A stretch of DNA of 64,000 nt from Bryobacterales bacterium (GTDB lineage: Bacteria; Acidobacteriota; Terriglobia; Bryobacterales; UBA6623). The translations under genes and the position numbers were made by a program. Positions 1 to 64,000 of this stretch are shown here, one piece after another. How positions within the stretch are numbered: position 1 is the stretch's first letter; the number at the start of each line of letters is the position of its first letter. The notes beneath the pieces were generated by a model, which made no database searches, was not told the origin of the DNA, and worked only from the letters and a program-made list of their open reading frames with translations. The DNA lies in contig JAPPMB010000114.1 in assembly GCA_028819255.1 (NCBI GenBank), positions 1-64,000 of the forward strand, written 5' to 3'.

Positions 1-260
1 GCGCAGCCGGCTGGAACGTTGTCAGTGCGATTTATGACTACTCGGTAGGGCTAGGGAGTCATCGAGCAAGCACTCGCAGGCGATTCGGTTCGAGCATCGG
101 GTCCGAGGCTTGCCCTCGAAAGCCGAAGAACAGCTCGACGAGCAGGAGATGCGCGCAGGCGGATGAGAGGGAGCAGAACGCGCGTGCTCGTCTCCGCGCG
201 GACTGATTCGCAGGGACCGCGGATCTCCAGCACCTTGATGGCTCTGGAAAGCCAGCCCAT
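1..260. other. left-edge stretch without a supported gene
   Basis: Short frames on both strands are rich in Arg, Ser and Pro and look like GC-rich shadows. I recognise no gene end, repeat or RNA here. Confidence 0.4.
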
Positions 261-908
261 TCAATCTTCCAGAAGCTGGACCGGCAGTAGGTTGGCGCCG
301 CCATCCTCCAGCTTGGTCGGCACTTGCCAATAGGAGAACTGAGGCGTCCAAGTGTCGACGCCGAGACCGGCCATGGCCAGAAAGTTCCACGCCGGGCAGA
401 ACATGTCGCCCGGGCCGAACACGGCGGAGTTCTTCCGAAAGATCCTGCCTTCCCGCTTTTGGTACAGCACCACGCCCGGCATGTTGTCCTCGCCCTCCAT
501 GGTGGTCTGCTCGCGAATGTAGTCGCCGCCTAGGTGGGACGCGAGCTGGAAGCGCCAGCCGCGCGAGTTGGCGAAGCGGCGCTGAACGTCGGGCGGGTCC
601 TTGGAGAGCAGCGCGACGGCCATCGACGACTCCAGGTGTGGCACAAAGCCGTTGATGCCGTCAGCCCATAGCGTGCAATACCGGCAACGCTGCCCCATGT
701 TGTGGATTGCGAGGAGCTTGTCGTGCCCGGCGAAGAGCTGGCTGAGACGCACCTGGCCGGAAGACGTCCGCAGTGCGTAGTCAGGAACTTCGCTCGATGG
801 AGCGGCCCTCCGCTTCGCGTTGATCTGCTCTGTCAGATCGGCGATCTGGCGTTCCAGCTCCTCGATGGAGCGGCCGGATTCTTCCTGGGAGAGTTTCTTT
901 TCAGGCAT
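261..908 (-). CDS. DUF899-family thioredoxin-fold protein
   Basis: A 215-residue soluble protein of the DUF899 family, which has a thioredoxin-like fold and is distantly AhpC-like; the reaction is unknown. An N-terminal coiled-coil-like stretch (residues 5-35) precedes the fold. The redox motif CRYC lies in the segment GQRCRYCTLWADG, at the place DUF899 proteins carry their cysteine pair. The later FGPGDMFCPAWNFLAMAG stretch also looks family-like. The frame stays open 30 codons further upstream, but I chose the ATG at 908 because AAGGA lies just before it and family similarity begins there. It is transcribed alone, divergently from the sugar-acid operon. Family assignment is fairly sure; function is not. 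Confidence 0.8.
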   Translation of the reverse strand: MPEKKLSQEESGRSIEELERQIADLTEQINAKRRAAPSSEVPDYALRTSSGQVRLSQLFAGHDKLLAIHNMGQRCRYCTLWADGINGFVPHLESSMAVALLSKDPPDVQRRFANSRGWRFQLASHLGGDYIREQTTMEGEDNMPGVVLYQKREGRIFRKNSAVFGPGDMFCPAWNFLAMAGLGVDTWTPQFSYWQVPTKLEDGGANLLPVQLLED

Positions 909-1264
909 GGTCCTTACTGGCTGTGCGCCCTTGGACGCTGCGCCCGCAGCACAGGGCGACGAATCAGCGACCTGAAATCCTAGCAGCCTCGAAATCAAGC
1001 CTCTCGGAAGGCTCGGACGTCTTGCGCAGGATCAGGCGGCGATAACGGCAGGAAACGGGGCTTATCTACGTTGACACATGACCTCGGGGAAGGAGGGGCC
1101 GGCCACGGCAGGCCGCCAGCTAGCGCCGCCCGGCGGATGTCCGGAATCTCGGCTCGCGGAGCGCCCGCTCCCCGGTAGCCGTTCGGACCGAGCCTTGCGC
1201 GATACACTACCTATTCCCACATGCCGCGGGAACGGGCGTCCGGCCGGCGGGGCGCTTCCGGCGC
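909..1264. other. divergent intergenic region
   Basis: This stretch separates two divergent genes and should hold promoters for both. A TTGACA hexamer occurs near 1071, but I find no convincing -10 box at the right distance. No gene is recognised. Confidence 0.35.
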
Positions 1265-2860
1265 ATGATCGGCGTCGAAACCACCCATTCGGCTGACGCG
1301 GGTTCGGACACCTTGCACTGCATTGACGACGTTCGGAGCTTTGACGCGATGCTCAAGCGTCGCATCGGGTCGTTCCGCGAGAAGCTGGCCGACGAGCTCG
1401 CCCCGCACAGGCTGACCCTTGGCGAGGCCCGGGTCCACAAGGTCCTGATCCCGATGGTCGGGGTCTACACGCCCGGATGGCAGGCGCTGCCGGCGGTTTC
1501 ATGGGCGTTCGTGGAGCTCCGCACGGCCGAAGGCATCGTCGGAACCGGCGAATGGTCCGTCGATCTGGACCGAACAGCCCGCGATTGCGTCGCCGCCCTG
1601 AGAGCACAGCCCGGCCGGAACCTTCTGGACCCGAGCCTGGAGGAGCCCCTCTTCATGGCTTGGTGGGACCTGGTCGGCCAGGTGCTCGGCAAGCCTTTGC
1701 ACAGGCTTTGGGCCGACCTGTTCGAGGCGGAGTACGAGCCCAGGGAACGAGTGCCCATGGCGGCCTACACCTGGCAGCGCTTCGCCGACATCCACGGCAA
1801 CGATGCGATCACTTACGAGACCTGGCCGGACTTTGCCGCCGCGCGGGCGCGCGAGGGCTTCCCGGCTGTCAAGGTCTCCATGACGGCCTACCAGCCGGAG
1901 GACCACATCGCCTTGATTCACAGGATCCGCGATGCGGTCGGGCCGGACACGGCGATTCGAATCGACGCCCACGGCACCTGGAACTACCAGGAGGCGCGGC
2001 GCGTCCTGCATGCGGTCGAAGACTGCAAGCTGGAGTACGCCGAACAGCCTGTCCACTCGTTGCTGCCACAGCGCTTCTACCCTGGGCGGGAAACGCCGCC
2101 CGAGCGTCGGCCGGGACAGGGAGGCTACCAGGCCGAGTACTACTACCGGCGCATGACGGCGCTCCGCGCGGAGCTGCGCACGCCGCTGTCCTGTCACTGG
2201 TGGCCGCCGATCATCCATCCCGACGGCGCCAGTCCGATGGCGAACCGGTGGGAGCCCGACTGGTACATGCTGGAACGCTACGAGGGCGCGGACGTGGCCG
2301 TCCCGGACATCAACCTGGGACCATGGGGCCTCTGGCGCTTCGGGCAGCTGGCGAAGTTCATGGGTCTGCACCTCGCGATTCACAGCAATTTCGAGCTCTG
2401 CACCCAACTCGCCTTCCGCGGCGCGATGGCTTCCGCCCTGCTGCAGGAATCAGAGCGGGTGGGCATCTACATGGGCCGTGCCCCGCGCACGTGCCACCCC
2501 ATCGACAACGAGACCATTCACGTCAGCGACGATGTCATCGAGGGCGGTCAGTTCGACTGGGCCGGCGGGCACCTGAGCCTCTCGGATTCTCCGGGACACG
2601 GCCTGCGCCTCGACCCCGAGAGGCTGGAGAAGTACCGGTACACGCAGGAGGCCGTCGCGCCGCACAGGGAGCATGCCCGGGCCATTTACGCGAACTACAT
2701 GCTGGATCGGCCGAGACGGACAACCTTGTCAGGCTGGCCGAAGCAGCAGGCTGCGGAGCGGTTCGACCGCCACACCTGGCCCTACGAGGTCGCGAGCATA
2801 CTGGGGTCGGAGCAGGAGCACGACATTGATGTCGAACTGACCGGAGGGCAGTCTGGGTAG
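1265..2860 (+). CDS. enolase-superfamily (mandelate racemase/glucarate dehydratase-like) enzyme
   Basis: A probable acid-sugar dehydratase or racemase acting in the cytoplasm by abstracting a proton alpha to a carboxylate, with Mg2+. Barrel motifs appear in order: KVS (K203) as candidate base on strand 2, metal ligands D234 (RIDAHG), E260 (YAEQP) and D348 (PDINLG), and H373 (HSNFE) on the strand-7 side. At 531 residues it is longer than the usual 380-450 of the superfamily. An ATG at 1349 would remove a 28-residue N-terminal extension that looks unconserved, so the true start is uncertain. It is the first gene of a tight operon with an SDR 7 bp downstream and a DapA-type lyase, which suggests sugar-acid breakdown. 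The substrate cannot be read from the sequence. Confidence 0.85.
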   Translation: MIGVETTHSADAGSDTLHCIDDVRSFDAMLKRRIGSFREKLADELAPHRLTLGEARVHKVLIPMVGVYTPGWQALPAVSWAFVELRTAEGIVGTGEWSVDLDRTARDCVAALRAQPGRNLLDPSLEEPLFMAWWDLVGQVLGKPLHRLWADLFEAEYEPRERVPMAAYTWQRFADIHGNDAITYETWPDFAAARAREGFPAVKVSMTAYQPEDHIALIHRIRDAVGPDTAIRIDAHGTWNYQEARRVLHAVEDCKLEYAEQPVHSLLPQRFYPGRETPPERRPGQGGYQAEYYYRRMTALRAELRTPLSCHWWPPIIHPDGASPMANRWEPDWYMLERYEGADVAVPDINLGPWGLWRFGQLAKFMGLHLAIHSNFELCTQLAFRGAMASALLQESERVGIYMGRAPRTCHPIDNETIHVSDDVIEGGQFDWAGGHLSLSDSPGHGLRLDPERLEKYRYTQEAVAPHREHARAIYANYMLDRPRRTTLSGWPKQQAAERFDRHTWPYEVASILGSEQEHDIDVELTGGQSG

Positions 2861-2867
2861 GAAACTC

Positions 2868-3638
2868 ATGGACAACGAAGAAAAGAAAGTCGGATTGATC
2901 ACCGGCGGCGTAGGCGACCTGGGCTACGCCAGCGCCGAAAAGATGGTCGAGATGGGCCTGGACATGGCCCTGATCGACATCAGGGAGAATCCGGAGCGGA
3001 TTGAGGCGCTCCGGGCGAAGGGAGCGCGCGTGCTGTTCGTCCAGGCGGACGTCTCCAGCCGCGAAGCGGTGCGGGCCGCGCTGGCGGAGGTGTGGCGCGA
3101 GTACGGCCGCCTGGACGTCTGCATGTGCAACGCCGGCATCTCGATGAACGTTCCTTTCCTGGAGTACACCGTCGAGGAATGGAACCGGCACATGGACGTC
3201 AATCTCAACGGCTACTTCCACGTCACCCAGGAGGTTGCGAAGCGCTGGGTCGAGACCGGGCACCGGGGAAAGGTCATCTTCACGGGATCGTGGGTGCAGG
3301 ACGTTCCCTACAAGCTGATCGCCCCGTACTGCGTGTCCAAGGCCGGCGTGTGGATGCTGGCGCGTTGCGCCGCTCTCGAGCTGGCGCCGCACGGCATCAC
3401 CGTCAACGCGATCGCGCCCGGAATCGTGGAGGCGGGGCTGACCGCAAGGGAGCTGAGGGACTTCCCCGAATTCCGCGAGGAGTTCATGAGCCTCATTCCC
3501 CTCGGCAGGATCCAGCAGGCCGAGGACGTCGCCGATGTCGTCGGATTCCTCGTCTCCGACGCTTCGAACTACCTGACAGGCACGACCATCACCTGCGACG
3601 GCGGGTGCGTCGTGGGCGCGGCATCGGCTCCGAAATGA
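2868..3638 (+). CDS. SDR-family NAD(P)-dependent oxidoreductase
   Basis: A classical short-chain dehydrogenase/reductase of 256 residues. The dinucleotide-binding motif TGGVGDLG is at residues 12-19, and the catalytic triad is S141, Y154 and K158 (YCVSK) with standard spacing. The C-terminal segment SNYLTGTTITCDGG is typical of the family. An acidic residue after strand 2 (LIDI) favours NAD+ over NADP+. It lies between the enolase-type enzyme and a DapA-type lyase and overlaps the latter by 4 bp (ATGA), so the three are probably co-translated. A sugar or sugar-acid dehydrogenase role is inferred from context. Confidence 0.88.
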   Translation: MDNEEKKVGLITGGVGDLGYASAEKMVEMGLDMALIDIRENPERIEALRAKGARVLFVQADVSSREAVRAALAEVWREYGRLDVCMCNAGISMNVPFLEYTVEEWNRHMDVNLNGYFHVTQEVAKRWVETGHRGKVIFTGSWVQDVPYKLIAPYCVSKAGVWMLARCAALELAPHGITVNAIAPGIVEAGLTARELRDFPEFREEFMSLIPLGRIQQAEDVADVVGFLVSDASNYLTGTTITCDGGCVVGAASAPK

Positions 3639-4543
3639 CGCGAGGGGAGCTCAAGGGGATTGTCCCCGTCCTGCCGACGCCGTTCGGGCCCGACGATGCG
3701 ATCGATCTCGAATCGCTCCGGCGAGTCGTGGCCTTCTGTGCCGAGAAGGGCCTCGGCGCCGCGTGCATTCCGGCCTATGCGAGCGAGTTCTACAAGCTGA
3801 CGATGGCCGAGCGGCATGAACTGGTCGAGACGGCGGTCAGGGCCGCGGGTGGCAAGGTCCAGATCATCGCGCAGGCCAACCATTTCTCGGGAAGGCTCGC
3901 AGGCGAGATCGCCCGCCGGAACGAGGCGCTTGGAGCGGACATCATTTCCGTGGCGATTCCGCGCATGTTCGACATCTCCGAAGCGGACGTGTTCCGGTTC
4001 CTGGAGAGCGTGCTCGAATCCACGTCCCTTCCGGTTCTGGTGCAGGACTTCAATCCCGGAGGTCCGACGATCAGCGCGGCGCTCGCCCGACGGGTCAACG
4101 AGGAATACCCGCACTTCCGCTATCTCAAGCTCGAGCAGCCCCTGATGGCGCCGAGGGTGGTCGAGATCCTTGACGAGACGCGCGGTGCGGTGCAGGTGCT
4201 CGAGGGCTGGGGAGGCCTGTACCTTCTCGAGGGGATCCGGGCAGGCATTTGCGGCGCAATGCCGGCGCTCGGCGTTGCCGACGTGCTGCAGGAGACCTTC
4301 GACCTTGCCAGCGCCGGGGCCATGGACGCGGCCTCGGACCGGTTCGAGCCGATCCTCCCCTACCTGGTGTTCAGCCTGCAGAACATGGAACTGCTGCTGC
4401 GCATGGAGAAGAGCCTCCTTGTGCGGCGCGGGCTGCTCGCTTCGGACCGAGTGCGGGACGCGACCCTGACTCCGGACCCGAAGACCGCGGCGTACGCGGC
4501 ATTCCTGATCGACCGCGTGATGCGGGTCGTGGACCCGGTCTGA
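3635..4543 (+). CDS. dihydrodipicolinate synthase/KDG-aldolase family lyase with Tyr-to-Phe change
   Basis: A 302-residue class I aldolase or dehydratase of the DapA/NanA superfamily. The Schiff-base lysine is K165 in YLKLEQP. The conserved tyrosine of the usual YN-P motif is replaced by phenylalanine (F139 in QDFNPGG), and the usual GTTGE loop reads AYASEF. These changes argue against true DapA and for a sugar-acid aldolase, dehydratase or a different pyruvate lyase. The start is fixed by the ATGA overlap with the SDR; a long in-frame extension upstream is only shadow. As last gene of the operon it would cleave or dehydrate a 2-keto-3-deoxy acid made by the enolase-type enzyme (inference). 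Confidence 0.85.
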   Translation: MTRGELKGIVPVLPTPFGPDDAIDLESLRRVVAFCAEKGLGAACIPAYASEFYKLTMAERHELVETAVRAAGGKVQIIAQANHFSGRLAGEIARRNEALGADIISVAIPRMFDISEADVFRFLESVLESTSLPVLVQDFNPGGPTISAALARRVNEEYPHFRYLKLEQPLMAPRVVEILDETRGAVQVLEGWGGLYLLEGIRAGICGAMPALGVADVLQETFDLASAGAMDAASDRFEPILPYLVFSLQNMELLLRMEKSLLVRRGLLASDRVRDATLTPDPKTAAYAAFLIDRVMRVVDPV

Positions 4544-4590
4544 GACGGGCAGCGGTCCGTTCCCGCTCCCGGCTGTCGCTCCTGCGAGCG

Positions 4591-6054
4591 CTATCCGGCG
4601 GTGAGCGTCTCCGCGAGGTTGTTGTGCCCGCCGACGTCGGTCAGCCGGAATTCCCGCCCCTGGAAGGGATAGGTCAGCGTCTCGTGCTCAAGTCCGAGCA
4701 GGGTCAGGATCGTGGCGTGCAGGTCGTGGACATGGACCTTGTTGTCCTGGGCGTTCAGTCCGATCTCGTCCGTCGAGCCGATCACCTTGCCGCCCTTGAC
4801 GCCTCCCCCGGCCATCCACACGGTGAAGCCGTACGGGTTGTGGTCCCGGCCGGCGTTGTTGCGGGCCCCTCCTTCGCCGCCGTCCGTGAACGGCGTCCGG
4901 CCGAAGTCCCCGCCCCATATGACGAGGGTCTCGTCCAGCAGGCCCCGTGTCTTGAGGTCTTCCAGCAGGCCCGCGATCGGAACGTCGACCTGGCTCGCCA
5001 TCGTCTCGTGGTTGTAGTCGATCTGGTTGTGCCCGTCCCAGCCGGGGCTCGCCCCGTTGTTTCCGCAGCCGGAATACAGCTGGATGAAGCGGACTCCGCG
5101 CTCGACCATGCGCCGGGCCAGCAGGCACTGCTTGCCGAATGGCCGGGTCACGGCGTCGTCGAGGCCGTACAGGGCCTGCGTCGACGCGCTCTCGCCGGAG
5201 ACGTCGACCGCTTCCGGAGCCGAGGTCTGCATTCTGAACGCCAGTTCATAGGCCGTCATCCGCGCCTCGAGATCGGTGTCCTCGGAACGTTTTGCGAGGT
5301 GCCTGCGGTTGAACCAGCCCAGCTTGTCCATGAGCAGGCGCTGTCCCTCCCGGTCACGGGAGCCCGGCCTCTGGATGTTGAGGATCGGCGGCCCCTCGCT
5401 GCGCAGGACCGTCCCCTGGTACATCGCCGGAAGGAAGCCCGAACCGTAGGCCGGGGAGCCGGACTTGATTCCGCCGTCCAGCATGACCACGTACGCCGGC
5501 AGGTTCTCGCTCTCCGAGCCCAGGCCGTAGACCACCCACGATCCCAGGCTCGGCCGGCCGATCTGGGCCCATCCGGTGTTCATCCAGTTCTGGCCGGTGA
5601 TGTGCGTGAACCCGTTGTGATGGCAGGACCGTATGACGGCGAGGTCGTCGGCATGGCGCGCGACGTTCGTGAACAGGTCGGAAATCTCGAGACCGGACTG
5701 TCCGTGCCGCGTGAAGGTCCGCGGGGTGCCCAGCAGCGGAACCCTGTCCATGCTCGTGAACTGAAAGTCGCGGTTGCGGAACGATTCCGGAACGGGCTGG
5801 CCGTCGTGCTTCTGGAGCAGCGGCTTGGGGTCGAACGTGTCCAGGTGGCTAGGTCCGCCGTGCATGAAGAGAAAGATCACGCTTCGCGCCCTGGGGGCCA
5901 GCGGAGGGTCCTTCGCCGCGAGCGGGTTGCGCGCGGCCGCCGCACGCCCGTCCCGCGCCAGGATGCAGGAGGCAGCCAGCCCGCCAAAGCCGAGGGCGCT
6001 GCACTCGAGAAACTCGCGCCGCGATCTTGCAGTCGTTTCGTGTGTGGTGAGCAT
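4591..6054 (-). CDS. DUF1501 family exported protein
   Basis: A 487-residue DUF1501 protein, a family related to the alkaline phosphatase/sulfatase fold and common in Planctomycetota and Acidobacteriota. The N-terminus has a Tat-like leader (SRREFLECSALGFGG followed by an Ala-rich region). Family landmarks include FLFMHGGPSHLDTFDPKP near residue 60, WGGDFGRTPF, GRDHNP and GVKGGKVIGSTDEIG. The last of these, then VHDLHATILTLLGLEHE, is the characteristic C-terminus. It begins 8 bp after the upstream PSCyt1 gene on the same strand, so the two form the usual two-gene operon. The substrate is not established for the family. Confidence 0.9.
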   Translation of the reverse strand: MLTTHETTARSRREFLECSALGFGGLAASCILARDGRAAAARNPLAAKDPPLAPRARSVIFLFMHGGPSHLDTFDPKPLLQKHDGQPVPESFRNRDFQFTSMDRVPLLGTPRTFTRHGQSGLEISDLFTNVARHADDLAVIRSCHHNGFTHITGQNWMNTGWAQIGRPSLGSWVVYGLGSESENLPAYVVMLDGGIKSGSPAYGSGFLPAMYQGTVLRSEGPPILNIQRPGSRDREGQRLLMDKLGWFNRRHLAKRSEDTDLEARMTAYELAFRMQTSAPEAVDVSGESASTQALYGLDDAVTRPFGKQCLLARRMVERGVRFIQLYSGCGNNGASPGWDGHNQIDYNHETMASQVDVPIAGLLEDLKTRGLLDETLVIWGGDFGRTPFTDGGEGGARNNAGRDHNPYGFTVWMAGGGVKGGKVIGSTDEIGLNAQDNKVHVHDLHATILTLLGLEHETLTYPFQGREFRLTDVGGHNNLAETLTAG

Positions 6055-6062
6055 GTTTGTCC

Positions 6063-8516
6063 TCAGTCGATGTACACGAATTCGTTCAGGTTGAACAGCA
6101 TCAGGCCGAATTCCTGGGTTCCGGCAGCGGCCAGCATCGCGCGGGCGCTTTCGGTCTCGGCCGGTTCGGGCGGCCGCGAGAATGCCAGCTCCCAGGCTCT
6201 CTCAACGACCAGGTCCGGGCCCTTCTCGGATTCGAGACGCTCGGCCAGCGCCCGGGCCGAGCGCAGCATGAACTCGCTGTTGAGCATTGTCAGGGCTTGC
6301 GGGGCGACCGTCGTGACGGCGCGTCGGCCGCAGCTCGTCGCCGGATCGGGGGCGTCAAAGGTCTTGAACATCGGGTACGGAAACTGCCGCTTGGCGAAGA
6401 TGTAGACACTCCGCCGATCGTGTTCGGATCGGTCCAGGGATTCGGGCCAGTCGTCCTTGTCCCACATTCCCAGCCGCTCTTCCCTCGACAGCGGCGGCAG
6501 GACCGGCCGGCCGCCTGACTTCGGGTTCAGGGTGCCGGCGACCGCCAGGACAGCGTCGCGCAGGCTCTCCGCGTCGAGCCGCCTCCTGTTCATTCGCCAC
6601 AGGAATCGGTTGTCCGGGTCCCGGGCCGCGTTCTCGGCGCGAAACGCGGAGGACATCCGGTATGCGCTCGAGAGCATGATCAGGCGGTGCATCGCCTTGA
6701 TGCTCCAGCCGCTCGACGCGAACTCCGAGGCCAGCCAGTCCAGCAGCTCGGGGTGGGTTGGAGGATCGCCCTGACGGCCGAAGTTGTTCGGCGTGCCGAC
6801 GATTCCCCGCCCGAAGTGTCCCTGCCAGATCCGGTTGACCATCACGCGCGCAAGGAGCGGATTGGAGGGGGCCGTCAGCCATTCGGCCAGAGCCTTGCGC
6901 CGGCCCTCCAGGCCAGGCGCGCTGATTCTCCCGAGGGCCGGGGGCGTCCCTGCGTCGACGGCCTCTCCGGCACGCTGCCAGTCCCCCCTGTCCGTCATCC
7001 GCACCGGGTAGCGCACTTCCGCTGCGCCCAGCACGGTGGCCGTCGGCAACTCGAAATTGGCCGCGAGCGCCGCTTCTCCAAGCTCTTGGATGAGCGTCTT
7101 CCGTCGATCCAGCTCTTCCTGCGTGTAACGCAGGTTCTGGGCGTAGCCTCCGGGGTTCTCGAGCAGGCCGGCCTCTGTCAGGGCGCGCTCCAGCCTCGCT
7201 GCCAGGACCTGCTCCTCGACCGTCCGCTCGGCCTTCGGCCTGCGGAAGGCGTTGACGGTCTCCTCGTCGAAGCCGTCCGCGATCTCGTCCTCGATCCGCA
7301 TTCTGGCCCGTGTCTCGAGGGCCTTCAGCGCCTGCTGGTACTCGAACACCTTGAGCTGCCTCGGATAGGAGGAGAAGTATCCGAACTCCGACATCTTCGT
7401 AGCCACCGGGATGCGGCGGATCTCGGTGCCCTCGAAGAACGCCATCATGCGGTGGTAGTCCTTCTGGGAGACGGGGTCGAACTTGTGGTCGTGGCACCGG
7501 GCACAGCCGATCGTCAGGCCAAGAAAGGCTTCTCCGGTCACGTCGACCGAATCGATCATCCACTCGTACCTGAGCTGGTGGCCGTTCAGGGCCGCCTCGT
7601 GGTAGACGGTTCCGACGGCATAGAGTCCGGTGCCGATGCGGGCTTCGAGATTCCGTCGCTTCTCCTCCGGAATCTCGTACGAGCCCCTCAGCTCGATGTC
7701 GTCGGGCCAGATCTCGTCAGCCGCGACCTGCTCCCGGACGAAGCGGTCGAACGGCTTGTCGTCATTGAAGGACTTGATCACGTAGTCGCGAAAGCGCCAC
7801 GCGTTGGGGTAGTAGATGTCGGTCTCGAAGCCTCCGCTGTCGGCGTAGCGCACAACGTCGAGCCAGTATCGGCCCCATCGCTCGCCGTAGCGCTCGGAGT
7901 CGAGCAGGCGGTCGACCACGTTCCCGAAGGCATCGGGGGAGTCGTCCCGGAGAAAGGCCGCGACCTCGGCGGGCGTGGGCGGCAGCCCGAGCAGATCGTA
8001 GGTGGCACGACGGATCCAGGTTCTGCGGTCCGCCTCGACCGCCGGTTCCAGGCCCTCCCGGGCCATCGCCCGGGCGAGAAACCGGTCGATCGGCGTGTGG
8101 GCCCATCCGCTTCCGTGCGGCGGGACTTCCGGCCGAGCGACCGGCCTGAACGACCACCAGGTTTCGCCCGGCGTCAGGAGTTCTTCAGCCGGCCACTGGG
8201 CGCCCGCATTGATCCACTCCTCCAGCACGCCGATCTCCCTGGCCGAAAGGGGAGGGGACTGCAAGGGCATCGCCAAGTCCCCCTCATGGCGCACCGCCCT
8301 GCTCAGCGTGCTCGCCGCTGCGTTGCCGGGAACCACGGCGGAACCTCGCTTTCCGCCTTGCAGGAGGCCTCCGCGTGTCCGCAGGTCGAGGTCCGACATC
8401 CCGGATTGGCCATGGCAGGCAACGCAGTGGTCCTTGAGAATCCGGACGGCTCGCTCCGGAACGCCAGCGATGGCGACGGGCGCGAGCGTGACAAGGATTG
8501 CGAGAAGCACCGGCAT
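6063..8516 (-). CDS. PSCyt1/DUF1549/DUF1553 planctomycete-type cytochrome protein
   Basis: An 817-residue exported protein. A short Sec-type leader (residues 1-17) precedes a PSCyt1 c-type heme motif CVACH at residues 31-35. DUF1549 follows (about 125-340, including PIDRFLARAMAREG, DLLGLPPTPAEV and CARCHDHKFDPV), then DUF1553 toward the C-terminus (GRGIVGTPNNFGRQGD, LLDWLASEF). The CARCH inside DUF1549 is a second possible heme site. Such proteins pair with DUF1501 proteins, as here. They are thought to act in the periplasm; both substrate and electron partner are unknown. The operon is convergent with the sugar-acid operon. Confidence 0.9.
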   Translation of the reverse strand: MPVLLAILVTLAPVAIAGVPERAVRILKDHCVACHGQSGMSDLDLRTRGGLLQGGKRGSAVVPGNAAASTLSRAVRHEGDLAMPLQSPPLSAREIGVLEEWINAGAQWPAEELLTPGETWWSFRPVARPEVPPHGSGWAHTPIDRFLARAMAREGLEPAVEADRRTWIRRATYDLLGLPPTPAEVAAFLRDDSPDAFGNVVDRLLDSERYGERWGRYWLDVVRYADSGGFETDIYYPNAWRFRDYVIKSFNDDKPFDRFVREQVAADEIWPDDIELRGSYEIPEEKRRNLEARIGTGLYAVGTVYHEAALNGHQLRYEWMIDSVDVTGEAFLGLTIGCARCHDHKFDPVSQKDYHRMMAFFEGTEIRRIPVATKMSEFGYFSSYPRQLKVFEYQQALKALETRARMRIEDEIADGFDEETVNAFRRPKAERTVEEQVLAARLERALTEAGLLENPGGYAQNLRYTQEELDRRKTLIQELGEAALAANFELPTATVLGAAEVRYPVRMTDRGDWQRAGEAVDAGTPPALGRISAPGLEGRRKALAEWLTAPSNPLLARVMVNRIWQGHFGRGIVGTPNNFGRQGDPPTHPELLDWLASEFASSGWSIKAMHRLIMLSSAYRMSSAFRAENAARDPDNRFLWRMNRRRLDAESLRDAVLAVAGTLNPKSGGRPVLPPLSREERLGMWDKDDWPESLDRSEHDRRSVYIFAKRQFPYPMFKTFDAPDPATSCGRRAVTTVAPQALTMLNSEFMLRSARALAERLESEKGPDLVVERAWELAFSRPPEPAETESARAMLAAAGTQEFGLMLFNLNEFVYID

Positions 8517-8914
8517 CGGAGGCGCGAGACTGGCGCCTTGAGTATATCTGGAGCGCCGGAGGCATTGGCGTCGGCGTCAGGCGCTGCGGCCGGGACCCCT
8601 CCGTTCAGGCGGACTGCCTGGGCCGGATTGCCCTCTGGCAAACGGAGCGCCGGACCCAGCCCTCCCGAGGCATCAACTGCGGAACAAGAGCGCGAACCCT
8701 TCTTGCCTCCGGCACCTCGAAACGGCCGTTAGGTGCCCGGGACCCGCTTGGCACATCGCTCTTCCGCGAAGCGCGGCAGATCCCGGGGTTCTTGGGGGTA
8801 TTGCGTGTGTAGCTGTCAGTCAGCCGGTCTCCCGGACCCAGCAGATTCCCTGATTCGACTCCGGGTCGCGGTGATCGTCAGGCGACAGGATCCGGGAGGG
8901 TGCGAGAGGAGTCC
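8517..8914. other. intergenic, nothing recognised
   Basis: About 400 bases between the start of the PSCyt1 gene and the end of a small membrane-protein gene on the same strand. It probably contains the promoter of the PSCyt1/DUF1501 operon. No RNA gene, repeat or terminator is evident. Confidence 0.4.
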
Positions 8915-9241
8915 CTAGCCCTTGAGCTTGTTGAAGATTCCGATCGCTAGGACCGCGGCCACACCACCGTTGAGGCCCGAACTCAGGTGACCAATTGCAG
9001 CGTCCAGTGCGCCACCGATGGCGGGGATCGAGCCGACCGCCCCCGAACCTGAAAGCGTTGCGATCGCGATTGCGGTGATCAGGAAGCCACCAGCATCGCT
9101 CGCATCGACAGCCAAGGCAACGTACACTATGCCTCCAATCACCATAACGAGCGTTACGGTTTCCCCCGGAACCAGGTCGGGCATGAAGCCGACGACAAGC
9201 GCTACCAGCGCACCAAGCCCAGTCAAGACTCTCTCAGCCAT
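8915..9241 (-). CDS. small three-span membrane protein, unknown
   Basis: A 108-residue hydrophobic protein with three probable membrane segments (about residues 5-22, 29-46 and 52-70) and a Gly/Ala-rich C-terminal segment ending in NKLKG. A purine-rich GGAGGAA precedes the ATG. The composition is clean and unlike the Arg-rich shadow frames around it, so I accept it as a real gene. I recognise no family. It lies about 1 kb from the duplicated Cache proteins on the opposite strand; no functional link can be shown. Confidence 0.65.
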   Translation of the reverse strand: MAERVLTGLGALVALVVGFMPDLVPGETVTLVMVIGGIVYVALAVDASDAGGFLITAIAIATLSGSGAVGSIPAIGGALDAAIGHLSSGLNGGVAAVLAIGIFNKLKG

Positions 9242-10251
9242 TTCTTCCTCCAGTATTCAGTTGTTGGTTTGTTCCTCCGAACACGCTGTCGTTCGCGCGG
9301 CCTGTGCCGAGAGAACCGCGTGTCGCCGCGAATCTTACCACTTTCCAATTATGGGAAACGGAATCGCTCGTACGATTTTCGGAATTTATGGCGAAAACCG
9401 CTCTCGACCGGAGGGATCCGGGGATGTTCCCGGTGACCAGGCGCTGGTCCGCAGCGACGTCGGCATCGCACCGGACGCCTCAGCCGGGATGCTCACGGTG
9501 CGGCTGCGGCACTTGGCCCGGAGAGGACAGGACCTCGCTTCGACGCCTCGGCTGGAGGCGTTCAACCTGCCTAGGAGGCCGTCTCCGGGCACCGACCTCC
9601 AACTGGTCTGCGAAATCCCGCCGGACGCTCCCGGCGCGTCAGCCTTGGGTTCGACGAGCGGATCACATCAGGCGAAATGGCGAGACCTCGAGATCGATCG
9701 CTTTTCGTGATGCAGAGGCTGCGGGCTGGCCGAAGTCGATATGCGCACCGGTCGTCGTGCAGGACTCCTCGCTGGGTAGGCATGCCGCCGTTCCTGCAGT
9801 GTCAGTCAACTGGGCGGAGGATCCCGCTGCTTCTGGCCAGTTCTGCGCCTGTCCTTCGAGTATCGGTGCCTGCGTGTCCAGAGGGGAGAGCCATCCGGTC
9901 CGATGCCGAGCGCGTTCACGCGGATGCAGGTGGCGCCCCTGCGAGAAGGCCGCGTACCTTGTGAGGGGCACGTGAGCACTCTCGGAAACGCTGTACGGTG
10001 TCAGGTTGAGCGCTTCTCCGTGGCCCGGCGTGTTCACGTCATTGACGATACCGGCGTCTTGCTCTCGCACCGCATGATCCTGAAGGAGCCCCGCATTGGC
10101 GGGAACGGCACCCGAATCTTCACCGCCTCGGATGGGCGGCAGCCCGCCGGATGGGCGGAATCAAATCGGCGGCAGCCGTGGACGTGCTCCGCTCCAAATG
10201 GGAATGCTTGCAGGAGTTGCACCGGACCGGCGCATCTGGCCTAATAAGGCC
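9242..10251. other. 1-kb intergenic region with repeated leader
   Basis: No coding frame here looks real. From about 9970 the sequence is homologous to the stretch just upstream of the second Cache gene (about 12255-12498), so this is the duplicated leader. Copy 1 also contains a short direct repeat of CGGATGGGCGG (10129-10139 and 10148-10158) that copy 2 lacks. Confidence 0.5.
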
Positions 10252-12138
10252 ATGATGTGTACGACACGGTTATTCACGCTTATTGGATTAGTTTGCCTGA
10301 GCACCCTACCGGCTTCGGCGCACCTGTGGCGGGGCTGCGCCGACGACAGTCCCGCGGCCAGCGCTGTCAAGACGCGGGGCGACGTTCGAGCGTTCGTTGA
10401 GTGCGCCGCGCAATACTTGGAAGAGGTCGGACCCGAGGAAGCGCGGCACGCGTTCAACGAGGACGGGCCTTGGAAGCACGGTCAGATTTACGTCTTCGTG
10501 GACGGGCTCGCCAAGTCGGGATTGGAGTCGATGACGTTCGTGTATCCTCCGGACCCCGCCCGCGAAGGCCAGGTCTGGGGCGCATTTATCGACGACTTCG
10601 GGACGGACCTGTTCTACGAGGCCTACCGCATGATGCAACTGGTCGATGCGGGCTGGCTCTACTATTCGATCCTGAATCCGGCCACGGGCGTCGCGAGCCT
10701 CAAGGCTTCGTACGCGATCGAGATCGACTGGGACGGCCATCCCGCCGTGATCGGCGCGGGGATCTACGAGCCCGACTTGCCGTCGACCTGCAGGTCCGAA
10801 GAAGTCAGCGCAAACGGGCTTGGGGACAACCCGAGTCCCGAATCGCTGGCCGCAGTCGTGCGTTGCGCCGCCATGATGCTGGAGTCCGGCGGCTATTCCG
10901 CGCTGGATCAGCTCGAGCACGGCTCCAGGTGGAGCGATGGCGTGAACTATGTGTTCGTGATGGACCTGATGGGCAACCAGTTGGCGACCGGCAACCCGGT
11001 CCGGGTCAACGGGAACGCCCTGCACGAATGGCGCCGTGCCGGGAGACCGGACAGGTTCGGAGGACGGGACATGGTCAGCATGGCGGACGCCTTCGGGGAA
11101 GCCTACGTCTACTATGACGCCTACCACCCCAGGACCGGTGCGGAGCAAGGCAAGGTGGGCTTCCTGAAGCGGGTCGTGGCGAACGGAGTCCCGCTGATCG
11201 TGGGGTCGGGCTACTTCAGCCCCCGAGACCAGTCCTCGGCAAGGATGAGCTGCGCGGAGCGCCCGGTGACTGCGGGAGCGATCCGCTCCCGGGAGCAGAT
11301 TCAGGCATTCGTGCAATGCGCTGCGGAGTACGCGATGGAGCACGGCACTGCGGAGGCGCGCCGGGCGTTCAACGAGGAGGAGATCTGGAAGCACCGCGAC
11401 ATCTACGTGTTCGTGGACGAGGTCAAGCCGTCGGGAGAAGATGCGCTGAGCTACGTATTCCCTCCCGACCCGTCCCGGGAGGATTCGGTCTGGGGGGCCT
11501 CGATCGATGGCTTCGGCACGGATTACTACTTTGAGCTGCACCGCCTGCTTTCGGTCGTGGACTCGGGCTGGATCTACTATGCCTTCACGAACCCGGCCAC
11601 CGGGATCTGGCAGCCGAAGAGTTCCTACGTGATGGAGATTGACTGGGACGGCAACCGTGCGGCCATCGGCGCCGGGTTCTATTCGACGGATCTGCCGGGC
11701 ACCTGCGACCCGGCGGTCGTCAACGCGGCAAGTCTGGAGGAAGACCCGAACGATACGGCGCTGCAGGCGTTCGTGCGCTGCGCGGCGCTCGCGGTCGGGG
11801 CTTCGGGGCTCTTCGGAGGCCGGTCCTTGGAAACGGACCCGCGGTGGAACCACCACTCGATCTATCCGTTCGTGATTGACGAGGCCGACGGCACGATCCT
11901 TTTCAGCAGCAACCCGGCCAGCTTCGACGTTTCGGGGAGAGTCGAGGTGCTGTTCGACGGGCGGGACATGGTTGAAGCGACCGCGACCTTCGGGGAAGTC
12001 TTCTGGTACTACCTGTTCACGGATCCCGAGACCGGAGAACTGGAGGCCAAGACTTCCTTTGTCAAACGCGTCGTCGCGCACGGAATGCCCCTGCTCGTGG
12101 GTGCGGGATACAACCAGCCGCACCATCACGACGAATAG
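10252..12138 (+). CDS. secreted protein of four Cache-like modules, copy 1
   Basis: A 628-residue secreted protein. A Sec signal peptide (residues 1-23, PASA before HLW) would leave a mature N-terminal histidine. The rest is four modules of about 150 residues in an A-B-A-B order (roughly 35-180, 180-335, 340-485, 485-628). Each has the feel of a single Cache fold: IYVFV, a Pro/Asp turn, a helix, GWIYYAFTNPATG, then KSSYV and IGAGFY. Each starts with a VxCAA cysteine and the first three end in a cysteine, suggesting disulfides. There is no transmembrane or signalling domain, unlike most Cache receptors. The C-terminus ends in HHHDE. The start is ATG at 10252 after TAAGG (10255 is the alternative). 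The Cache assignment is pattern-based; function is unknown. Confidence 0.8.
   Translation: MMCTTRLFTLIGLVCLSTLPASAHLWRGCADDSPAASAVKTRGDVRAFVECAAQYLEEVGPEEARHAFNEDGPWKHGQIYVFVDGLAKSGLESMTFVYPPDPAREGQVWGAFIDDFGTDLFYEAYRMMQLVDAGWLYYSILNPATGVASLKASYAIEIDWDGHPAVIGAGIYEPDLPSTCRSEEVSANGLGDNPSPESLAAVVRCAAMMLESGGYSALDQLEHGSRWSDGVNYVFVMDLMGNQLATGNPVRVNGNALHEWRRAGRPDRFGGRDMVSMADAFGEAYVYYDAYHPRTGAEQGKVGFLKRVVANGVPLIVGSGYFSPRDQSSARMSCAERPVTAGAIRSREQIQAFVQCAAEYAMEHGTAEARRAFNEEEIWKHRDIYVFVDEVKPSGEDALSYVFPPDPSREDSVWGASIDGFGTDYYFELHRLLSVVDSGWIYYAFTNPATGIWQPKSSYVMEIDWDGNRAAIGAGFYSTDLPGTCDPAVVNAASLEEDPNDTALQAFVRCAALAVGASGLFGGRSLETDPRWNHHSIYPFVIDEADGTILFSSNPASFDVSGRVEVLFDGRDMVEATATFGEVFWYYLFTDPETGELEAKTSFVKRVVAHGMPLLVGAGYNQPHHHDE
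10418..11255 (+). repeat. 838-bp tract identical to 12665..13502
   Basis: Compared base by base, this tract shows no mismatch with 12665..13502, while sequence just before it (differences at 10415 and 10417) and after it (first difference at 11256) diverges by several percent. It covers most of modules 1 and 2. Confidence 0.9.
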
Positions 12139-12498
12139 CGAGATCCCGAACCGCTGCCGGTACGCTCCGGCTCCTCGCGGCGGCGGCTGAAGACTCACTC
12201 GCGGTCAACGGGGGGACCGGCCATGGGAGTGGAGAAGACATGGGGAGTGCTGCGCGAGCGCTAACGGAAACGCTGGGCGGTGCCAAGTTGGGCGCTTCCG
12301 TGTGGGCCGACGCGTTTACGGAATTGACGATGCCGCCGAGCTTTCCTCCCCATGATCCTGAATGCATCCTGCAACGGCAGGAACGGCGCCCGAATCTTCA
12401 CCGCTTCCAATCGGCGGAATCCATGGATGTCCTCCTCCCCAGAATGAGCAAGCTGGCAGGCCTTGCGCCTGTTCGATGCATTATGGCGAAATAGGGCC

Positions 12499-14385
12499 AT
12501 GACGTGTACGACACGGTTATTTTCGCTTATTGGATTATTCTGCCTGAGCACGATACCGGCTTCGGCGCACCTGTGGCGGGGCTGCGCCGACGACAGTCCC
12601 GCGGCAAGCGCCGTCAAGACGCGGGGCGACGTTCGAGCGTTCGTTGAGTGCGCCGCGCAATTCCTGGAAGAGGTCGGACCCGAGGAAGCGCGGCACGCGT
12701 TCAACGAGGACGGGCCTTGGAAGCACGGTCAGATTTACGTCTTCGTGGACGGGCTCGCCAAGTCGGGATTGGAGTCGATGACGTTCGTGTATCCTCCGGA
12801 CCCCGCCCGCGAAGGCCAGGTCTGGGGCGCATTTATCGACGACTTCGGGACGGACCTGTTCTACGAGGCCTACCGCATGATGCAACTGGTCGATGCGGGC
12901 TGGCTCTACTATTCGATCCTGAATCCGGCCACGGGCGTCGCGAGCCTCAAGGCTTCGTACGCGATCGAGATCGACTGGGACGGCCATCCCGCCGTGATCG
13001 GCGCGGGGATCTACGAGCCCGACTTGCCGTCGACCTGCAGGTCCGAAGAAGTCAGCGCAAACGGGCTTGGGGACAACCCGAGTCCCGAATCGCTGGCCGC
13101 AGTCGTGCGTTGCGCCGCCATGATGCTGGAGTCCGGCGGCTATTCCGCGCTGGATCAGCTCGAGCACGGCTCCAGGTGGAGCGATGGCGTGAACTATGTG
13201 TTCGTGATGGACCTGATGGGCAACCAGTTGGCGACCGGCAACCCGGTCCGGGTCAACGGGAACGCCCTGCACGAATGGCGCCGTGCCGGGAGACCGGACA
13301 GGTTCGGAGGACGGGACATGGTCAGCATGGCGGACGCCTTCGGGGAAGCCTACGTCTACTATGACGCCTACCACCCCAGGACCGGTGCGGAGCAAGGCAA
13401 GGTGGGCTTCCTGAAGCGGGTCGTGGCGAACGGAGTCCCGCTGATCGTGGGGTCGGGCTACTTCAGCCCCCGAGACCAGTCCTCGGCAAGGATGAGCTGC
13501 GCCGACCGCCGGGTGACTGCCGGAGCAGTCCGCTCCCGGGAGCAGATTCAGGCATTCGTGCAATGCGCTGCGGAATACGCGACGGACCACGGCACTGCGG
13601 AAGCACGCCGGGCGTTCAACGAGGAGGAGGTCTGGAAGCACCGCGACATCTACGTGTTCGTGGACGAAGTCCAGCCGTCGGGAGCGGATGCGCTGACCTA
13701 CGTATTCCCTCCGGACCCCTCCCGCGAGGGCTCGCTCTGGGGGACTTCGATCGATGGTTTCGGCACGGATTACTACTTCGAGCTGCACCGCCTGCTTTCG
13801 GTCGTGGACTCGGGCTGGATCTACTATGCCTTCACGAACCCGGCCACGGGGATTTGGCAGCCCAAGAGTTCCTACGTGATGGAGATCGACTGGAACGGCG
13901 CTCGTGCGGCCATCGGCGCCGGGTTCTATTCGACGGATCTGCCGGGCACGTGCGAACCGGGGGTCGTCAACGCGGCACATCTGGAGGAAGACCCGCACGA
14001 GACGGCGCTGCAGGCGTTCGTGCGCTGCGCTGCGCTCGCCGTCGAAGCTTCGGGGCTCTTCGGCGGCCGGTCCTTGGAAACGGACCCGCGGTGGAACCAC
14101 CACTCGATTTATCCGTTCGTGATTGACGAGGCCGACGGCACGGTCCTGTTCAGCAGCAACCCGGTCAGCTTCAGACTCTCGGGGAGACTCGAGGAGCTGT
14201 TCGACGGACGGGACATGGTCGAAGCGACCGCAACCTTCGGGGAGACGTTCTGGTACTACATGTCCACGAATCCCGAGACCGGAGAGGTCGGGGCCAAGAC
14301 TTCGTTCGTCAAACGCGTCGTCGCGCACGGAATGCCCCTGCTTGTGGGTGCGGGATTCTACCCGCCGCACCATCACGACGAATAG
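12499..14385 (+). CDS. secreted protein of four Cache-like modules, copy 2
   Basis: A 628-residue paralogue of the preceding gene with the same signal peptide, the same A-B-A-B modules and the same HHHDE C-terminus. Modules 1 and 2 are almost wholly identical to copy 1 at the nucleotide level, while modules 3 and 4 carry scattered substitutions (for example EYATDH for EYAMEH and QPSGAD for KPSGED). These changes keep the frame and the fold motifs, so both copies are under selection. The start is ATG at 12499; TAGGG lies upstream. A longer in-frame extension to 12463 is not conserved in copy 1 and was rejected. Likely periplasmic ligand binding, by analogy with Cache folds. Confidence 0.8.
   Translation: MTCTTRLFSLIGLFCLSTIPASAHLWRGCADDSPAASAVKTRGDVRAFVECAAQFLEEVGPEEARHAFNEDGPWKHGQIYVFVDGLAKSGLESMTFVYPPDPAREGQVWGAFIDDFGTDLFYEAYRMMQLVDAGWLYYSILNPATGVASLKASYAIEIDWDGHPAVIGAGIYEPDLPSTCRSEEVSANGLGDNPSPESLAAVVRCAAMMLESGGYSALDQLEHGSRWSDGVNYVFVMDLMGNQLATGNPVRVNGNALHEWRRAGRPDRFGGRDMVSMADAFGEAYVYYDAYHPRTGAEQGKVGFLKRVVANGVPLIVGSGYFSPRDQSSARMSCADRRVTAGAVRSREQIQAFVQCAAEYATDHGTAEARRAFNEEEVWKHRDIYVFVDEVQPSGADALTYVFPPDPSREGSLWGTSIDGFGTDYYFELHRLLSVVDSGWIYYAFTNPATGIWQPKSSYVMEIDWNGARAAIGAGFYSTDLPGTCEPGVVNAAHLEEDPHETALQAFVRCAALAVEASGLFGGRSLETDPRWNHHSIYPFVIDEADGTVLFSSNPVSFRLSGRLEELFDGRDMVEATATFGETFWYYMSTNPETGEVGAKTSFVKRVVAHGMPLLVGAGFYPPHHHDE
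12665..13502 (+). repeat. 838-bp tract identical to 10418..11255
   Basis: Partner of the identical tract in copy 1; boundaries are set by the first mismatch on each side. Confidence 0.9.
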
Positions 14386-14541
14386 CGCGATTCCGAACCG
14401 CCGCCGGTACCCTCCGGCTCCGCGTGACGGCTGATCGAGACTCATTTGCGGGCGCCGCGGGGATCCGCCATGGGCCCGTAGGAGGTTCGCGGGGACGGGT
14501 GGTGTCAATGCTCCGGTGAAGGCTCTCGGTCCCGCGAGGCG

Positions 14542-15504
14542 TCACGGCCCCGCCGTGTGCTTGAGGTACTGCGCTTCGAGTCCCTTGACGGCGGCGCAGA
14601 ACGTTTCGTTGACCGGTGTCGGCAGGCCGATCTCGCGTCCTAGCCGCACAACCACTCCGTTGATCACGTCGATTTCCGTCGGACGCCCCTTGAGGACGTC
14701 AACGCAGACGCTTGACCTGTTGTCCCCCGTGCCCCCTTCGCCGACCAGATCGTCCACCATGCGCCTCGTTGCGGCAGGATCAACCCGGATTCCCGAGGCT
14801 CGTGCGACCGTCGCGGCCTCGTCGATCGCCAAGTCCATCACGGCACGCAGTTCCGGAACGGCTGCGACTTCGTCGAGCGGCAGGTTGGTGAAGGCCGACG
14901 GAGCACTCAGCGCGATGTTGGTCATGAGCTTCTTCCACATGCCGGCGACGATGTCGGGGCTGGCCGCGGTCGGCAGGCCAGCCCGACTGAATGCCTCCGC
15001 AATGGCGACCGTGCGGTTCGAGATGCCCCCGCCCATTTCACCGACCCGCGTGGGCTGCTCGCTGTAGTTGCGAACGACGCCAGGGGCCTCGACGCTGGCT
15101 CCCTGTGCGGTCCAGCCCCCCACGACACGCTCTTTGCCCACGACGCGGGCAATGGCCTCCTCGTTTCCGATGCCGTTCTGAAAGCTGACCGCCACGGTTT
15201 CGTCGCCGAAGAAAGGGACCGCCGAGCGCGCGGCGTCCGTGGTGTGGTACGACTTGCAGTGGATCGAAACGATGTCGGCGACGGCAACGCTCGCGGGATC
15301 GGTCGTGGCGCGGACCGGAATCCCTCGGTCCCCTCCGAATCCGACAAGGCGCAGGCCGTGCCGGTTGATCGCCTCGACGTGCTCCTTCCAGACGTCGACG
15401 AGCGTGACATTCAGCCCGCCCTCCCTGAGGATCCCTCCGAACAGGCACCCCATGGCCCCCGCCCCCAGGATCACCACATGTTTCGGGCTCCTCAGGTCAG
15501 TCAT
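14542..15504 (-). CDS. 2-dehydropantoate 2-reductase-like protein
   Basis: A 320-residue member of the ketopantoate reductase (PanE/ApbA) family, which reduces a 2-keto acid with NADPH. The N-terminal Rossmann motif GAGAMGCLFGG follows HVVIL. QNGIGNEEAIARVVG and the later KKLMTNIALSAPSAFTNLP match the family's substrate-site landmarks. I chose ATG at 15504, which gives a normal N-terminus and overlaps the hydratase-like gene by 8 bp; the frame stays open further upstream. It is last in a three-gene minus-strand operon with a FAH/hydratase-like protein and an SDR. That setting makes a catabolic keto-acid role more likely than pantothenate synthesis. Confidence 0.85.
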   Translation of the reverse strand: MTDLRSPKHVVILGAGAMGCLFGGILREGGLNVTLVDVWKEHVEAINRHGLRLVGFGGDRGIPVRATTDPASVAVADIVSIHCKSYHTTDAARSAVPFFGDETVAVSFQNGIGNEEAIARVVGKERVVGGWTAQGASVEAPGVVRNYSEQPTRVGEMGGGISNRTVAIAEAFSRAGLPTAASPDIVAGMWKKLMTNIALSAPSAFTNLPLDEVAAVPELRAVMDLAIDEAATVARASGIRVDPAATRRMVDDLVGEGGTGDNRSSVCVDVLKGRPTEIDVINGVVVRLGREIGLPTPVNETFCAAVKGLEAQYLKHTAGP

Positions 15505-16282
15505 CGGTGTCTCGCAGGCATGCGCGGAGCTCCACGGCGCGGGCGCCCTCAAAGACCGCTGAAGCGCACGTTCCCGGCACGAGAGGCTGGGGCTCGGTGA
15601 GGGAGCCAGTCAGGATGAACGACCCTGCGGCCAGCCCGATGCCTCTGCGGCCGAGGCTGTTCAGAAGCCAGACCAGCACGTCCAGCGGGTCTCGCCGCCA
15701 GCGCCCGCGATAGGTCTGCACAGGCGGGCCGCCATCCAGACGGAGCGTGACTCCGGCGGATGTGAGGTCCGTGTCGCGCCAGCCGGGGATCTGCGGGCCA
15801 ATCACCGCACCGCCGCTGTTGCCGCTGTCCGCGATCTCGGACAGGGGGTCCGGCGGCTTCGAGAACCGGGACTGGGTGAGGTCAAACGCCGCGTGGGCCG
15901 TCACCGACGCTTTCACTTCGAGCGCATCGCAGGGCGCTCTCCTGGCGGGCAAAGGCCCTGTCGTGCGGAAGGCGAATTCAGTCTCGATGTTTGCAGACGG
16001 AAAATCGCTCGCCGGCAGCACGGCCGGACTCGAGTGGGCGCGCGGCTGGTAGACCGGACCGGAAACAGGAGCGTCGAGCTGTCTCACGGCCATGATTGCC
16101 GGCGTCGCCGCGCCGACCTTCCATCCTGCGACCGGCAGACCGAGGGCCCTGGACATCGCACCCTGCACGGCATAGGCCTCCTGCCTCGAACTCGGGCGCA
16201 ACTTGCCAAGATCAGGCAGGAGCGCGCCGGATTTCCAGGCATGTGCCAGGAGGCGCCCGGCCTGAAGCGTCCGGTCGGGCAC
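15497..16282 (-). CDS. 2-keto-4-pentenoate hydratase-like protein (FAH fold)
   Basis: A 261-residue protein of the MhpD-like branch of the fumarylacetoacetate-hydrolase fold, whose members hydrate or decarboxylate 2-keto-enoates with a divalent metal. Landmarks are GWKVGAATPA near residue 52, NIETEFAFR (acidic metal ligands), a central VIGPQIPGWR, and FILTGSLTEPQPL near the C-terminus. The start codon is GTG, abutting the TAG stop of the upstream SDR with no gap, so translation is probably coupled. With the SDR and the ketopantoate-reductase-like gene it suggests degradation of an aromatic or sugar-derived keto acid. The exact substrate is not predictable. Confidence 0.82.
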   Translation of the reverse strand: MPDRTLQAGRLLAHAWKSGALLPDLGKLRPSSRQEAYAVQGAMSRALGLPVAGWKVGAATPAIMAVRQLDAPVSGPVYQPRAHSSPAVLPASDFPSANIETEFAFRTTGPLPARRAPCDALEVKASVTAHAAFDLTQSRFSKPPDPLSEIADSGNSGGAVIGPQIPGWRDTDLTSAGVTLRLDGGPPVQTYRGRWRRDPLDVLVWLLNSLGRRGIGLAAGSFILTGSLTEPQPLVPGTCASAVFEGARAVELRACLRDTDD

Positions 16283-17071
16283 CTAGTGAAGGTCCTGCGT
16301 TGCCCCGCCATCGACGGCAATGGCGGTTCCCTGGATGTGGCGGGCGTCCGGAGAGCAAAGGAACGCTGCCAGCTTTGCGACATCCTGCGGCGAACCCAGG
16401 CGCCTCAGCCCCTGCTTTCGGACGGCTTTCGCCCTGACCTCTTCCGGCGACAGACCAAGCAGCGACGCCCGATCCGCGAAGAGCTCTTGCACGCGCCCGG
16501 TCTCGGTCAAGCCCGGATAGATCGCGTTTACGTTGACGCCGTCTCGCTTGCCACGCGCCGCGAGTCCCTTGGTGAAGTTGGCCATCGCCGCATTGACTGC
16601 GCCCCCGATCAGGAAGTTCGGATCCGGCGTTCGTGCGAATCCGCCCACGATGCTGAGGGCGGTGCCGCGGCTCTTGACCAGGTCCGGCCAGAAGAGGCGG
16701 CACAGCCGAACACATGCGTAGAACTTGAGCGCGAACCCGTCCTCCCAGACCTCGTCGGGCTGATCCAGAAAGTCGCCGCCCCTGGTGGCCCCGGCGTTGT
16801 TGACAAGAATGTCCAGCCGGCCGAACGAGGCCATCAGCGCCGAGCGGACATCGCTGCAGCCTTCCGCGGTTCTCAGATCCCGAGCGACGATCTCGATTCG
16901 TCGGCCGCTCGCCCCGGCGATGCCAAGGCGAGCCTCCTGCAGATGGGCCTCGGTCCTGGCTGCCAAGAGGCAGTCGCAGCCGTTCGATGCGAGCTCGCCT
17001 GCGATCGCGCGGCCGATGCCTCGGCTGCCGCCCGTCACGACTGCAACCTTGCCTGCGAGCATTGCCGCCAT
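16283..17071 (-). CDS. SDR-fold protein lacking catalytic Tyr and Lys
   Basis: A 262-residue short-chain dehydrogenase fold with an intact cofactor motif (TGGSRGIG, 13-20) and NNAG (91-94). At the active site the serine is S140, but 13 residues on, where Tyr should stand, is F153. The lysine four residues later is G157 (FLIGG instead of YxxxK). The C-terminal GTAIAVDGG is normal. It is either a noncatalytic or regulatory SDR or uses a different mechanism. First gene of the minus-strand operon; divergent from the PRISE-type gene. Confidence 0.85.
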   Translation of the reverse strand: MAAMLAGKVAVVTGGSRGIGRAIAGELASNGCDCLLAARTEAHLQEARLGIAGASGRRIEIVARDLRTAEGCSDVRSALMASFGRLDILVNNAGATRGGDFLDQPDEVWEDGFALKFYACVRLCRLFWPDLVKSRGTALSIVGGFARTPDPNFLIGGAVNAAMANFTKGLAARGKRDGVNVNAIYPGLTETGRVQELFADRASLLGLSPEEVRAKAVRKQGLRRLGSPQDVAKLAAFLCSPDARHIQGTAIAVDGGATQDLH

Positions 17072-17293
17072 GGCGGGAAGCCAGAGAATACCACGCCATC
17101 TGCGGAGTCTTTCTTCTGCATCCGAGCTCGTTGTGCCGGATGCCGGCGGTCGCTCGGAGCGAGCCGAGATCCGGCATGCGGATGCAAGAATCGTTCCCCT
17201 GTTGCCGTTTCACCCCTCAACGGCATACCATGCGGTTCTGTTCGCGCTCCTCGGGGTCCGCATGGACGGGCGAGCGGACGGGGAGAATCGCGC

Positions 17294-18352
17294 GTGAAGA
17301 TTGGAACTGCATTCGTTGCCGGGCCGACCGGAGCCGTAGGGACGGCCCTGGTGACCCGTCTGGCCGCCTCGGGCAGGTGGACAGTGCTCGGCGTGTCCCG
17401 CAAGAGCCCCCGGCGCCCCGTCAAAGGCGTCGCGTATCTGCAGTGCGACCTGCTGGACCCGCTGGCATGCGCGGGAGCAGTCGCCCCGCATCCGCCCGTA
17501 ACCCACATCTTCTACTGCGCCCGCGCAACCCACTCGGACCAGCCAGTGGAGAGCACGGCAGAGAACCTGCGCCTCCTGGCGAATGCGGTTGATGCCGTCG
17601 GACGGGCGTCCGGCGAGTTGCGTCACGTGCACCTCGTGCAGGGCGGCAAGTACTACGGTGTCCACCTGGGTCCGTTTCCCACACCCGCGCGCGAGGGCCG
17701 CGACCGCTGCGCCGTTCCCAACTTCAATCACGCGCAGCAGGACTTTCTGAGCGAGCGGTCCCGTAGTGCCGCCTGGAGCTGGTCCGCATGCAGACCCAAC
17801 ACTCTCCTGCATTACTCGCCGGATATCGGCCGCAACATCGTGAGCACGCTGGGGGCATACGCCGCCGTCTGCGCCCAACTGGGAAGGGCTCTTGACTTTC
17901 CCGGCCCCGCCGGGGCGTATCGGAGTCTCAAGCAGGTCACCACGCTCGACGTGCTGACCCGAACCATGGAGAAGATCGCCACGGACCCGAACTGCGCCGG
18001 CAATGCCTTCAACGTCACCAATACGGACGTCTTTCGGTGGAAGGCGGTGTGGGAACGGCTGGCCCGGACCTACGGGGTCGACACGGGAACCGTGCGTCCG
18101 AGGCTGCTTGCCGATGACATGGCCCGGAGGGGTGAGGTGTGGCGCCGGATCCGCCGACGTCATCGCTTGCGGCCGGCGGGACTGGGCGAGGTGGCGAATT
18201 GGGCCTTCGCCGACGCGACACTCGAGCGGTACTGGGACGAGATCCTGTGCCACGACCGGGCACGCCGGCACGGCCTCGACGGGCGGGACGACAGCGTCGA
18301 GCGCTTCTTCCGCATTCTTGAGACCTACCGAGAGGCACGCATCCTGCCGTAG
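17294..18352 (+). CDS. PRISE-type NAD(P)-dependent reductase (progesterone 5-beta-reductase/iridoid synthase-like)
   Basis: A 352-residue extended SDR of the PRISE family, which reduces activated C=C bonds of enones with NADPH. The N-terminal GPTGAVGTALV is the Rossmann motif. LVQGGKYYGVHLGPFPTPA matches the family's HLQTGxKHYxGP signature with the catalytic lysine. NFNHAQQDFL corresponds to NFYYxxED, with both tyrosines changed, and RPNTLLHYSP to the usual RPxxIxGxSP. GTG at 17294 is preceded by GGGAG at good spacing. A much longer open frame upstream is shadow. It precedes a CoA-transferase and an oxidoreductase on the same strand. Confidence 0.82.
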   Translation: MKIGTAFVAGPTGAVGTALVTRLAASGRWTVLGVSRKSPRRPVKGVAYLQCDLLDPLACAGAVAPHPPVTHIFYCARATHSDQPVESTAENLRLLANAVDAVGRASGELRHVHLVQGGKYYGVHLGPFPTPAREGRDRCAVPNFNHAQQDFLSERSRSAAWSWSACRPNTLLHYSPDIGRNIVSTLGAYAAVCAQLGRALDFPGPAGAYRSLKQVTTLDVLTRTMEKIATDPNCAGNAFNVTNTDVFRWKAVWERLARTYGVDTGTVRPRLLADDMARRGEVWRRIRRRHRLRPAGLGEVANWAFADATLERYWDEILCHDRARRHGLDGRDDSVERFFRILETYREARILP

Positions 18353-18372
18353 GCCGGGGATCGAGCGGACTC

Positions 18373-19935
18373 ATGGGCATGGCGCGAAACAAGATCGTGT
18401 CGCCGAGCGCCGCCTCAGCGCTGGTTCCCGACGGTAGTGCGGTCTGTGTGACCGGCGGGGGCGGCGGGCTGGTGGAGCCGGACACGCTCCTCGCGGCGAT
18501 CGAGCGGCGCTTCCTGGAGACGGGCCAACCTAGAGACCTGACGCTCGTCCACGCGCTGGGGCTCGGCGACCGCGACCGGCGCGGGGTCAACCGGTTCGCC
18601 CATCCGGGGATGGTGCGGCGGGTGATCGGAGGCCACTGGGTGTGGTCCCCGCGGATGCAGCAAATGGCCCGCTCCGAAGAGATCGAGGCCTACGTGTTCC
18701 CGGCCGGTGTGATCACGCAGCTGATGCGGGAAATCGGCGCCGGCAGGCCGGGACTGATCACACATGTCGGGCTTGGGACCTTCGTCGACCCTCGCATCGA
18801 GGGCGGCAAGCTGAACGCTAGCGCCGTCGAGGATCTTGTGGAGCGGATCGAGATCGATGGCCGCTCGCTGCTGAGGTACAGGCCGTTTCCCGTCGGTGCC
18901 GCGTGCCTCCGGGCAAGCTTCGCCGACCGCGACGGAAACCTTTGCTTCGACGAGGAAGGGGCAACGCTGGACGCGCTCTCGCTGGCGCTTGCGGCGCACA
19001 ATTCGGGTGGGAAAGTTCTGGCTCAGGTCCGGGAGGAAGTCGAACGCGGTGCGGTCCCGGCGCGGTCTGTACGGGTTCCCGGTGCCTTGGTCGACGCCGT
19101 AGTGGTCGACCCGGCCCAGCGCCAGAGCTACGCTCCGGCGGCGGATCCGACGATGTCGGGGGCGTTGCCGGCCCTCGGGAGCGAGCCCCGGCGCCCCGAA
19201 CCGGGCCCGCTCGATGCCAGGCAGCTCATCGCTCGACGGGCGGCACGCGAACTTCGTCGGGACGCAGTCCTCAATTACGGTTTCGGGATCCCCGATGCGG
19301 TCGCCAAGCTCGTGGCGCTCCGCGGCGAGGTCGAGGCCTACTACCAGACGATCGAGCACGGCACCTTCGGCGGCGAACTGCTGGACGGAGCGCTGTTCGG
19401 CTTCGCGCGCAATCCCCGCGCCATGATCGACTCTCCCTCGCAGTTCGACTTCTACAGTGGCGGGGGGCTGGATCTTGCGTTCCTGGGGATGGGCGAGGTT
19501 GACCGGGACGGAAACGTCAACGTTTCCAAGCTGCAGGGAGTGCCGGTTGGTCCCGGAGGCTTCATCGACATTGCCCAGAATGCTGCCAAGGTGGTCTTCT
19601 GCGGGACGTTCGAGGCCAAGGGCTCCCGGCTGGAGACCGGCCGCGGCCATCTGCGGGTGACGCGTTACGGCGACGTGCGGAAGTTCGTGGGGAAAGTGGC
19701 CCAGATCACCTTCAGCGGCAGGGAGGCGATTCGCTCCGGACAGGAGGTCCTCTACGTTACGGAGCGGGCTGTCTTGCGGCTCTCGCCTGCAGGGCCGGTC
19801 CTGGAGGAGGTCGCGCCCGGAATCGACATTCGGGCCGACGTGCTCGAACGCATGGGATTCCTTCCGCTGATGCCGAGAAAGCCGGGGCTCATGGACCCCG
19901 CAATCTTCACAGAGGACGAGAGGGGAGCACCATGA
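18373..19935 (+). CDS. acyl-CoA:acetate/3-ketoacid CoA-transferase (YdiF/propionate CoA-transferase-like)
   Basis: A 520-residue fused two-domain family I CoA-transferase, which moves CoA between carboxylic acids through a glutamyl-CoA thioester. The alpha half starts with KIVSPSAASALVPDGSAV and contains GLGTFVDPRIEGGKLN. The beta half contains NYGFGIPDAVAKLV and the catalytic glutamate E328 in IEHGTFGG. A second ATG two codons downstream is equally possible as start. It overlaps the next gene by 4 bp. In this operon it probably activates or releases the acid product of the pathway. Confidence 0.9.
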   Translation: MGMARNKIVSPSAASALVPDGSAVCVTGGGGGLVEPDTLLAAIERRFLETGQPRDLTLVHALGLGDRDRRGVNRFAHPGMVRRVIGGHWVWSPRMQQMARSEEIEAYVFPAGVITQLMREIGAGRPGLITHVGLGTFVDPRIEGGKLNASAVEDLVERIEIDGRSLLRYRPFPVGAACLRASFADRDGNLCFDEEGATLDALSLALAAHNSGGKVLAQVREEVERGAVPARSVRVPGALVDAVVVDPAQRQSYAPAADPTMSGALPALGSEPRRPEPGPLDARQLIARRAARELRRDAVLNYGFGIPDAVAKLVALRGEVEAYYQTIEHGTFGGELLDGALFGFARNPRAMIDSPSQFDFYSGGGLDLAFLGMGEVDRDGNVNVSKLQGVPVGPGGFIDIAQNAAKVVFCGTFEAKGSRLETGRGHLRVTRYGDVRKFVGKVAQITFSGREAIRSGQEVLYVTERAVLRLSPAGPVLEEVAPGIDIRADVLERMGFLPLMPRKPGLMDPAIFTEDERGAP

Positions 19936-20999
19936 GCGCAACCGGGGAGCCTGTCCGGATCGGAATCGTCGGCGTCGGTGTGATCGGCCGGCGGCACCTG
20001 CAGCTTGCCGTGGCCGATGAGCGCTGCAGCGTCGTCGCTGTGGCGGATCCCGATCCGGCCACGGCCGCCGCGGCGTCCGGCGCAGGAGTGACTCGCTATC
20101 GCTCGTGCAGGACGATGCTCGACAACGAGCGCGTCGAGGGAGTCATCGTTGCCGCTCCCACACAATCGCACGCGGAAATCGGGCGCGAGCTTGCGTGCCG
20201 CGGCCTCCCGATGCTGATGGAAAAGCCGTTCACGGACACCTTGGAGTCGGGGCTTGACCTTGTCAGGGCGGCCAGTTCGGCGGGCGTTGCGATCTCCGTC
20301 GGACACCACCGGCGCTTCGACCCGGCCGTAGGTTCTGCGCGGAACATTCTCGGAAGCGGCGAGATCGGGCGACTGGTCGGCGTATCCGGCATCTGGGCGG
20401 CGCGGAAGCCGGACTCCTACTTCGAGGTTTCCTGGAGGCGGAGCCAGGGCGGGGGGCCGGTTCTGATCAACATGATTCACGACATCGACATGCTGCGACA
20501 CCTCTGCGGCGAGATCGAGAGCGTATACGCCGACACCGCGTCGAGAAACAGGGGCCTCCCAGTCGAGGACAGCGGCGCGATCGTGCTCCGGTTCGCAGAC
20601 GGTCCGCTTGCGACGATCTCGTTCTCCGATGCGGCGCCCTCGCCCTGGGGCTGGGAGAGGGCGACTGCCGACAATCCCTCGATCCCACCGTCCGGCGAAA
20701 ACTGCTATCACTTCTTCGGTTCGGCAGGATCCCTCGGATTCCCGCGCCTCCAGGTTTGGAAGTACGAGCCCGGAGGGGAGCCTGGGTGGAGCCGCAGGAT
20801 CACCCGGACCGAGAGGACTCTGCCGCCCCGCGCCGCGCTTGCGGCACAGCTGCGGAATTTCTGCGATGTCGTGCGCGGGAAGGCCAAGCCCCTCGTCGGT
20901 GCGCGGGACGCCCTCGCCACGTTGGCCGCCGCGCAGGCGGTGCATCGTTCAGCACGGGAAGGCAGGCCCGTTCGTCCCGCGTTCTCCCACCATGGCTGA
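19932..20999 (+). CDS. Gfo/Idh/MocA-family oxidoreductase
   Basis: A 355-residue NAD(P)-dependent dehydrogenase of the glucose-fructose/inositol dehydrogenase family. It shows GVGVIGRRHLQLA (residues 12-24), EKPF (catalytic Lys region, near residue 98), GHHRRFDP and GGPVLINMIHDIDMLRHL, where the family's histidine and aspartate sit. Its ATG overlaps the stop of the CoA-transferase (ATGA). Likely substrates are sugars, cyclitols or similar polyols, or small carboxylates. It is the last gene of this plus-strand operon. Confidence 0.9.
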   Translation: MSATGEPVRIGIVGVGVIGRRHLQLAVADERCSVVAVADPDPATAAAASGAGVTRYRSCRTMLDNERVEGVIVAAPTQSHAEIGRELACRGLPMLMEKPFTDTLESGLDLVRAASSAGVAISVGHHRRFDPAVGSARNILGSGEIGRLVGVSGIWAARKPDSYFEVSWRRSQGGGPVLINMIHDIDMLRHLCGEIESVYADTASRNRGLPVEDSGAIVLRFADGPLATISFSDAAPSPWGWERATADNPSIPPSGENCYHFFGSAGSLGFPRLQVWKYEPGGEPGWSRRITRTERTLPPRAALAAQLRNFCDVVRGKAKPLVGARDALATLAAAQAVHRSAREGRPVRPAFSHHG

Positions 21000-21188
21000 C
21001 TGTGGCCGGCGGTTGCCGTGGGTCGCTGCAACGAGCGCGGCCGCAGAGCGGGGCTCGCTTGGCGGCAAGCTCGGCGGTTCCTGGAGAGAAACAAGCCCCT
21101 TCGAAGCCGCGTAGCCGCTGCAGTGACTTTCCGGAAGAAGGTTCCAATAGCTCCCGTGCGATGGGGCTCACGGGGTCAACGGTCCATC

Positions 21189-22364
21189 GTGATCAGCAAG
21201 TCGTTCGGAGCTGCCGCCATCCTCTTCGGCGCAATCTGGCTGAGTTCGCTGGGATGCGCGGCCAGAGGCCACGGGACATACCGGGTTCTTGACCGGCCGG
21301 ACCGGGCAGTGCTGGTGCCCCCCGACGTTCGGGACCCGCTCGGCAATGCGGTAACGCTCACGCTCCGTCCAGCGGCTCGCCAGACCGAATGCCCGGCACA
21401 CGGTCCGGGAATCGACGTTACGACGGGCCGCAACAAAGTCAGGGTGTCGATCAGGCAGCAGGCGTTCGCCGGGAGACAAGGGGGATGGCTGTTGCGCTGG
21501 GCCGACGCGCTTGGCGACAAGGGATGCCTTCCGCGGGGAAGCGAGCTGCGATTCGTCAGGACCGTCCTCGAAGCGCTTCCGCTCGGCGTTCGAGAGACGT
21601 ACGCCGTTGCGTTCGGCCAGCCCGTCACGTCGAGATTCACGGATTTCCACCCCGGCCGGATCCTCAAGATCGTTGGGCCGGTGCTTCGCGATGAGGCCGA
21701 GCGAGCGGACCTCAAGGTCGAGGCCGCTGTTCAGGACGGGTTCCGTGGACTGAGTCTGCAGGTCCGGTCATCGGAGAATCTGCTCGGATACGAAGAGAGC
21801 CGGTACGTGATCGCCACGGACGCCGCGGGAGACCTGCGTCTCGATCACGACTACACGAGGTTGTACCGGAACGGCGAGATGACGGTGCCCGAGCGGCCGA
21901 CCGCAACCGATGCCGGCTTCGTCCCGGGCGGCCGGTTCCTCCGCATGATCTACCTCACGAGGGTTGCCGAAACAGGCGACCACGACGTTCTCCTGGTCAG
22001 CGGAGCGACTCGCACCGAGCTGGAGGCAAGGTCGGAGGCGGTGTCCGACGACCCCGGAATGTGCCAGGAATCTCGGTCAGGCGACTGGTGCACGAGGGTC
22101 TCGAGGGATCTGTCCCTGAACGTTTTCGTGACCGTGACACTGAACGGCATCGAGGTGGACACGGCTCCAGGAATTCCGCTGGGACAGTTCCTGCACAACG
22201 GATTCGGCTTGGGAGCGCCGGCTGTGCCGGACGAACTGCAAGTGCGGCGACCGTACCGGAACCGGATGGCAGCAGTCGAGTTCGATCCTCGGAGCACGGC
22301 GATCCTGTCATTGCCTCTGTTGGGAGGAGAGAGGATCCTTGCGCCGGGCTTCCGCCGCGACTGA
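21189..22364 (+). CDS. putative lipoprotein of unknown function
   Basis: A 391-residue exported protein. After a GTG start at 21189 there is one hydrophobic segment (GAAAILFGAIWL) and a lipobox-like SSLGC, so it is probably a lipoprotein. The remainder is beta-rich without repeats. The C-terminal third (VTVTLNGIEVDT to LGGERILAPGF) resembles the SLBB/GfcC-like ends of capsule-export accessory proteins, but only weakly. The frame is open much further upstream without family sense. It stands alone between an oxidoreductase operon and a mobile-element scar. I do not assign a function. Confidence 0.6.
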   Translation: MISKSFGAAAILFGAIWLSSLGCAARGHGTYRVLDRPDRAVLVPPDVRDPLGNAVTLTLRPAARQTECPAHGPGIDVTTGRNKVRVSIRQQAFAGRQGGWLLRWADALGDKGCLPRGSELRFVRTVLEALPLGVRETYAVAFGQPVTSRFTDFHPGRILKIVGPVLRDEAERADLKVEAAVQDGFRGLSLQVRSSENLLGYEESRYVIATDAAGDLRLDHDYTRLYRNGEMTVPERPTATDAGFVPGGRFLRMIYLTRVAETGDHDVLLVSGATRTELEARSEAVSDDPGMCQESRSGDWCTRVSRDLSLNVFVTVTLNGIEVDTAPGIPLGQFLHNGFGLGAPAVPDELQVRRPYRNRMAAVEFDPRSTAILSLPLLGGERILAPGFRRD

Positions 22365-23079
22365 TGCGGCTTGGGTGCGATTCTCGGCCGCTGGCCTCAG
22401 CTGTGAGGTGCCGATCGATCCTGACAGTCCGGGCCCAGTCGGTTCGTGATTGGCAACACTCGCCACCGGTACAGCCGCCTCTGCCCAAAATGTCCTGCTG
22501 TGGCGGAGCATGCGGACCCCAAGCCCGGACGGACGGAGATTGTCGTTATCGGTCATCGCGGGGTGCGGAGGAGCCAGCCCGGACGAGTGGCGGCTGGCTG
22601 CCAGAACCCAGGCACTTCCGATGCCCGACAACGACCTGCCAGCCAATCAGCCTTCGAGCTGCCGCCGGAATGCTTGCAATCCGATTCCGCCGAGATGCAC
22701 CATGCGGTTGAGGCGTCCGCAACATGGCCGCGGCGGACATCGTCGCCGGGTTCGTAGCTGAGATGGAGGCCCAGCCAGATCCCAGTACCGCCTGCTCGGC
22801 CAGCGCGTCGGCAAGGGCCTCGAGACCGCCCGCTACGACACCCTCTTCCACAAGCTTGTGCGGGCCTCCGCCACCATTGACTGACATCCGCCAGCGCAGG
22901 ATCGAGGTCCGCATCCGCCGCCGCGCCAACAATCCATTCCTGCCGAACGCCGACTACGCTCAGATGCGCCCCGCGATCCCCTGGCTCGGCGGCTGCACGC
23001 TCATCCTCAGATTCCCCAGAGCCTTCCAAACCTGCACATTTCTAACGGGCGTGGGAATTCAGGTCAGGCAAGCCGACGA
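22365..23079 (+). pseudogene. degenerate region, possible transposase remnant
   Basis: There is no intact gene. Near 22785-22885 one plus-strand frame reads YRLLGQRVGKGLETARYD and on to a stop; from about 22885 to 23020 another frame continues with RIEVRIRRRANNPFLP and PWLGGCTLILRFP. The two blocks read like one protein broken by a frameshift. Basic, transposase-like composition and the neighbouring DUF4338 pseudogene suggest an insertion-sequence relic, but I could not assign a family. Confidence 0.35.
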
Positions 23080-24075
23080 TCAGTTCGCTGAGGAGCCCAT
23101 GGCACGGCTGCGGAGTCTCGTGCCGTCGCTGTCGATGTCCATCAGCGCATATCCGACATCAGCGTCTGGAAGGTTGATGTGGGTCAATCGCTCGTACCAA
23201 CGGGGCTGTGAAGCTTCCCCCGAGTTGGAACCCGTAGCCTTGACTGTGATTGCGTCCAACCGGAGTCCGTCTCGATACGTGTATAGGCCCTTTGCCGCGC
23301 GAAGCGCCTTGCGCACGGCCTGTATCCCGCGGGCCGCTCTCCTTTCGGCTTCTTCGAGCGAGCCCAATTCGGACGCGGTCCAGATATCGCAGGCCGGTGG
23401 CGCCATGTGGCCGCTAACGGTGTAGTCAGCCCCTGTTCTAATTCCGATGTATTCGACGAAGGGCTCCACTCTGGGACTCACGTGCGACACAAAGATCCGC
23501 GGGCCGGAGGACCGCCCTTCGCTATCTGCAGTTCGGACTAGCTCGGAGAACTCGGAGAGCGTGCTCCATATCTTTCCGCCATGGCCGGCGATCGGCTGGT
23601 CCAGCATTTTCCGACCAGGGATAAAGTTCCCGCCCAAGCCGTAAACGAGAGCCCCGCCGACACGACTCGCCCGCTCCGGGTACAGCAGGTGAAGGTTGGC
23701 CACCGCCATCCGACCGCGGACCAGGCGCTCGACGAGATGCCCGTCATCGTGGTTGCCCCACACCGCGTAGACCGGGACATCGAACGAATCCTTGCCGTCA
23801 AGATACCGCTGAAATCCGCCAAGCAGACCATGTTTCTCGACCGCCTTGACCCGAGCTCGCGGATCGAGTTCTAGAATTCGACGTACTTTGCGCTGCGGCA
23901 GATGAGAGTGCTTGATGATGAGCCAAATCTCTCGTTGCGAAAGGCGCGACAGGCTCTCGTCCTCGTAGAAGCCGAAGTCGCCCGCGTGAATCACGCAATC
24001 CGCGCCCTCGGCAGCAACGAGCCTGTTGACGATTCCTAGCTCGCCGTGAGTGTCGCTGAGCAAGAGGACTCGCAT
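23080..24075 (-). CDS. calcineurin-like metallophosphoesterase
   Basis: A 331-residue metallophosphoesterase with the family blocks in order: SDTHGE (D8, H10), GDFGF, GNHDD and, later, VSHVSP. These supply the two-metal site for phosphomono- or diester hydrolysis. The C-terminal 80 residues after HMAPPACDIW are an extra segment without a recognised fold. The protein is cytoplasmic, with no signal peptide. It lies alone between two degenerate mobile-element fragments, so it may be cargo of an old insertion (inference). The natural substrate is unknown. Confidence 0.85.
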   Translation of the reverse strand: MRVLLLSDTHGELGIVNRLVAAEGADCVIHAGDFGFYEDESLSRLSQREIWLIIKHSHLPQRKVRRILELDPRARVKAVEKHGLLGGFQRYLDGKDSFDVPVYAVWGNHDDGHLVERLVRGRMAVANLHLLYPERASRVGGALVYGLGGNFIPGRKMLDQPIAGHGGKIWSTLSEFSELVRTADSEGRSSGPRIFVSHVSPRVEPFVEYIGIRTGADYTVSGHMAPPACDIWTASELGSLEEAERRAARGIQAVRKALRAAKGLYTYRDGLRLDAITVKATGSNSGEASQPRWYERLTHINLPDADVGYALMDIDSDGTRLRSRAMGSSAN

Positions 24076-24150
24076 GTTTCTTTACTCGCAGCAACCGGTT
24101 GGCTGGCGCCATCTGAACCGCCGATCTCCCCGCCTCCATCCTTCGCGCAT

Positions 24151-24573
24151 GCGGCCGACGGCCTCCTTCTGGCCTTCGGCGCCGCAGCCTGGAAGACCGT
24201 CCCCCGCGACCGGCTCATCGGCTGGGACGGCCCCACCCGCCAGCGCAACCTGCCGCTGGTCGCCAATCACGCCCACTATCTCATTCTGCTCTGGATTCGC
24301 CTGGTTTGTATGGCGTCGCATCTGCTCGCCCTGGCGGCCCGGCGTCTCCCGCGGGACTGGCACGGCCGCTACCGGTAGCGTCCCGTGCCCCTGGAGACCT
24401 CCTGTGACGCCACTCGCTTCTGCGGCACCAGCTATCGGGCCGCCAGCTGGATCCATGTCGGCCACGCCCAAGGCCGGGGCAAGCTCGATGTCCACCACCG
24501 CTCCGCCCTGCCCGTGAGACACATCCTGCTCAAGCCCATCCACCCTCGCTGGCGCTCCACTCTTCTCCGCTGA
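24151..24573 (+). pseudogene. DUF4338 (DruA-family) pseudogene, C-terminal part
   Basis: The frame from 24151 reads FGAAAWKTVPRDRLIGWD, NLPLVANHAHYLILLWIR, ASHLLALAARRLPRDWHGRY, then a TAG at 24376, then RPVPLETSCDATRFCGTSYR, AASWIHVGHAQGRGK and LLKPIHPRW. This is the C-terminal half of the DUF4338 family (DruA of the Druantia defence system and transposon-linked relatives). The usual YGYRP has become YR-stop-RP in frame, a simple nonsense change. The N-terminal half is absent, so the gene is dead. Confidence 0.75.
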
Positions 24574-24886
24574 CCCTCGCACCGGCCGACCGAACGGTTA
24601 CCTCGCCTGAGGCTGGCGGTTGGCGGTTGGTGTAGCACGGACGGTGCGGAGCCGTGCTTCTGGACTTGGAGTCGACTTCCATTGCAAGGCCGAGGGCCGT
24701 GCCAGACAGTATGATCGCCCCGCAAGAACCGCGACCGAGAACCTTGTGGATGCGCGAGCGGGCCTGGGGCCGCTCCGCACCACCTTACACGTGCCGCTGT
24801 ATTTGGACACAGCAAGACTGCCGAGTTCCGGAAGGTTGATCGTGCGATAGAGTATCAATCGAAGACTCGATTCGAGAGACTTGACG
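24574..24886. other. intergenic, promoter region of the next operon
   Basis: About 310 bases with no coding sense. A short iterated TGGCGGT occurs near 24615. It probably contains the promoter of the downstream cytochrome operon; no clear boxes are seen. Confidence 0.35.
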
Positions 24887-27310
24887 ATGCGGGTTCGCGC
24901 GATTGCGAGAGAGGACAGCCTCGCCCTAGCGAAGTTGCTCCCGAAACGCTTGTCCGCGCTATGTTTGCGTCTTGCGACGCTCCTCTTTCCGCTGCTCTCC
25001 GTTGCTCTGGCTCAGGGGCCTGCTCCGGTTGATGCCAAGGCCGCTGGTCCCGGCCCGGAGCATCGACGGATTCTGGACCAATACTGTGTTGCCTGCCACA
25101 GCGGAGCCGAAGCGACCGCCGGCCTCCGGCTCGATCAGGCCGACATCGAGCGTGTCGACGCGGATGAAGGCATGTGGGAACAGGTCGTCCATAAGCTCCG
25201 CACGGGCACGATGCCGCCGGCAGGCATGCCCCGGCCGCCCGTCTCGGATCGCAAGGCGCTGCTCTCGAGACTGGAAGCGACGCTGGATGAGGCCGCATCC
25301 CGGAATCCGAATCCCGGCCGAACGGAGTCTCTCCGGCGCCTCAACCGCACCGAGTACCGAAACGCCGTTCGAGACCTTCTCGCAGTGGAGATCGATGTCG
25401 AGTCCCTCCTGCCCCACGACGAAAGCGGCCACGGATTCGACAACGTCAATGTCGGCGACCTTTCTCCGACACTGCTGGATCGCTACATTTCGGCCGCACA
25501 GAAGATCGCACGGCTTGCGGTGGGCAGCACGGCGTCATCGCCGCGGACCGAGATAGTCCGCGTCAGACCCGACGTCACCCAGGAGCGGCATGTGCCCGGC
25601 CTGCCGATCGGCTCGCGCGGAGGCGTGTCGATCCCCTTCAACTTTCCACAGGACGGCGAGTATGAGATCCAGATCTGGCTGACGCGTAACCGCAACGAGG
25701 AGATCGAGGGTCTGCGTCGGGCGCATGAGGTGCATCTCATGCTGGACCGCGAGCACGCGCATACCTTCACGGTCCGCCCGCCCGCGGACCGTCTGGACCA
25801 CTCGCAAGTCGACAAGCACCTCAAGATCCGCATGGGAGTGGCGGCCGGCCCCCACCACGTGGCGGTGACGTTCCCCAGGACTCAGTCCTCGCTGCTCGAG
25901 ACGATGCGCCAGCCGACGCAGTCCCGTTTCAACATGCACCGACATCCGCGCACCGCTCCGGCCGTGTTCCAGGTCTCGGTGACGGGGCCCTACGACCCTC
26001 GGGGTGCGGGCGAGACTCCGAGCCGCCGCAGGATCTTCGTCTGCAGTCCGGTAGCGCTCTCCGAGGAGGAAAGCTGCGCGCAGCGAATCCTCTCCCCGAT
26101 CGTGCGCCGGGCGTATCGCCGGCCGGTCGGGTCCGCGGATCTAGCCGGCGCGATGGCCTTCTACCGGGATGGTCGAGGCGGAGCGGACTTTGACGCGGGC
26201 ATCGAGAAGGCCCTGACTGCCGTGCTGGTCAGCCCTGAGTTTCTGTTCCGGGCCGAGCTGGAGCCCGACGGCGTCGAGCCGGGCGGTTCCTACCAGGTGA
26301 GTGACATCGAACTGGCCTCTCGGCTGTCCTTCTTTCTATGGAGCAGCATTCCCGACGAGGAGCTGCTCGATGCCGCCGAGCGGGGCGACCTTGGAACACC
26401 AGCCGGGCTGGAGAAGCAGACACTGAGGCTGCTGGCCGACGCGCGCTCGTCCAACCTTGCCCGGAACTTCGCCGGACAATGGCTCCACCTTCGCAGTCTG
26501 GAGTCGTTCTCCCCGAACGCCAGGCTGTTCCCGGATTTCGACGACAATCTCCGTCAGGCGTTTCGCGAGGAAACGCAGCGCTTCGTGGAGAGCGTGCTCC
26601 GGGAGGACCGCAGCGTTCTGGATCTTGTCCGGGCGGACTACACGTTTCTCAATGAACGCCTGGCCAGGCACTACCGCATCCCGGGGATCTATGGGACCCG
26701 CTTCCGGCGCGTCCGGCTCGATGAACGAAGCAGGCGTGGAGGCCTCCTTCGGCACGGGAGCGTGCTGACCGTGACTTCCTATCCGACACGCACCTCTCCG
26801 GTGCTGCGCGGCACCTGGATTCTGGAGAACATCTTCGGGGCTCCGCCGCCGTCTCCGCCGCCGAACGTGCCCACGCTCGACAACCCCGTATCGGCAAAGC
26901 TTCCGATGCGCGAGCGGCTGCGCGCGCACAGGGACAACCCTGCCTGCGCCAGCTGCCACATGACGATCGACCCCGTCGGCTTCGCCATGGAGAACTACGA
27001 CGCCCTCGGCCGCTGGAGGGACTACATCGACGGGGTGCCCGTCGATGCCACCGGCGGGCTGCCGGGAAGCGAGCAGACGGACCGCGGCGTGGCCGGCCTG
27101 GAGGATGTACTGCTCGAGCGCCCCGAGCTTTTCGTCGGCACGCTGGCTCGAAAACTGCTCACCTTCGCACTGGGAAGGGGCGTGGAATACCATGACGCGC
27201 CTGCAATTCGCCGGATTTTGCGTGAATCCGAGCCGGGAGGCTATCGCTTCTCAGCCCTCGTGCTCGGTATCGTTAAGAGCGTGCCGTTTCAGATGAGGAA
27301 AGCGACATGA
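24887..27310 (+). CDS. DUF1587/DUF1592/DUF1588/DUF1585 planctomycete-type cytochrome protein
   Basis: An 807-residue exported protein with a long basic leader and a hydrophobic segment (residues 22-43). A c-heme motif CVACH lies at 67-71. The core follows the order DUF1587 (LRRLNRTEYRNAVRDLL), DUF1595/DUF1592 (SRLSFFLWSSIPDEELLD, VLVSPEFLFRAEL), DUF1588 (GGLLRHGSVLTVTSYPTRTS) and DUF1585. A second heme motif CASCH at 687-691 precedes MTIDPVGFAMENYD. I prefer ATG 24887 to the TTG at 24881. It overlaps a DUF1552 gene by 4 bp. Presumed periplasmic; substrate unknown. Confidence 0.9.
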   Translation: MRVRAIAREDSLALAKLLPKRLSALCLRLATLLFPLLSVALAQGPAPVDAKAAGPGPEHRRILDQYCVACHSGAEATAGLRLDQADIERVDADEGMWEQVVHKLRTGTMPPAGMPRPPVSDRKALLSRLEATLDEAASRNPNPGRTESLRRLNRTEYRNAVRDLLAVEIDVESLLPHDESGHGFDNVNVGDLSPTLLDRYISAAQKIARLAVGSTASSPRTEIVRVRPDVTQERHVPGLPIGSRGGVSIPFNFPQDGEYEIQIWLTRNRNEEIEGLRRAHEVHLMLDREHAHTFTVRPPADRLDHSQVDKHLKIRMGVAAGPHHVAVTFPRTQSSLLETMRQPTQSRFNMHRHPRTAPAVFQVSVTGPYDPRGAGETPSRRRIFVCSPVALSEEESCAQRILSPIVRRAYRRPVGSADLAGAMAFYRDGRGGADFDAGIEKALTAVLVSPEFLFRAELEPDGVEPGGSYQVSDIELASRLSFFLWSSIPDEELLDAAERGDLGTPAGLEKQTLRLLADARSSNLARNFAGQWLHLRSLESFSPNARLFPDFDDNLRQAFREETQRFVESVLREDRSVLDLVRADYTFLNERLARHYRIPGIYGTRFRRVRLDERSRRGGLLRHGSVLTVTSYPTRTSPVLRGTWILENIFGAPPPSPPPNVPTLDNPVSAKLPMRERLRAHRDNPACASCHMTIDPVGFAMENYDALGRWRDYIDGVPVDATGGLPGSEQTDRGVAGLEDVLLERPELFVGTLARKLLTFALGRGVEYHDAPAIRRILRESEPGGYRFSALVLGIVKSVPFQMRKAT

Positions 27311-28650
27311 TCATCACGAAGAAGGCACTGCCCCGGCGAACGTTCCTCAGGGGAATGCGGGCAACCTTGGCGCTTCCCCTGCTGGATGCGATGGTCCCGG
27401 CGGCCACGGCCCTGGACAGGACGCCGGCCAAGCCGGTGCCGCGTCTGGGATTCGTATTCATACCCATGGGATGCGACCACTCGCGCTGGACGCCGGGCGG
27501 CGGGCCGTTGCTGGACAAGCTGTCTCCCATCCTCACCCCGCTGGAGAACGTCAAGCAAGATCTGATTGTCTTCACGAACTTCGACCTGAAGAACGCCTAT
27601 CCCGGAACGCACTCGACCTCGAACGCCGCCTTCCTGAGCGCGGCGTTCGCGAAGCACACCGAGAGTTCCGACTACTACCTCGGCACGACCGTCGACCAGC
27701 ACGCAGCCCGGGAGATCGGCAAGGACACGCAGCTGCCCTCGCTGGAACTCTCCATGGACCTGCTCCAGACCGTGGGCCAGTGCAACAACGGATACGCCTG
27801 CGTCTATCAGAACAATCTCTCCTGGTCCTCCCCGACTTCGCCGCTTCCCTCGGAGGCGCACCCCAGAACGGTGTTCGAGCGGCTCTTCGGGGAAGGCGGC
27901 AGCGTGGAAGACCGGCGTGCCGCCCTTCGGGAACGGGCGAGTCTGCTGGACTTGGTGCGGGATGACATCGCCCGTCTGAAGGCCAGGCTTGGCCACGCCG
28001 ACCGCGTGCGGGTCGACAGCTATCTCACGAGCATTCGCGAGGTCGAGCGCCAGATCCAGCGAGCCGAGGCCGGGGCGGCTGACAACCCGCTCCCCGACCT
28101 GGACCGTCCCAAGGGCGTGCCCGCAGCGTACGCGGACCACGCCAAGCTGATGTTCGACCTCCAGCTGCTGGCCTACCAGGGAGACATCACAAGGGTCATC
28201 ACCTTCCAGCTCGCCCGCGAGCTCAGCGGCCGCACCTATCCGGAGGTCGGAGTGCCCGATCCGCATCACCCCCTGAGCCACCACGGGAACGATCCCGAGA
28301 AGGTGGAGAAGATCTCGCGGATCAACCGGTTCCACGTCTCGCTGTTCGCCGAGCATCTCGAGAAGCTGAAGGCAACTCCGGATGGCGACGGCTCGCTGCT
28401 GGACCACACCGTTCTGCTTTACGGAAGCGGGATGGGCAATCCCAGCACCCACGACCACGACAATCTCCCGATCCTCGTCGCCGGAGGCGCCGCCTGCGGC
28501 GTCCGGGGCGGCCGCCACGTGCGGTACGACGAGGGCACGCCGCTGGCCAACCTGCACCTGACGCTGCTTGATCGCGTCGGGGTGCGGCTCGAGTCGTTCG
28601 GCGACAGCAACGGCAAGATTGATGACCTGTTCCAGGCCGTTCCCGTGTGA
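27307..28650 (+). CDS. DUF1552 (HXXSHH) family exported protein
   Basis: A 447-residue protein of the HXXSHH/DUF1552 family, the constant partner of DUF1587/1592-type cytochromes. A Tat-like leader (PRRTFLRGMRATLALPLLD) starts the protein. The signature reads HHPLSHH near residue 320, after the region describing ARELSGRTYPEVGVPDP. Late landmarks are LLDHTVLLYGSGMGN and HLTLLDRVGV. Its ATG overlaps the upstream stop (ATGA), and an ankyrin-repeat gene follows after 7 bp. The family resembles DUF1501 in layout and its biochemical function is unknown. Confidence 0.9.
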   Translation: MIITKKALPRRTFLRGMRATLALPLLDAMVPAATALDRTPAKPVPRLGFVFIPMGCDHSRWTPGGGPLLDKLSPILTPLENVKQDLIVFTNFDLKNAYPGTHSTSNAAFLSAAFAKHTESSDYYLGTTVDQHAAREIGKDTQLPSLELSMDLLQTVGQCNNGYACVYQNNLSWSSPTSPLPSEAHPRTVFERLFGEGGSVEDRRAALRERASLLDLVRDDIARLKARLGHADRVRVDSYLTSIREVERQIQRAEAGAADNPLPDLDRPKGVPAAYADHAKLMFDLQLLAYQGDITRVITFQLARELSGRTYPEVGVPDPHHPLSHHGNDPEKVEKISRINRFHVSLFAEHLEKLKATPDGDGSLLDHTVLLYGSGMGNPSTHDHDNLPILVAGGAACGVRGGRHVRYDEGTPLANLHLTLLDRVGVRLESFGDSNGKIDDLFQAVPV

Positions 28651-28657
28651 GGTCCGA

Positions 28658-30205
28658 ATGGCAGGCAAAAAGGCGGAGCCAAGGAAGAGACGAGCAATGC
28701 GGCGGACTCGGATCGGCGTGTTGCCCTTGCTGCTGCTCGCGTTTGCCGTAACTGCCTCCGCGGAGGCCCGGTTCGGTCTGGCCGATGCGGCGGAGGCTCG
28801 CAATGCTGACGCCGTGCGGAACCTGCTTGCATCCGGCGCCGATGTGAACGCGCCGCAAAGCGACGGCACGACCGCGGTTCACTGGGCCAGCTACCACGAC
28901 GACGCCGAGACGGCCGAGCTTCTGCTGGATGCAGGGGCTGACGCGAATGCCAGGAATCGCTACGGCGTACCGCCGCTGTCGCTGGCTTGCACCAACCGCA
29001 ACGGGCGGCTGGTAAGGCTCCTGCTCGAGGCGGGCGCGGATCCGAATGCCGTGCTTCCGGGCGGCGAAACGGTGCTCATGACTGCAGCGCGCGCCGGTGA
29101 TCTCGGCGCGGTCGAGGCGCTGGTCGAGGCCGGCGCAGAGGTGGAGGCGTCGGAGCGGAATGGACAGACGGCTCTGATGTGGGCCGCGGCCGAGGGGCAC
29201 GCTCCGGCGGTGGACGCGCTGCTGCGTGCCGGTGCCGATTTCCGGAGGACGCTGGATTCCGGGTTCAACGCGATGTTCTTCGCGGTGCGCGAGGGCCGCC
29301 TCGACGCGGTGCGCACCCTCATGCGGGCCGGCGCCGATGTGAACGAGCCGCTACATCGGAGAAAGCGTCCGCAGTACCAGCATGCGAACAGCGGTATGAG
29401 CCCCCTTCTGCTGGCCATTGAGAACGGGCACTTCGAACTGGCCGTCGCGCTCTTGGAGGCGGGTGCCGACCCGAACGACGAGCGGACCGGATTCACGCCC
29501 CTCCACACCATCACCTGGGTTCGCAAGCCCAAGGTGAGTGACTACGGCAGCGACCCGGCGCCGGAGGGCTCCGGCAACCTGTCCTCGCTGCAGTTCGTGC
29601 GCACGCTCGTCGCGATGGGAGCGGACGTCAACGCCGGCCTGAAGTCCGGCAAGCCTCAGGCCCCGAGGATCAATCTTCAGGGGGCCACGCCGTTCCTGTT
29701 CGCCGCGGACAAGGCGGATGTGCCGCTGATGAAGGTGCTGCTGGACCTGGGTGCGGACCCGTTCCTGCCGAACGTCGAGAACACCACGCCCCTGCACGCG
29801 GCAGCCGGACTCGGCACGACGGCCCCTCTCGAGGAGGCGGGGACGGAAGAGGAGGCATACGAGGCGACGGAGCTGCTGCTCGAGCTCGGGGCTGACATCG
29901 ACGCCATCGACGACAACGGGGAGACCGTCGTGCACGGCGCTGCGTACGGGAGCTTCCCGTCCGTGCTCCAGCTGCTGGCCGACAACGGCGCTGACCCGGA
30001 GCTGTGGGGCCGGCCGAACAGGCACGGATGGACGCCGCTGTTCATCGCCGAGGGCTACCGGCCGGGAAATTTCAAGCCGGCGCCACTGATGATCGCGGCA
30101 ATGGAAGCGCTCATGGCCAGGCACGGCCTGTCGACGGACGGCGCTAGACCCAGGCATGTCGGGACCTACGAAAAGGCCCGCCTCGCGGCCCAGAAGTCGC
30201 GGTAG
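28658..30205 (+). CDS. exported ankyrin-repeat protein
   Basis: A 515-residue protein. A basic N-terminus and one hydrophobic segment (GVLPLLLLAFAVTASAEA) form a signal peptide. About ten ankyrin repeats follow, many with the pattern DGxTALxxAAxxG and LLxAGADxN (for example LLLEAGADPNAV and LMRAGADVNEP). A longer spacer with GSDPAPEGSGNLSS interrupts the array around residues 300-315. GAGG is placed 5 bases before the ATG. Being third in the cytochrome/DUF1552 operon, it may serve as a periplasmic scaffold for those proteins (inference). Confidence 0.88.
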   Translation: MAGKKAEPRKRRAMRRTRIGVLPLLLLAFAVTASAEARFGLADAAEARNADAVRNLLASGADVNAPQSDGTTAVHWASYHDDAETAELLLDAGADANARNRYGVPPLSLACTNRNGRLVRLLLEAGADPNAVLPGGETVLMTAARAGDLGAVEALVEAGAEVEASERNGQTALMWAAAEGHAPAVDALLRAGADFRRTLDSGFNAMFFAVREGRLDAVRTLMRAGADVNEPLHRRKRPQYQHANSGMSPLLLAIENGHFELAVALLEAGADPNDERTGFTPLHTITWVRKPKVSDYGSDPAPEGSGNLSSLQFVRTLVAMGADVNAGLKSGKPQAPRINLQGATPFLFAADKADVPLMKVLLDLGADPFLPNVENTTPLHAAAGLGTTAPLEEAGTEEEAYEATELLLELGADIDAIDDNGETVVHGAAYGSFPSVLQLLADNGADPELWGRPNRHGWTPLFIAEGYRPGNFKPAPLMIAAMEALMARHGLSTDGARPRHVGTYEKARLAAQKSR

Positions 30206-30226
30206 ACGCGAGGGCCAGCCGGATCC

Positions 30227-30661
30227 TCAGGCGTTGGGCACCCACTGCAGGATGTGGCTGGCGACGGCGACGAGTGCTCCGTCCTGGTTCCTGACCTCGA
30301 TGCTGGAAACGGAACGGCGGCGGTTCAGGTCCACGGCGGCGATCTTGTAGCGCACCGTCACCGTATCGCCCAGGAACACCGGCTTGATGAACCGGAGGCG
30401 GTCCATGCCGACGGAGACCGGCGTCTCGGACTCGTCGTCCCTGCAGTGTGCGATCGCCATCGTCGAGGCCGTGGACATGAAGCCGACGAGCAGTGCGCCG
30501 TGCGCCATCCGCCGGCCGTACCGCGAACGCGCCATGTACGACTTGTCGACATGGTTCGGTGACAGGTCCCCGGTGATTCCGGCGAAGAGATAGACATCGC
30601 TCTCGCTGACCGTCTTCGTGAATGTGACAGCATCGCCGACCGCGACGTGGAATGCGCCCAT
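30227..30661 (-). CDS. MaoC-family (R)-specific enoyl-CoA hydratase-like protein
   Basis: A 144-residue single-hotdog protein. The hydratase dyad is D32 and H37 in FAGITGDLSPNHVD, the same arrangement as in PhaJ-type (R)-hydratases. RMAHGALLVGFMS follows as expected. It would hydrate trans-2-enoyl-CoA thioesters in the cytoplasm. It is divergent from an SDR gene with only 21 bp between the two start codons, which makes a shared promoter region cramped and leaves both starts slightly uncertain. Confidence 0.88.
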   Translation of the reverse strand: MGAFHVAVGDAVTFTKTVSESDVYLFAGITGDLSPNHVDKSYMARSRYGRRMAHGALLVGFMSTASTMAIAHCRDDESETPVSVGMDRLRFIKPVFLGDTVTVRYKIAAVDLNRRRSVSSIEVRNQDGALVAVASHILQWVPNA

Positions 30662-30682
30662 CGGTGCTATTCTACGCGCGCC

Positions 30683-31423
30683 ATGTCACCCGAAGGCGTC
30701 AGGCCCGGACGCCCTGTCGCCGTTGTGACCGGAGCAGCCAAGGGCATTGGATTCGGCATCGCCAGGCGTCTTGAGCGAGGCGGGTTCACGGTTTCCGCTT
30801 GGGATGTCGAGCTGTCCCCGCTGGAATCGCGCCAGGCATTCGCCCATGCCGTTGCGATGGACGTGACTGCCCCCCATGCAGTGGCTCGCGCCACGCACAA
30901 GACACTTGCGACGCTCGGACGCATCGATGTCCTGGTCAACAACGCCGGCGTGAACGGACCGACTCTCCCGGCATGGGAGTATCCGATGGACGACTGGGAG
31001 CGCGTGCTCGCAGTGGATCTCACCGGCGTCTTTCTGTGCTGCCGGGCAGTCATTCCGCACATGAGGGAGCGAGGAGGCGGTCGCATCGTGAACATCTCCT
31101 CCGTTGTGGGGAAGGAAGGCAACGCAAAGGCTCCGGCGTATTCGGCGGCGAAAGCGGGTGTGATCGGCCTCACGAAGAGCCTGGCCAAGGACCTTGTCGA
31201 CGACGGCGTGATGGTGAACTGTGTCGCGCCGGCAATGGTCGACACCGACCTGCTCGCCGAGATGACCGACGAGTACGTCGCCATGGTAAAGGCAAAGATT
31301 CCCATGGGCCGCCTGTGCACGGTCGAGGAGGTCGCCGACATGGTGGCCTGGCTCGCAGGGCCCGAATGCACCTTCTGCACGGGCGCCGTGTTCGATCTCT
31401 CCGGCGGACGCGCCACCTATTGA
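30683..31423 (+). CDS. SDR-family oxidoreductase (FabG-like)
   Basis: A 246-residue classical SDR. TGAAKGIG is the cofactor loop, NNAG follows strand 4, and ISSVVG, YSAAK and the C-terminal TGAVFDLSGGRATY are all canonical, so it should be catalytic. ATG 30683 gives the normal N-terminus; in-frame codons upstream run into the divergent gene. A TIM-barrel isomerase starts 14 bp downstream, so the two are probably co-transcribed and act on a sugar or keto-sugar. Confidence 0.88.
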   Translation: MSPEGVRPGRPVAVVTGAAKGIGFGIARRLERGGFTVSAWDVELSPLESRQAFAHAVAMDVTAPHAVARATHKTLATLGRIDVLVNNAGVNGPTLPAWEYPMDDWERVLAVDLTGVFLCCRAVIPHMRERGGGRIVNISSVVGKEGNAKAPAYSAAKAGVIGLTKSLAKDLVDDGVMVNCVAPAMVDTDLLAEMTDEYVAMVKAKIPMGRLCTVEEVADMVAWLAGPECTFCTGAVFDLSGGRATY

Positions 31424-31437
31424 AGAAAGAGTGAAGT

Positions 31438-32265
31438 ATGGATGACGACTCGCGACTCGCGATTCACCAGGTCACGTTCCTCCCCCAGTGGTCGTTCCGG
31501 GAGTCGATCGAGGGGCTTGCCCGTCACGGGGTGACATGCACGGCGATCTGGCGCGACAAGCTGCACGAGATCGGAGTCGGCGAGGGCGCGATGATCCTGG
31601 CCGACCACGGCATGAAGGTGACCGGCCTCTCCGTCGGAGGACTGGCGACATCGCCCGACCCGCGAGCGTGGCAGGCCGCCGTCGACGACACCCGGCGGGC
31701 CATTGAGGAGGCCTCGCGGATCGGCGCCGACCATGTCGTGATGCTCTCGGGCGGTCTCGAAGCCGGCTCGAAGGATGTCTCCGGCGCGCGCCAGCGGGCC
31801 CTCGAGGCCGTGGGCAGGGTTGTGCCGGACGCCCGCGCGTCCGGTGTGAAGCTCGGACTCGAGCCCCTGCATCCGATGCTCTGTGAGAAACGGGCCGTGC
31901 TGTGCACCTTGAAGCAGGCCAACGAATGGTGCGAGCTCCTGGACGATGATCCGGCCGTCGGGATCGTGGTCGACACGTACGCGGTCTGGTGGGATCCCGC
32001 GCTGGAAGAGGAGATTGCCAAGGCGGGACCGCGGATCTGCGCCTTCCATGTCAACGACTGGCTGTCCGACACGCGAGACCTGCGACTGGACCGGGGCATG
32101 ATGGGTGACGGCGTGATTGACATCCCGTGGATCCGGCGTGCGATCGAGAGGAGCGGGTACTGGGGTCCTTGTGAGGTCGAGATCTTCTCGGAGCGCGACT
32201 GGTGGCGGCGCGACCCCGACGAGGTCGTGCGCGTCATCAAGGAGCGCACCCGGACACACGTCTAG
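31438..32265 (+). CDS. sugar phosphate isomerase/epimerase family (xylose isomerase-like TIM barrel)
   Basis: A 275-residue TIM-barrel protein of the AP-endonuclease-2/xylose isomerase-like superfamily. Candidate metal ligands come in the usual order: glutamate in GLEPLHPML, Asp in VVDTYAVWWDP, His in AFHVNDW, and Glu in CEVEIFSE. There is no leader, so it is cytoplasmic. It follows the SDR closely in the same direction. Likely an epimerase or isomerase of a keto-sugar or a 2-keto-myo-inositol-like compound; the substrate cannot be told. Confidence 0.85.
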   Translation: MDDDSRLAIHQVTFLPQWSFRESIEGLARHGVTCTAIWRDKLHEIGVGEGAMILADHGMKVTGLSVGGLATSPDPRAWQAAVDDTRRAIEEASRIGADHVVMLSGGLEAGSKDVSGARQRALEAVGRVVPDARASGVKLGLEPLHPMLCEKRAVLCTLKQANEWCELLDDDPAVGIVVDTYAVWWDPALEEEIAKAGPRICAFHVNDWLSDTRDLRLDRGMMGDGVIDIPWIRRAIERSGYWGPCEVEIFSERDWWRRDPDEVVRVIKERTRTHV

Positions 32266-32294
32266 CACGACCCGGCCCTTGCCCAGGCGGGCGA

Positions 32295-33230
32295 CTATTC
32301 CGCGAGCGGCGGTTCGGCGGTCCCGACATGCCTCACCGTCGCCCCCGTCATCACGTACCGGCCATCGTCACGCTTCTCCAGACCGCCCTCGGGCATGGGA
32401 TCGCCGTCGTGATCCCTGAAGTAAAGGGGAAGCCCTTCCGAGACGTTCACCGGCCGGTCCTTCGGGTCCTGGCGCTGGTGGTGAATGTGGATATGCGGCT
32501 CGCTCGTGTTGCCGGAGTTTCCGCATTCCCCGATCCGGTCGCCCTCGGCCACATCGTCCCCGGCCTTGACTAGGACGCTGTTCGGCTTGAGGTGAGCGAT
32601 GACGAGGTAGGTGCCGGTCTGCAATTCCAGCATCACGGCGTTGCCGACGGGGTTCTTCAAGTTCATGCTGACCTTGCCGGGAATCTCATCCGGTGCGCCG
32701 TCCTGCGCGTGATGGACCCGGGCTGAGACCGGGGCGACGACCGGCGTGCCGTAGCAGCCGTAGTCTTCCAGCCTCTCCGAGCCGTGCAGGGCGGGCTCGA
32801 TCAGAAGGTCGTACGCCCAGCGCTGGTCAGGGGTGAACGCATGGTAGTTGGTCGCGAGCCGGTCGCCGCCCCAGCCCACCCGCAGCACTTCGTCGGAGGG
32901 CAGGCGCACTGTCGCCGCCGGTCTCGAGCTCTCGAGGTCGAAGGGAAAGGCAATGGTCAGAATGCCGAACCCCCACAGGCCCGGCCACAGGGCCAGCAGT
33001 GCCAGGACACATGTGACCTGCATCGGCCGGCTGAAGCGCCGTTTCCAGATCCCATAGACCAGCAGCGCCAGCGCAGACAGGGGCACGAGGATCTGCCCGG
33101 CGGTGACCAATGCCACCCAGCCGGCGACCGCCCTCATGCCTCCGGAAAGAAACAGCGCCCATGACGGCAGCAACACAAGAACGAAGATGCAGGGCAGTGC
33201 CCAGCGGATGATCGGTCGAATTGGACGCAT
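32295..33230 (-). CDS. membrane-anchored M23 (LytM-like) peptidase
   Basis: A 311-residue protein. The N-terminal 110 residues hold about three membrane segments (VLVLLPSWALFL, ILVPLSALALLVYGIW, VLALLALWPGLWGFGIL). The periplasmic part carries an M23/LytM fold: NYHAF and RWAYDL (zinc ligands region), YGTPVVAPVSARV, GNAVMLEL, VIAHLKPNSVLV, and GNSGNTSEPHIHIH with the final zinc histidines. It is likely a peptidoglycan endopeptidase or a related peptidase. It is monocistronic and convergent with the isomerase gene. Confidence 0.87.
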   Translation of the reverse strand: MRPIRPIIRWALPCIFVLVLLPSWALFLSGGMRAVAGWVALVTAGQILVPLSALALLVYGIWKRRFSRPMQVTCVLALLALWPGLWGFGILTIAFPFDLESSRPAATVRLPSDEVLRVGWGGDRLATNYHAFTPDQRWAYDLLIEPALHGSERLEDYGCYGTPVVAPVSARVHHAQDGAPDEIPGKVSMNLKNPVGNAVMLELQTGTYLVIAHLKPNSVLVKAGDDVAEGDRIGECGNSGNTSEPHIHIHHQRQDPKDRPVNVSEGLPLYFRDHDGDPMPEGGLEKRDDGRYVMTGATVRHVGTAEPPLAE

Positions 33231-33595
33231 TGGCGGGCTCGGCTCCGTGGCGCTTCCCTCGCAATCGTACAGGACGGTCCGATTGCCGACCTGTCGTCCG
33301 TGTCAGGTGAGATGGTCCGGGACTTGTGGGCAGTTTGCTCAGGGATCTTGCCGCACCCTTCAGGCAGCCCGAACACCGTGCGGCCGTGCCGAAATGCCAT
33401 TCCTTCGAGGAATTCCGTTTCGCGGCCTCGGAAGGGGGTCGTCGTCGAGGGCCGCGCGGGATTGCGGAGACAGGATCGGCCGGATTCCTCCTGCGTGGTC
33501 TGCGCATAGGCGATGATTGCGTCAACGTCGTTTCCGAAGCGAGCCGCCAGCCCGGCCCGAAGCGCATGGATTGCATCGACGATGGGGCCATTCAT
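33134..33595 (-). CDS. possible small protein, 153 residues
   Basis: The start of this frame reads NGPIVDAIHALRAGLAARFG followed by NDVDAIIAYAQTTQEESGR. This pattern recalls a family of very short bacterial proteins (DPIxxEVHxxRxxxAxxFxxDxxAI...SGR). After about residue 55 the composition becomes less convincing, and the frame overlaps the start of the M23 gene by about 100 bp. There is only a weak GAAGAA before the ATG. Either it is a decayed gene or an elongated shadow. Confidence 0.35.
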   Translation of the reverse strand: MNGPIVDAIHALRAGLAARFGNDVDAIIAYAQTTQEESGRSCLRNPARPSTTTPFRGRETEFLEGMAFRHGRTVFGLPEGCGKIPEQTAHKSRTISPDTDDRSAIGPSCTIAREAPRSRARQCVQFDRSSAGHCPASSFLCCCRHGRCFFPEA

Positions 33596-33898
33596 TCGGT
33601 TCTTCACTTGCCGCCCGAGGCATTCCGCGGACATGGCTCCGACCGCCTCGAGACGGCGGGCTGGCAGCAGACCCGCCACACGACGATCGGCACTTCGAAT
33701 GCCAGCACAAACGCCCCTCACGCGCACTGGATCTGTCGCAGTGGGCATTGCCGTATCGCTAGGCGATTCACTGGCGTGGCCTTCAGCTGTGTGATAGTCT
33801 CCGATTCAGACTCCGCTGCAGCGACGCGCCAGTTGGCGCAAGGGGGCATGGTGCTTGGGGCCCAATCCCGTCGTGCAGGGGAGTTCCCGGGTGGCCTG
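33596..33898. other. intergenic upstream of second cytochrome operon
   Basis: About 300 bases with no recognised gene. Open frames run through it into the cytochrome gene but have no family sense. Confidence 0.35.
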
Positions 33899-36292
33899 AT
33901 GGCACGATTCTTGCATGTCGGAATCCTGCTGTGGGCTGCAATTCCGCTTTGCGCGTCGCCAGCGAACCGTGAGCTGGACCTCGCCTTCAGGAACGAGGTC
34001 CGACCGCTGCTCGACACCTACTGCTCCAGGTGCCACGGCCCCGAGCTTCGAACGGCCGGCATCGCCTTCTCGGACTTTGCTGATCACGCCTCCGTCGTGA
34101 AGTCCCGCTCGGTCTGGGTCCGCGCGCTCCGTGTGCTTCGCGAGAACGAGATGCCGCCGGCGGATCCTCAGCCGACCGTCGAAGAGCGCCAGACACTCGT
34201 CTCTTGGATCGACGACGCCGTCAACAACCTCGACTGGACCGAGTTCCGGGACCCGGGGGCCGTGACGATCCCACGCCTCAACCGCACGGAGTACAACAAC
34301 ACCATCCGCGACCTCACCGGCCTCGACCTGCGTCCCGCAGGCGCGTTCCCGGTCGATGGCCAGGGGGAGAGCGGGTTTCGCAACGACCGCGACGGGCTCT
34401 TCGTCGCGCCGCTGCTGGCAGCGAAGTATCTTGACGCCGCCAGCCAGGTCGTTGACGTGCTGATCCAGACTAGGGAGTCCGCCGACAGCCTGAACGTGCG
34501 GCTCGAAATCGAGGACTTCCTGCGGACCGAAACCAATCACGCCTTCACGGACTACGGGCTGGACCTCCGAAACTATCAGCAGACGGTCTACCGGTACGTC
34601 TCGTTCCCGCGATTCGGCCGGTACCAGTTCCGCGTGCGCGCTTGGGGCGAGTCCCCGATCGAGCGAGAAGCCCCGGGCGTCACCCTGCGTGTCGCGGGCC
34701 GCATTGTCGGGCAGTCCCATGTCACCGCCGGCGTCGAGGCGCCGCGGGTCTACGAGTTCGAGGCGGACATACCGCGCGGCAGCCATCGCGTCTCGCTCCA
34801 CTGGTTCAAGGCCAGGACGGCCGAGACCAACGACCGCAACCGCCGCCTGGCGGAGGAAAGAGAGCGGCTTGTCGAGGCTGCCAAGGCCGCGGGCGAGAAG
34901 CCGCCGCCCAGGCCTCCCGTGCTCCTCTCGCTCGACTGGGTGGAGATCGAGGAGGACCTCCTGCCCGGACAGGACGGATCCTTGGTCTGGATCGTCGAGC
35001 CCGGTGGCAGGACATCCGAGCGCGAGGCGGCCCGCCGAATCCTTGCCAACTTCGCCCAGCGAGCCTACCGCGGGCCCGTCAAGCGCTCGGAGGTAAAGCG
35101 GCTCACACAACTGTACGAGGGAGCGGCCAGGCGCGGAGAAGCCTTCGAGGGCGCCGTCGGCCTTGGGTTGCGGGCCGTTCTGGTCTCGCCGAGGTTTCTG
35201 TACCGTGCCGAGAGCGCTGAAAGGGCCGGCGGTGAGCGCCGGCTCAGCGATCATGAGCTTGCGTCCCGCCTGTCGTATTTTCTCTGGATGTCAATGCCGG
35301 ACGACGAGCTGATGCGGCATGCGCGGGACGGCGCACTCGGCAGCCCGGCGAAACTTCAAGACCAAGTGGAGAGGATGCTGGCGGATCCGAAGGCGAGGGC
35401 GTTCACATCAGCCTTCATCGGCCAGTGGCTCGGATTCGCCGAGCTCGGCGGCACGATCAAGCCGGATGATGTCGCGTTTCCGGAATTCACGCCGGCGCTG
35501 GGCGAGGCGATGCTGGAGGAGGCCACCTTGTTCTTCGACCGGATCGTCCGCGAAGACCGCAGCCTGTTGGAGCTGCTGGACTCCGAATACACGTTTCTCA
35601 ATGAGGAGCTGGCGATGCACTACGGCATTGAGGGCGTGGTGGGGCGGGAGTTTCGGCCCGTCAGACTTGCCGACCGGAGGCGGGGAGGCGTGCTCGGCAT
35701 GGGAGCGGTTCTGACCGCGACCTCGCTGCCCGTTCGCACCAGTCCGGTTGTCCGTGGCAAGTGGGTGCTGGAGACCATGCTTGGCGAGGAACTGCCGCCT
35801 CCGCCTCCGGACGCCGGAGAGTTGCCCGAACCCGGCGAGAGCTCGAAGGGCATGACCCTCCGGCAGATGCTGGAAGCCCATCGCAGCGAGGAGCGCTGCG
35901 CCGCCTGCCACGACCGCATCGATCCGATCGGATTCGGGCTGGAGAACTTCGACGCCATCGGCCGATGGCGGGACACCGACAACGCTCAGCCAGTGGATGC
36001 GACCGGCATGCTCCCAGGCGGACAGCGATTCGAGGGACCGGTCGAACTCAAGGAGATCCTGCTCGGCCGTCGCGAGGACTTCGCTCGCATGGTGACCTCG
36101 CGCATGTTGAAGTTTGCTCTCGGGCGGAACTTGGAGTACTACGATGAGCCCACCGTACGCGGAATTAGCGAGGCACTGATCGAAAACAACTACCGGGCCT
36201 CGACGCTAGTCGCTAGAATCGTTGACAGCTACCCGTTCAGGTTCAAGCGAACTGGGCCGGAGCGGGATGTCCGGGGGGAGGGAGACCTATGA
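33899..36292 (+). CDS. second DUF1587/DUF1592/DUF1588/DUF1585 planctomycete-type cytochrome protein
   Basis: A 797-residue exported protein, paralogous to the one at 24887. The signal peptide covers residues 1-20 (HVGILLWAAIPLCAS). Heme motifs are CSRCH at 42-46 and CAACH at 667-671, the latter before DRIDPIGFGLENFD. Between them lie DUF1587 (PRLNRTEYNNTIRDLTG), a carbohydrate-binding-like insert with an Arg/Glu-rich helix (about 300-335), and DUF1592 (SRLSYFLWMSMPDDELM). DUF1588 follows (GGVLGMGAVLTATSLPVRTS). ATG at 33899 yields a good leader. It overlaps DUF1552 by 4 bp. Confidence 0.9.
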   Translation: MARFLHVGILLWAAIPLCASPANRELDLAFRNEVRPLLDTYCSRCHGPELRTAGIAFSDFADHASVVKSRSVWVRALRVLRENEMPPADPQPTVEERQTLVSWIDDAVNNLDWTEFRDPGAVTIPRLNRTEYNNTIRDLTGLDLRPAGAFPVDGQGESGFRNDRDGLFVAPLLAAKYLDAASQVVDVLIQTRESADSLNVRLEIEDFLRTETNHAFTDYGLDLRNYQQTVYRYVSFPRFGRYQFRVRAWGESPIEREAPGVTLRVAGRIVGQSHVTAGVEAPRVYEFEADIPRGSHRVSLHWFKARTAETNDRNRRLAEERERLVEAAKAAGEKPPPRPPVLLSLDWVEIEEDLLPGQDGSLVWIVEPGGRTSEREAARRILANFAQRAYRGPVKRSEVKRLTQLYEGAARRGEAFEGAVGLGLRAVLVSPRFLYRAESAERAGGERRLSDHELASRLSYFLWMSMPDDELMRHARDGALGSPAKLQDQVERMLADPKARAFTSAFIGQWLGFAELGGTIKPDDVAFPEFTPALGEAMLEEATLFFDRIVREDRSLLELLDSEYTFLNEELAMHYGIEGVVGREFRPVRLADRRRGGVLGMGAVLTATSLPVRTSPVVRGKWVLETMLGEELPPPPPDAGELPEPGESSKGMTLRQMLEAHRSEERCAACHDRIDPIGFGLENFDAIGRWRDTDNAQPVDATGMLPGGQRFEGPVELKEILLGRREDFARMVTSRMLKFALGRNLEYYDEPTVRGISEALIENNYRASTLVARIVDSYPFRFKRTGPERDVRGEGDL

Positions 36293-37620
36293 CGCGCCAA
36301 CACATTTCCAGACGAGCTGTCCTGCGTGGAATGGGAGTGGCCCTGGCCCTACCGGTCCTCGACGTGACGAAGGCCGCCGGGGCTCCCGCACGCATCGCTC
36401 CGGTCCAGGATCCGGTCCGGCTTGTGACGCTGTTCCATCCGAACGGCGTGTATCCGCCGAACTGGAATCCCGAGGGCGAAGGGCGGGATTACAAGCTCTC
36501 GCGCATCCTCGAGCCTCTCGCGCCGGTTCGGGACGAGGTCAGCGTGATCTCGAATCTTGGAACGGGCGCAAAGGGTCACGTGGGAGCGACGTCCGCGTTC
36601 CTCACCGGAACCCCTCTGCACAAGAAGGCGGCCGGCCGGATCAACACTCCCAGCATGGGCACGTCGCTCGATCAGTTCGTGGCGGAGCGCGTTGGTCATC
36701 GGAACAGCGTCGCCTCACTGGAGGTCGGCTGCGAGCCCCCCCGCTCCGGCGGAGAGAACGGACTGGCGATCTCCTTTGCGAACACGGTGTCCTGGCGTTC
36801 CGACAGCACGAAGGTCGACCCCGAGATCGAGCCGCAGGCCGTGTTCGACAGGCTCTTCGGCATCAGCACGAAGACTCGCCAGCAGCTTGCGGACGACGCA
36901 AGCATCATCGACCACGTGCTCGAGGACGCCAGGGCGTTGCGTGTCCGGGGCAGCGAGGCCGACCGGCGCAAGCTCGACGAGTTCCTCGCATCGGTTCGAG
37001 ACGTCGAGCAGCGGATTCAGCGCAACCTGAATCCGGCCAGCCGGGAAGCCGACTGGAAGCCGCTGGTCGAGCCCGAACTGTATCGCCCCCAAGCGGGCAT
37101 TCCTGCCACGCGCGACGAGCACATTCGCCAGATGCTCGACCTCATCGCTCTGGCGCTCCAGACCAACGCGACGCGGGTGGCGACGTTCATGATGGCGCAC
37201 GGCTTCAGCCGCCAGAACTTCACTTTCCTCGACGGAGTGAGCGGGGACCACCACTCGATTTCGCATCACAAGGAGACCCCGGAGCTCACCGAGCCCTACA
37301 CCATCGTCAGCCAATGGTACGTGTCCCAGCTCGTCTATCTGGTCGAGAGGATGAAGTCGATTCCCGAGCGGAACGGCAGAACGCTGTTGGACAACACGAT
37401 GATCCTCTACGGTTCCGCACTGAAGAACGGAAACGGCCACACGACGCAGGACCTGCCGGTCCTGCTCGCAGGCCGCGGCGGCCGAAAGCTGAGTCCCGGC
37501 CGCAGGATCGTGTTGCCGGAAGAGACGCCGATCACGAACCTGCACCTCACACTCGCCCGGAACATGGGGATCGAGACGGAGCGGTTCAACAACAGCACCG
37601 GTCCGCTCACGGATCTGTAG
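36289..37620 (+). CDS. second DUF1552 (HXXSHH) family exported protein
   Basis: A 443-residue DUF1552 protein, paralogous to 27307..28650. The leader contains SRRAVLRGMGVALALPVLD (Tat-like). The HXXSHH signature is in DHHSISHHKET near residue 325, and LLDNTMILYGSALKNGNGH and NLHLTLARNMGIETERF close the protein. The ATGA overlap with the upstream cytochrome shows translational coupling. Unlike the first set, no ankyrin gene follows. Confidence 0.9.
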   Translation: MTRQHISRRAVLRGMGVALALPVLDVTKAAGAPARIAPVQDPVRLVTLFHPNGVYPPNWNPEGEGRDYKLSRILEPLAPVRDEVSVISNLGTGAKGHVGATSAFLTGTPLHKKAAGRINTPSMGTSLDQFVAERVGHRNSVASLEVGCEPPRSGGENGLAISFANTVSWRSDSTKVDPEIEPQAVFDRLFGISTKTRQQLADDASIIDHVLEDARALRVRGSEADRRKLDEFLASVRDVEQRIQRNLNPASREADWKPLVEPELYRPQAGIPATRDEHIRQMLDLIALALQTNATRVATFMMAHGFSRQNFTFLDGVSGDHHSISHHKETPELTEPYTIVSQWYVSQLVYLVERMKSIPERNGRTLLDNTMILYGSALKNGNGHTTQDLPVLLAGRGGRKLSPGRRIVLPEETPITNLHLTLARNMGIETERFNNSTGPLTDL

Positions 37621-37661
37621 CGGCCGCCTCCCGCTCTGCCCCGTCCGCGTTGGTCGGGCCG

Positions 37662-38072
37662 TCAGGCCGGGATGTGAGGGCGAACGCGCGACACGACGAG
37701 GCGTGCTCCTTCGCGCGCCTCGTCGGCGTCGCGCCTTCGATAGAAGTCGGACGGCGTCAGATCCTCGGCGCCATGGAACGCGAGTTCGCGGTCGCGCCGG
37801 AGAGTGCGCGAGACCGCGGCAAGCCGGTTGATGTCAACCGCCAGGGCTGCCGGGAGTCGGCTTCGCTCGGCTTCCACCACGTTCGCAACATCGTGGATGC
37901 GAGGCGGATCGATGCCCGCTGCGCGTAGCAGCGCTTTCAGGGCGAGTTCGACGACTTCCTGCGACTCCCGGACCACATCGGCCCAGCTCCCGGCTTCGTA
38001 GAGGACGTCGATCGCTCGGAGACGCACCTCCGCGCGCCGGACATAGTCGGTGGGCAGGGAACGGTTGCGCAT
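37662..38072 (-). CDS. HEPN-domain protein, probable toxin of a HEPN/MNT pair
   Basis: A 136-residue helical HEPN protein. The RNase motif R-x4-6-H is present in RRDRELAFHG near residue 100. Upstream, SQEVVELALKALLRAAGIDP is the typical HEPN helix pair. ATG at 38072 shares a base with the stop of the MNT gene (TGATG), so the two are co-translated; the frame stays open further upstream inside the MNT gene. In HEPN/MNT modules the HEPN member cleaves RNA and is held in check by the MNT member, often by nucleotidylation. Confidence 0.85.
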   Translation of the reverse strand: MRNRSLPTDYVRRAEVRLRAIDVLYEAGSWADVVRESQEVVELALKALLRAAGIDPPRIHDVANVVEAERSRLPAALAVDINRLAAVSRTLRRDRELAFHGAEDLTPSDFYRRRDADEAREGARLVVSRVRPHIPA

Positions 38073-38647
38073 CAGGCGGCATCCGTCCAGTAGGGCTGCC
38101 CATGCACAACCTGCCGCACCAACCGTCCGCCCGCAATCGAGCGGCGGATTCGCGCCAGGTGTGCCGACAGCCTCCAATCCTGCTCAAACACCACAATCCC
38201 GTCGACCGCCAGCTCGGCCCACAAGCCGCTGAACTCACCATCTACGGGAGGGTGGGCGAAGTGCGGGTCGACTCGGCGTGCCCGCCATGTTACGGGCCGT
38301 TCGTCCCAGGCGCGGTAGAGGGCGCGGGTCAGTGCGAGGCGGGAATCCACGACGATGAGGGCATCCACATCCGATGAGTGTGTGGCTTCTCCGCGCACCC
38401 AGGACCCGTGAAGGACAACCGCCAGCAGGGCAATGCCAGCCACCTCGCGGGCACGCGTGACAACGGCCATCGCGTCTGCGTCACCAGAGCCGCCGACGCC
38501 GGCTGCGGCAAGCTGCCGCACGCAATACGCGTTGAGCGACAGGCCGCTTGTGCGGGCGGCCTCGTGCAGGGTCGCGTGCAGTTCCGGCGGCATCCGGAGA
38601 ACGAAGCGGCCGGACCTTTTGGATGCACTGTTTGATATCGTTCCCAT
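38072..38647 (-). CDS. RHH-like N-terminus fused to MNT nucleotidyltransferase, probable antitoxin
   Basis: A 191-residue protein with two parts. Residues 10-45 (GRFVLRMPPELHATLHEAA, then SLNAYCVRQLA) look like an Arc/HicB-type ribbon-helix-helix segment. Residues about 65-130 form a minimal nucleotidyltransferase with HGSWVRGEATHSSDVDALI, the GS-x-RG-x-SDxD motif. A C-terminal region follows. The start could be 38674 (adds nine hydrophobic residues) but the N-terminus MGTISNSASKRSGRF is more like HicB proteins. A TACTAT lies about six bases before this ATG, which would fit a leaderless transcript. It heads the pair with HEPN. Confidence 0.83.
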   Translation of the reverse strand: MGTISNSASKRSGRFVLRMPPELHATLHEAARTSGLSLNAYCVRQLAAAGVGGSGDADAMAVVTRAREVAGIALLAVVLHGSWVRGEATHSSDVDALIVVDSRLALTRALYRAWDERPVTWRARRVDPHFAHPPVDGEFSGLWAELAVDGIVVFEQDWRLSAHLARIRRSIAGGRLVRQVVHGQPYWTDAA

Positions 38648-38683
38648 CCAGAAATAGTACTGTAGACTCTCCATTGTGATATC
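38634..38683. promoter_or_regulatory. two GATATC sites flanking the MNT start
   Basis: GATATC occurs at 38634-38639 and 38678-38683, with TACTAT (38655-38660 on the minus strand) between. They could be operator half-sites for the RHH-like segment of the MNT protein. This is only positional evidence. Confidence 0.25.
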
Positions 38684-39069
38684 AGATGGAGGCTCCGACT
38701 TGGAGACGCACCGACACCCATGTTCGCGACCGAGCCCTTGACGGTGTCAACCGGCACCGGTGGACGGCCTAGCTCCGGCGTACCCGGCGAGCGGACGACC
38801 GTGGTGGCCAGCCCCGTGCTCTCGGAGGCTGGAACCGTCGCCCCAGCGCGGGATGGTGGCGCAACCCGGTTGGGCGGCGTCCTACACGAGGCTGTGCCTG
38901 CTCGATATGCCGGCAAGGGGCCTGCAGTTGCCGGCTCATCTGGCGCTCCCCACGGTCGGAACAGGAGGACAGCCAGACACTTCCGCACATTCGCCGCAGC
39001 TCGATCCGGGTCCGTCGACTGCCGAAACGGACTCGCCGATGCGATCCCGGATTCGCTAAGCTCTACGTC
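38684..39069. other. intergenic, nothing recognised
   Basis: About 390 bases between the MNT start and the sialidase-like gene, which diverge. Open frames here lack any family sense. Confidence 0.4.
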
Positions 39070-40248
39070 GTGTCGAAGCCTCAGCGGACCCGGCGTGAAC
39101 TGATCCGTACTGTGGCGCTTGGCGCTGGCTATCTCGCTGGCGGAGTTTCGACTTCCGTTGCGCACGTCGCAACCGTGCGAGACACACGCGTCGTCTCCAG
39201 ACGCCCGAATCTCTACCACGGCTGGCCGACCATTGCTCGCCGTTCGAACGGAGAGCTGCTCGTCGTGTGCTCGGGAGGCAGGGAGTCGCACGTCTGTCCG
39301 TTCGGGTGGGTCGAGATGATGAGGTCGAAGGACGGAGGCCGGTCCTGGGGCTGGCCCAGGATCCTGCTGGACACGGCGATCGACGACCGCGATGCCGGCG
39401 TTTGCGAGACGAAGCAGGGGTCGTTGCTGGTAACGACGTTCACCTCTCTCGCGTACGCCGAGCATCTCGACGCGGCGAAGCCCGGCAACAAGGGCCGCTT
39501 TCTGGACTGGACCGAGGAGAGGATTGCGGCCTGGCGTTCCGCCCACGAGCGGACGCCCGACGCCGACCGCGAGGAAATGCTCGGCACTTGGATGCTACGG
39601 TCGACCGATGCCGGGGCGAGCTGGTCCGCGCCCTACCGAGTGCCGGTGAACAGTCCACACGGGCCAATCGCTCTTTCCGACGGACGGATCATCTATGCCG
39701 GCAAGCGCCTGTGGCACGAGAAGCGTCGCATCGGTGTAGCGGACTCGCATGATGACGGCAGGACCTGGCGGTGGCTTGCAGAGATTCCGACCCGCGACGG
39801 GGACGACTTTGCCGAGTATCACGAGCTTCACATCGTGGAGGCAGCCACAGGGCGGCTGGTCGTTCACATCCGCAACCACAACAAGGCGAACGAAAGAGAG
39901 ACGCTGCAGACCGAGTCTGAGGACGGAGGACGCACATGGTCCGTCCCGCATCCCATCGGCGTCTGGGGCCTCCCGTCCCATTTGCTGCGACTGCGCGACG
40001 GGCGGCTTCTCATGAGCTACGGCCATCGAAGGGAGCCGTTCGGCAACGAGGCCCGTCTCAGCGAGGACCACGGAGAGTCGTGGTCCGACGCGATGACAAT
40101 CTCTGCTGACGGCATCGGCTTCGACCTCGGCTATCCCTCCACCGTTGAGCTCGACGACGGCTCCCTTGTCACCGTCTGGTATGAACGAATGGCGGACTCG
40201 CCCTATGCCGTTCTGCGCCAGGCTGCATGGACGATCTCCTCCGCTTAG
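39070..40248 (+). CDS. exported sialidase/BNR-repeat family protein
   Basis: A 392-residue six-bladed propeller of the sialidase superfamily. The leader has a Tat-like RTRRELIRTVALGAG. Asp-box turns appear as SKDGGRSW, STDAGASW, SHDDGRTWRW, SEDGGRTWS and SEDHGESWS. RRPNLYHGWPTIARRSNGE near the start of the mature protein and YPSTVELDDGSLVTVWY near the end are typical of the bacterial sialidase-like group. The start codon is GTG at 39070. Catalytic residues cannot be confirmed, so it may be a non-sialidase glycosidase or a binding propeller. It is monocistronic. Confidence 0.8.
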   Translation: MSKPQRTRRELIRTVALGAGYLAGGVSTSVAHVATVRDTRVVSRRPNLYHGWPTIARRSNGELLVVCSGGRESHVCPFGWVEMMRSKDGGRSWGWPRILLDTAIDDRDAGVCETKQGSLLVTTFTSLAYAEHLDAAKPGNKGRFLDWTEERIAAWRSAHERTPDADREEMLGTWMLRSTDAGASWSAPYRVPVNSPHGPIALSDGRIIYAGKRLWHEKRRIGVADSHDDGRTWRWLAEIPTRDGDDFAEYHELHIVEAATGRLVVHIRNHNKANERETLQTESEDGGRTWSVPHPIGVWGLPSHLLRLRDGRLLMSYGHRREPFGNEARLSEDHGESWSDAMTISADGIGFDLGYPSTVELDDGSLVTVWYERMADSPYAVLRQAAWTISSA

Positions 40249-40932
40249 GTTTCAGTCAGCGCCGGCCACACTGGCCCTCCGAGCCTGATCTGCCGGACGT
40301 AGCTGCTCTGTAGGCGAAGCCCGTTCCAATCCAAAGGCAAGCATGCAGTACAAGGTTGGATTCCTGTTCTGGAGACAGTGTCCGAGCTGGTCGCACAGCG
40401 TATGCTTCGGGTCCGCCTCCGTCCCAGGAACGGTCTCAGGGTTTGGTTACTCCGGTGCGGGATCTCAAGCTCGTCAAAGTCCAGGGCGGTGCCCTGCTCG
40501 CACTCGACGACGAAGATGCGCTTGCGTTGGGGTCGTGAACAACGTGTCCGCTTGGCCTCGTTCGATGCAGTGACTGGCCGTGCTCTCCGCCGTCGGCCAT
40601 GGCAAGACAATGCCCGAATCCGTACGCAGGGTGCCGGTTCCGGCAAGACGCTGTGAGACGGGGTCGGCCGCTAGAAGAACAATGAGATGACGACTACCAG
40701 TGCGATGAACAGCCCGTATCGTACTCCCTGCTCCCCGGCGACGGGAAGACGCAACGGCTCGCGAGGGGTTCGCAACGCATGAGCGAGCCTCCGGACGCCG
40801 GGCGGCGATGCGGCCGGCGGAGCGACGTCGGCCCTCACCGGTCACTTTCGCTCGTGGTCGGCCTTTCCTTCACAGTTCGCCAATCCGGGCCCGTTCATCC
40901 AATGCCCGCCGACACAGGTCCGCCCGTCTGGA
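40249..40932. other. 684-bp gap, nothing convincing
   Basis: One frame has a short protein-like run (LKLVKVQGGALLALDDEDAL, near 40462-40530) then ends, which may be a decayed gene. No RNA or repeat is recognised. Confidence 0.35.
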
Positions 40933-41367
40933 TCAATCCGTCGCTTTCCTGGCTGTCACGGTGATCTCGATGCGGGCCTTTCCCACTAAGCTCGCGACAG
41001 CGACGGTCGTTCTCACTGGCCGCTCCGACGTGAAGTACTGCGTGTAGACCGAGTTCATCTCGCCGAACCGGTCGATTTCGGTCAGATAGACCTTGGCGTC
41101 GACCACGTCCGAAAACCCGAACCCGGCGGCCTCGAGAATGATGCCGATGCGCCTGAACGTCTGATGCACCTCGTCAGCGAACGATTCCGGGTACTCGCCG
41201 GTCTTCAGATCCGAGCCCGTCTGGCCGGCGCAATAGAGCGTGTCCCCGACCTGCACGCCCGGACTGAACGGCATGTTCGGCCGAAACTCTGGCGGATAGA
41301 TGATCCGCTTCTCCGCGCCGACAGCGGCCGAGAAAAGCAGTGGCAGGATCGGCAGCAGCCTCTTCAT
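40933..41367 (-). CDS. exported RidA-family protein
   Basis: A 144-residue RidA (YjgF/YER057c/UK114) family protein, which normally hydrolyses reactive imines and enamines from amino-acid metabolism. The conserved arginine is in RPVRTTVAVASL and the glutamate in ARIEITVTA. Residues 1-18 (KRLLPILPLLFSAAVGA) form a clear Sec signal peptide, unusual for a family known mostly as cytosolic. It is monocistronic and divergent from the SMP-30 gene. A periplasmic deaminase or a redeployed fold is possible. Confidence 0.85.
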   Translation of the reverse strand: MKRLLPILPLLFSAAVGAEKRIIYPPEFRPNMPFSPGVQVGDTLYCAGQTGSDLKTGEYPESFADEVHQTFRRIGIILEAAGFGFSDVVDAKVYLTEIDRFGEMNSVYTQYFTSERPVRTTVAVASLVGKARIEITVTARKATD

Positions 41368-41524
41368 GCGAGCGGTTCTCCTTCGCAACCCAAATCATAC
41401 GCCACACTGAATCGGCCAGTGCAACATTGCGGTGTCTCCGCGACCGCGCACGGCGCCGCTTCAGAGCGGGTCGCTGTCGTAGCCTGTAAGACTGGCTCGT
41501 GTCGCAGAACGTCAGCCCCAAGTC

Positions 41525-42391
41525 ATGATTCGCTGTTCCCCGGAGACGGTTCGCTTCGTATGTTCCGGCCTGGATCATCCCGAGGGCCTGTGTTTCGGAC
41601 CGGACGGCACACTATTCGCCGGCGGCGAGGCTGGCCAAGTCTACCGCGTGGACGAGGAATCCGGTGTCTCGGAGGTCATTGCCAAAACCGGGGGATTTGT
41701 CCTGGGGCTCTGCGCGGACGCTTCCGGCACCATCTATCTGTGCGACGCGGGACGCAACCAGGTCTTGAGAGTCGGGGCGAATGGTCGGGTCGAGCCGGTG
41801 TCTTCCGGGCCTCTCAACAATCCGAACGACTGCGTGCTCGACCCGGACGGCAACCTGTTCTTCACCGAGTCGGGGATCTACAGCCCCGAGCGGCATTCCG
41901 GCCGCCTTCATGCAATCTCGGCCGAAGGTGAGGCCCGGTGCATTCATCCAGGCCCGTTTCGCTTTGCGAACGGGGTTTTCTTCGATCGCGTGTCGTCACA
42001 GCTCTACGTCGTGGAAAGCACCCGGCCAGGCGTTCTGGTGTTTCGGACTGATGGCCCGGCTCTGGCCAGCGCGGAGCCGGTCCGGCGAATCGATCTGGAG
42101 CCCGACACGATCCCGGACGGGGTTGCACTTGACGCGGCGGGCAATCTGTACGTTGCCTTCTATTCGCCCGACCAGATCGGAGTCGTCAGGCCCGACGGGA
42201 GCTTCGAGGTTCTGATTCGCGACTTTCTGGCAGAGTGGATGAATCGGCCGACGAACATTGCCCTGCGGCGAAACGAGATAGTCTTCGCCAATCTGGGAGG
42301 CTGGCACATTGGAAAGATCCGCCAGCAACTGGATCCGATCAGGCCCTGCTATCCGGAGACCGGACCGCGGCCCACGCGAGGCACGCCCTGA
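41525..42391 (+). CDS. SMP-30/gluconolactonase/LRE-like propeller protein
   Basis: A 288-residue six-bladed beta-propeller of the SMP-30/gluconolactonase family, metal-dependent lactonases that open sugar lactones. Blades show GLDHPEGLCFGPDGTLFAGG (metal Glu), LNNPNDCVLDPDGNLFFTES, RFANGVFFD (Asn ligand) and IPDGVALDAAGNLYVAFY (Asp ligand). No leader is visible, so it is cytoplasmic. A TPR gene begins 38 bp downstream. A sugar-acid lactone is the likely substrate, consistent with the acid-sugar genes elsewhere in the window. Confidence 0.85.
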   Translation: MIRCSPETVRFVCSGLDHPEGLCFGPDGTLFAGGEAGQVYRVDEESGVSEVIAKTGGFVLGLCADASGTIYLCDAGRNQVLRVGANGRVEPVSSGPLNNPNDCVLDPDGNLFFTESGIYSPERHSGRLHAISAEGEARCIHPGPFRFANGVFFDRVSSQLYVVESTRPGVLVFRTDGPALASAEPVRRIDLEPDTIPDGVALDAAGNLYVAFYSPDQIGVVRPDGSFEVLIRDFLAEWMNRPTNIALRRNEIVFANLGGWHIGKIRQQLDPIRPCYPETGPRPTRGTP

Positions 42392-42429
42392 CCGGCGATA
42401 GACTGAGGCCAGCAAGGAGGGACTTGCCG

Positions 42430-43278
42430 TTGGTTCATCGAGGTTGCAGCTACCTGTTCGTCGTGGCGGTCGGGCTGCTGTCGGCCGCCTCGGCGCGCTC
42501 CAGTTGCGTCGGCGCGGAAGAGGGACTGTCCCAAGTGCAGAGATCCCTCGCGCAAGGCCGGATCCAGTCCGCCGTCGACCGACTGTCCGGCCTGACCGCG
42601 AGCCATCCGAAGTGCCCGCCCGTAGTGGCCATGCAGGCGCAGTTCTTCGCGAGACAGGGCATGGCGCGCGAAGCGGAGGAATGGTTCCTGAGGGCTGTCG
42701 AGCTCGTTCCCGACCAGCCCGAGGTGCACTTCCATCTAGGCGTGTTCTATGACGGTCGCCAGCAGCACGCGAAGGCCGCAGAACGGTTCCGGAGAGTGCT
42801 CTCGCTCGCGCCGTCGGATCCGCAGGCTTACGATTACCTGGCCCTCAGCCTTGAGGCTCAGGGGCAGTTCGACAAGGCGGAAGCCGCGTATCGCATGGGC
42901 CTCGCTCGCAACAGCGGGCCGCGCTTCGATCCCATGCTGCACTACAACTACGCTCGCTACCTGATGAAGCGGAGCCGGTTGGCGGAGGCCAGGTCCCATC
43001 TTGACGAGGCCGTCCGGCAAGCACCCTCGGTCCGTGCCGTTCACTACGAGCGGGCAAGGGTGGCTGAGAGGCTGGGCGACCTGCAAGGTGCCCGCATGCA
43101 TGCCGAGCGGGCTCTGCAGCTTGAAGACCGTGGAGGCGTGATTCTTGACATGCAGGTGTACTACCTGCTGTCGCGCCTGTACAGGGCGCTGGGCGAAGAC
43201 GAGCTCGCTGCAAGGTACACGGCGCTCAGCCAGAAGGCCGAGATTCCGATCGATGCCAGGCGTCGTTCCGGGCGATGA
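42430..43278 (+). CDS. exported TPR-repeat protein
   Basis: A 282-residue protein of about six tetratricopeptide repeats (for example EAEEWFLRAVELVPDQPEVH, HAKAAERFRRVLSLAPSDPQ, FDKAEAAYRMGLAR). The N-terminus has a Sec leader (YLFVVAVGLLSAASA). No in-frame ATG fits, so I chose TTG at 42430, nine bases after a strong AGGAGG; the TTG at 42424 is an alternative. It probably mediates protein contacts in the periplasm. It follows SMP-30 on the same strand. Confidence 0.8.
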   Translation: MVHRGCSYLFVVAVGLLSAASARSSCVGAEEGLSQVQRSLAQGRIQSAVDRLSGLTASHPKCPPVVAMQAQFFARQGMAREAEEWFLRAVELVPDQPEVHFHLGVFYDGRQQHAKAAERFRRVLSLAPSDPQAYDYLALSLEAQGQFDKAEAAYRMGLARNSGPRFDPMLHYNYARYLMKRSRLAEARSHLDEAVRQAPSVRAVHYERARVAERLGDLQGARMHAERALQLEDRGGVILDMQVYYLLSRLYRALGEDELAARYTALSQKAEIPIDARRRSGR

Positions 43279-43329
43279 TCTGGCTCTCGGCCAACGATCC
43301 GCAGCGAGTGTGCCATGTTGCGGAGCCAG

Positions 43330-43626
43330 TCAGTGGAGCCTGGCAGCCGTCGCTCCGATCTGCGCCGGCGAGCGCAGCACCAGAAACACGCAGGCCGTGA
43401 GTTGGTCGACGCGATCTTCCGTCCGGACGAGCTCGACACGGCGAACGCCCCGGACCAGCACAAACCGGCCCGGCCTTCCGAACAACGGTTCGGCCCCGGA
43501 CGACCAGTTCTCCAGGGCCGCGAGCTTCTCCCGAACGGCAAGCCGTTCCTCGGGCATCCTCTCGACAAAGGCTGTCCAATTGCTCGGGGTGTCCATCCAG
43601 TACCGTCCTTGCTGCAGCAAGGACAT
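43330..43626 (-). CDS. possible small protein, 98 residues
   Basis: A short frame bounded by a TAG five codons upstream of its ATG. The composition looks protein-like (FVERMPEERLAVREKLAALE, then a basic stretch RFVLVRGVRRVELVRTEDRV) and unlike the surrounding shadows. CGGGA lies just before the ATG. No family is recognised. It may be real or the remainder of a larger gene. Confidence 0.4.
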   Translation of the reverse strand: MSLLQQGRYWMDTPSNWTAFVERMPEERLAVREKLAALENWSSGAEPLFGRPGRFVLVRGVRRVELVRTEDRVDQLTACVFLVLRSPAQIGATAARLH

Positions 43627-44060
43627 GTCCCGAGCGGACTAGCCGAGTCCCAGCTTGGGGCCCGGGCCATCCGATCGAACGTGAAGGTGGGCCGAGATGG
43701 TGCCGAAGGAGTCGCGGGCTTCCAAGTGCGCGAGCGTGGACTCCACGGGACCACACGCCGCTGCTCGGTCCCTACACAACATTCATGTAACTCCCATCGG
43801 CCCACCTGGTTGCCGGTGAGGCGATGGCAGCGACCTGCTGACGGTTGGCCGACGCAAGTTTCGCAACAGACAGGAAACCCACTTCATGGAATCTGTCATT
43901 CGGATTCCTTTTTTGGGCGCGGCCCGTCATCGGTTCGGACGGGAGGACTCAGTTTCGGGAGCGGTCGAGGCCGCGGTAGGCGCGCCCGTCCACGCAGGCT
44001 ACTCACCCTTGTCAGCGCCATGCTCTGCGGCCAGCCCTGCGCGGGTCCCCGGCCCCCGAC
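43627..44060. other. intergenic, nothing recognised
   Basis: About 430 bases with no coding sense, repeats or RNA that I can identify. Confidence 0.4.
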
Positions 44061-45038
44061 TCACACCGGGTTGCCGATATATTCCTCGAGTTTGGCCTTG
44101 GCGTCCCTGAAAAAACCGGTCAGTTCCTCTACGGGGCCGCCGATCTCGAAGATCAGCAGGCCCTGGTAGTCAATCTCCCTCAGCTTTGCGAGGAGTCGGG
44201 GATAGTCCACGAACCCGTGGACGAGCGGCTTGTGCTCGGCCCAGGTGTTCGGCTCGATGTCGTGAACGTGCATGTGAACGATCTTGGCGCCGAGCTCGTC
44301 GATGATCTGGAGGGTGACGTCGTTGTAGGCCCGGATGCCTTCCGGCGTTCCCCTCTCCTCGGGCTTCACCCGTGCCGTGAGTTCCGCAAAGTTCTTCTGG
44401 TGCCCGACATCGATCGTCGCCCCGACGTGCTCATGGTCGATGTCCCGGATGAGCTTCACGAATTCGCGAACGGATTCCGGGTATCCTGTCTCGACGGCCA
44501 GACGGAGCCCAAGCTCGGCCGCTGTGTCTCCCCATCGCCGGAAGGTGCGGACCAGCATGGGCCAGGCGTCTTCCAGGCTGATGTGCGCCGATCTTTGCAC
44601 GTGGATGTTCGCCACCTCGGCTCCAAAGAAGGCGGAGGCCTGCAGCGCCGTGTCGATCCGCTTTACGCCGTACTCGTGGGATGGCGCGAATGGTGAGAAA
44701 TACGGGGTGTCCACCCAGGGAAGGTGCGTTGACACGAATCGGAACGGCTGCAGAGCGTCCTCAAGGCGCTGCTTCTCGCTCTCGGACATTCTGTCGAACT
44801 CGAACCCTGGCGGCATGCCCGGGCGGGCCTCCGGGGAGCCCATGGGGTGCAGCTCGATCGTCTGGAACCCGAGCCCGTGCAGGATTCCCATGGATCGGTA
44901 AAGGTCGTAGCCGGGATAGTACGGATTCGCGCCGATGATGGCAGGGTCAAGGCCTCTCCCTGCCGCCTTGCATGGAATCGCGGCGATTCCGGAGCCGGCA
45001 AGCGCCATTCGCGCGAACTGGCGGCGACTGAATTTCAT
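44061..45038 (-). CDS. Tat-exported sugar phosphate isomerase/epimerase-like TIM barrel
   Basis: A 325-residue protein. The leader SRRQFARMALAGSG is Tat-like. The body is a xylose isomerase-like TIM barrel: AVETGYPES (Glu), ATIDVGHQ (Asp and His), VHMHVHDIE (His) and LLIFEIGG (Glu) make a metal site. Export of such a barrel is seen often in Planctomycetota and Acidobacteriota. It lies 34 bp after the dimethylformamidase-like gene on the same strand and may be co-transcribed. The substrate is unknown. Confidence 0.85.
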   Translation of the reverse strand: MKFSRRQFARMALAGSGIAAIPCKAAGRGLDPAIIGANPYYPGYDLYRSMGILHGLGFQTIELHPMGSPEARPGMPPGFEFDRMSESEKQRLEDALQPFRFVSTHLPWVDTPYFSPFAPSHEYGVKRIDTALQASAFFGAEVANIHVQRSAHISLEDAWPMLVRTFRRWGDTAAELGLRLAVETGYPESVREFVKLIRDIDHEHVGATIDVGHQKNFAELTARVKPEERGTPEGIRAYNDVTLQIIDELGAKIVHMHVHDIEPNTWAEHKPLVHGFVDYPRLLAKLREIDYQGLLIFEIGGPVEELTGFFRDAKAKLEEYIGNPV

Positions 45039-45072
45039 GCTTCGTCTCCTTGGCGGTGTGAATCGACGAGTC

Positions 45073-47334
45073 TCACGCCCTGCGCTGCACGCCGAAGTGG
45101 TGCAGTGCGTTGCGCATCACGGCCTGCATCTTCGGGTCAGCCGACAGCGCCCACCCGCCTGCGATGCAACCAGTGTGGAACACGGTGCCGCCCTGAGGCC
45201 GTTCCCAGTACGTCATTTCGGCAAAGACCCCGTGCTCCAGCGGCTCCCAGCGTCCAAAGTAGTCGATGCCGCGTCGCTTGCTGTCGACGACCTGGGCCAG
45301 AGGGATGATTCCCGGCGGGTCGTCGGGCACCGCCTTGCCGCCCTGTGTCTGCCGGGTGATGGCGCGGATCAGGCTCGGTCGCACGTCGGACTCGTGCCCG
45401 CCAACCAGCGGCGGGCCGCCTCCAGGGGCTGCGCCGAAGGTGTCCCCTCGCTGCAATCCGGAGTCTTCAGGCTCCCGGAACAGGAAATGGTCCGGGGAGA
45501 CAGCCACGTACGAGCCGAAGTGTGCCCTGTCGATTGGCCACCACCCTATGCACTCCAGGCCGAGGACCTTCCATGCCGGTAGGCCGCAGAACCGCATGAG
45601 GCTCCCGCGGCGGCCGTCGTGGCTGTGGAAGATCTCGCCGATCTCGGCGCCGACCCTTCCTCCGATGTCGACGCCGTGCTTGCGGCACTCCATCGCCGTT
45701 CCGTCGTCGTCGTACGACACCCGCCAGAACATCGTGTTGCCGCTCATTACGATGGCCGCACCGCCGCCGTCGAGGAAGGAGTCCACGGCCCCGTAGGCCT
45801 CGGTGGACCAGTACTCGCTGTGTCCGTTGATCACCACGGCCTTGTAGCCATCGAGCAGGTCTGGATCGCAGTGCAGGTCGTGGTCGCTTGCGACGTCGTA
45901 GGAGTAGCCGTTCTCCTCGAGCCAGCGGTGGGCGAACAGTTCCGCGCGGGTCAGATGGCTGTAGTTCAGCGCCTCCGGGTCCAGTGTGAACACGACCTCG
46001 GGCCCCGCGACCGGCCACGGGACCTTCATGCCGATTGCGTACGTCGGCTGGCCCTTGGCGTGGTTTCGGTAGCAGCAGTAGGCCGGTGCCCGGGGGTGTG
46101 AGTTTTCCTGTCCGGTCGTCTCCCAGAACGGTTCCACGGAATTCACCGCGAAAGGGGTTGCGCTATACGCCTGCCAGGTGTTTGTGGAGCAGAGCATTAG
46201 GATGGGCGCCTTGGCCCGGTCGGGCGCCCGGCGCACAAGGAACGTGACGTCGTAGCGGAGTCGCTTGCCGCTGCGCCGGAACGTGAACCGGCCCGTGTAC
46301 ACGCCAGGCGCTGCGTCGGCGGGAATTCTGGTCGGGTGCGTGGTCTCCCACCGGCAATCGTAGAGCTCGTCCGATGCGAGGCGCAGTCCATGCCCGCGCT
46401 TTGCATCCTGCTCGGGACTGTAATCCTCGTATCGCGGAATTTTGGCGGCGTCGAAGGAGGGGCCTCCGATCATCCAAATTCCGCGGTTGACGATCAGGCC
46501 GTCGCGGCCACCGACGATGTCCCGGACCCGATCGCCTCGCTCCTCGTCGAGCGGCCAGCAGGCGACCGCACCTTCGGACGGTGCCTTCAGAGCTCGTGCC
46601 TCGAAGCGAGCCATCGCCTCGGCCGGCCCGATCGCCCTGTCGTAGATGACGGGCATTGCGATGTCGCCATCCAGGAACTCCGCGGCGACGCCATCCATAC
46701 CGGAGGCTCCGAGACGCACTGGAGCATTTCCCGGGTCTAGAGCCCCTGACTGCAGCCAGCTGCCTTGGAAGGTCCCGTCAACAAACAGCTCGGCGATTTC
46801 GCCGTTCCACGCAACGACCACATGCCGCCACCGGCGCACTTGGAGGGGCACGTGCGAAACCCGGCGCCGGCCAAGCAAGGTCTCGATCCAACCGCCCTGC
46901 GACACAAACAGTCCGAACCCTGCGTCACCGTCGCACGCCGTGACAAGGCCCTGACGGTCTTCGGAGTCCCAACGACGCACCCAGGTCTCGATGGAAAGGG
47001 CGTGGAACCGCCGACCGGAAAGGCCTCCCGCGACATGGACGTACGAGCCCGGATGGATGGGCTGGACGGATGGACTCCGGTCACGGACCGTAGCAACCTC
47101 GTCGTTGCTAGCCACTCGCGCGACGGTGAGTTCGAACGGTACATCGCTGCTCACTCTGAAGTCCGCCGTTTGACCTGCCTCCAGGCTGCGCTGGACGTAA
47201 GCGTGGACTCCGGGAACGCGAACCTCTTCGTGGGCGGGAATGCCGGTTGTCGCCCACGATCGCCGAACCGTGTTTGCCGCGGCAAGGCCTACGGCCGTCT
47301 GCTTCAGGAAGCGGCGCCGCCCTACACGTGGCAT
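45073..47334 (-). CDS. N,N-dimethylformamidase beta-subunit-like protein with LamG domain
   Basis: A 753-residue exported protein. A Tat leader (GRRRFLKQTAVGLAAAN) is followed by a concanavalin-like LamG domain (about 70-265, SIETWVRRWDSEDRQGLVTA; GDIAMPVIYDRAIGPAEAM). The C-terminal region, about 360-690, matches the large subunit of N,N-dimethylformamidase, including LMLCSTNTWQAYS, KVPWPVAGPEVVFTLDPE, WLEENGYSYDV and NGHSEYWS. The glutamate of the last motif is E507 and is a good candidate iron ligand. Length is close to that of characterised large subunits (about 760). No small-subunit gene is nearby. The enzyme would release formate from an amide; other amides are possible. Confidence 0.8.
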   Translation of the reverse strand: MPRVGRRRFLKQTAVGLAAANTVRRSWATTGIPAHEEVRVPGVHAYVQRSLEAGQTADFRVSSDVPFELTVARVASNDEVATVRDRSPSVQPIHPGSYVHVAGGLSGRRFHALSIETWVRRWDSEDRQGLVTACDGDAGFGLFVSQGGWIETLLGRRRVSHVPLQVRRWRHVVVAWNGEIAELFVDGTFQGSWLQSGALDPGNAPVRLGASGMDGVAAEFLDGDIAMPVIYDRAIGPAEAMARFEARALKAPSEGAVACWPLDEERGDRVRDIVGGRDGLIVNRGIWMIGGPSFDAAKIPRYEDYSPEQDAKRGHGLRLASDELYDCRWETTHPTRIPADAAPGVYTGRFTFRRSGKRLRYDVTFLVRRAPDRAKAPILMLCSTNTWQAYSATPFAVNSVEPFWETTGQENSHPRAPAYCCYRNHAKGQPTYAIGMKVPWPVAGPEVVFTLDPEALNYSHLTRAELFAHRWLEENGYSYDVASDHDLHCDPDLLDGYKAVVINGHSEYWSTEAYGAVDSFLDGGGAAIVMSGNTMFWRVSYDDDGTAMECRKHGVDIGGRVGAEIGEIFHSHDGRRGSLMRFCGLPAWKVLGLECIGWWPIDRAHFGSYVAVSPDHFLFREPEDSGLQRGDTFGAAPGGGPPLVGGHESDVRPSLIRAITRQTQGGKAVPDDPPGIIPLAQVVDSKRRGIDYFGRWEPLEHGVFAEMTYWERPQGGTVFHTGCIAGGWALSADPKMQAVMRNALHHFGVQRRA

Positions 47335-47950
47335 GTCGGAAATTGTATCCGAGTCAGCACGCTTCCACCACAGCCAGTCCGGACGGCTCGCGACCTCTTG
47401 GAAGGAGTCCGATCAGGATCGCGTGTTCGGCTGGCGATCTCCAAGCACTCCGCTTGTCGGCCGCTGACATGAAACACAGCCCGGACGACGGGAGCACTGC
47501 CTCGCCCGATGGATATGGTGAAGTGCGCCAAGGAGTGTCTCTTGCTCAGCGCGCCAGCCGAGGGGCGAAGAGGCGAGTCACGCGACGTGCATTTTGCTGC
47601 TGCGTCACCTTCGCAACGAACAACGGCATGATGCCGTACCGCATCTAGCCTGCCGTGACGGCCCTCACGCATTCCTCTTGGAATCCGCAGCCTTCGGAAC
47701 CCCTGACTAGGACGAATCATCCTTCTCTGGCGCTCCACTCGGGCAAACGGTTCCTGTCGGTCTCCGGTTCGTGTGCCAGGCTGTTGCCGCCCTTGAACAC
47801 TGTGTCTCCTCGCTGTCGGCATACAGCTGCCGAGGGCCCATCGCGGCTGATGTGATTTTCTTTCGGCGTCAAGCACACCCCTGAGTTTGTGGCAATGGAA
47901 CGATAGCGGCACAAGCAACCTTGGGGTTGGGCGATTTCGCATGGAGTCCC
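47335..47950. other. 616-bp gap, nothing recognised
   Basis: Between the dimethylformamidase-like gene and fhs, on the same strand. Frames are poor and I see no repeats or RNA. It presumably carries the promoter for the downstream exported genes. Confidence 0.4.
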
Positions 47951-49633
47951 CTAGAAAAGGCCTTCGATCAGCCCTTCATCGCCCATGCCGATACCCTCCG
48001 CAGCCGGAACACGGGGCAGGCCCGGCATGGTCATGATCGTGCCGCAGATCGCAACGACGAAACCGGCACCGGCCGCCAGCCGGACCTCCCGCACGGGTAC
48101 GACGTGGCTGGTCGGCGCGCCCAGCAGCTTCGGGTTTCCCGAAAAGCTGTAGGGTGTCTTTGCCATGCAGACCGGGAAGTCCCCGTAGCCGGCCGCCTCC
48201 CATTTCCTCAGCTGCCGCCGAACGCCGATTCGCACGGAGATGTCGGCGGCCCCGTAGACCTGACGCGCGACCGTACGCATTTTCTCGACCAAGCGCAGTT
48301 CGTCGGCGTAGAGCGGCGCGAACCGGGCATTGCCTTCCTCCACCATGCTCACGACGTGATGCGCCAGCGTCTGCGCACCCGCCGATCCATCGGCCCAGTG
48401 CGTGCATGGGATGGCCTCCGCAGCCTGGGTCTTCGCGTATGCCTGGATCGCTGCAACCTCGTCGTCGCTGTCCGTCTCGAAGCGATTGATCGCGACGACG
48501 GCGGGGACGCCGAACTTCCGGACATTCTCGATATGGCGTCCGAGGTTCACGCAGCCTCTTTCCACCGCCTCGACGTTCGGAGAGCCAAGCTCGGTCCTGG
48601 CGACCCCACCGTTCATCTTCACCGCCCGCACCGTGGCGACGATCACCGCCGCGCTCGGCCTGAGTCCAGCCTTGCGGCACTTGATGTTGAAGAACTTCTC
48701 CGCGCCCAGGTCCGCGCCGAATCCGGCTTCGGTGACGACGAAGTCCGCCAGCTTGAGCGCGGTCTTGGTCGCGACCACGGAATTGCATCCGTGTGCGATG
48801 TTCGCAAACGGTCCACCATGGACAAAGGCGGGGTTGTTCTCCAGGGTCTGGACCAGGTTCGGCTGCATCGCCTGACGCAGCAGAACGGTCATTGCGCCGT
48901 TGGCCTTGAGATCGCGGCATGAGACCGGCGAGCGGTCCCGACGGTAGGCGACAATGATCTCGCCGAGCCGCCGCTCCAGGTCGCGCAAGTCTTCCGCCAG
49001 ACACAGGATCGCCATGATTTCGGACGCCGCCGTGATGTCGAATCCGGTCTCGCGCGGGAATCCGTTTGCGACGCCCCCCAGCCCGCACGCGACATGGCGT
49101 AGAGCTCGGTCGTTCATGTCCAGCACACGGCGCCACGCAACGCGGCGAACGTCAATGCCGGTTGGGTTGTCCCAGTGAACGCTGTTGTCGATCATCGCTG
49201 CAAGCAGGTTGTGTGCGGCGGCCACGGCGTGCAGGTCGCCAGTGAAGTGAAGGTTTATGTCCTCCATCGGCACAACCTGTGCGTACCCGCCGCCCGCTCC
49301 GCCGCCCTTCATCCCGAAACACGGGCCCAGAGACGGCTCGCGCAGGCAGATCGCGGCTCTCTTCCCGATCCGGTTCAAGGCGTCGCCGAGACCGACTGTT
49401 GTCGTGGTCTTGCCCTCGCCGCCCGGCGTCGGGCTGACCGCTGTGATCAGGACCAGCTTGCCGTCAGGCCTGTCCGCGAGCGATTCAACGAAGCGGCCGG
49501 ACACCTTGGCCTTGTCGTGACCGTACGGAAGCAGCTGGTCGCCAGGAATTTCGAGCCTTGCCGCAACGTCCTGAATCGGCCGCAGTGTCGCCGTGCGCGC
49601 AATTGCGATGTTGGTGTCGGACAATGTCATCAA
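47951..49633 (-). CDS. fhs: formate-tetrahydrofolate ligase
   Basis: A 560-residue formyl-THF synthetase, which makes 10-formyl-THF from formate, THF and ATP. The P-loop [13 protein letters not shown] lies at about 67-79. Further landmarks are [64 protein letters not shown] and [13 protein letters not shown]. Length and C-terminus ([11 protein letters not shown]) are normal. Two ATGs in a row (49633, 49630) are possible starts. It fuels folate C1 pools; the nearest formate source in the window is the dimethylformamidase-like protein. Confidence 0.95.
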
Positions 49634-49679
49634 TGAACTGCTCAGTCCCCCGTTTTGGAAACACCATTGGTTCCCGTCA

Positions 49680-49961
49680 TCAGCGGTACGCTTTGCTCCG
49701 GTAGATTATTCTAAGAATTACGATCCGAGATTCCCGCAACTCGTAGAATATGCGATATGAACGTTGGCGCACACGGAATGGGATGCGCGATTGGAATACA
49801 CCTTGTAGATGTGCCACTTTCTTGGTGTCAGCAGGCAATGGCTCCATTTTCAGAGCATTGATCCGTCGTCTGATCTGCCTCCGTTGCTTCTCGGTCTCGA
49901 TACGATTCAACTGTTTTAGCGCCTTTGGACGGTACTCAATCCGCAATGCTACGGAGTTCAT
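49680..49961 (-). CDS. RelE/ParE-family toxin
   Basis: A 93-residue RelE/ParE fold. [15 protein letters not shown] opens the protein, and the C-terminal [20 protein letters not shown], then [11 protein letters not shown], fits the family's last strands with their basic residues. RelE-type toxins cleave ribosome-bound mRNA and ParE-type poison gyrase; the sequence does not decide. The start ATG at 49961 overlaps the stop of the Sel1-repeat gene (ATGA), so the usual small antitoxin gene is missing. DNA here is visibly richer in A+T than its surroundings, suggesting transfer. Confidence 0.85.
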
Positions 49962-51445
49962 GCATGGCGTGTTGGCGCGGTTCGGAGCGGATCCCGTTCG
50001 GGCATTGCAATCTCGGTCGCCCCCGCCCACTCTCGTAGATCCCTAGACACGACGTACGCATCCCATTCTTCCTCGTCTTCGTATGGAGCGAAACGTACAA
50101 CAATCACCTCTGACTGCTCGCAGTATTCAGACGACTCCTCCGCCTCGCTCCACCATTTTGAAGCCTCTGCGTCGCTCTGCTCCACTCCTCTCCCCTCCGC
50201 ATACATGTCGCCCAGCATTCTCTCCGCATCCGGATAGCCGTGGTCAGCGGCCCGTCGATACCACTTGATTGCTTCTCCGTCATTCCTCTCCACGCCCCGG
50301 CCGCGAGCATAAGCGTCGCCGAGTGCGCTATGTGCCTCGGCGATGTCGTCGCTAGCGGCCAACCGGAACCATTTGATTGCCTTCACGAAGTCGCGGACCA
50401 CGCCTCGGCCGTTAGCATACATGAATCCCAGATTGTATTGTGCGTAGGAGTTGTTCTGTGCGGCAGCCAACTCGGACCAGCGGGCTGCCTGTTGATCATC
50501 CTGCTGGACATCACGACCCTTGAAGTACATCCAACCGAGACGGAATTGCGCCATAGGATGGCCCTGTTCGGCGGCCAAAATAAGCAGTCTCACAGCTTCC
50601 TTTGGCTCTCGTTCGACAACAATTCCCTCGGCATACATTTGCCCTAGGTTGTTCTGTGCCCGCCGGTTTCCCGCGTCGGCGGCCAATCGGTACCAATCGA
50701 CCGCCTTCGCGTCGTCCCGTCCCACTCCGTCACCTTCGAAGTACATCACGCCGAGCTTGAACTGAGCTTCGTCATCGCCCTGTTCAGCGGCCAGTTCAAA
50801 CCATTTCGCCGCCTCCTCGGGATTCCAATCCGCGCCGCGACCCTCGAAGTAGAGGATGCCCAGGCTGAGTTGCGCGTGAGAATTGCCTTGATCAGCGGCC
50901 CGCCGGAACCACTTCACGGCCGCTGCAAGATCCATTCTTGCGCCGTCTCCGGTTAAATGCATGCGACCAACGTTGTTTTGGGCAGCGGCACTGCCGGCTT
51001 CGGCGGCCCGCCGATACCATCCTGCGGCTTCGCAGTGGTCTCGGGCCACGCCCCAGCCATTCTCATGCATTTCGGCGAGATAGCATATCGCCTGGATGTG
51101 GTTCTGCCTAGCGGCTCGACGGAACCACTTCGCGCTCTCCGCGTAGCTCTTTCGGACGCCTTGCCCCAATGCGAACTTGACCCCTAGCCTGAACTGTGAC
51201 TCCGCATCTTCAGGAGAGGCGGGCGACTGTACCTCGACACCCAACTGCGTATCGGACGCTGCACTGACGGCCGTGCCTCCCACCCCATGCAGCCCGGGTG
51301 AGAACTCGATGGCACCCTGAACAGACACCTGCGGAATCGCTTGTTCAGCGATGCGTTGGAGCGGTTCGGCCATTCCTCGCTCTCGCATGGGTTCCGGTGG
51401 CTGAACGCCAGCTCGTATCTCAATCATAGAGCGTGTATCCGACAT
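49958..51445 (-). CDS. Sel1-repeat protein
   Basis: A 495-residue cytoplasmic protein of about ten Sel1-like repeats (roughly residues 80-435; units such as AQFKLGVMYFEGDGVGRDDA and KAIKWFRLAASDDIAEAHSA). The repeats are ordered solenoids that bind partner proteins. About 60 residues follow the array (acidic stretch APYEDEEEWDAY), with no known fold. There is no signal peptide. The stop overlaps the start of a RelE-like gene, so the two should be translated together. Codon use is less GC-biased than in the neighbours. Confidence 0.88.
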   Translation of the reverse strand: MSDTRSMIEIRAGVQPPEPMRERGMAEPLQRIAEQAIPQVSVQGAIEFSPGLHGVGGTAVSAASDTQLGVEVQSPASPEDAESQFRLGVKFALGQGVRKSYAESAKWFRRAARQNHIQAICYLAEMHENGWGVARDHCEAAGWYRRAAEAGSAAAQNNVGRMHLTGDGARMDLAAAVKWFRRAADQGNSHAQLSLGILYFEGRGADWNPEEAAKWFELAAEQGDDEAQFKLGVMYFEGDGVGRDDAKAVDWYRLAADAGNRRAQNNLGQMYAEGIVVEREPKEAVRLLILAAEQGHPMAQFRLGWMYFKGRDVQQDDQQAARWSELAAAQNNSYAQYNLGFMYANGRGVVRDFVKAIKWFRLAASDDIAEAHSALGDAYARGRGVERNDGEAIKWYRRAADHGYPDAERMLGDMYAEGRGVEQSDAEASKWWSEAEESSEYCEQSEVIVVRFAPYEDEEEWDAYVVSRDLREWAGATEIAMPERDPLRTAPTRHA

Positions 51446-51564
51446 GGGCCGAATTCACATCTAGGTGACGACGATGCAGCAGTGCCCCATACGACCGATG
51501 ATTCGCATCGGGAGTGCTGCGACCGAGCACTATCCGGCCAGAATGATGGAGGAGGAGGTGTCCC

Positions 51565-52983
51565 TCAGGCCAGGATCTCCCTCACCACTCGAGCCGGGTA
51601 CTGCCCGATCAGCCGCTCGTCCAGCCCGTGCACGTTGAACACCAGCCTTTCGGGATCGAGTCCCAGGAGGTGCAGCATCGTCGCGTGGAAGTCGTGCACG
51701 CTCACCCGGTCCTCGACGGCCTTGTGGCCGATCTCGTCCGTGGCCCCGTGGACGTGGCCTCCCTTGACACCGCCGCCCGCCATCCAGATGCTGAAGCCCG
51801 CCGGCCCGTGGTCTCGTCCGCTCGTTCCGGCCTGTCCGACCTGGGCCAGCGGCATCCGCCCGAACTCACCGCCCCAGATCACCAGCGTCGAGTCGAGCAG
51901 TCCGCGTTGCTTGAGGTCGCGGATTAGCGCAGCCACCGGCTTGTCCGTCTTGCGGCAGGCGTAGCCGAGTTCCCGGTCCAGATTCAGGTGGTTGTCCCAA
52001 ATCTGGTACTCGATGAAGACCTGCACAAACCGGACCCCGCGCTCCACAAGTCTGCGGGCGAGAAGCAGCCGTGCGCCGTAGGCCCGCGTCCGCTCGTCGT
52101 CCATGCCGTACATCTCCTTGGTTGCCTCGCTCTCCGAGGAAAGGTCGGCGACATCCGTCGCCGCCATTTGCATGCGGGCCGCAAGCTCGTAGCTCTCGAT
52201 CCTCGCGTCCAGCTGGGGCTGCATTGGCCGCTGGTCACGGTGGGCCCTGTTCAGCCGCCGCACCAGCGACCGCTCCGCCTCGGCCAGCGGGCCGGGCAGT
52301 TCCTCGTCCCGCCGGAGATTGAGCACCGGCGGGCCCTCGGCCCGGAACTTCGTGCCCTGGTACACCTGCGGCAGCCAGCCGGACTGCCAGTTCTGCAGGT
52401 CGTTGATCGGGTAGCCCTTCGGGTCGTCAAGCACCACGTACCCCGGGAGGTTCTGGTTCTCCGTGCCGAGACCGTAGACGGTCCACGCTCCGAGCGCGGG
52501 ACGGCCGGGCAGCGTGCGTCCCGAGTGCATCAGATAAAGCGACGGCTCGTGATTGAAATGCTCGCCGTGCATGGAGCGGACCAGTGTGATGTCGTCCACT
52601 ACCGTGGCGAGGCCCGGCAGCAGGTCGGAGATCTCCATGCCGCACTGGCCGTGCTTGCGGAACTTGTAAGGGGACGGCATCAGTGTGCCGACCTCGTCGG
52701 TGAATTCCAGCTGGTTGGCGAGGTCTCGCGGTGCCGGAGCACCGGCGTGCTTCTCCAGTTCGGGCTTGTAGTCGAACAGATCGACCTGGCTCGGCCCCCC
52801 GTTCATGAAGAGGTGGATCACCGACTTGGCCTTCGGATCGAAGTGCGGGTCGCGCGGCTTCTGGTCGTAGGTCGTCCTGCCGCCGCTCGCCGAGAGTTCC
52901 CCCTGCAGCAGCCAGGCCAGCGCGGCACCGTGAATGCCGTCTCCGATTCGGGAGAAGAAGTCGCGGCGGTTCGGTCGCTTCAT
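51565..52983 (-). CDS. second DUF1501 family exported protein
   Basis: A 472-residue DUF1501 protein, paralogous to 4591..6054. The N-terminus RRDFFSRIGDGIHGAALAWL is a Tat-like leader. HLFMNGGPSQVDLFDYKP, WGGEFGRMPLAQ, GRDHGPAGFSIWMAGGG and VSVHDFHATMLHLLGLDPER match the family. It begins 7 bp after the PSCyt1 gene on the same strand, repeating the layout of the first pair. Confidence 0.9.
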   Translation of the reverse strand: MKRPNRRDFFSRIGDGIHGAALAWLLQGELSASGGRTTYDQKPRDPHFDPKAKSVIHLFMNGGPSQVDLFDYKPELEKHAGAPAPRDLANQLEFTDEVGTLMPSPYKFRKHGQCGMEISDLLPGLATVVDDITLVRSMHGEHFNHEPSLYLMHSGRTLPGRPALGAWTVYGLGTENQNLPGYVVLDDPKGYPINDLQNWQSGWLPQVYQGTKFRAEGPPVLNLRRDEELPGPLAEAERSLVRRLNRAHRDQRPMQPQLDARIESYELAARMQMAATDVADLSSESEATKEMYGMDDERTRAYGARLLLARRLVERGVRFVQVFIEYQIWDNHLNLDRELGYACRKTDKPVAALIRDLKQRGLLDSTLVIWGGEFGRMPLAQVGQAGTSGRDHGPAGFSIWMAGGGVKGGHVHGATDEIGHKAVEDRVSVHDFHATMLHLLGLDPERLVFNVHGLDERLIGQYPARVVREILA

Positions 52984-52990
52984 GGATGCC

Positions 52991-55891
52991 TCAATCGATG
53001 TACAGGAATTCAGCCGAGTTCAGCAGCGCGTGCGTGAGCGATCCCAACGCCATCCAGCGGGCCGCCTGCTGGCGCGGCCCGAGGTGTCGCGACTCGTCCA
53101 GATGTCGGAGCCAGTGCTCGCTGAGAGCCGCAAGATCGGCGCTGGCCAGCTTGACTTCCTCGGAGGTCGCCGGCCTCGACAGGATGCGCATGTACGCCGA
53201 GCCGATCTGGGCATCCGGCCTGCCGGCGTGCTCGTCGATCAGGCGGCCGGCCAGGAACCTTGCGTGTTCCAGCGCCGCGTCGCTGTTCATCATCTGCAGC
53301 GCCTGCGGGGCGACGTTGGACTCCCGCCGCTCCGTGCAGTTGGGAGCGGGCTTGGGTGCGTCGAAAACCTCGAGGAGCGTGACCGGCATCCGTCGCTTCC
53401 TCAGCACGTATACGGCCCGCCGCCATCCTTTCTCGGTCGCGTCGGGCACGATCTCGCCGTTCTCCTTCTTGGTGACCTTCGCGGGGCGCCCGAAGCGCTG
53501 GGGATCGAGCCTTCCGGTCACGCGCAGGATGGAATCGTGGAGCGCCTCCGCGTCCATTCGCCGCAGCGGCATGCGTGACAGGAGCGTGTTGTCCGGGTCC
53601 CGCTCAGCGGCTCCCGGATCCACGAGCGACGACTGGCGGTAGGCGGCCGAGGTCATGATCATGCGGTGCATCGCCTTGATGCTCCAGCCCTGGCGCAAGA
53701 ACTCCGTGGCCAGCCAGTCCAGCAGTTCCGGATGCGTCGGTGCGGCGCCCGTCAGGCCGAAGTTCGACGGCGTCGAGACAATGCCTTGACCGAAGTGGTT
53801 CAGCCAGATCCGGTTCATCATCACCCGAGCCGTCAGGGGATGGCCGGGCTGCGTCAGCCACTGCGCAAACGCCAGCCGGTTTCCGCTGGTTCCCTCCCTC
53901 GGCGCTTCCGGCTCGTACGCGGCGGTCCTCGCCGCGAGCATGCGCGGCACTCCCGGCAGCACGCGCTGCCCGATTGCCTGGGCGTCGCCGCGCTGCAGCA
54001 GGTAGGTGCGCGACGGCTCGCCGCCCAAGTCGTACACGCCGCGGATCCGGGGCTCGGGGATCAGTTCGGCCTTGAGCTCCTTGATCCGAGTGTTGATCGG
54101 CCCCGCAGTGTCCTTCAGCTCCGGGAAGGCCTCCGCGATCTGATGCCACTCGCCGTCCGCATTCGGGATCTTCAGGAGCTCCTCGTGCTGTTTCGCGAGG
54201 GTGTTCTGGGCGCGCGTCCTCTCCTTCCGCGCTGTCCCCGCGATTTCCCGCAGCGCCTCCCGGAGCTCTTCGGGGACCTCTGCGAGCCTCCGTTCCAGCT
54301 CGCGGTCGAAGTGGGGGGTCACCAGCGCGTCGAATTCCTTCTTGAGCGTGTCGATCCGCTCCTGAACCGGCTCGTTGGTTCTCCTCGCGGCCTCGTACTC
54401 CGATCTGAGGCCCACGTCGAGAAACCGCTCGGTCGGGTCCCGCCAGTCGTAGGGGTCGAGGGCGGTCTGGAACACTGCGCTGAGGCTGTAGTACTCCTTC
54501 TGGGAAAGCGGGTCGTACTTGTGGTCGTGGCACCGGGCGCAGCCCACGGTGACGCCCATCACCGCGGAACTGAGCACTTCCATCTCGTCCGCGACCACGT
54601 TGAAGCGCTCCGCGATAGACCCTGTCGCCGAGCCGTAGGTCCCGTCGGGCGTCATCCGCAGGAACCCTGTGGCCGCCAAGGTGTCCACGTCGTCCTGCGT
54701 GACGGATTCCAGGTTCGCGTAGTCGATCAGTTCGTCCCCCGCGATCTGCTCCGTCAGGAACCGGTCGTACGGCTTGTCCGCGTTGAGTGCCCGGATCACG
54801 TAGTCGCGATAGCGCCAGGCGTGCTGCCGCAGGCGGTCCTCGTCAATGACGCCTTCGGAATCCGCGTAGCCGGCGAGGTCCAGCCAGATCTGCGCCCAGC
54901 GTTCGCCGTACTCCTCCGAGTCCAGCAGCCGGTCCACCATGCGCTCGTACCTGCCGGGCGACGTGTCGCCCTGGTAGGCGCGGACCTCCGCGGGCGTCGG
55001 CGGCATGCCGGTCAGGTCCAACGACGCCCTCCGCAGCAGGGCGAGACCGTCCGCCTCCGGCGAGAATCCCAGGCCGGTCGCCTCCAGTCTGCGCAGGAGA
55101 AACGCGTCGATCGGGTTGCGGACCTGGTCCGCGTTCGCGACCTGCGGCACCTCCGGCCGGGCCGGCGCCTGGAAGGCCCAGTGAGACAGGTCCCTCGCGG
55201 CCAGCGGGGGCTCAGGGACCGGATTGTCGTCCTCCGCCGGCAGTGCGCCCTCGGCAATCCACTTGCGCAGCAAGGCCACCTCGGTGTCGCTCGGTGTCTT
55301 GACGTTGTTCTCGAAGAGCATGTCGGGAGGCGGCATCTCCCCGTCGGCGATCCGCTGGATGAGCAGGCTCTCGTCCGGATTGCCGGGCACCAGGGCGGGG
55401 CCCGACTTGCCGCCCTTGAGGCGGGACTCCGCGGTCCTGAGGTCGAGGTCTCCCTCCTGCGCCCGCTTGCCGTGGCAGCGCCCGCAGCGCATCTGGAAGA
55501 TCGGCAGGACGTCCGTCTCGGTCGTGCGGGTCGCCGAGGCCAGTTCGCCGGAGCGGCCGGCCTCGTCGATCCAGGAGCGAATCGCGTGGATCTCGGACTC
55601 GGGCAGCCTCGCTCCGCCCATCGGCATCTGGCCGGACACGATCTTGGCCAGCATCAGGCTGCGGTCCGGGTATCCGGGGACGATGGCGGCGCCCGACTGG
55701 CCGCCCTCTAGGATGTCGGCCGGAGTGCCCAGCCTGAGGCCCCCCTGCGGACTCTCGCCATGGCAGGCGAGGCAGCGCCGCTCAAGGATCGGGAGGACGC
55801 CGGCCTCGAAGCTCGCGGACAGCCCTACGGCTGGCACGCCCAGCAGCATGCAGGCTGCCACGACCCCCACGGGCACACGCACGATCCCCAT
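52991..55891 (-). CDS. double PSCyt1/DUF1549/DUF1553 cytochrome protein
   Basis: A 966-residue exported protein. After a Sec leader (VAACMLLGVPAVGLS) it carries two PSCyt1 c-heme motifs, CLACH at 40-44 and CGRCH near 135. DUF1549 follows (PIDAFLLRRLEATG, DLTGMPPTPAEVRAY, CARCHDHKYDPL), then a long Arg/Glu-rich coiled region (about 485-600) and DUF1553 (GQGIVSTPSNFGLTG, LLDWLATEF). The two tandem PSCyt1 units make it larger than the 8516 copy. It is separated from actD by 115 bp on the same strand, so read-through from the Act operon is possible. Confidence 0.9.
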   Translation of the reverse strand: MGIVRVPVGVVAACMLLGVPAVGLSASFEAGVLPILERRCLACHGESPQGGLRLGTPADILEGGQSGAAIVPGYPDRSLMLAKIVSGQMPMGGARLPESEIHAIRSWIDEAGRSGELASATRTTETDVLPIFQMRCGRCHGKRAQEGDLDLRTAESRLKGGKSGPALVPGNPDESLLIQRIADGEMPPPDMLFENNVKTPSDTEVALLRKWIAEGALPAEDDNPVPEPPLAARDLSHWAFQAPARPEVPQVANADQVRNPIDAFLLRRLEATGLGFSPEADGLALLRRASLDLTGMPPTPAEVRAYQGDTSPGRYERMVDRLLDSEEYGERWAQIWLDLAGYADSEGVIDEDRLRQHAWRYRDYVIRALNADKPYDRFLTEQIAGDELIDYANLESVTQDDVDTLAATGFLRMTPDGTYGSATGSIAERFNVVADEMEVLSSAVMGVTVGCARCHDHKYDPLSQKEYYSLSAVFQTALDPYDWRDPTERFLDVGLRSEYEAARRTNEPVQERIDTLKKEFDALVTPHFDRELERRLAEVPEELREALREIAGTARKERTRAQNTLAKQHEELLKIPNADGEWHQIAEAFPELKDTAGPINTRIKELKAELIPEPRIRGVYDLGGEPSRTYLLQRGDAQAIGQRVLPGVPRMLAARTAAYEPEAPREGTSGNRLAFAQWLTQPGHPLTARVMMNRIWLNHFGQGIVSTPSNFGLTGAAPTHPELLDWLATEFLRQGWSIKAMHRMIMTSAAYRQSSLVDPGAAERDPDNTLLSRMPLRRMDAEALHDSILRVTGRLDPQRFGRPAKVTKKENGEIVPDATEKGWRRAVYVLRKRRMPVTLLEVFDAPKPAPNCTERRESNVAPQALQMMNSDAALEHARFLAGRLIDEHAGRPDAQIGSAYMRILSRPATSEEVKLASADLAALSEHWLRHLDESRHLGPRQQAARWMALGSLTHALLNSAEFLYID

Positions 55892-56006
55892 CTACAGCCC
55901 CATGGTACATGCGGCGCGCCGCGGGCGCGAAGCCCGCATGCCGCCCGCGAGCCCCCCAAGCGGCTTCTGATCGCCGAAACTGGCGGAGGTCGGTGCGGCC
56001 GGACGG

Positions 56007-56522
56007 CTATCCCGCTTTTGCGCTGTACACCTTCGCCGCCCCGGCGTCGGCCAGCCGGCCCTTCACCAGATCGCGTTCCGCGCCGTCGCCGCAGACGACC
56101 TGGAGGACGACTCCCCGATCGGGCAGCCGCGGGACGGGAGCCCCGCTCTTCGGGCCGACCAGACCGGATTCCCAGAGCATCATGAGCACGGTTCCAAGCA
56201 CGGCGCCCGCCATCGTGGTCTCGAACGTCAGCACCGCCGTCGCCCAGCCGGAGGTGATCGGCATCCCGCCGGTCGCGAGCGGGTAGTCGAGCTGCATCCA
56301 GAACACCAGGCCGGTCGCACCCGACCCGACCGCGACCGCGCTCAGCACGGCGCCGAGGGACATGCGGCTGGGCCTCGGCAGCAGCGGCGGGTGCGTCTCC
56401 ACCGGCCGCCGGGAGTAGAGCTCCATCGCCGACTTCGACACTCCTGCGCCGCACAGGGACTCGATCGCGCCGGCCGCCGCCTCAGCGGAGCCGAATTCAG
56501 CGTGCAGGTATTCCTTCGTCAT
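56007..56522 (-). CDS. actD: alternative complex III subunit ActD (DUF3341)
   Basis: A 171-residue DUF3341 protein. An N-terminal ferredoxin-like domain (EYLHAEFGSAEAAAGAIESL) is followed by two membrane hairpin segments (LGAVLSAVAVGSGATGLVFW and AVLTFETTMAGAVLGTVLMM) and a C-terminal segment. The ATG at 56522 overlaps the end of the ActC gene by 26 bp; a start further upstream is not supported. ActD is a peripheral-membrane partner of ActC in alternative complex III. Confidence 0.85.
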   Translation of the reverse strand: MTKEYLHAEFGSAEAAAGAIESLCGAGVSKSAMELYSRRPVETHPPLLPRPSRMSLGAVLSAVAVGSGATGLVFWMQLDYPLATGGMPITSGWATAVLTFETTMAGAVLGTVLMMLWESGLVGPKSGAPVPRLPDRGVVLQVVCGDGAERDLVKGRLADAGAAKVYSAKAG

Positions 56523-57822
56523 ATTCCCAGATGGCGATGATTGGAAACGCCTTGACAAACAGCAGGTAGAGGAGGGCCATTGCGGCGAATGTCCCGGCCG
56601 TGATCGAGAGCTCGATCCAGCTCGGCATGTAGGTGCCCCATGCGGACGGCAGGGGGGGAGTCGAGAGAGTGGGCACCACGATCAGGAAGCGCTCCAGCCA
56701 CATTCCGACCAGCACGGCGACGCTGCTGACCACGATGGTCGGAATGCAGCGCAGCCGGGAGATGCCGATCAGGACGAGGGGGATCACGAAGTTGCAGACC
56801 ACCATCGTCCAGAACAGAAGGCCGTAGAAGCCGTGCTCCCGGACATTGAGCACGTTGATCTCGCGGGGGAAGTTGCCGTACCAGGTGGTCAGGTGCTCGG
56901 AGAACGTGAAGTAGAGCCAGACCAGGCTCATGAGCAGCAGAAGCTTGCTCAGGTTGGCGAAGTGGGATTCGCGCAGATAGTCCTGCAGCCGCATCGCCTT
57001 GCGCAGGGCCGCCATGACGAGCACCAGCGCCGCGATGCCGCTGAAGATCGCCCCGACGACGAAGTACGGGGCGAAGATCGTGCTGTGCCAGGTCGGCGCG
57101 ACCGACATCGCGAAGTCGTAGGCGACCACCGAATGGACGGACACGGCGATTGCGAGGATCATGGCGGCCATGAGCTTCATGGCGCGCTCGAGCGCCTGCC
57201 ACTGCCGGTCCGAGCCCGTCCATCCGAGCGACAGCGCCCGGTAGATCCTGCGCTTCCGTCCCGTGCTCCGGTCGGCGATCTCCGCGAGATCCGGCACGAG
57301 GGGAAGGTACAGGTAGATCACGCTTCCGGTGAGGTACGTCATGATCGCCGTGAGGTCCCAGACCAGCGGGGAGCGAAAGTTCGGCCACAGCAGTCGGTCG
57401 TTGGGGTAGGGAAGCATCCAGTAGAAGTACGCCGTGCGCCCGATGTGGATCAGGGGGAAGAGCGCGCCGATCATGAGGCAGAACACGGTGATTGCCTCGG
57501 CGGCGCGCGTCACGGGCTTGCGCCAGCCGGCCCCGGTCAGTCGGAGGATGGCCGAGATCAGCGTGCCCGCGTGCGAGATGCCGATCCAGAACACGAAATT
57601 GACGATGTAGAAGCCCCAGTAGACGGGACGCCTGATGCCCGCGTGCCCGATGCCGAAGGCGATCTGGTAGCCCCAGGCGAACAGCGCCCATGCGACGACC
57701 GCGGCGCACGCCGCCACCGCCGCCACATACGCCGGACTGAACCCTTCCATGCGGTCCAGGAGTTCGTTCCGGACCTGGGAGAAGCTCCTGGCCGGGGTCT
57801 GGGCTGACGAGTGCGCGCTCAT
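56497..57822 (-). CDS. actC: alternative complex III subunit ActC (NrfD-like quinol-oxidising membrane protein)
   Basis: A 441-residue polytopic protein of the NrfD/PsrC family with about ten membrane spans. HAGIRRPVYWGFYIVNFVFW and HAGTLISAILRL near the N-terminus, SVHSVVAYDFAMSVAPTWHS in the middle, and WYGNFPREINVL near residue 335 are characteristic of ActC. It would bind quinol and pass electrons to the iron-sulfur subunit. It follows ActB2 by 50 bp. Confidence 0.88.
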   Translation of the reverse strand: MSAHSSAQTPARSFSQVRNELLDRMEGFSPAYVAAVAACAAVVAWALFAWGYQIAFGIGHAGIRRPVYWGFYIVNFVFWIGISHAGTLISAILRLTGAGWRKPVTRAAEAITVFCLMIGALFPLIHIGRTAYFYWMLPYPNDRLLWPNFRSPLVWDLTAIMTYLTGSVIYLYLPLVPDLAEIADRSTGRKRRIYRALSLGWTGSDRQWQALERAMKLMAAMILAIAVSVHSVVAYDFAMSVAPTWHSTIFAPYFVVGAIFSGIAALVLVMAALRKAMRLQDYLRESHFANLSKLLLLMSLVWLYFTFSEHLTTWYGNFPREINVLNVREHGFYGLLFWTMVVCNFVIPLVLIGISRLRCIPTIVVSSVAVLVGMWLERFLIVVPTLSTPPLPSAWGTYMPSWIELSITAGTFAAMALLYLLFVKAFPIIAIWEYDEGIPAR

Positions 57823-57872
57823 TCGCTACCTGACCGATGCGATCCCCTTGCCTGATCCGTGGCGGCGCCGGG

Positions 57873-58601
57873 TCAGTCCGCCTTCTCCAGGTAGAAGACC
57901 CGCGGCCTGGTCCCCAGGTCCGCGAGAAGCTGGCCCGACCGCCCGCTCGCGATCGCCTTGGACACCTTGCTGTCCCCATCGCCCATGTCGCCGAAGACCA
58001 TCGCCTCCGCGGGGCATGAGCTGACGCACGCCGGCTGCACGTCACCATCCGCGAGCTCCCGTTCCTCCTCCGCCGCATCGAGCTTCGCCCGCTTGATCCT
58101 CTGCGCGCAGAAGGTGCACTTCTCCGCCACTCCGCCGGGACGGACCGACACGTCCGGGTTGAGCTGGAGGCCCAGCGGTTCGGCCCACTCCGGCGTGAAC
58201 CAGTTGAAGAAGCGAACCGTATACGGGCAGTTGGCCGCGCAGTAGCGCGTCCCGATGCACCGGTTGTAGACCTGGACGTTGAGCCCTTCCGCGTTCTGGT
58301 ACGTCGCGTACACGGGGCACACAGGCTCGCAGGGCGCGCTGTCGCACTGCTGGCAGAGCACGGGGCGGAACTTGACCCTGATGTCCGGAAACTCCCCTTC
58401 GTAGTAGCGGTCCACGCGGATCCAGTGCTTGGCGCGGCCCCTTGCAGCCTCCTCTTCGCCGGCTGTGGGAACGTTGTTCTCGGAGGCGCAGGCCACGACG
58501 CAGGCCTCGCACCCCGTGCAGCGGTCAAGGTCGATCGCCATCGCCCACTGCGGGACACGCTGCTCGGACCGAGGGTCTCGCTGCTCTGCTTGCTCAGCCA
58601 T
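57873..58601 (-). CDS. actB2: alternative complex III iron-sulfur subunit ActB2
   Basis: A 242-residue four-cluster ferredoxin-type subunit. Binding motifs are CTGCEACVVAC, CQQCDSAPCEPVC, CIGTRYCAANCPY and CTFC with CVSSCPAEA. In the third motif threonine replaces the second cysteine (C-x2-T), which predicts a [3Fe-4S] cluster, as in known ActB proteins; the others should be [4Fe-4S]. In canonical ActB this is the C-terminal half; here it is a separate gene 15 bp from ActB1. Confidence 0.88.
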   Translation of the reverse strand: MAEQAEQRDPRSEQRVPQWAMAIDLDRCTGCEACVVACASENNVPTAGEEEAARGRAKHWIRVDRYYEGEFPDIRVKFRPVLCQQCDSAPCEPVCPVYATYQNAEGLNVQVYNRCIGTRYCAANCPYTVRFFNWFTPEWAEPLGLQLNPDVSVRPGGVAEKCTFCAQRIKRAKLDAAEEERELADGDVQPACVSSCPAEAMVFGDMGDGDSKVSKAIASGRSGQLLADLGTRPRVFYLEKAD

Positions 58602-58616
58602 CGAATGCTGCCCTTC

Positions 58617-60773
58617 CTACACCCTGTGCGGCGCCTCGTCCCGATCCTGTCGCGACAACTGGATCAGCCGGCCCCTGGATTCCGACATGGCGAGCGTGAC
58701 CTCGACGGGGCCATGCACGATCGCCCCGGTCGCCGCTTCCCGGGAATCGCCCACGACGGCCATCGGGTTAGCGCCCCGGCCGGAAGCGTAGCGCCCGTAG
58801 TTCGCATGCCCTTGCCCGAGGGCCATCGAGACCACGCCGGGAATTGCCGCCGGATGCACATAGACGGGAGCCTCCAGCGACCCGCTCGCGGACTCAACGC
58901 GCACCATGCTGCCGTTCGTCACCCCGAGGACGGCCGCCGTCCCTGGATCGACTTCGACCGCCGTCCCCCACATGGCGCTCGAGCCGGGGTCGGGCATCTC
59001 CTGGAGCCACGGACGGTTGGCCCCGGCGCCTTCGCCGAACTGCACCGAAGCGTACGCCTGGAACTGCAGCCCTCCCCGTTTGCCGGCCTCCCGGAAGCTC
59101 CCGAGCGCGGTTTGGCCCGCACCTTGGGACCCTCTGCGTTCGCCGCGCCACCCGCCCTGGCGCAATTGCTCCCGCACGAAGGCGGCCTGCTCCGTTGCGG
59201 CCGATCCCATCTGCTGGTGCAGGCCGCCCAGCACGCTTGCCGGATCCATGGCCTCGATCGGCTTGCCAATGGCCTCGGCGACGGCGACCAGGACATCCTC
59301 GGTGGATCGGGTGTCGTACAGGGGCGAGACGAAGGATTCCACGGCGCTTACGGCGGGTACCGGCGAGACGTCCGGAACCAATGCCCGGCCCTTCTCGAGC
59401 GCGTCGTGATCCGGAAGGATCAGATCCGCGTAGGCTGCGGTGTCGTCCACAAAAGGCGAAAAACTCACCACAGTCCCGGCCTCCGTCAACGCCGTCCCCG
59501 CTGAAGGCGCGTTGTAGGCGGGATTGACGCCGTCCACGAACACGATCTCGGCTTCGGCGAGCCTCGCTTCCCAGCCTTGGGCGGCGGGACGGGCGTCTTC
59601 GAGACCAGTGCCGGAAGCCGCCGGCGGCATCACGCCGCCCGGCTCGCCGACGCGTCCCAGCAGCACGTTGAGTGCGCAGGCCGCGGTCAGGGCGTCGGCC
59701 GAGTTCTCTCGGACCATCGAGGCGCCGGCCACAACCACCGGCGCCGTGGCCTGCGCTAGCGCGGCGGCCGTCTCGCGCATCGCCTCGATCGAGATCCCGG
59801 ATGCTTCGGAAACCTGCAGCAGGTCAACGCTTTCGAACGTTGCGAGCACTTCCTCCGACGCCTCGGCCACACTCGGCGAAGCGTGCTCGCTGACAAGCAC
59901 ATGGCCGATTCCGAGGGCCAGCGCCAGTTCCTGCCCCGGCCAGACCGGCAGCCAGCGGTTTGCGTTCCAGGCGGTCAGAGAGAACCGCGACTCGGCATGA
60001 ATGAGGCGGCCTCGAAGCTCGGACCGTCCCTGCCGCATGTGACCGTAGCGCCTTGAGTACAGCACCGGGGAGACCCAGCCCCCGAGGAAGTCCGCCCCGA
60101 TCGAGAGGACCAGTGTCGAGTCCTGGATCTCGTAGACCGGAATGCCGGCCCAGCCGAACGCGCGCCTGGAAGCCTCGATTTCCGCCGCAAAATCTCCGGT
60201 GCCGACGCTTCTGGCCGGCGGAGCGCCGAGAGACTCGAGGAAGCGGGCTACGGTCGCCGACCGGGAGCTCGCCTGCGGGCGGGTCAGGTACAGGATCTTG
60301 CCGGGATCGGATGCAGCCGACCGCGCCAGCGATTCCGAGACCTCTTCCAGGGCCCGCTCCCAGGAGATGGGCTCGAACCTGCCTTCGCCCCGCTCGCCCA
60401 CGCGCTTCATCGGGCCGCGGAGCCGGTCCGGATTGTAGAGAGACTGCAGTGCTGCGTGGCCGCGCGCGCACAGCCGGCCGCCGCTGACCGGGTCCGCAGG
60501 ATTGCCCTCAAGCTTCTTGATCGCCGCGACCTGCTGGCGGAAGCGCTCACCGTCCACTTCGATCTCGCGCTCCGCGGCCATGACCCGGGCCGTCGTCCCG
60601 CATCCCGCGCCGCAATCCCCGCAGATGCTCGGATGCCACTGCTCGACTCCCGGCTCGATCTCCTCCTCGCTGACCAGGAGAGGGATGATCTGCTCGGACT
60701 TCTTGCCGCAGGCCCCGGTGACGGCGCCGCCCGATGCGGTGCCCACGAGCTTGACGAAGTTGCGGCGATCCAT
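58617..60773 (-). CDS. actB1: alternative complex III molybdopterin-like subunit ActB1
   Basis: A 718-residue protein with a Tat leader (MDRRNFVKLVGTASGG) and the fold of molybdopterin oxidoreductases. It keeps an N-terminal iron-sulfur motif C51-x2-C54-x3-C58 with C102 at the usual place (GGRLCARGH). As I recall, Bacteroidota ActB1 domains lack these cysteines, so this one may still carry a [4Fe-4S] cluster. ISWERALEEVSESL follows as expected. It starts the B1-B2-C-D gene order after ActA. Confidence 0.85.
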   Translation of the reverse strand: MDRRNFVKLVGTASGGAVTGACGKKSEQIIPLLVSEEEIEPGVEQWHPSICGDCGAGCGTTARVMAAEREIEVDGERFRQQVAAIKKLEGNPADPVSGGRLCARGHAALQSLYNPDRLRGPMKRVGERGEGRFEPISWERALEEVSESLARSAASDPGKILYLTRPQASSRSATVARFLESLGAPPARSVGTGDFAAEIEASRRAFGWAGIPVYEIQDSTLVLSIGADFLGGWVSPVLYSRRYGHMRQGRSELRGRLIHAESRFSLTAWNANRWLPVWPGQELALALGIGHVLVSEHASPSVAEASEEVLATFESVDLLQVSEASGISIEAMRETAAALAQATAPVVVAGASMVRENSADALTAACALNVLLGRVGEPGGVMPPAASGTGLEDARPAAQGWEARLAEAEIVFVDGVNPAYNAPSAGTALTEAGTVVSFSPFVDDTAAYADLILPDHDALEKGRALVPDVSPVPAVSAVESFVSPLYDTRSTEDVLVAVAEAIGKPIEAMDPASVLGGLHQQMGSAATEQAAFVREQLRQGGWRGERRGSQGAGQTALGSFREAGKRGGLQFQAYASVQFGEGAGANRPWLQEMPDPGSSAMWGTAVEVDPGTAAVLGVTNGSMVRVESASGSLEAPVYVHPAAIPGVVSMALGQGHANYGRYASGRGANPMAVVGDSREAATGAIVHGPVEVTLAMSESRGRLIQLSRQDRDEAPHRV

Positions 60774-60785
60774 TCTGTTGCTCGG

Positions 60786-61253
60786 CTAGAAGTGGCAGGC
60801 GAGGCAGTCGTCACTGGCCTGGTTCTCGCGGTGGCAGCTGACGCATCCGCCCATCGTGTGGTTGACGGCCTTGACGGCAACGGTCATGGCACCGACATCG
60901 CCGTGGCATTTCGAACACTGGATCCCGGCGCGGGCGTGCGGCGCGTGGCGGAACTGGACGGCCGCCTGCCTCTTGAATCCGTAGACCCGCACCCAGGGAA
61001 CTTCGTGCTTCTTCTCCCAGTACTTGGTCAGGCGCACGACCTCGGGAAGGTCCGTGGCGATGAACTGGTGGCAGAGCATGCACTTTCTGATCGACGGGAT
61101 TCCCGCCACGTCTCGCGAAACGGCTCCCGTGTGGCAGTCCACGCATTGCATGTTCGCCCTCTCGATGTGGGCCCTGTGCGAAAAGCCCAAGGGCTGCTCG
61201 GCGGCGAGCTGCGCGGGCAGCGCAAGCAGCGGCAGCAGCAAAGCCCGACGCAT
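60786..61253 (-). CDS. actA: alternative complex III pentaheme cytochrome ActA
   Basis: A 155-residue exported cytochrome c3/c7-like protein with a signal peptide (RRALLLPLLALPAQLAA). Five CxxCH motifs are present: CVDCH, CMLCH, CSKCH, CVSCH and CLACH, matching the pentaheme ActA. FSHRAHIER, FRHAPHARA and VNHTMG supply distal histidines. The ATG is at 61253; an upstream extension is Arg-rich and not real. It is first in the act operon, 12 bp before ActB1. Confidence 0.88.
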   Translation of the reverse strand: MRRALLLPLLALPAQLAAEQPLGFSHRAHIERANMQCVDCHTGAVSRDVAGIPSIRKCMLCHQFIATDLPEVVRLTKYWEKKHEVPWVRVYGFKRQAAVQFRHAPHARAGIQCSKCHGDVGAMTVAVKAVNHTMGGCVSCHRENQASDDCLACHF

Positions 61254-61666
61254 TAGCCAATCGCGCTTCAATTGCGACAAAAGATGTTCAGCATACACCA
61301 CCGCGCCTGCGAATCGACGTGGGATCAGGAGTCGCCAGCTGCTGCGGCGTCCGATCCCGAGAGTGGTTTGGGGGAGCCCGATTGTGCGACTGGACCGACG
61401 GCCGCGCCTGCGGCAGGAGCCAGTCCGCCGAAGGTCGACCGACAAACCAGGGCCAGCGGGGGGCGATCCTCAGTTCGAGATCTGCGCGGTGGGCGGGACG
61501 CCGGCGAGGCGGCCTCCGGCCGGCGGGCCGGCTCCGCTTCCTGGACACACCGCGGGTCCACGCCTTTCGCCGTTCAGCTCACCCATGACGACGCAATTGG
61601 TCCGGAACGATCCAGTACCGACAGGGCGGAATGACGGCCGGTCATGACCGCCGGAGGGGCGGAAGC
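61254..61666. other. intergenic, probable act promoter region
   Basis: About 410 bases upstream of actA. No coding frame is convincing. It should hold the act promoter; no box is confidently seen. Confidence 0.4.
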
Positions 61667-63172
61667 CTATCCGAGCGCGCGACGCGCGCGTTCGACCGCC
61701 GGAGAGTCCGGGTCTTCCGGCCCGCACAGGTAGTACGTTGCCGTCGCGAAGATTCGCGGCCGCCACGCAGGGCTGACGAGGTTGATGTCCTCGAACACCG
61801 CTGCCGCGAACTTGAAGTGATGGGAGTCGGCCGCCTTGCGGAAAAGGAGGCTTCGAGCCTGGCGGTGGAACGCTGTCAGATCGGCATGCCTTGTGGCGTA
61901 GGCGAGAGCCTTGCGTGCAGCGACATCGCCTTCGGCCGCGAGGGAGCCGAGCACATCGGCGGCGCCGTCGAGCTCACCGGCGGCAACGTCCCCGCGCGGC
62001 AGTGCGGTGATCGTGAGGGTCCTGAACCCCTCGTCGCCCGACATGAACTTGGCGAACTGTCCCATCCATCCGACGGCCTGGAGCAGCAGGTACAGCCGTG
62101 TCTCGGTGTCGGCCGCCATCCGGAAGGCGTAGTGGAGAGCGTTGACGGACGTGACGCAGTGGACCCCGAGGATGCCCGGGAGCCGCAGCATCAGCTCACT
62201 TGCAGCGAGGTGGATTCCGTCCCAGGCCTCCTGTGCTCCGACCGCTCCTTCCGCAAGCGCCTGCGCGACGGCACTGCTGGCCGGGACGGGCTGCGCTCCG
62301 CGCATCGCGTCCAGAATGTCGAGGGTCGGCGATTCCCCGGCCGGCTCCCGCGACGACCAGTCGCTCGGCAGTTCGGGCAGCGTCTTGCGGGCCGTCTCAG
62401 TGTTTGCCAGGTGGGACTGGTCCTCGAAGCCGTAGCCGTTCACGCGGCGGTCCGTGCCGAAATCCAGCAGGCCCATAGTCAGGGACCGGAGTGTGGGCTC
62501 GGCGTGGCGCCAGCCGATCGTCTGGAGGGTGCGCCAGGCATTGGCGGTGAAGATCGCCTTGTGGCCGATGTTCCGGTAGTCCCTCGCGCCGTAGCGCCAG
62601 AGTCCGCCGATCACTTCGTGTCCGCCCCTGTTCCTGGCCAGCGATGCGATGGCACGGTCGGCTCTCTCCTCGTCCCAGGACCTCATCCCCGCGCGGTACT
62701 CCGCCCACGCTTCACCTGCCCGAGGCAGCCGTCCCTTGATCTCGCGCAGCACGAAATCGCCTTCCCTGGCGTCCCTCTCCTGGGCCTGCTTGAAGTAGTC
62801 CAGTGCCCAGAACAGCGGCAGGAGTCTCTCGTTGGCCGGCGCTTCCAGGCTCAGCTGGTTTGCCGAGTGGATGACGAAGACGCAATGGAGCTTGAACCCG
62901 GGGGGCTGAGGGTTGACGTTTCGGATACCCGCAAGGAAGAGGGCCGAAAGGAAATCCCGGTAGGCGAGGCCTGCATTCAACCGGCGGGCGAGGATCCCGA
63001 TGCAGTCGGCGCGGGGCGTGTCCTCGATCAATCGGACAATCGGCTCGATGTCCGGATCAAACCGCACGATGTCGGACCGTTCGTCATTCGCGGAGGCGTG
63101 GCGCCGGCCCAGGCCTGCGGAGGCGAGGGCACCGGCCCCGGCAATCCCTTTGATGGCGTCTCGGCGAAGCAT
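61667..63172 (-). CDS. Tat-exported protein of unknown function
   Basis: A 501-residue protein with a twin-arginine-like leader (LRRDAIKGIAGAGALASAGL). The mature part is mostly helical and rich in Trp, His and Arg, with the landmarks LHCVFVIHSANQL, NIGHKAIFTANAWR, LPGILGVHCVTSVNALHYA and ADSHHFKFAAAVFED. The many histidines would allow metal or heme binding, but I see no CxxCH. I do not recognise the family. I chose ATG 63172 over the TTG at 63232. It is divergent from a PSCyt1 gene, which hints at a shared role. Confidence 0.8.
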   Translation of the reverse strand: MLRRDAIKGIAGAGALASAGLGRRHASANDERSDIVRFDPDIEPIVRLIEDTPRADCIGILARRLNAGLAYRDFLSALFLAGIRNVNPQPPGFKLHCVFVIHSANQLSLEAPANERLLPLFWALDYFKQAQERDAREGDFVLREIKGRLPRAGEAWAEYRAGMRSWDEERADRAIASLARNRGGHEVIGGLWRYGARDYRNIGHKAIFTANAWRTLQTIGWRHAEPTLRSLTMGLLDFGTDRRVNGYGFEDQSHLANTETARKTLPELPSDWSSREPAGESPTLDILDAMRGAQPVPASSAVAQALAEGAVGAQEAWDGIHLAASELMLRLPGILGVHCVTSVNALHYAFRMAADTETRLYLLLQAVGWMGQFAKFMSGDEGFRTLTITALPRGDVAAGELDGAADVLGSLAAEGDVAARKALAYATRHADLTAFHRQARSLLFRKAADSHHFKFAAAVFEDINLVSPAWRPRIFATATYYLCGPEDPDSPAVERARRALG

Positions 63173-63273
63173 GGATTGATTTCCGGAGGGAATGCCCGAC
63201 TCTATGAAACCACCGCGGCCTCGCTCGATCAAGTCCTGTACGCTGCCGGCGAGTCCTGAAGGGGTCTGCTACC

Positions 63274-64000
63274 TTGGCTCCGAGCAGGTTGTCGTTCCAG
63301 GTGAGAGTTGCCTGCACCATTGCGCTTGCGCTGTGCGCACTGTCCGCGAGCGCCCAGACGCCCGATGTCGACTTCCGTCGCGACATCGAGCCGATCCTGC
63401 GTCAGCGCTGTAAGGGGTGCCATGGCGAGTCGGTCCAGTCTGCCGGCTTGCGGCTGGACAATCGCCGGGACGCTGTGCGGGGAGGCCAGTCGGGTGCCGC
63501 AATCCGCCCTGGGGACGCTGCCGGCAGTCTGCTTGTCCGGATGCTCGTCCGGTCCGCATCGGAAGGTCCGGTGATGCCGCTGGGATCGGACCGGCTGACC
63601 GAGCCCCACATCGACCTTCTCACCGGGTGGATCGATCAGGGCGCACCATGGCCCGAGGATGCCGGCGTCCCCTCGAAGGAGCCCCGGCCCGAGACTCACT
63701 GGGCGTTCGAGCGGCCGGTACGCGCTGCCGTCCCTCGCGTTCGCGCCGCAGCGTGGGTTCGCAATCCGATTGACAGCTTTGTTGCCGCCCGCTTGGAGAA
63801 GGAGGGAATCCAGCCGAGTCCGGACGCCCCGTCTCCCGCTCTGCTGCGGCGTCTCAGTCTGGATCTGACCGGACTTCCCCCGAGCCTGGACGAGATCGAG
63901 CGGATTGAGAGCGGCCGGGAGACCTACGAGCAGGCCGCCGAGAGGCTGGTCGCATCGCCGCACCGCGGTGAGATGCAGGCGCTCCACTGGCTCGATCAGG
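63274..64000 (+). CDS. third PSCyt1/DUF1549 cytochrome protein, cut by window end
   Basis: The first 242 codons of a PSCyt1/DUF1549 gene; its 3' end lies outside the window. A Sec leader (VACTIALALCALSASAQ) precedes heme motif CKGCH. GGQSGAAIRPGDAAGS, VMPLGSDRLT, HWAFERP, NPIDSFVAARLEKEG and DLTGLPPSLDEIERIE follow in normal order. The start is TTG at 63274, nine bases after AAGGGG, or GTG at 63301. Divergent from the 501-residue Tat protein. Confidence 0.85.
   Translation, partial: MAPSRLSFQVRVACTIALALCALSASAQTPDVDFRRDIEPILRQRCKGCHGESVQSAGLRLDNRRDAVRGGQSGAAIRPGDAAGSLLVRMLVRSASEGPVMPLGSDRLTEPHIDLLTGWIDQGAPWPEDAGVPSKEPRPETHWAFERPVRAAVPRVRAAAWVRNPIDSFVAARLEKEGIQPSPDAPSPALLRRLSLDLTGLPPSLDEIERIESGRETYEQAAERLVASPHRGEMQALHWLDQ

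Follow-up and report, generated by a model that had tools for sequence, protein, structure and literature searches.

Tandem proteins of sCache_2 modules with an export signal in a Bryobacterales bacterium: candidate soluble binders rather than receptors

Two tandem genes in the 64,000-nucleotide stretch of Bryobacterales DNA analysed here (the window) encode proteins that carry an export signal and consist of four sCache_2 modules each, and these proteins are probably soluble, multivalent binders of small carboxylate-bearing molecules, not receptors. Among the extracellular sensor domains of prokaryotes, Cache domains form the largest superfamily (PMC4822843). The genes and their repeats lie as follows.

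10252-12138, + strand: Cache-array protein 1 (P0001), 628 residues, defined by open reading frame, Pfam, module comparison and hydrophobicity
10336-11235, + strand: first AB unit of P0001, two sCache_2 modules (model pLDDT 93.4)
11251-12123, + strand: second AB unit of P0001
12499-14385, + strand: Cache-array protein 2 (P0002), tandem paralogue, 628 residues, defined by open reading frame, Pfam and 94% identity
10418-11255, + strand: 838-base stretch identical to 12665-13502 in the second copy
10070-10144: upstream segment, repeated at 12348-12422 (79%)

Both open frames were found precisely where the preliminary description had placed two tandem 628-residue proteins, and its further claims about them, four modules in A-B-A-B order, a signal peptide, and no membrane or signalling domain, are upheld by module identities, hydrophobicity and Pfam. 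In P0001 a signal peptide (residues ~1-23) is followed by modules A1 (~29-180), B1 (~181-325), A2 (~333-483) and B2 (~484-622). The A-B-A-B order is real because A1 and A2 are 54% identical, B1 and B2 38%, and A and B modules 24-28% (all E ≤ 2.5e-5). The N-terminal signal peptide is the sole strong hydrophobic stretch of P0001 and P0002, its end resembling by eye a signal-peptidase-I site (AxA motif, LPASA followed by H), and no transmembrane helices flank the Cache domains in either protein. Pfam reveals no cytoplasmic output domain (MCP, HK, GGDEF) in the two proteins or in the scanned relatives, and no solute-binding protein (SBP) domain in P0001 or P0002, such domains being seen only in fused relatives. 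Attachment of c-type haem to the modules was considered and rejected, CXXCH being absent by eye from both proteins, and Rfam finds no RNA element near the window Cache genes. Upstream of them a 108-residue open frame (8915-9241, - strand) is hydrophobic and rich in glycine and alanine.

P0001 and P0002 are 94% identical, and outside the 838-base stretch their genes have clearly diverged (dS 0.20 and dN/dS 0.30 for codons 325-629, the 3' part), so that 838 identical bases amid this divergence point to gene conversion or to part of the gene having been duplicated again very recently. By these substitution patterns purifying selection appears to act on the tandem copies, and their 5' half has been homogenised recently. 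The repeated upstream segment indicates the duplication carried along some upstream DNA.

The Pfam matches of the window proteins to sCache_2 and dCache_2 have E-values of 6e-13 to 3e-11 and exceed the curated cut-offs, with sCache_2 (PF17200) scores of 47.5 and 48.5 bits against a cut-off of 25. A family profile built from 82 AB units finds five PDB sequences at E ≤ 1, every one a chemoreceptor Cache sensor (among them 4k08, E 2.4e-14, and 5g4y, E 9e-8), and an alignment of the 82 units gives an AlphaFold model of the P0001 AB unit with pLDDT 93.4, compared with 69 when only eight sequences are used. The model shows the Cache fold, a long N-terminal helix with an α/β PAS-like core, and in Foldseek a single module matches 4k08, 5g4y, 4exo and 2qhk (target-normalised TM 0.69 for 4k08, and 0.74 at 2.3 Å for 4exo). 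Matches to a non-Cache family were looked for in Pfam, PDB and Foldseek and did not occur, and the Cache-like character first proposed for the modules is borne out by domain search, profile and model alike. The long N-terminal helix common to two stacked modules that defines a double Cache is not found in the AB unit. Each module has its own set of modelled helices (H14-31/H33-42 and H168-195), and solved double-Cache chemoreceptor domains superpose over both modules with an rmsd of about 12-15 Å; the AB unit is therefore a tandem of single Caches, not a dCache.

The ligand class is suggested by the pocket. In PscD the carboxylate of propionate is held by Tyr90, His103, Tyr143 and Lys156, between Trp92 and Trp145 (PMC5062169), and these positions were mapped by alignment to the PscD homologue 4k08 (unit numbering, +28 for P0001), the B-module mapping resting on module motifs common to A and B. 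The A-module equivalents are Y52 (85/86 units), F/Y70 (77/86), Y110 (79/86) and K123 (83/86), with Phe mostly replacing both Trp (F54, F112), and the B-module equivalents Y205 (78/85), S/T218 (81/85), Y260 (81/85) and K273 (78/85). The Tyr/Tyr/Lys of sCache_2 is thus kept at 92-99%, the His becoming Phe/Tyr in A and Ser/Thr in B, and the pocket residues rank among the most conserved positions of both module types. Judged by residue identity, the putative carboxylate grip is retained in A and B modules alike and the predicted specificity residues differ. As the His and Trp partners are replaced, the ligand probably bears a carboxylate and is other than acetate or propionate, though conservation of Tyr/Tyr/Lys could be partly structural. 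Cysteines C1, C23, C152 and C177 of the AB unit are almost invariant across the family and are absent from a distant relative (L022); these four may form disulfides in each unit.

The family is amplified. The genome that holds the window has 14 family matches at ~9-11 loci (nine complete genes and two fragments or contig-edge pieces), and genus-mates have 7-14 matches each, in 10/10. The proteins carry 2, 4 or 6 modules, i.e. the AB unit in one, two or three copies. In a single FastTree run on AB units, the C-terminal units of proteins with four or six modules group together as one clade (support 0.975), whose sister comprises the penultimate units and one single-unit protein (support 0.82), indicating ABAB arose largely from one internal duplication. 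At G000:C77:103903-106590 a 233-residue Cache fragment divergently adjoins a full-length family member and is possibly a decaying copy.

Across genomes, the protein family is seen in congeners and in the distant genus g62. It is also present in two other genera of the same taxonomic family, and 1 of 43 sampled genomes from other families of the order has (weak) matches. In a draw of 396 genomes from the phylum, matches at E < 1e-100 are confined to the genome of the window and four genomes of g62, which belongs to a different class and of which one corresponds by coordinates to COS4_bin_49; the other 55 matching genomes encode Cache proteins that are more distantly related. This gap between Bryobacterales and g62 fits horizontal transfer or repeated loss. 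A genome scan returned 77 loci, all from metagenome-assembled genomes (MAGs) named Bryobacterales, Terriglobia, Acidobacteria and a few others and mostly labelled Acidobacteriota, several of them from named sponge projects: the jk18x bins come from Ircinia sponges (PMC9531527), and from their abbreviations the RHO, COS and APA labels presumably denote sponges sampled in PMC8163846. More distantly related proteins with an export signal and either four Cache modules or one also occur in other Acidobacteriota, so that the export of Cache-only proteins extends beyond the sponge lineages. In the genome of another acidobacterium, a frame with a single Cache module (L150:3705-5557, + strand) overlaps, on the same strand, the end of a gene for a Na+:dicarboxylate symporter, and one distant four-Cache gene adjoins a PQQ dehydrogenase. 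Carriage by phage or plasmid was considered and rejected, as no relative lies on a viral contig and there is no plasmid match.

Several relatives extend the array with a second domain.

L045:6871-10476 (- strand), L046, L047-L050, L051, L129, L131: Cache arrays fused to a complete C-terminal SBP_bac_5 (E 1e-55 to 1e-59)
L111:7908-9341, + strand: Cache AB unit joined in frame to Cu/Zn superoxide dismutase (Sod_Cu, E 3e-30; one case)
L114:7173-8033 and L123:7173-8033, + strand: ~200-residue N-terminal domain fused to a Cache AB unit

A C-terminal SBP_bac_3 fusion is also seen (E 7e-8), a second case (L120) falling just under the cut-off, and neither Pfam nor PDB yields a relative of the N-terminal domain in L114 and L123. 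The SBP and superoxide dismutase passengers are extracytoplasmic soluble partners, and no fusion to a kinase or chemoreceptor occurs in the loci read. A further Cache reading frame begins just downstream of the superoxide dismutase fusion. SBP_bac_5 was not found in the genome of the window; it is present in 6/8 genus members, mostly as a Cache fusion, with six of the eight matches in an open fusion frame; of the other two, that of G005 immediately follows a Cache gene, in a broken frame, and that of G004 is a short piece on its own. The DppB-type permease N-domain was detected in none of the eight genus members, including the six with SBP_bac_5, and occurs together with ordinary SBP_bac_5 in both genomes of genus g6. 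An ABC importer is therefore not the obvious end point for a captured ligand, although other BPD_transp_1 permeases are present in all genomes searched and may include an unusual importer.

Gene neighbourhoods yielded no conserved transporter or enzyme partner. The 336 flanking genes, diverse and mostly metabolic, sort into 177 groups, and a conserved operon partner was rejected because most of the recurrent groups consist either of syntenic orthologues or of members of large families (sulfatase, outer-membrane β-barrel protein). Two repeated gene sets accompany the Cache genes in the window.

4591-8516, 51565-55891, 63289-63999: repeated DUF1501 and PSCyt1/PSCyt2/PSD1 genes
24965-28650, 33899-37620: DUF1592/1588-type and DUF1552-type pair family, similar to L045 genes

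Genes of the first set are best known from Planctomycetes; their pairs, one of which lies next to the Cache genes, recur in the window and elsewhere and were rejected as a specific partner of the Cache genes.

In the mechanism we favour, each window gene would give a soluble protein, exported to the periplasm or secreted, in which two covalent AB units provide four independent sCache_2 pockets. Their Tyr/Tyr/Lys grip would accept small carboxylates, probably not acetate or propionate, and the array would capture such molecules outside the cytoplasm. In sister proteins the array is joined to a further soluble binder, a solute-binding protein of the ABC type, or to superoxide dismutase. The symporter and dehydrogenase next to distant relatives are two weak hints of a carboxylate-chemistry context. 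The preliminary description had likewise proposed a soluble ligand binder, which fold and pocket conservation favour as a prediction, and had added that it perhaps presents its ligand to a separate receptor, a part that gained no support. Such a co-receptor, docking when loaded on a transmembrane receptor, e.g. a histidine kinase in the manner of LuxP-LuxQ, would accord with the role of Cache as a sensor domain and with the known stimulation of receptors by solute-binding proteins (PMC9602780). However it has lost ground and is now quite improbable: the MCPsignal domain is found in 0/8 genomes (7/14 reference genomes in a control search), sCache_2 beyond the Cache-array family is absent from the genome of the window, dCache_1 is absent from 5/6 genomes, and no recurrent receptor adjoins Cache genes in the neighbourhoods examined. 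The search covered MCPsignal, sCache_2, dCache_1 and flanking genes, and a histidine kinase may still be a partner.

The fusions bear on a different proposal, in which the array is a targeting or attachment module that, like the carbohydrate-binding modules of enzymes, binds a fixed target (an envelope component, host matrix or immobilised metabolite) and thereby determines where it and its passengers are held. SBP_bac_5, SBP_bac_3, Cu/Zn superoxide dismutase and the N-terminal domain are unrelated in function, and a generic address therefore suits them better than one metabolic job; multivalency and amplification in host-associated bacteria point the same way. We nevertheless consider targeting unlikely, given that the residues of a small-molecule pocket are among the most conserved in A and B, and we know of no Cache domain that anchors to a surface. 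Very unlikely, in our estimate, is a host-interaction factor secreted into sponge tissue, where it would sequester or buffer a host metabolite or be recognised by the host: the MAG origin of the scan loci, several of them from named sponge projects, and the enrichment of Cache Pfams in sponge Thaumarchaeota (PMC7848895) speak for it, but the signal peptide leads only as far as the periplasm.

Capture by a soluble carboxylate binder thus remains our preferred reading, and it has implications for annotation. Cache is treated as a receptor part, and here it is predicted to be an exported binder that stands alone and is repeated, in genomes with no detected chemoreceptor domains, its arrays having also been joined to solute-binding proteins and to superoxide dismutase. 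This would break the inference that a Cache domain denotes a receptor, and would offer a concrete bacterial counterpart to the Cache enrichment of sponge-associated archaea (PMC7848895). Tentatively, and with rather less confidence than we place in carboxylate binding itself, the arrays might represent a new class of extracytoplasmic binding proteins, Cache modules freed from receptors and multiplied into soluble arrays, which sponge symbionts would use for capture or addressing in a general-purpose way, joined to SBPs that lost their ABC importer and shared horizontally between distant lineages.

The closest known systems include the sCache_2 proteins with four modules from other Acidobacteriota (L139/G019 and L140/G446, 587-595 residues) and the single-Cache L144 and L145, which like the window proteins have an export signal (by eye), only Cache modules and no signalling domain. 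They differ in their canonical His- or Asn-Pro and Trp pocket residues and few copies, and L139 is about 21-28% identical to the window family and lacks the four cysteines. ABC-type solute-binding proteins (SBP_bac_5, SBP_bac_3) are, as proposed here, exported soluble ligand binders of a different fold, joined directly to the array in relatives but not in the window proteins. With dCache_2 (PF08269), thought to derive from sCache_2 duplication (PMC4822843), the family has in common two consecutive sCache_2-derived modules, although each window module carries a separate long N-terminal helix and superposition is poor. Finally, the sCache_2 chemoreceptor sensors PscD (5G4Y), Adeh_3718 (4K08) and those of Vibrio parahaemolyticus (2QHK/4EXO) have the same fold and PF17200 domain, but there a single module forms part of the extracytoplasmic region of an MCP, whereas the window family comprises predicted exported arrays of 2-6 modules free of transmembrane and signalling domains, with the pocket His and Trp replaced and four conserved cysteines in each AB unit.
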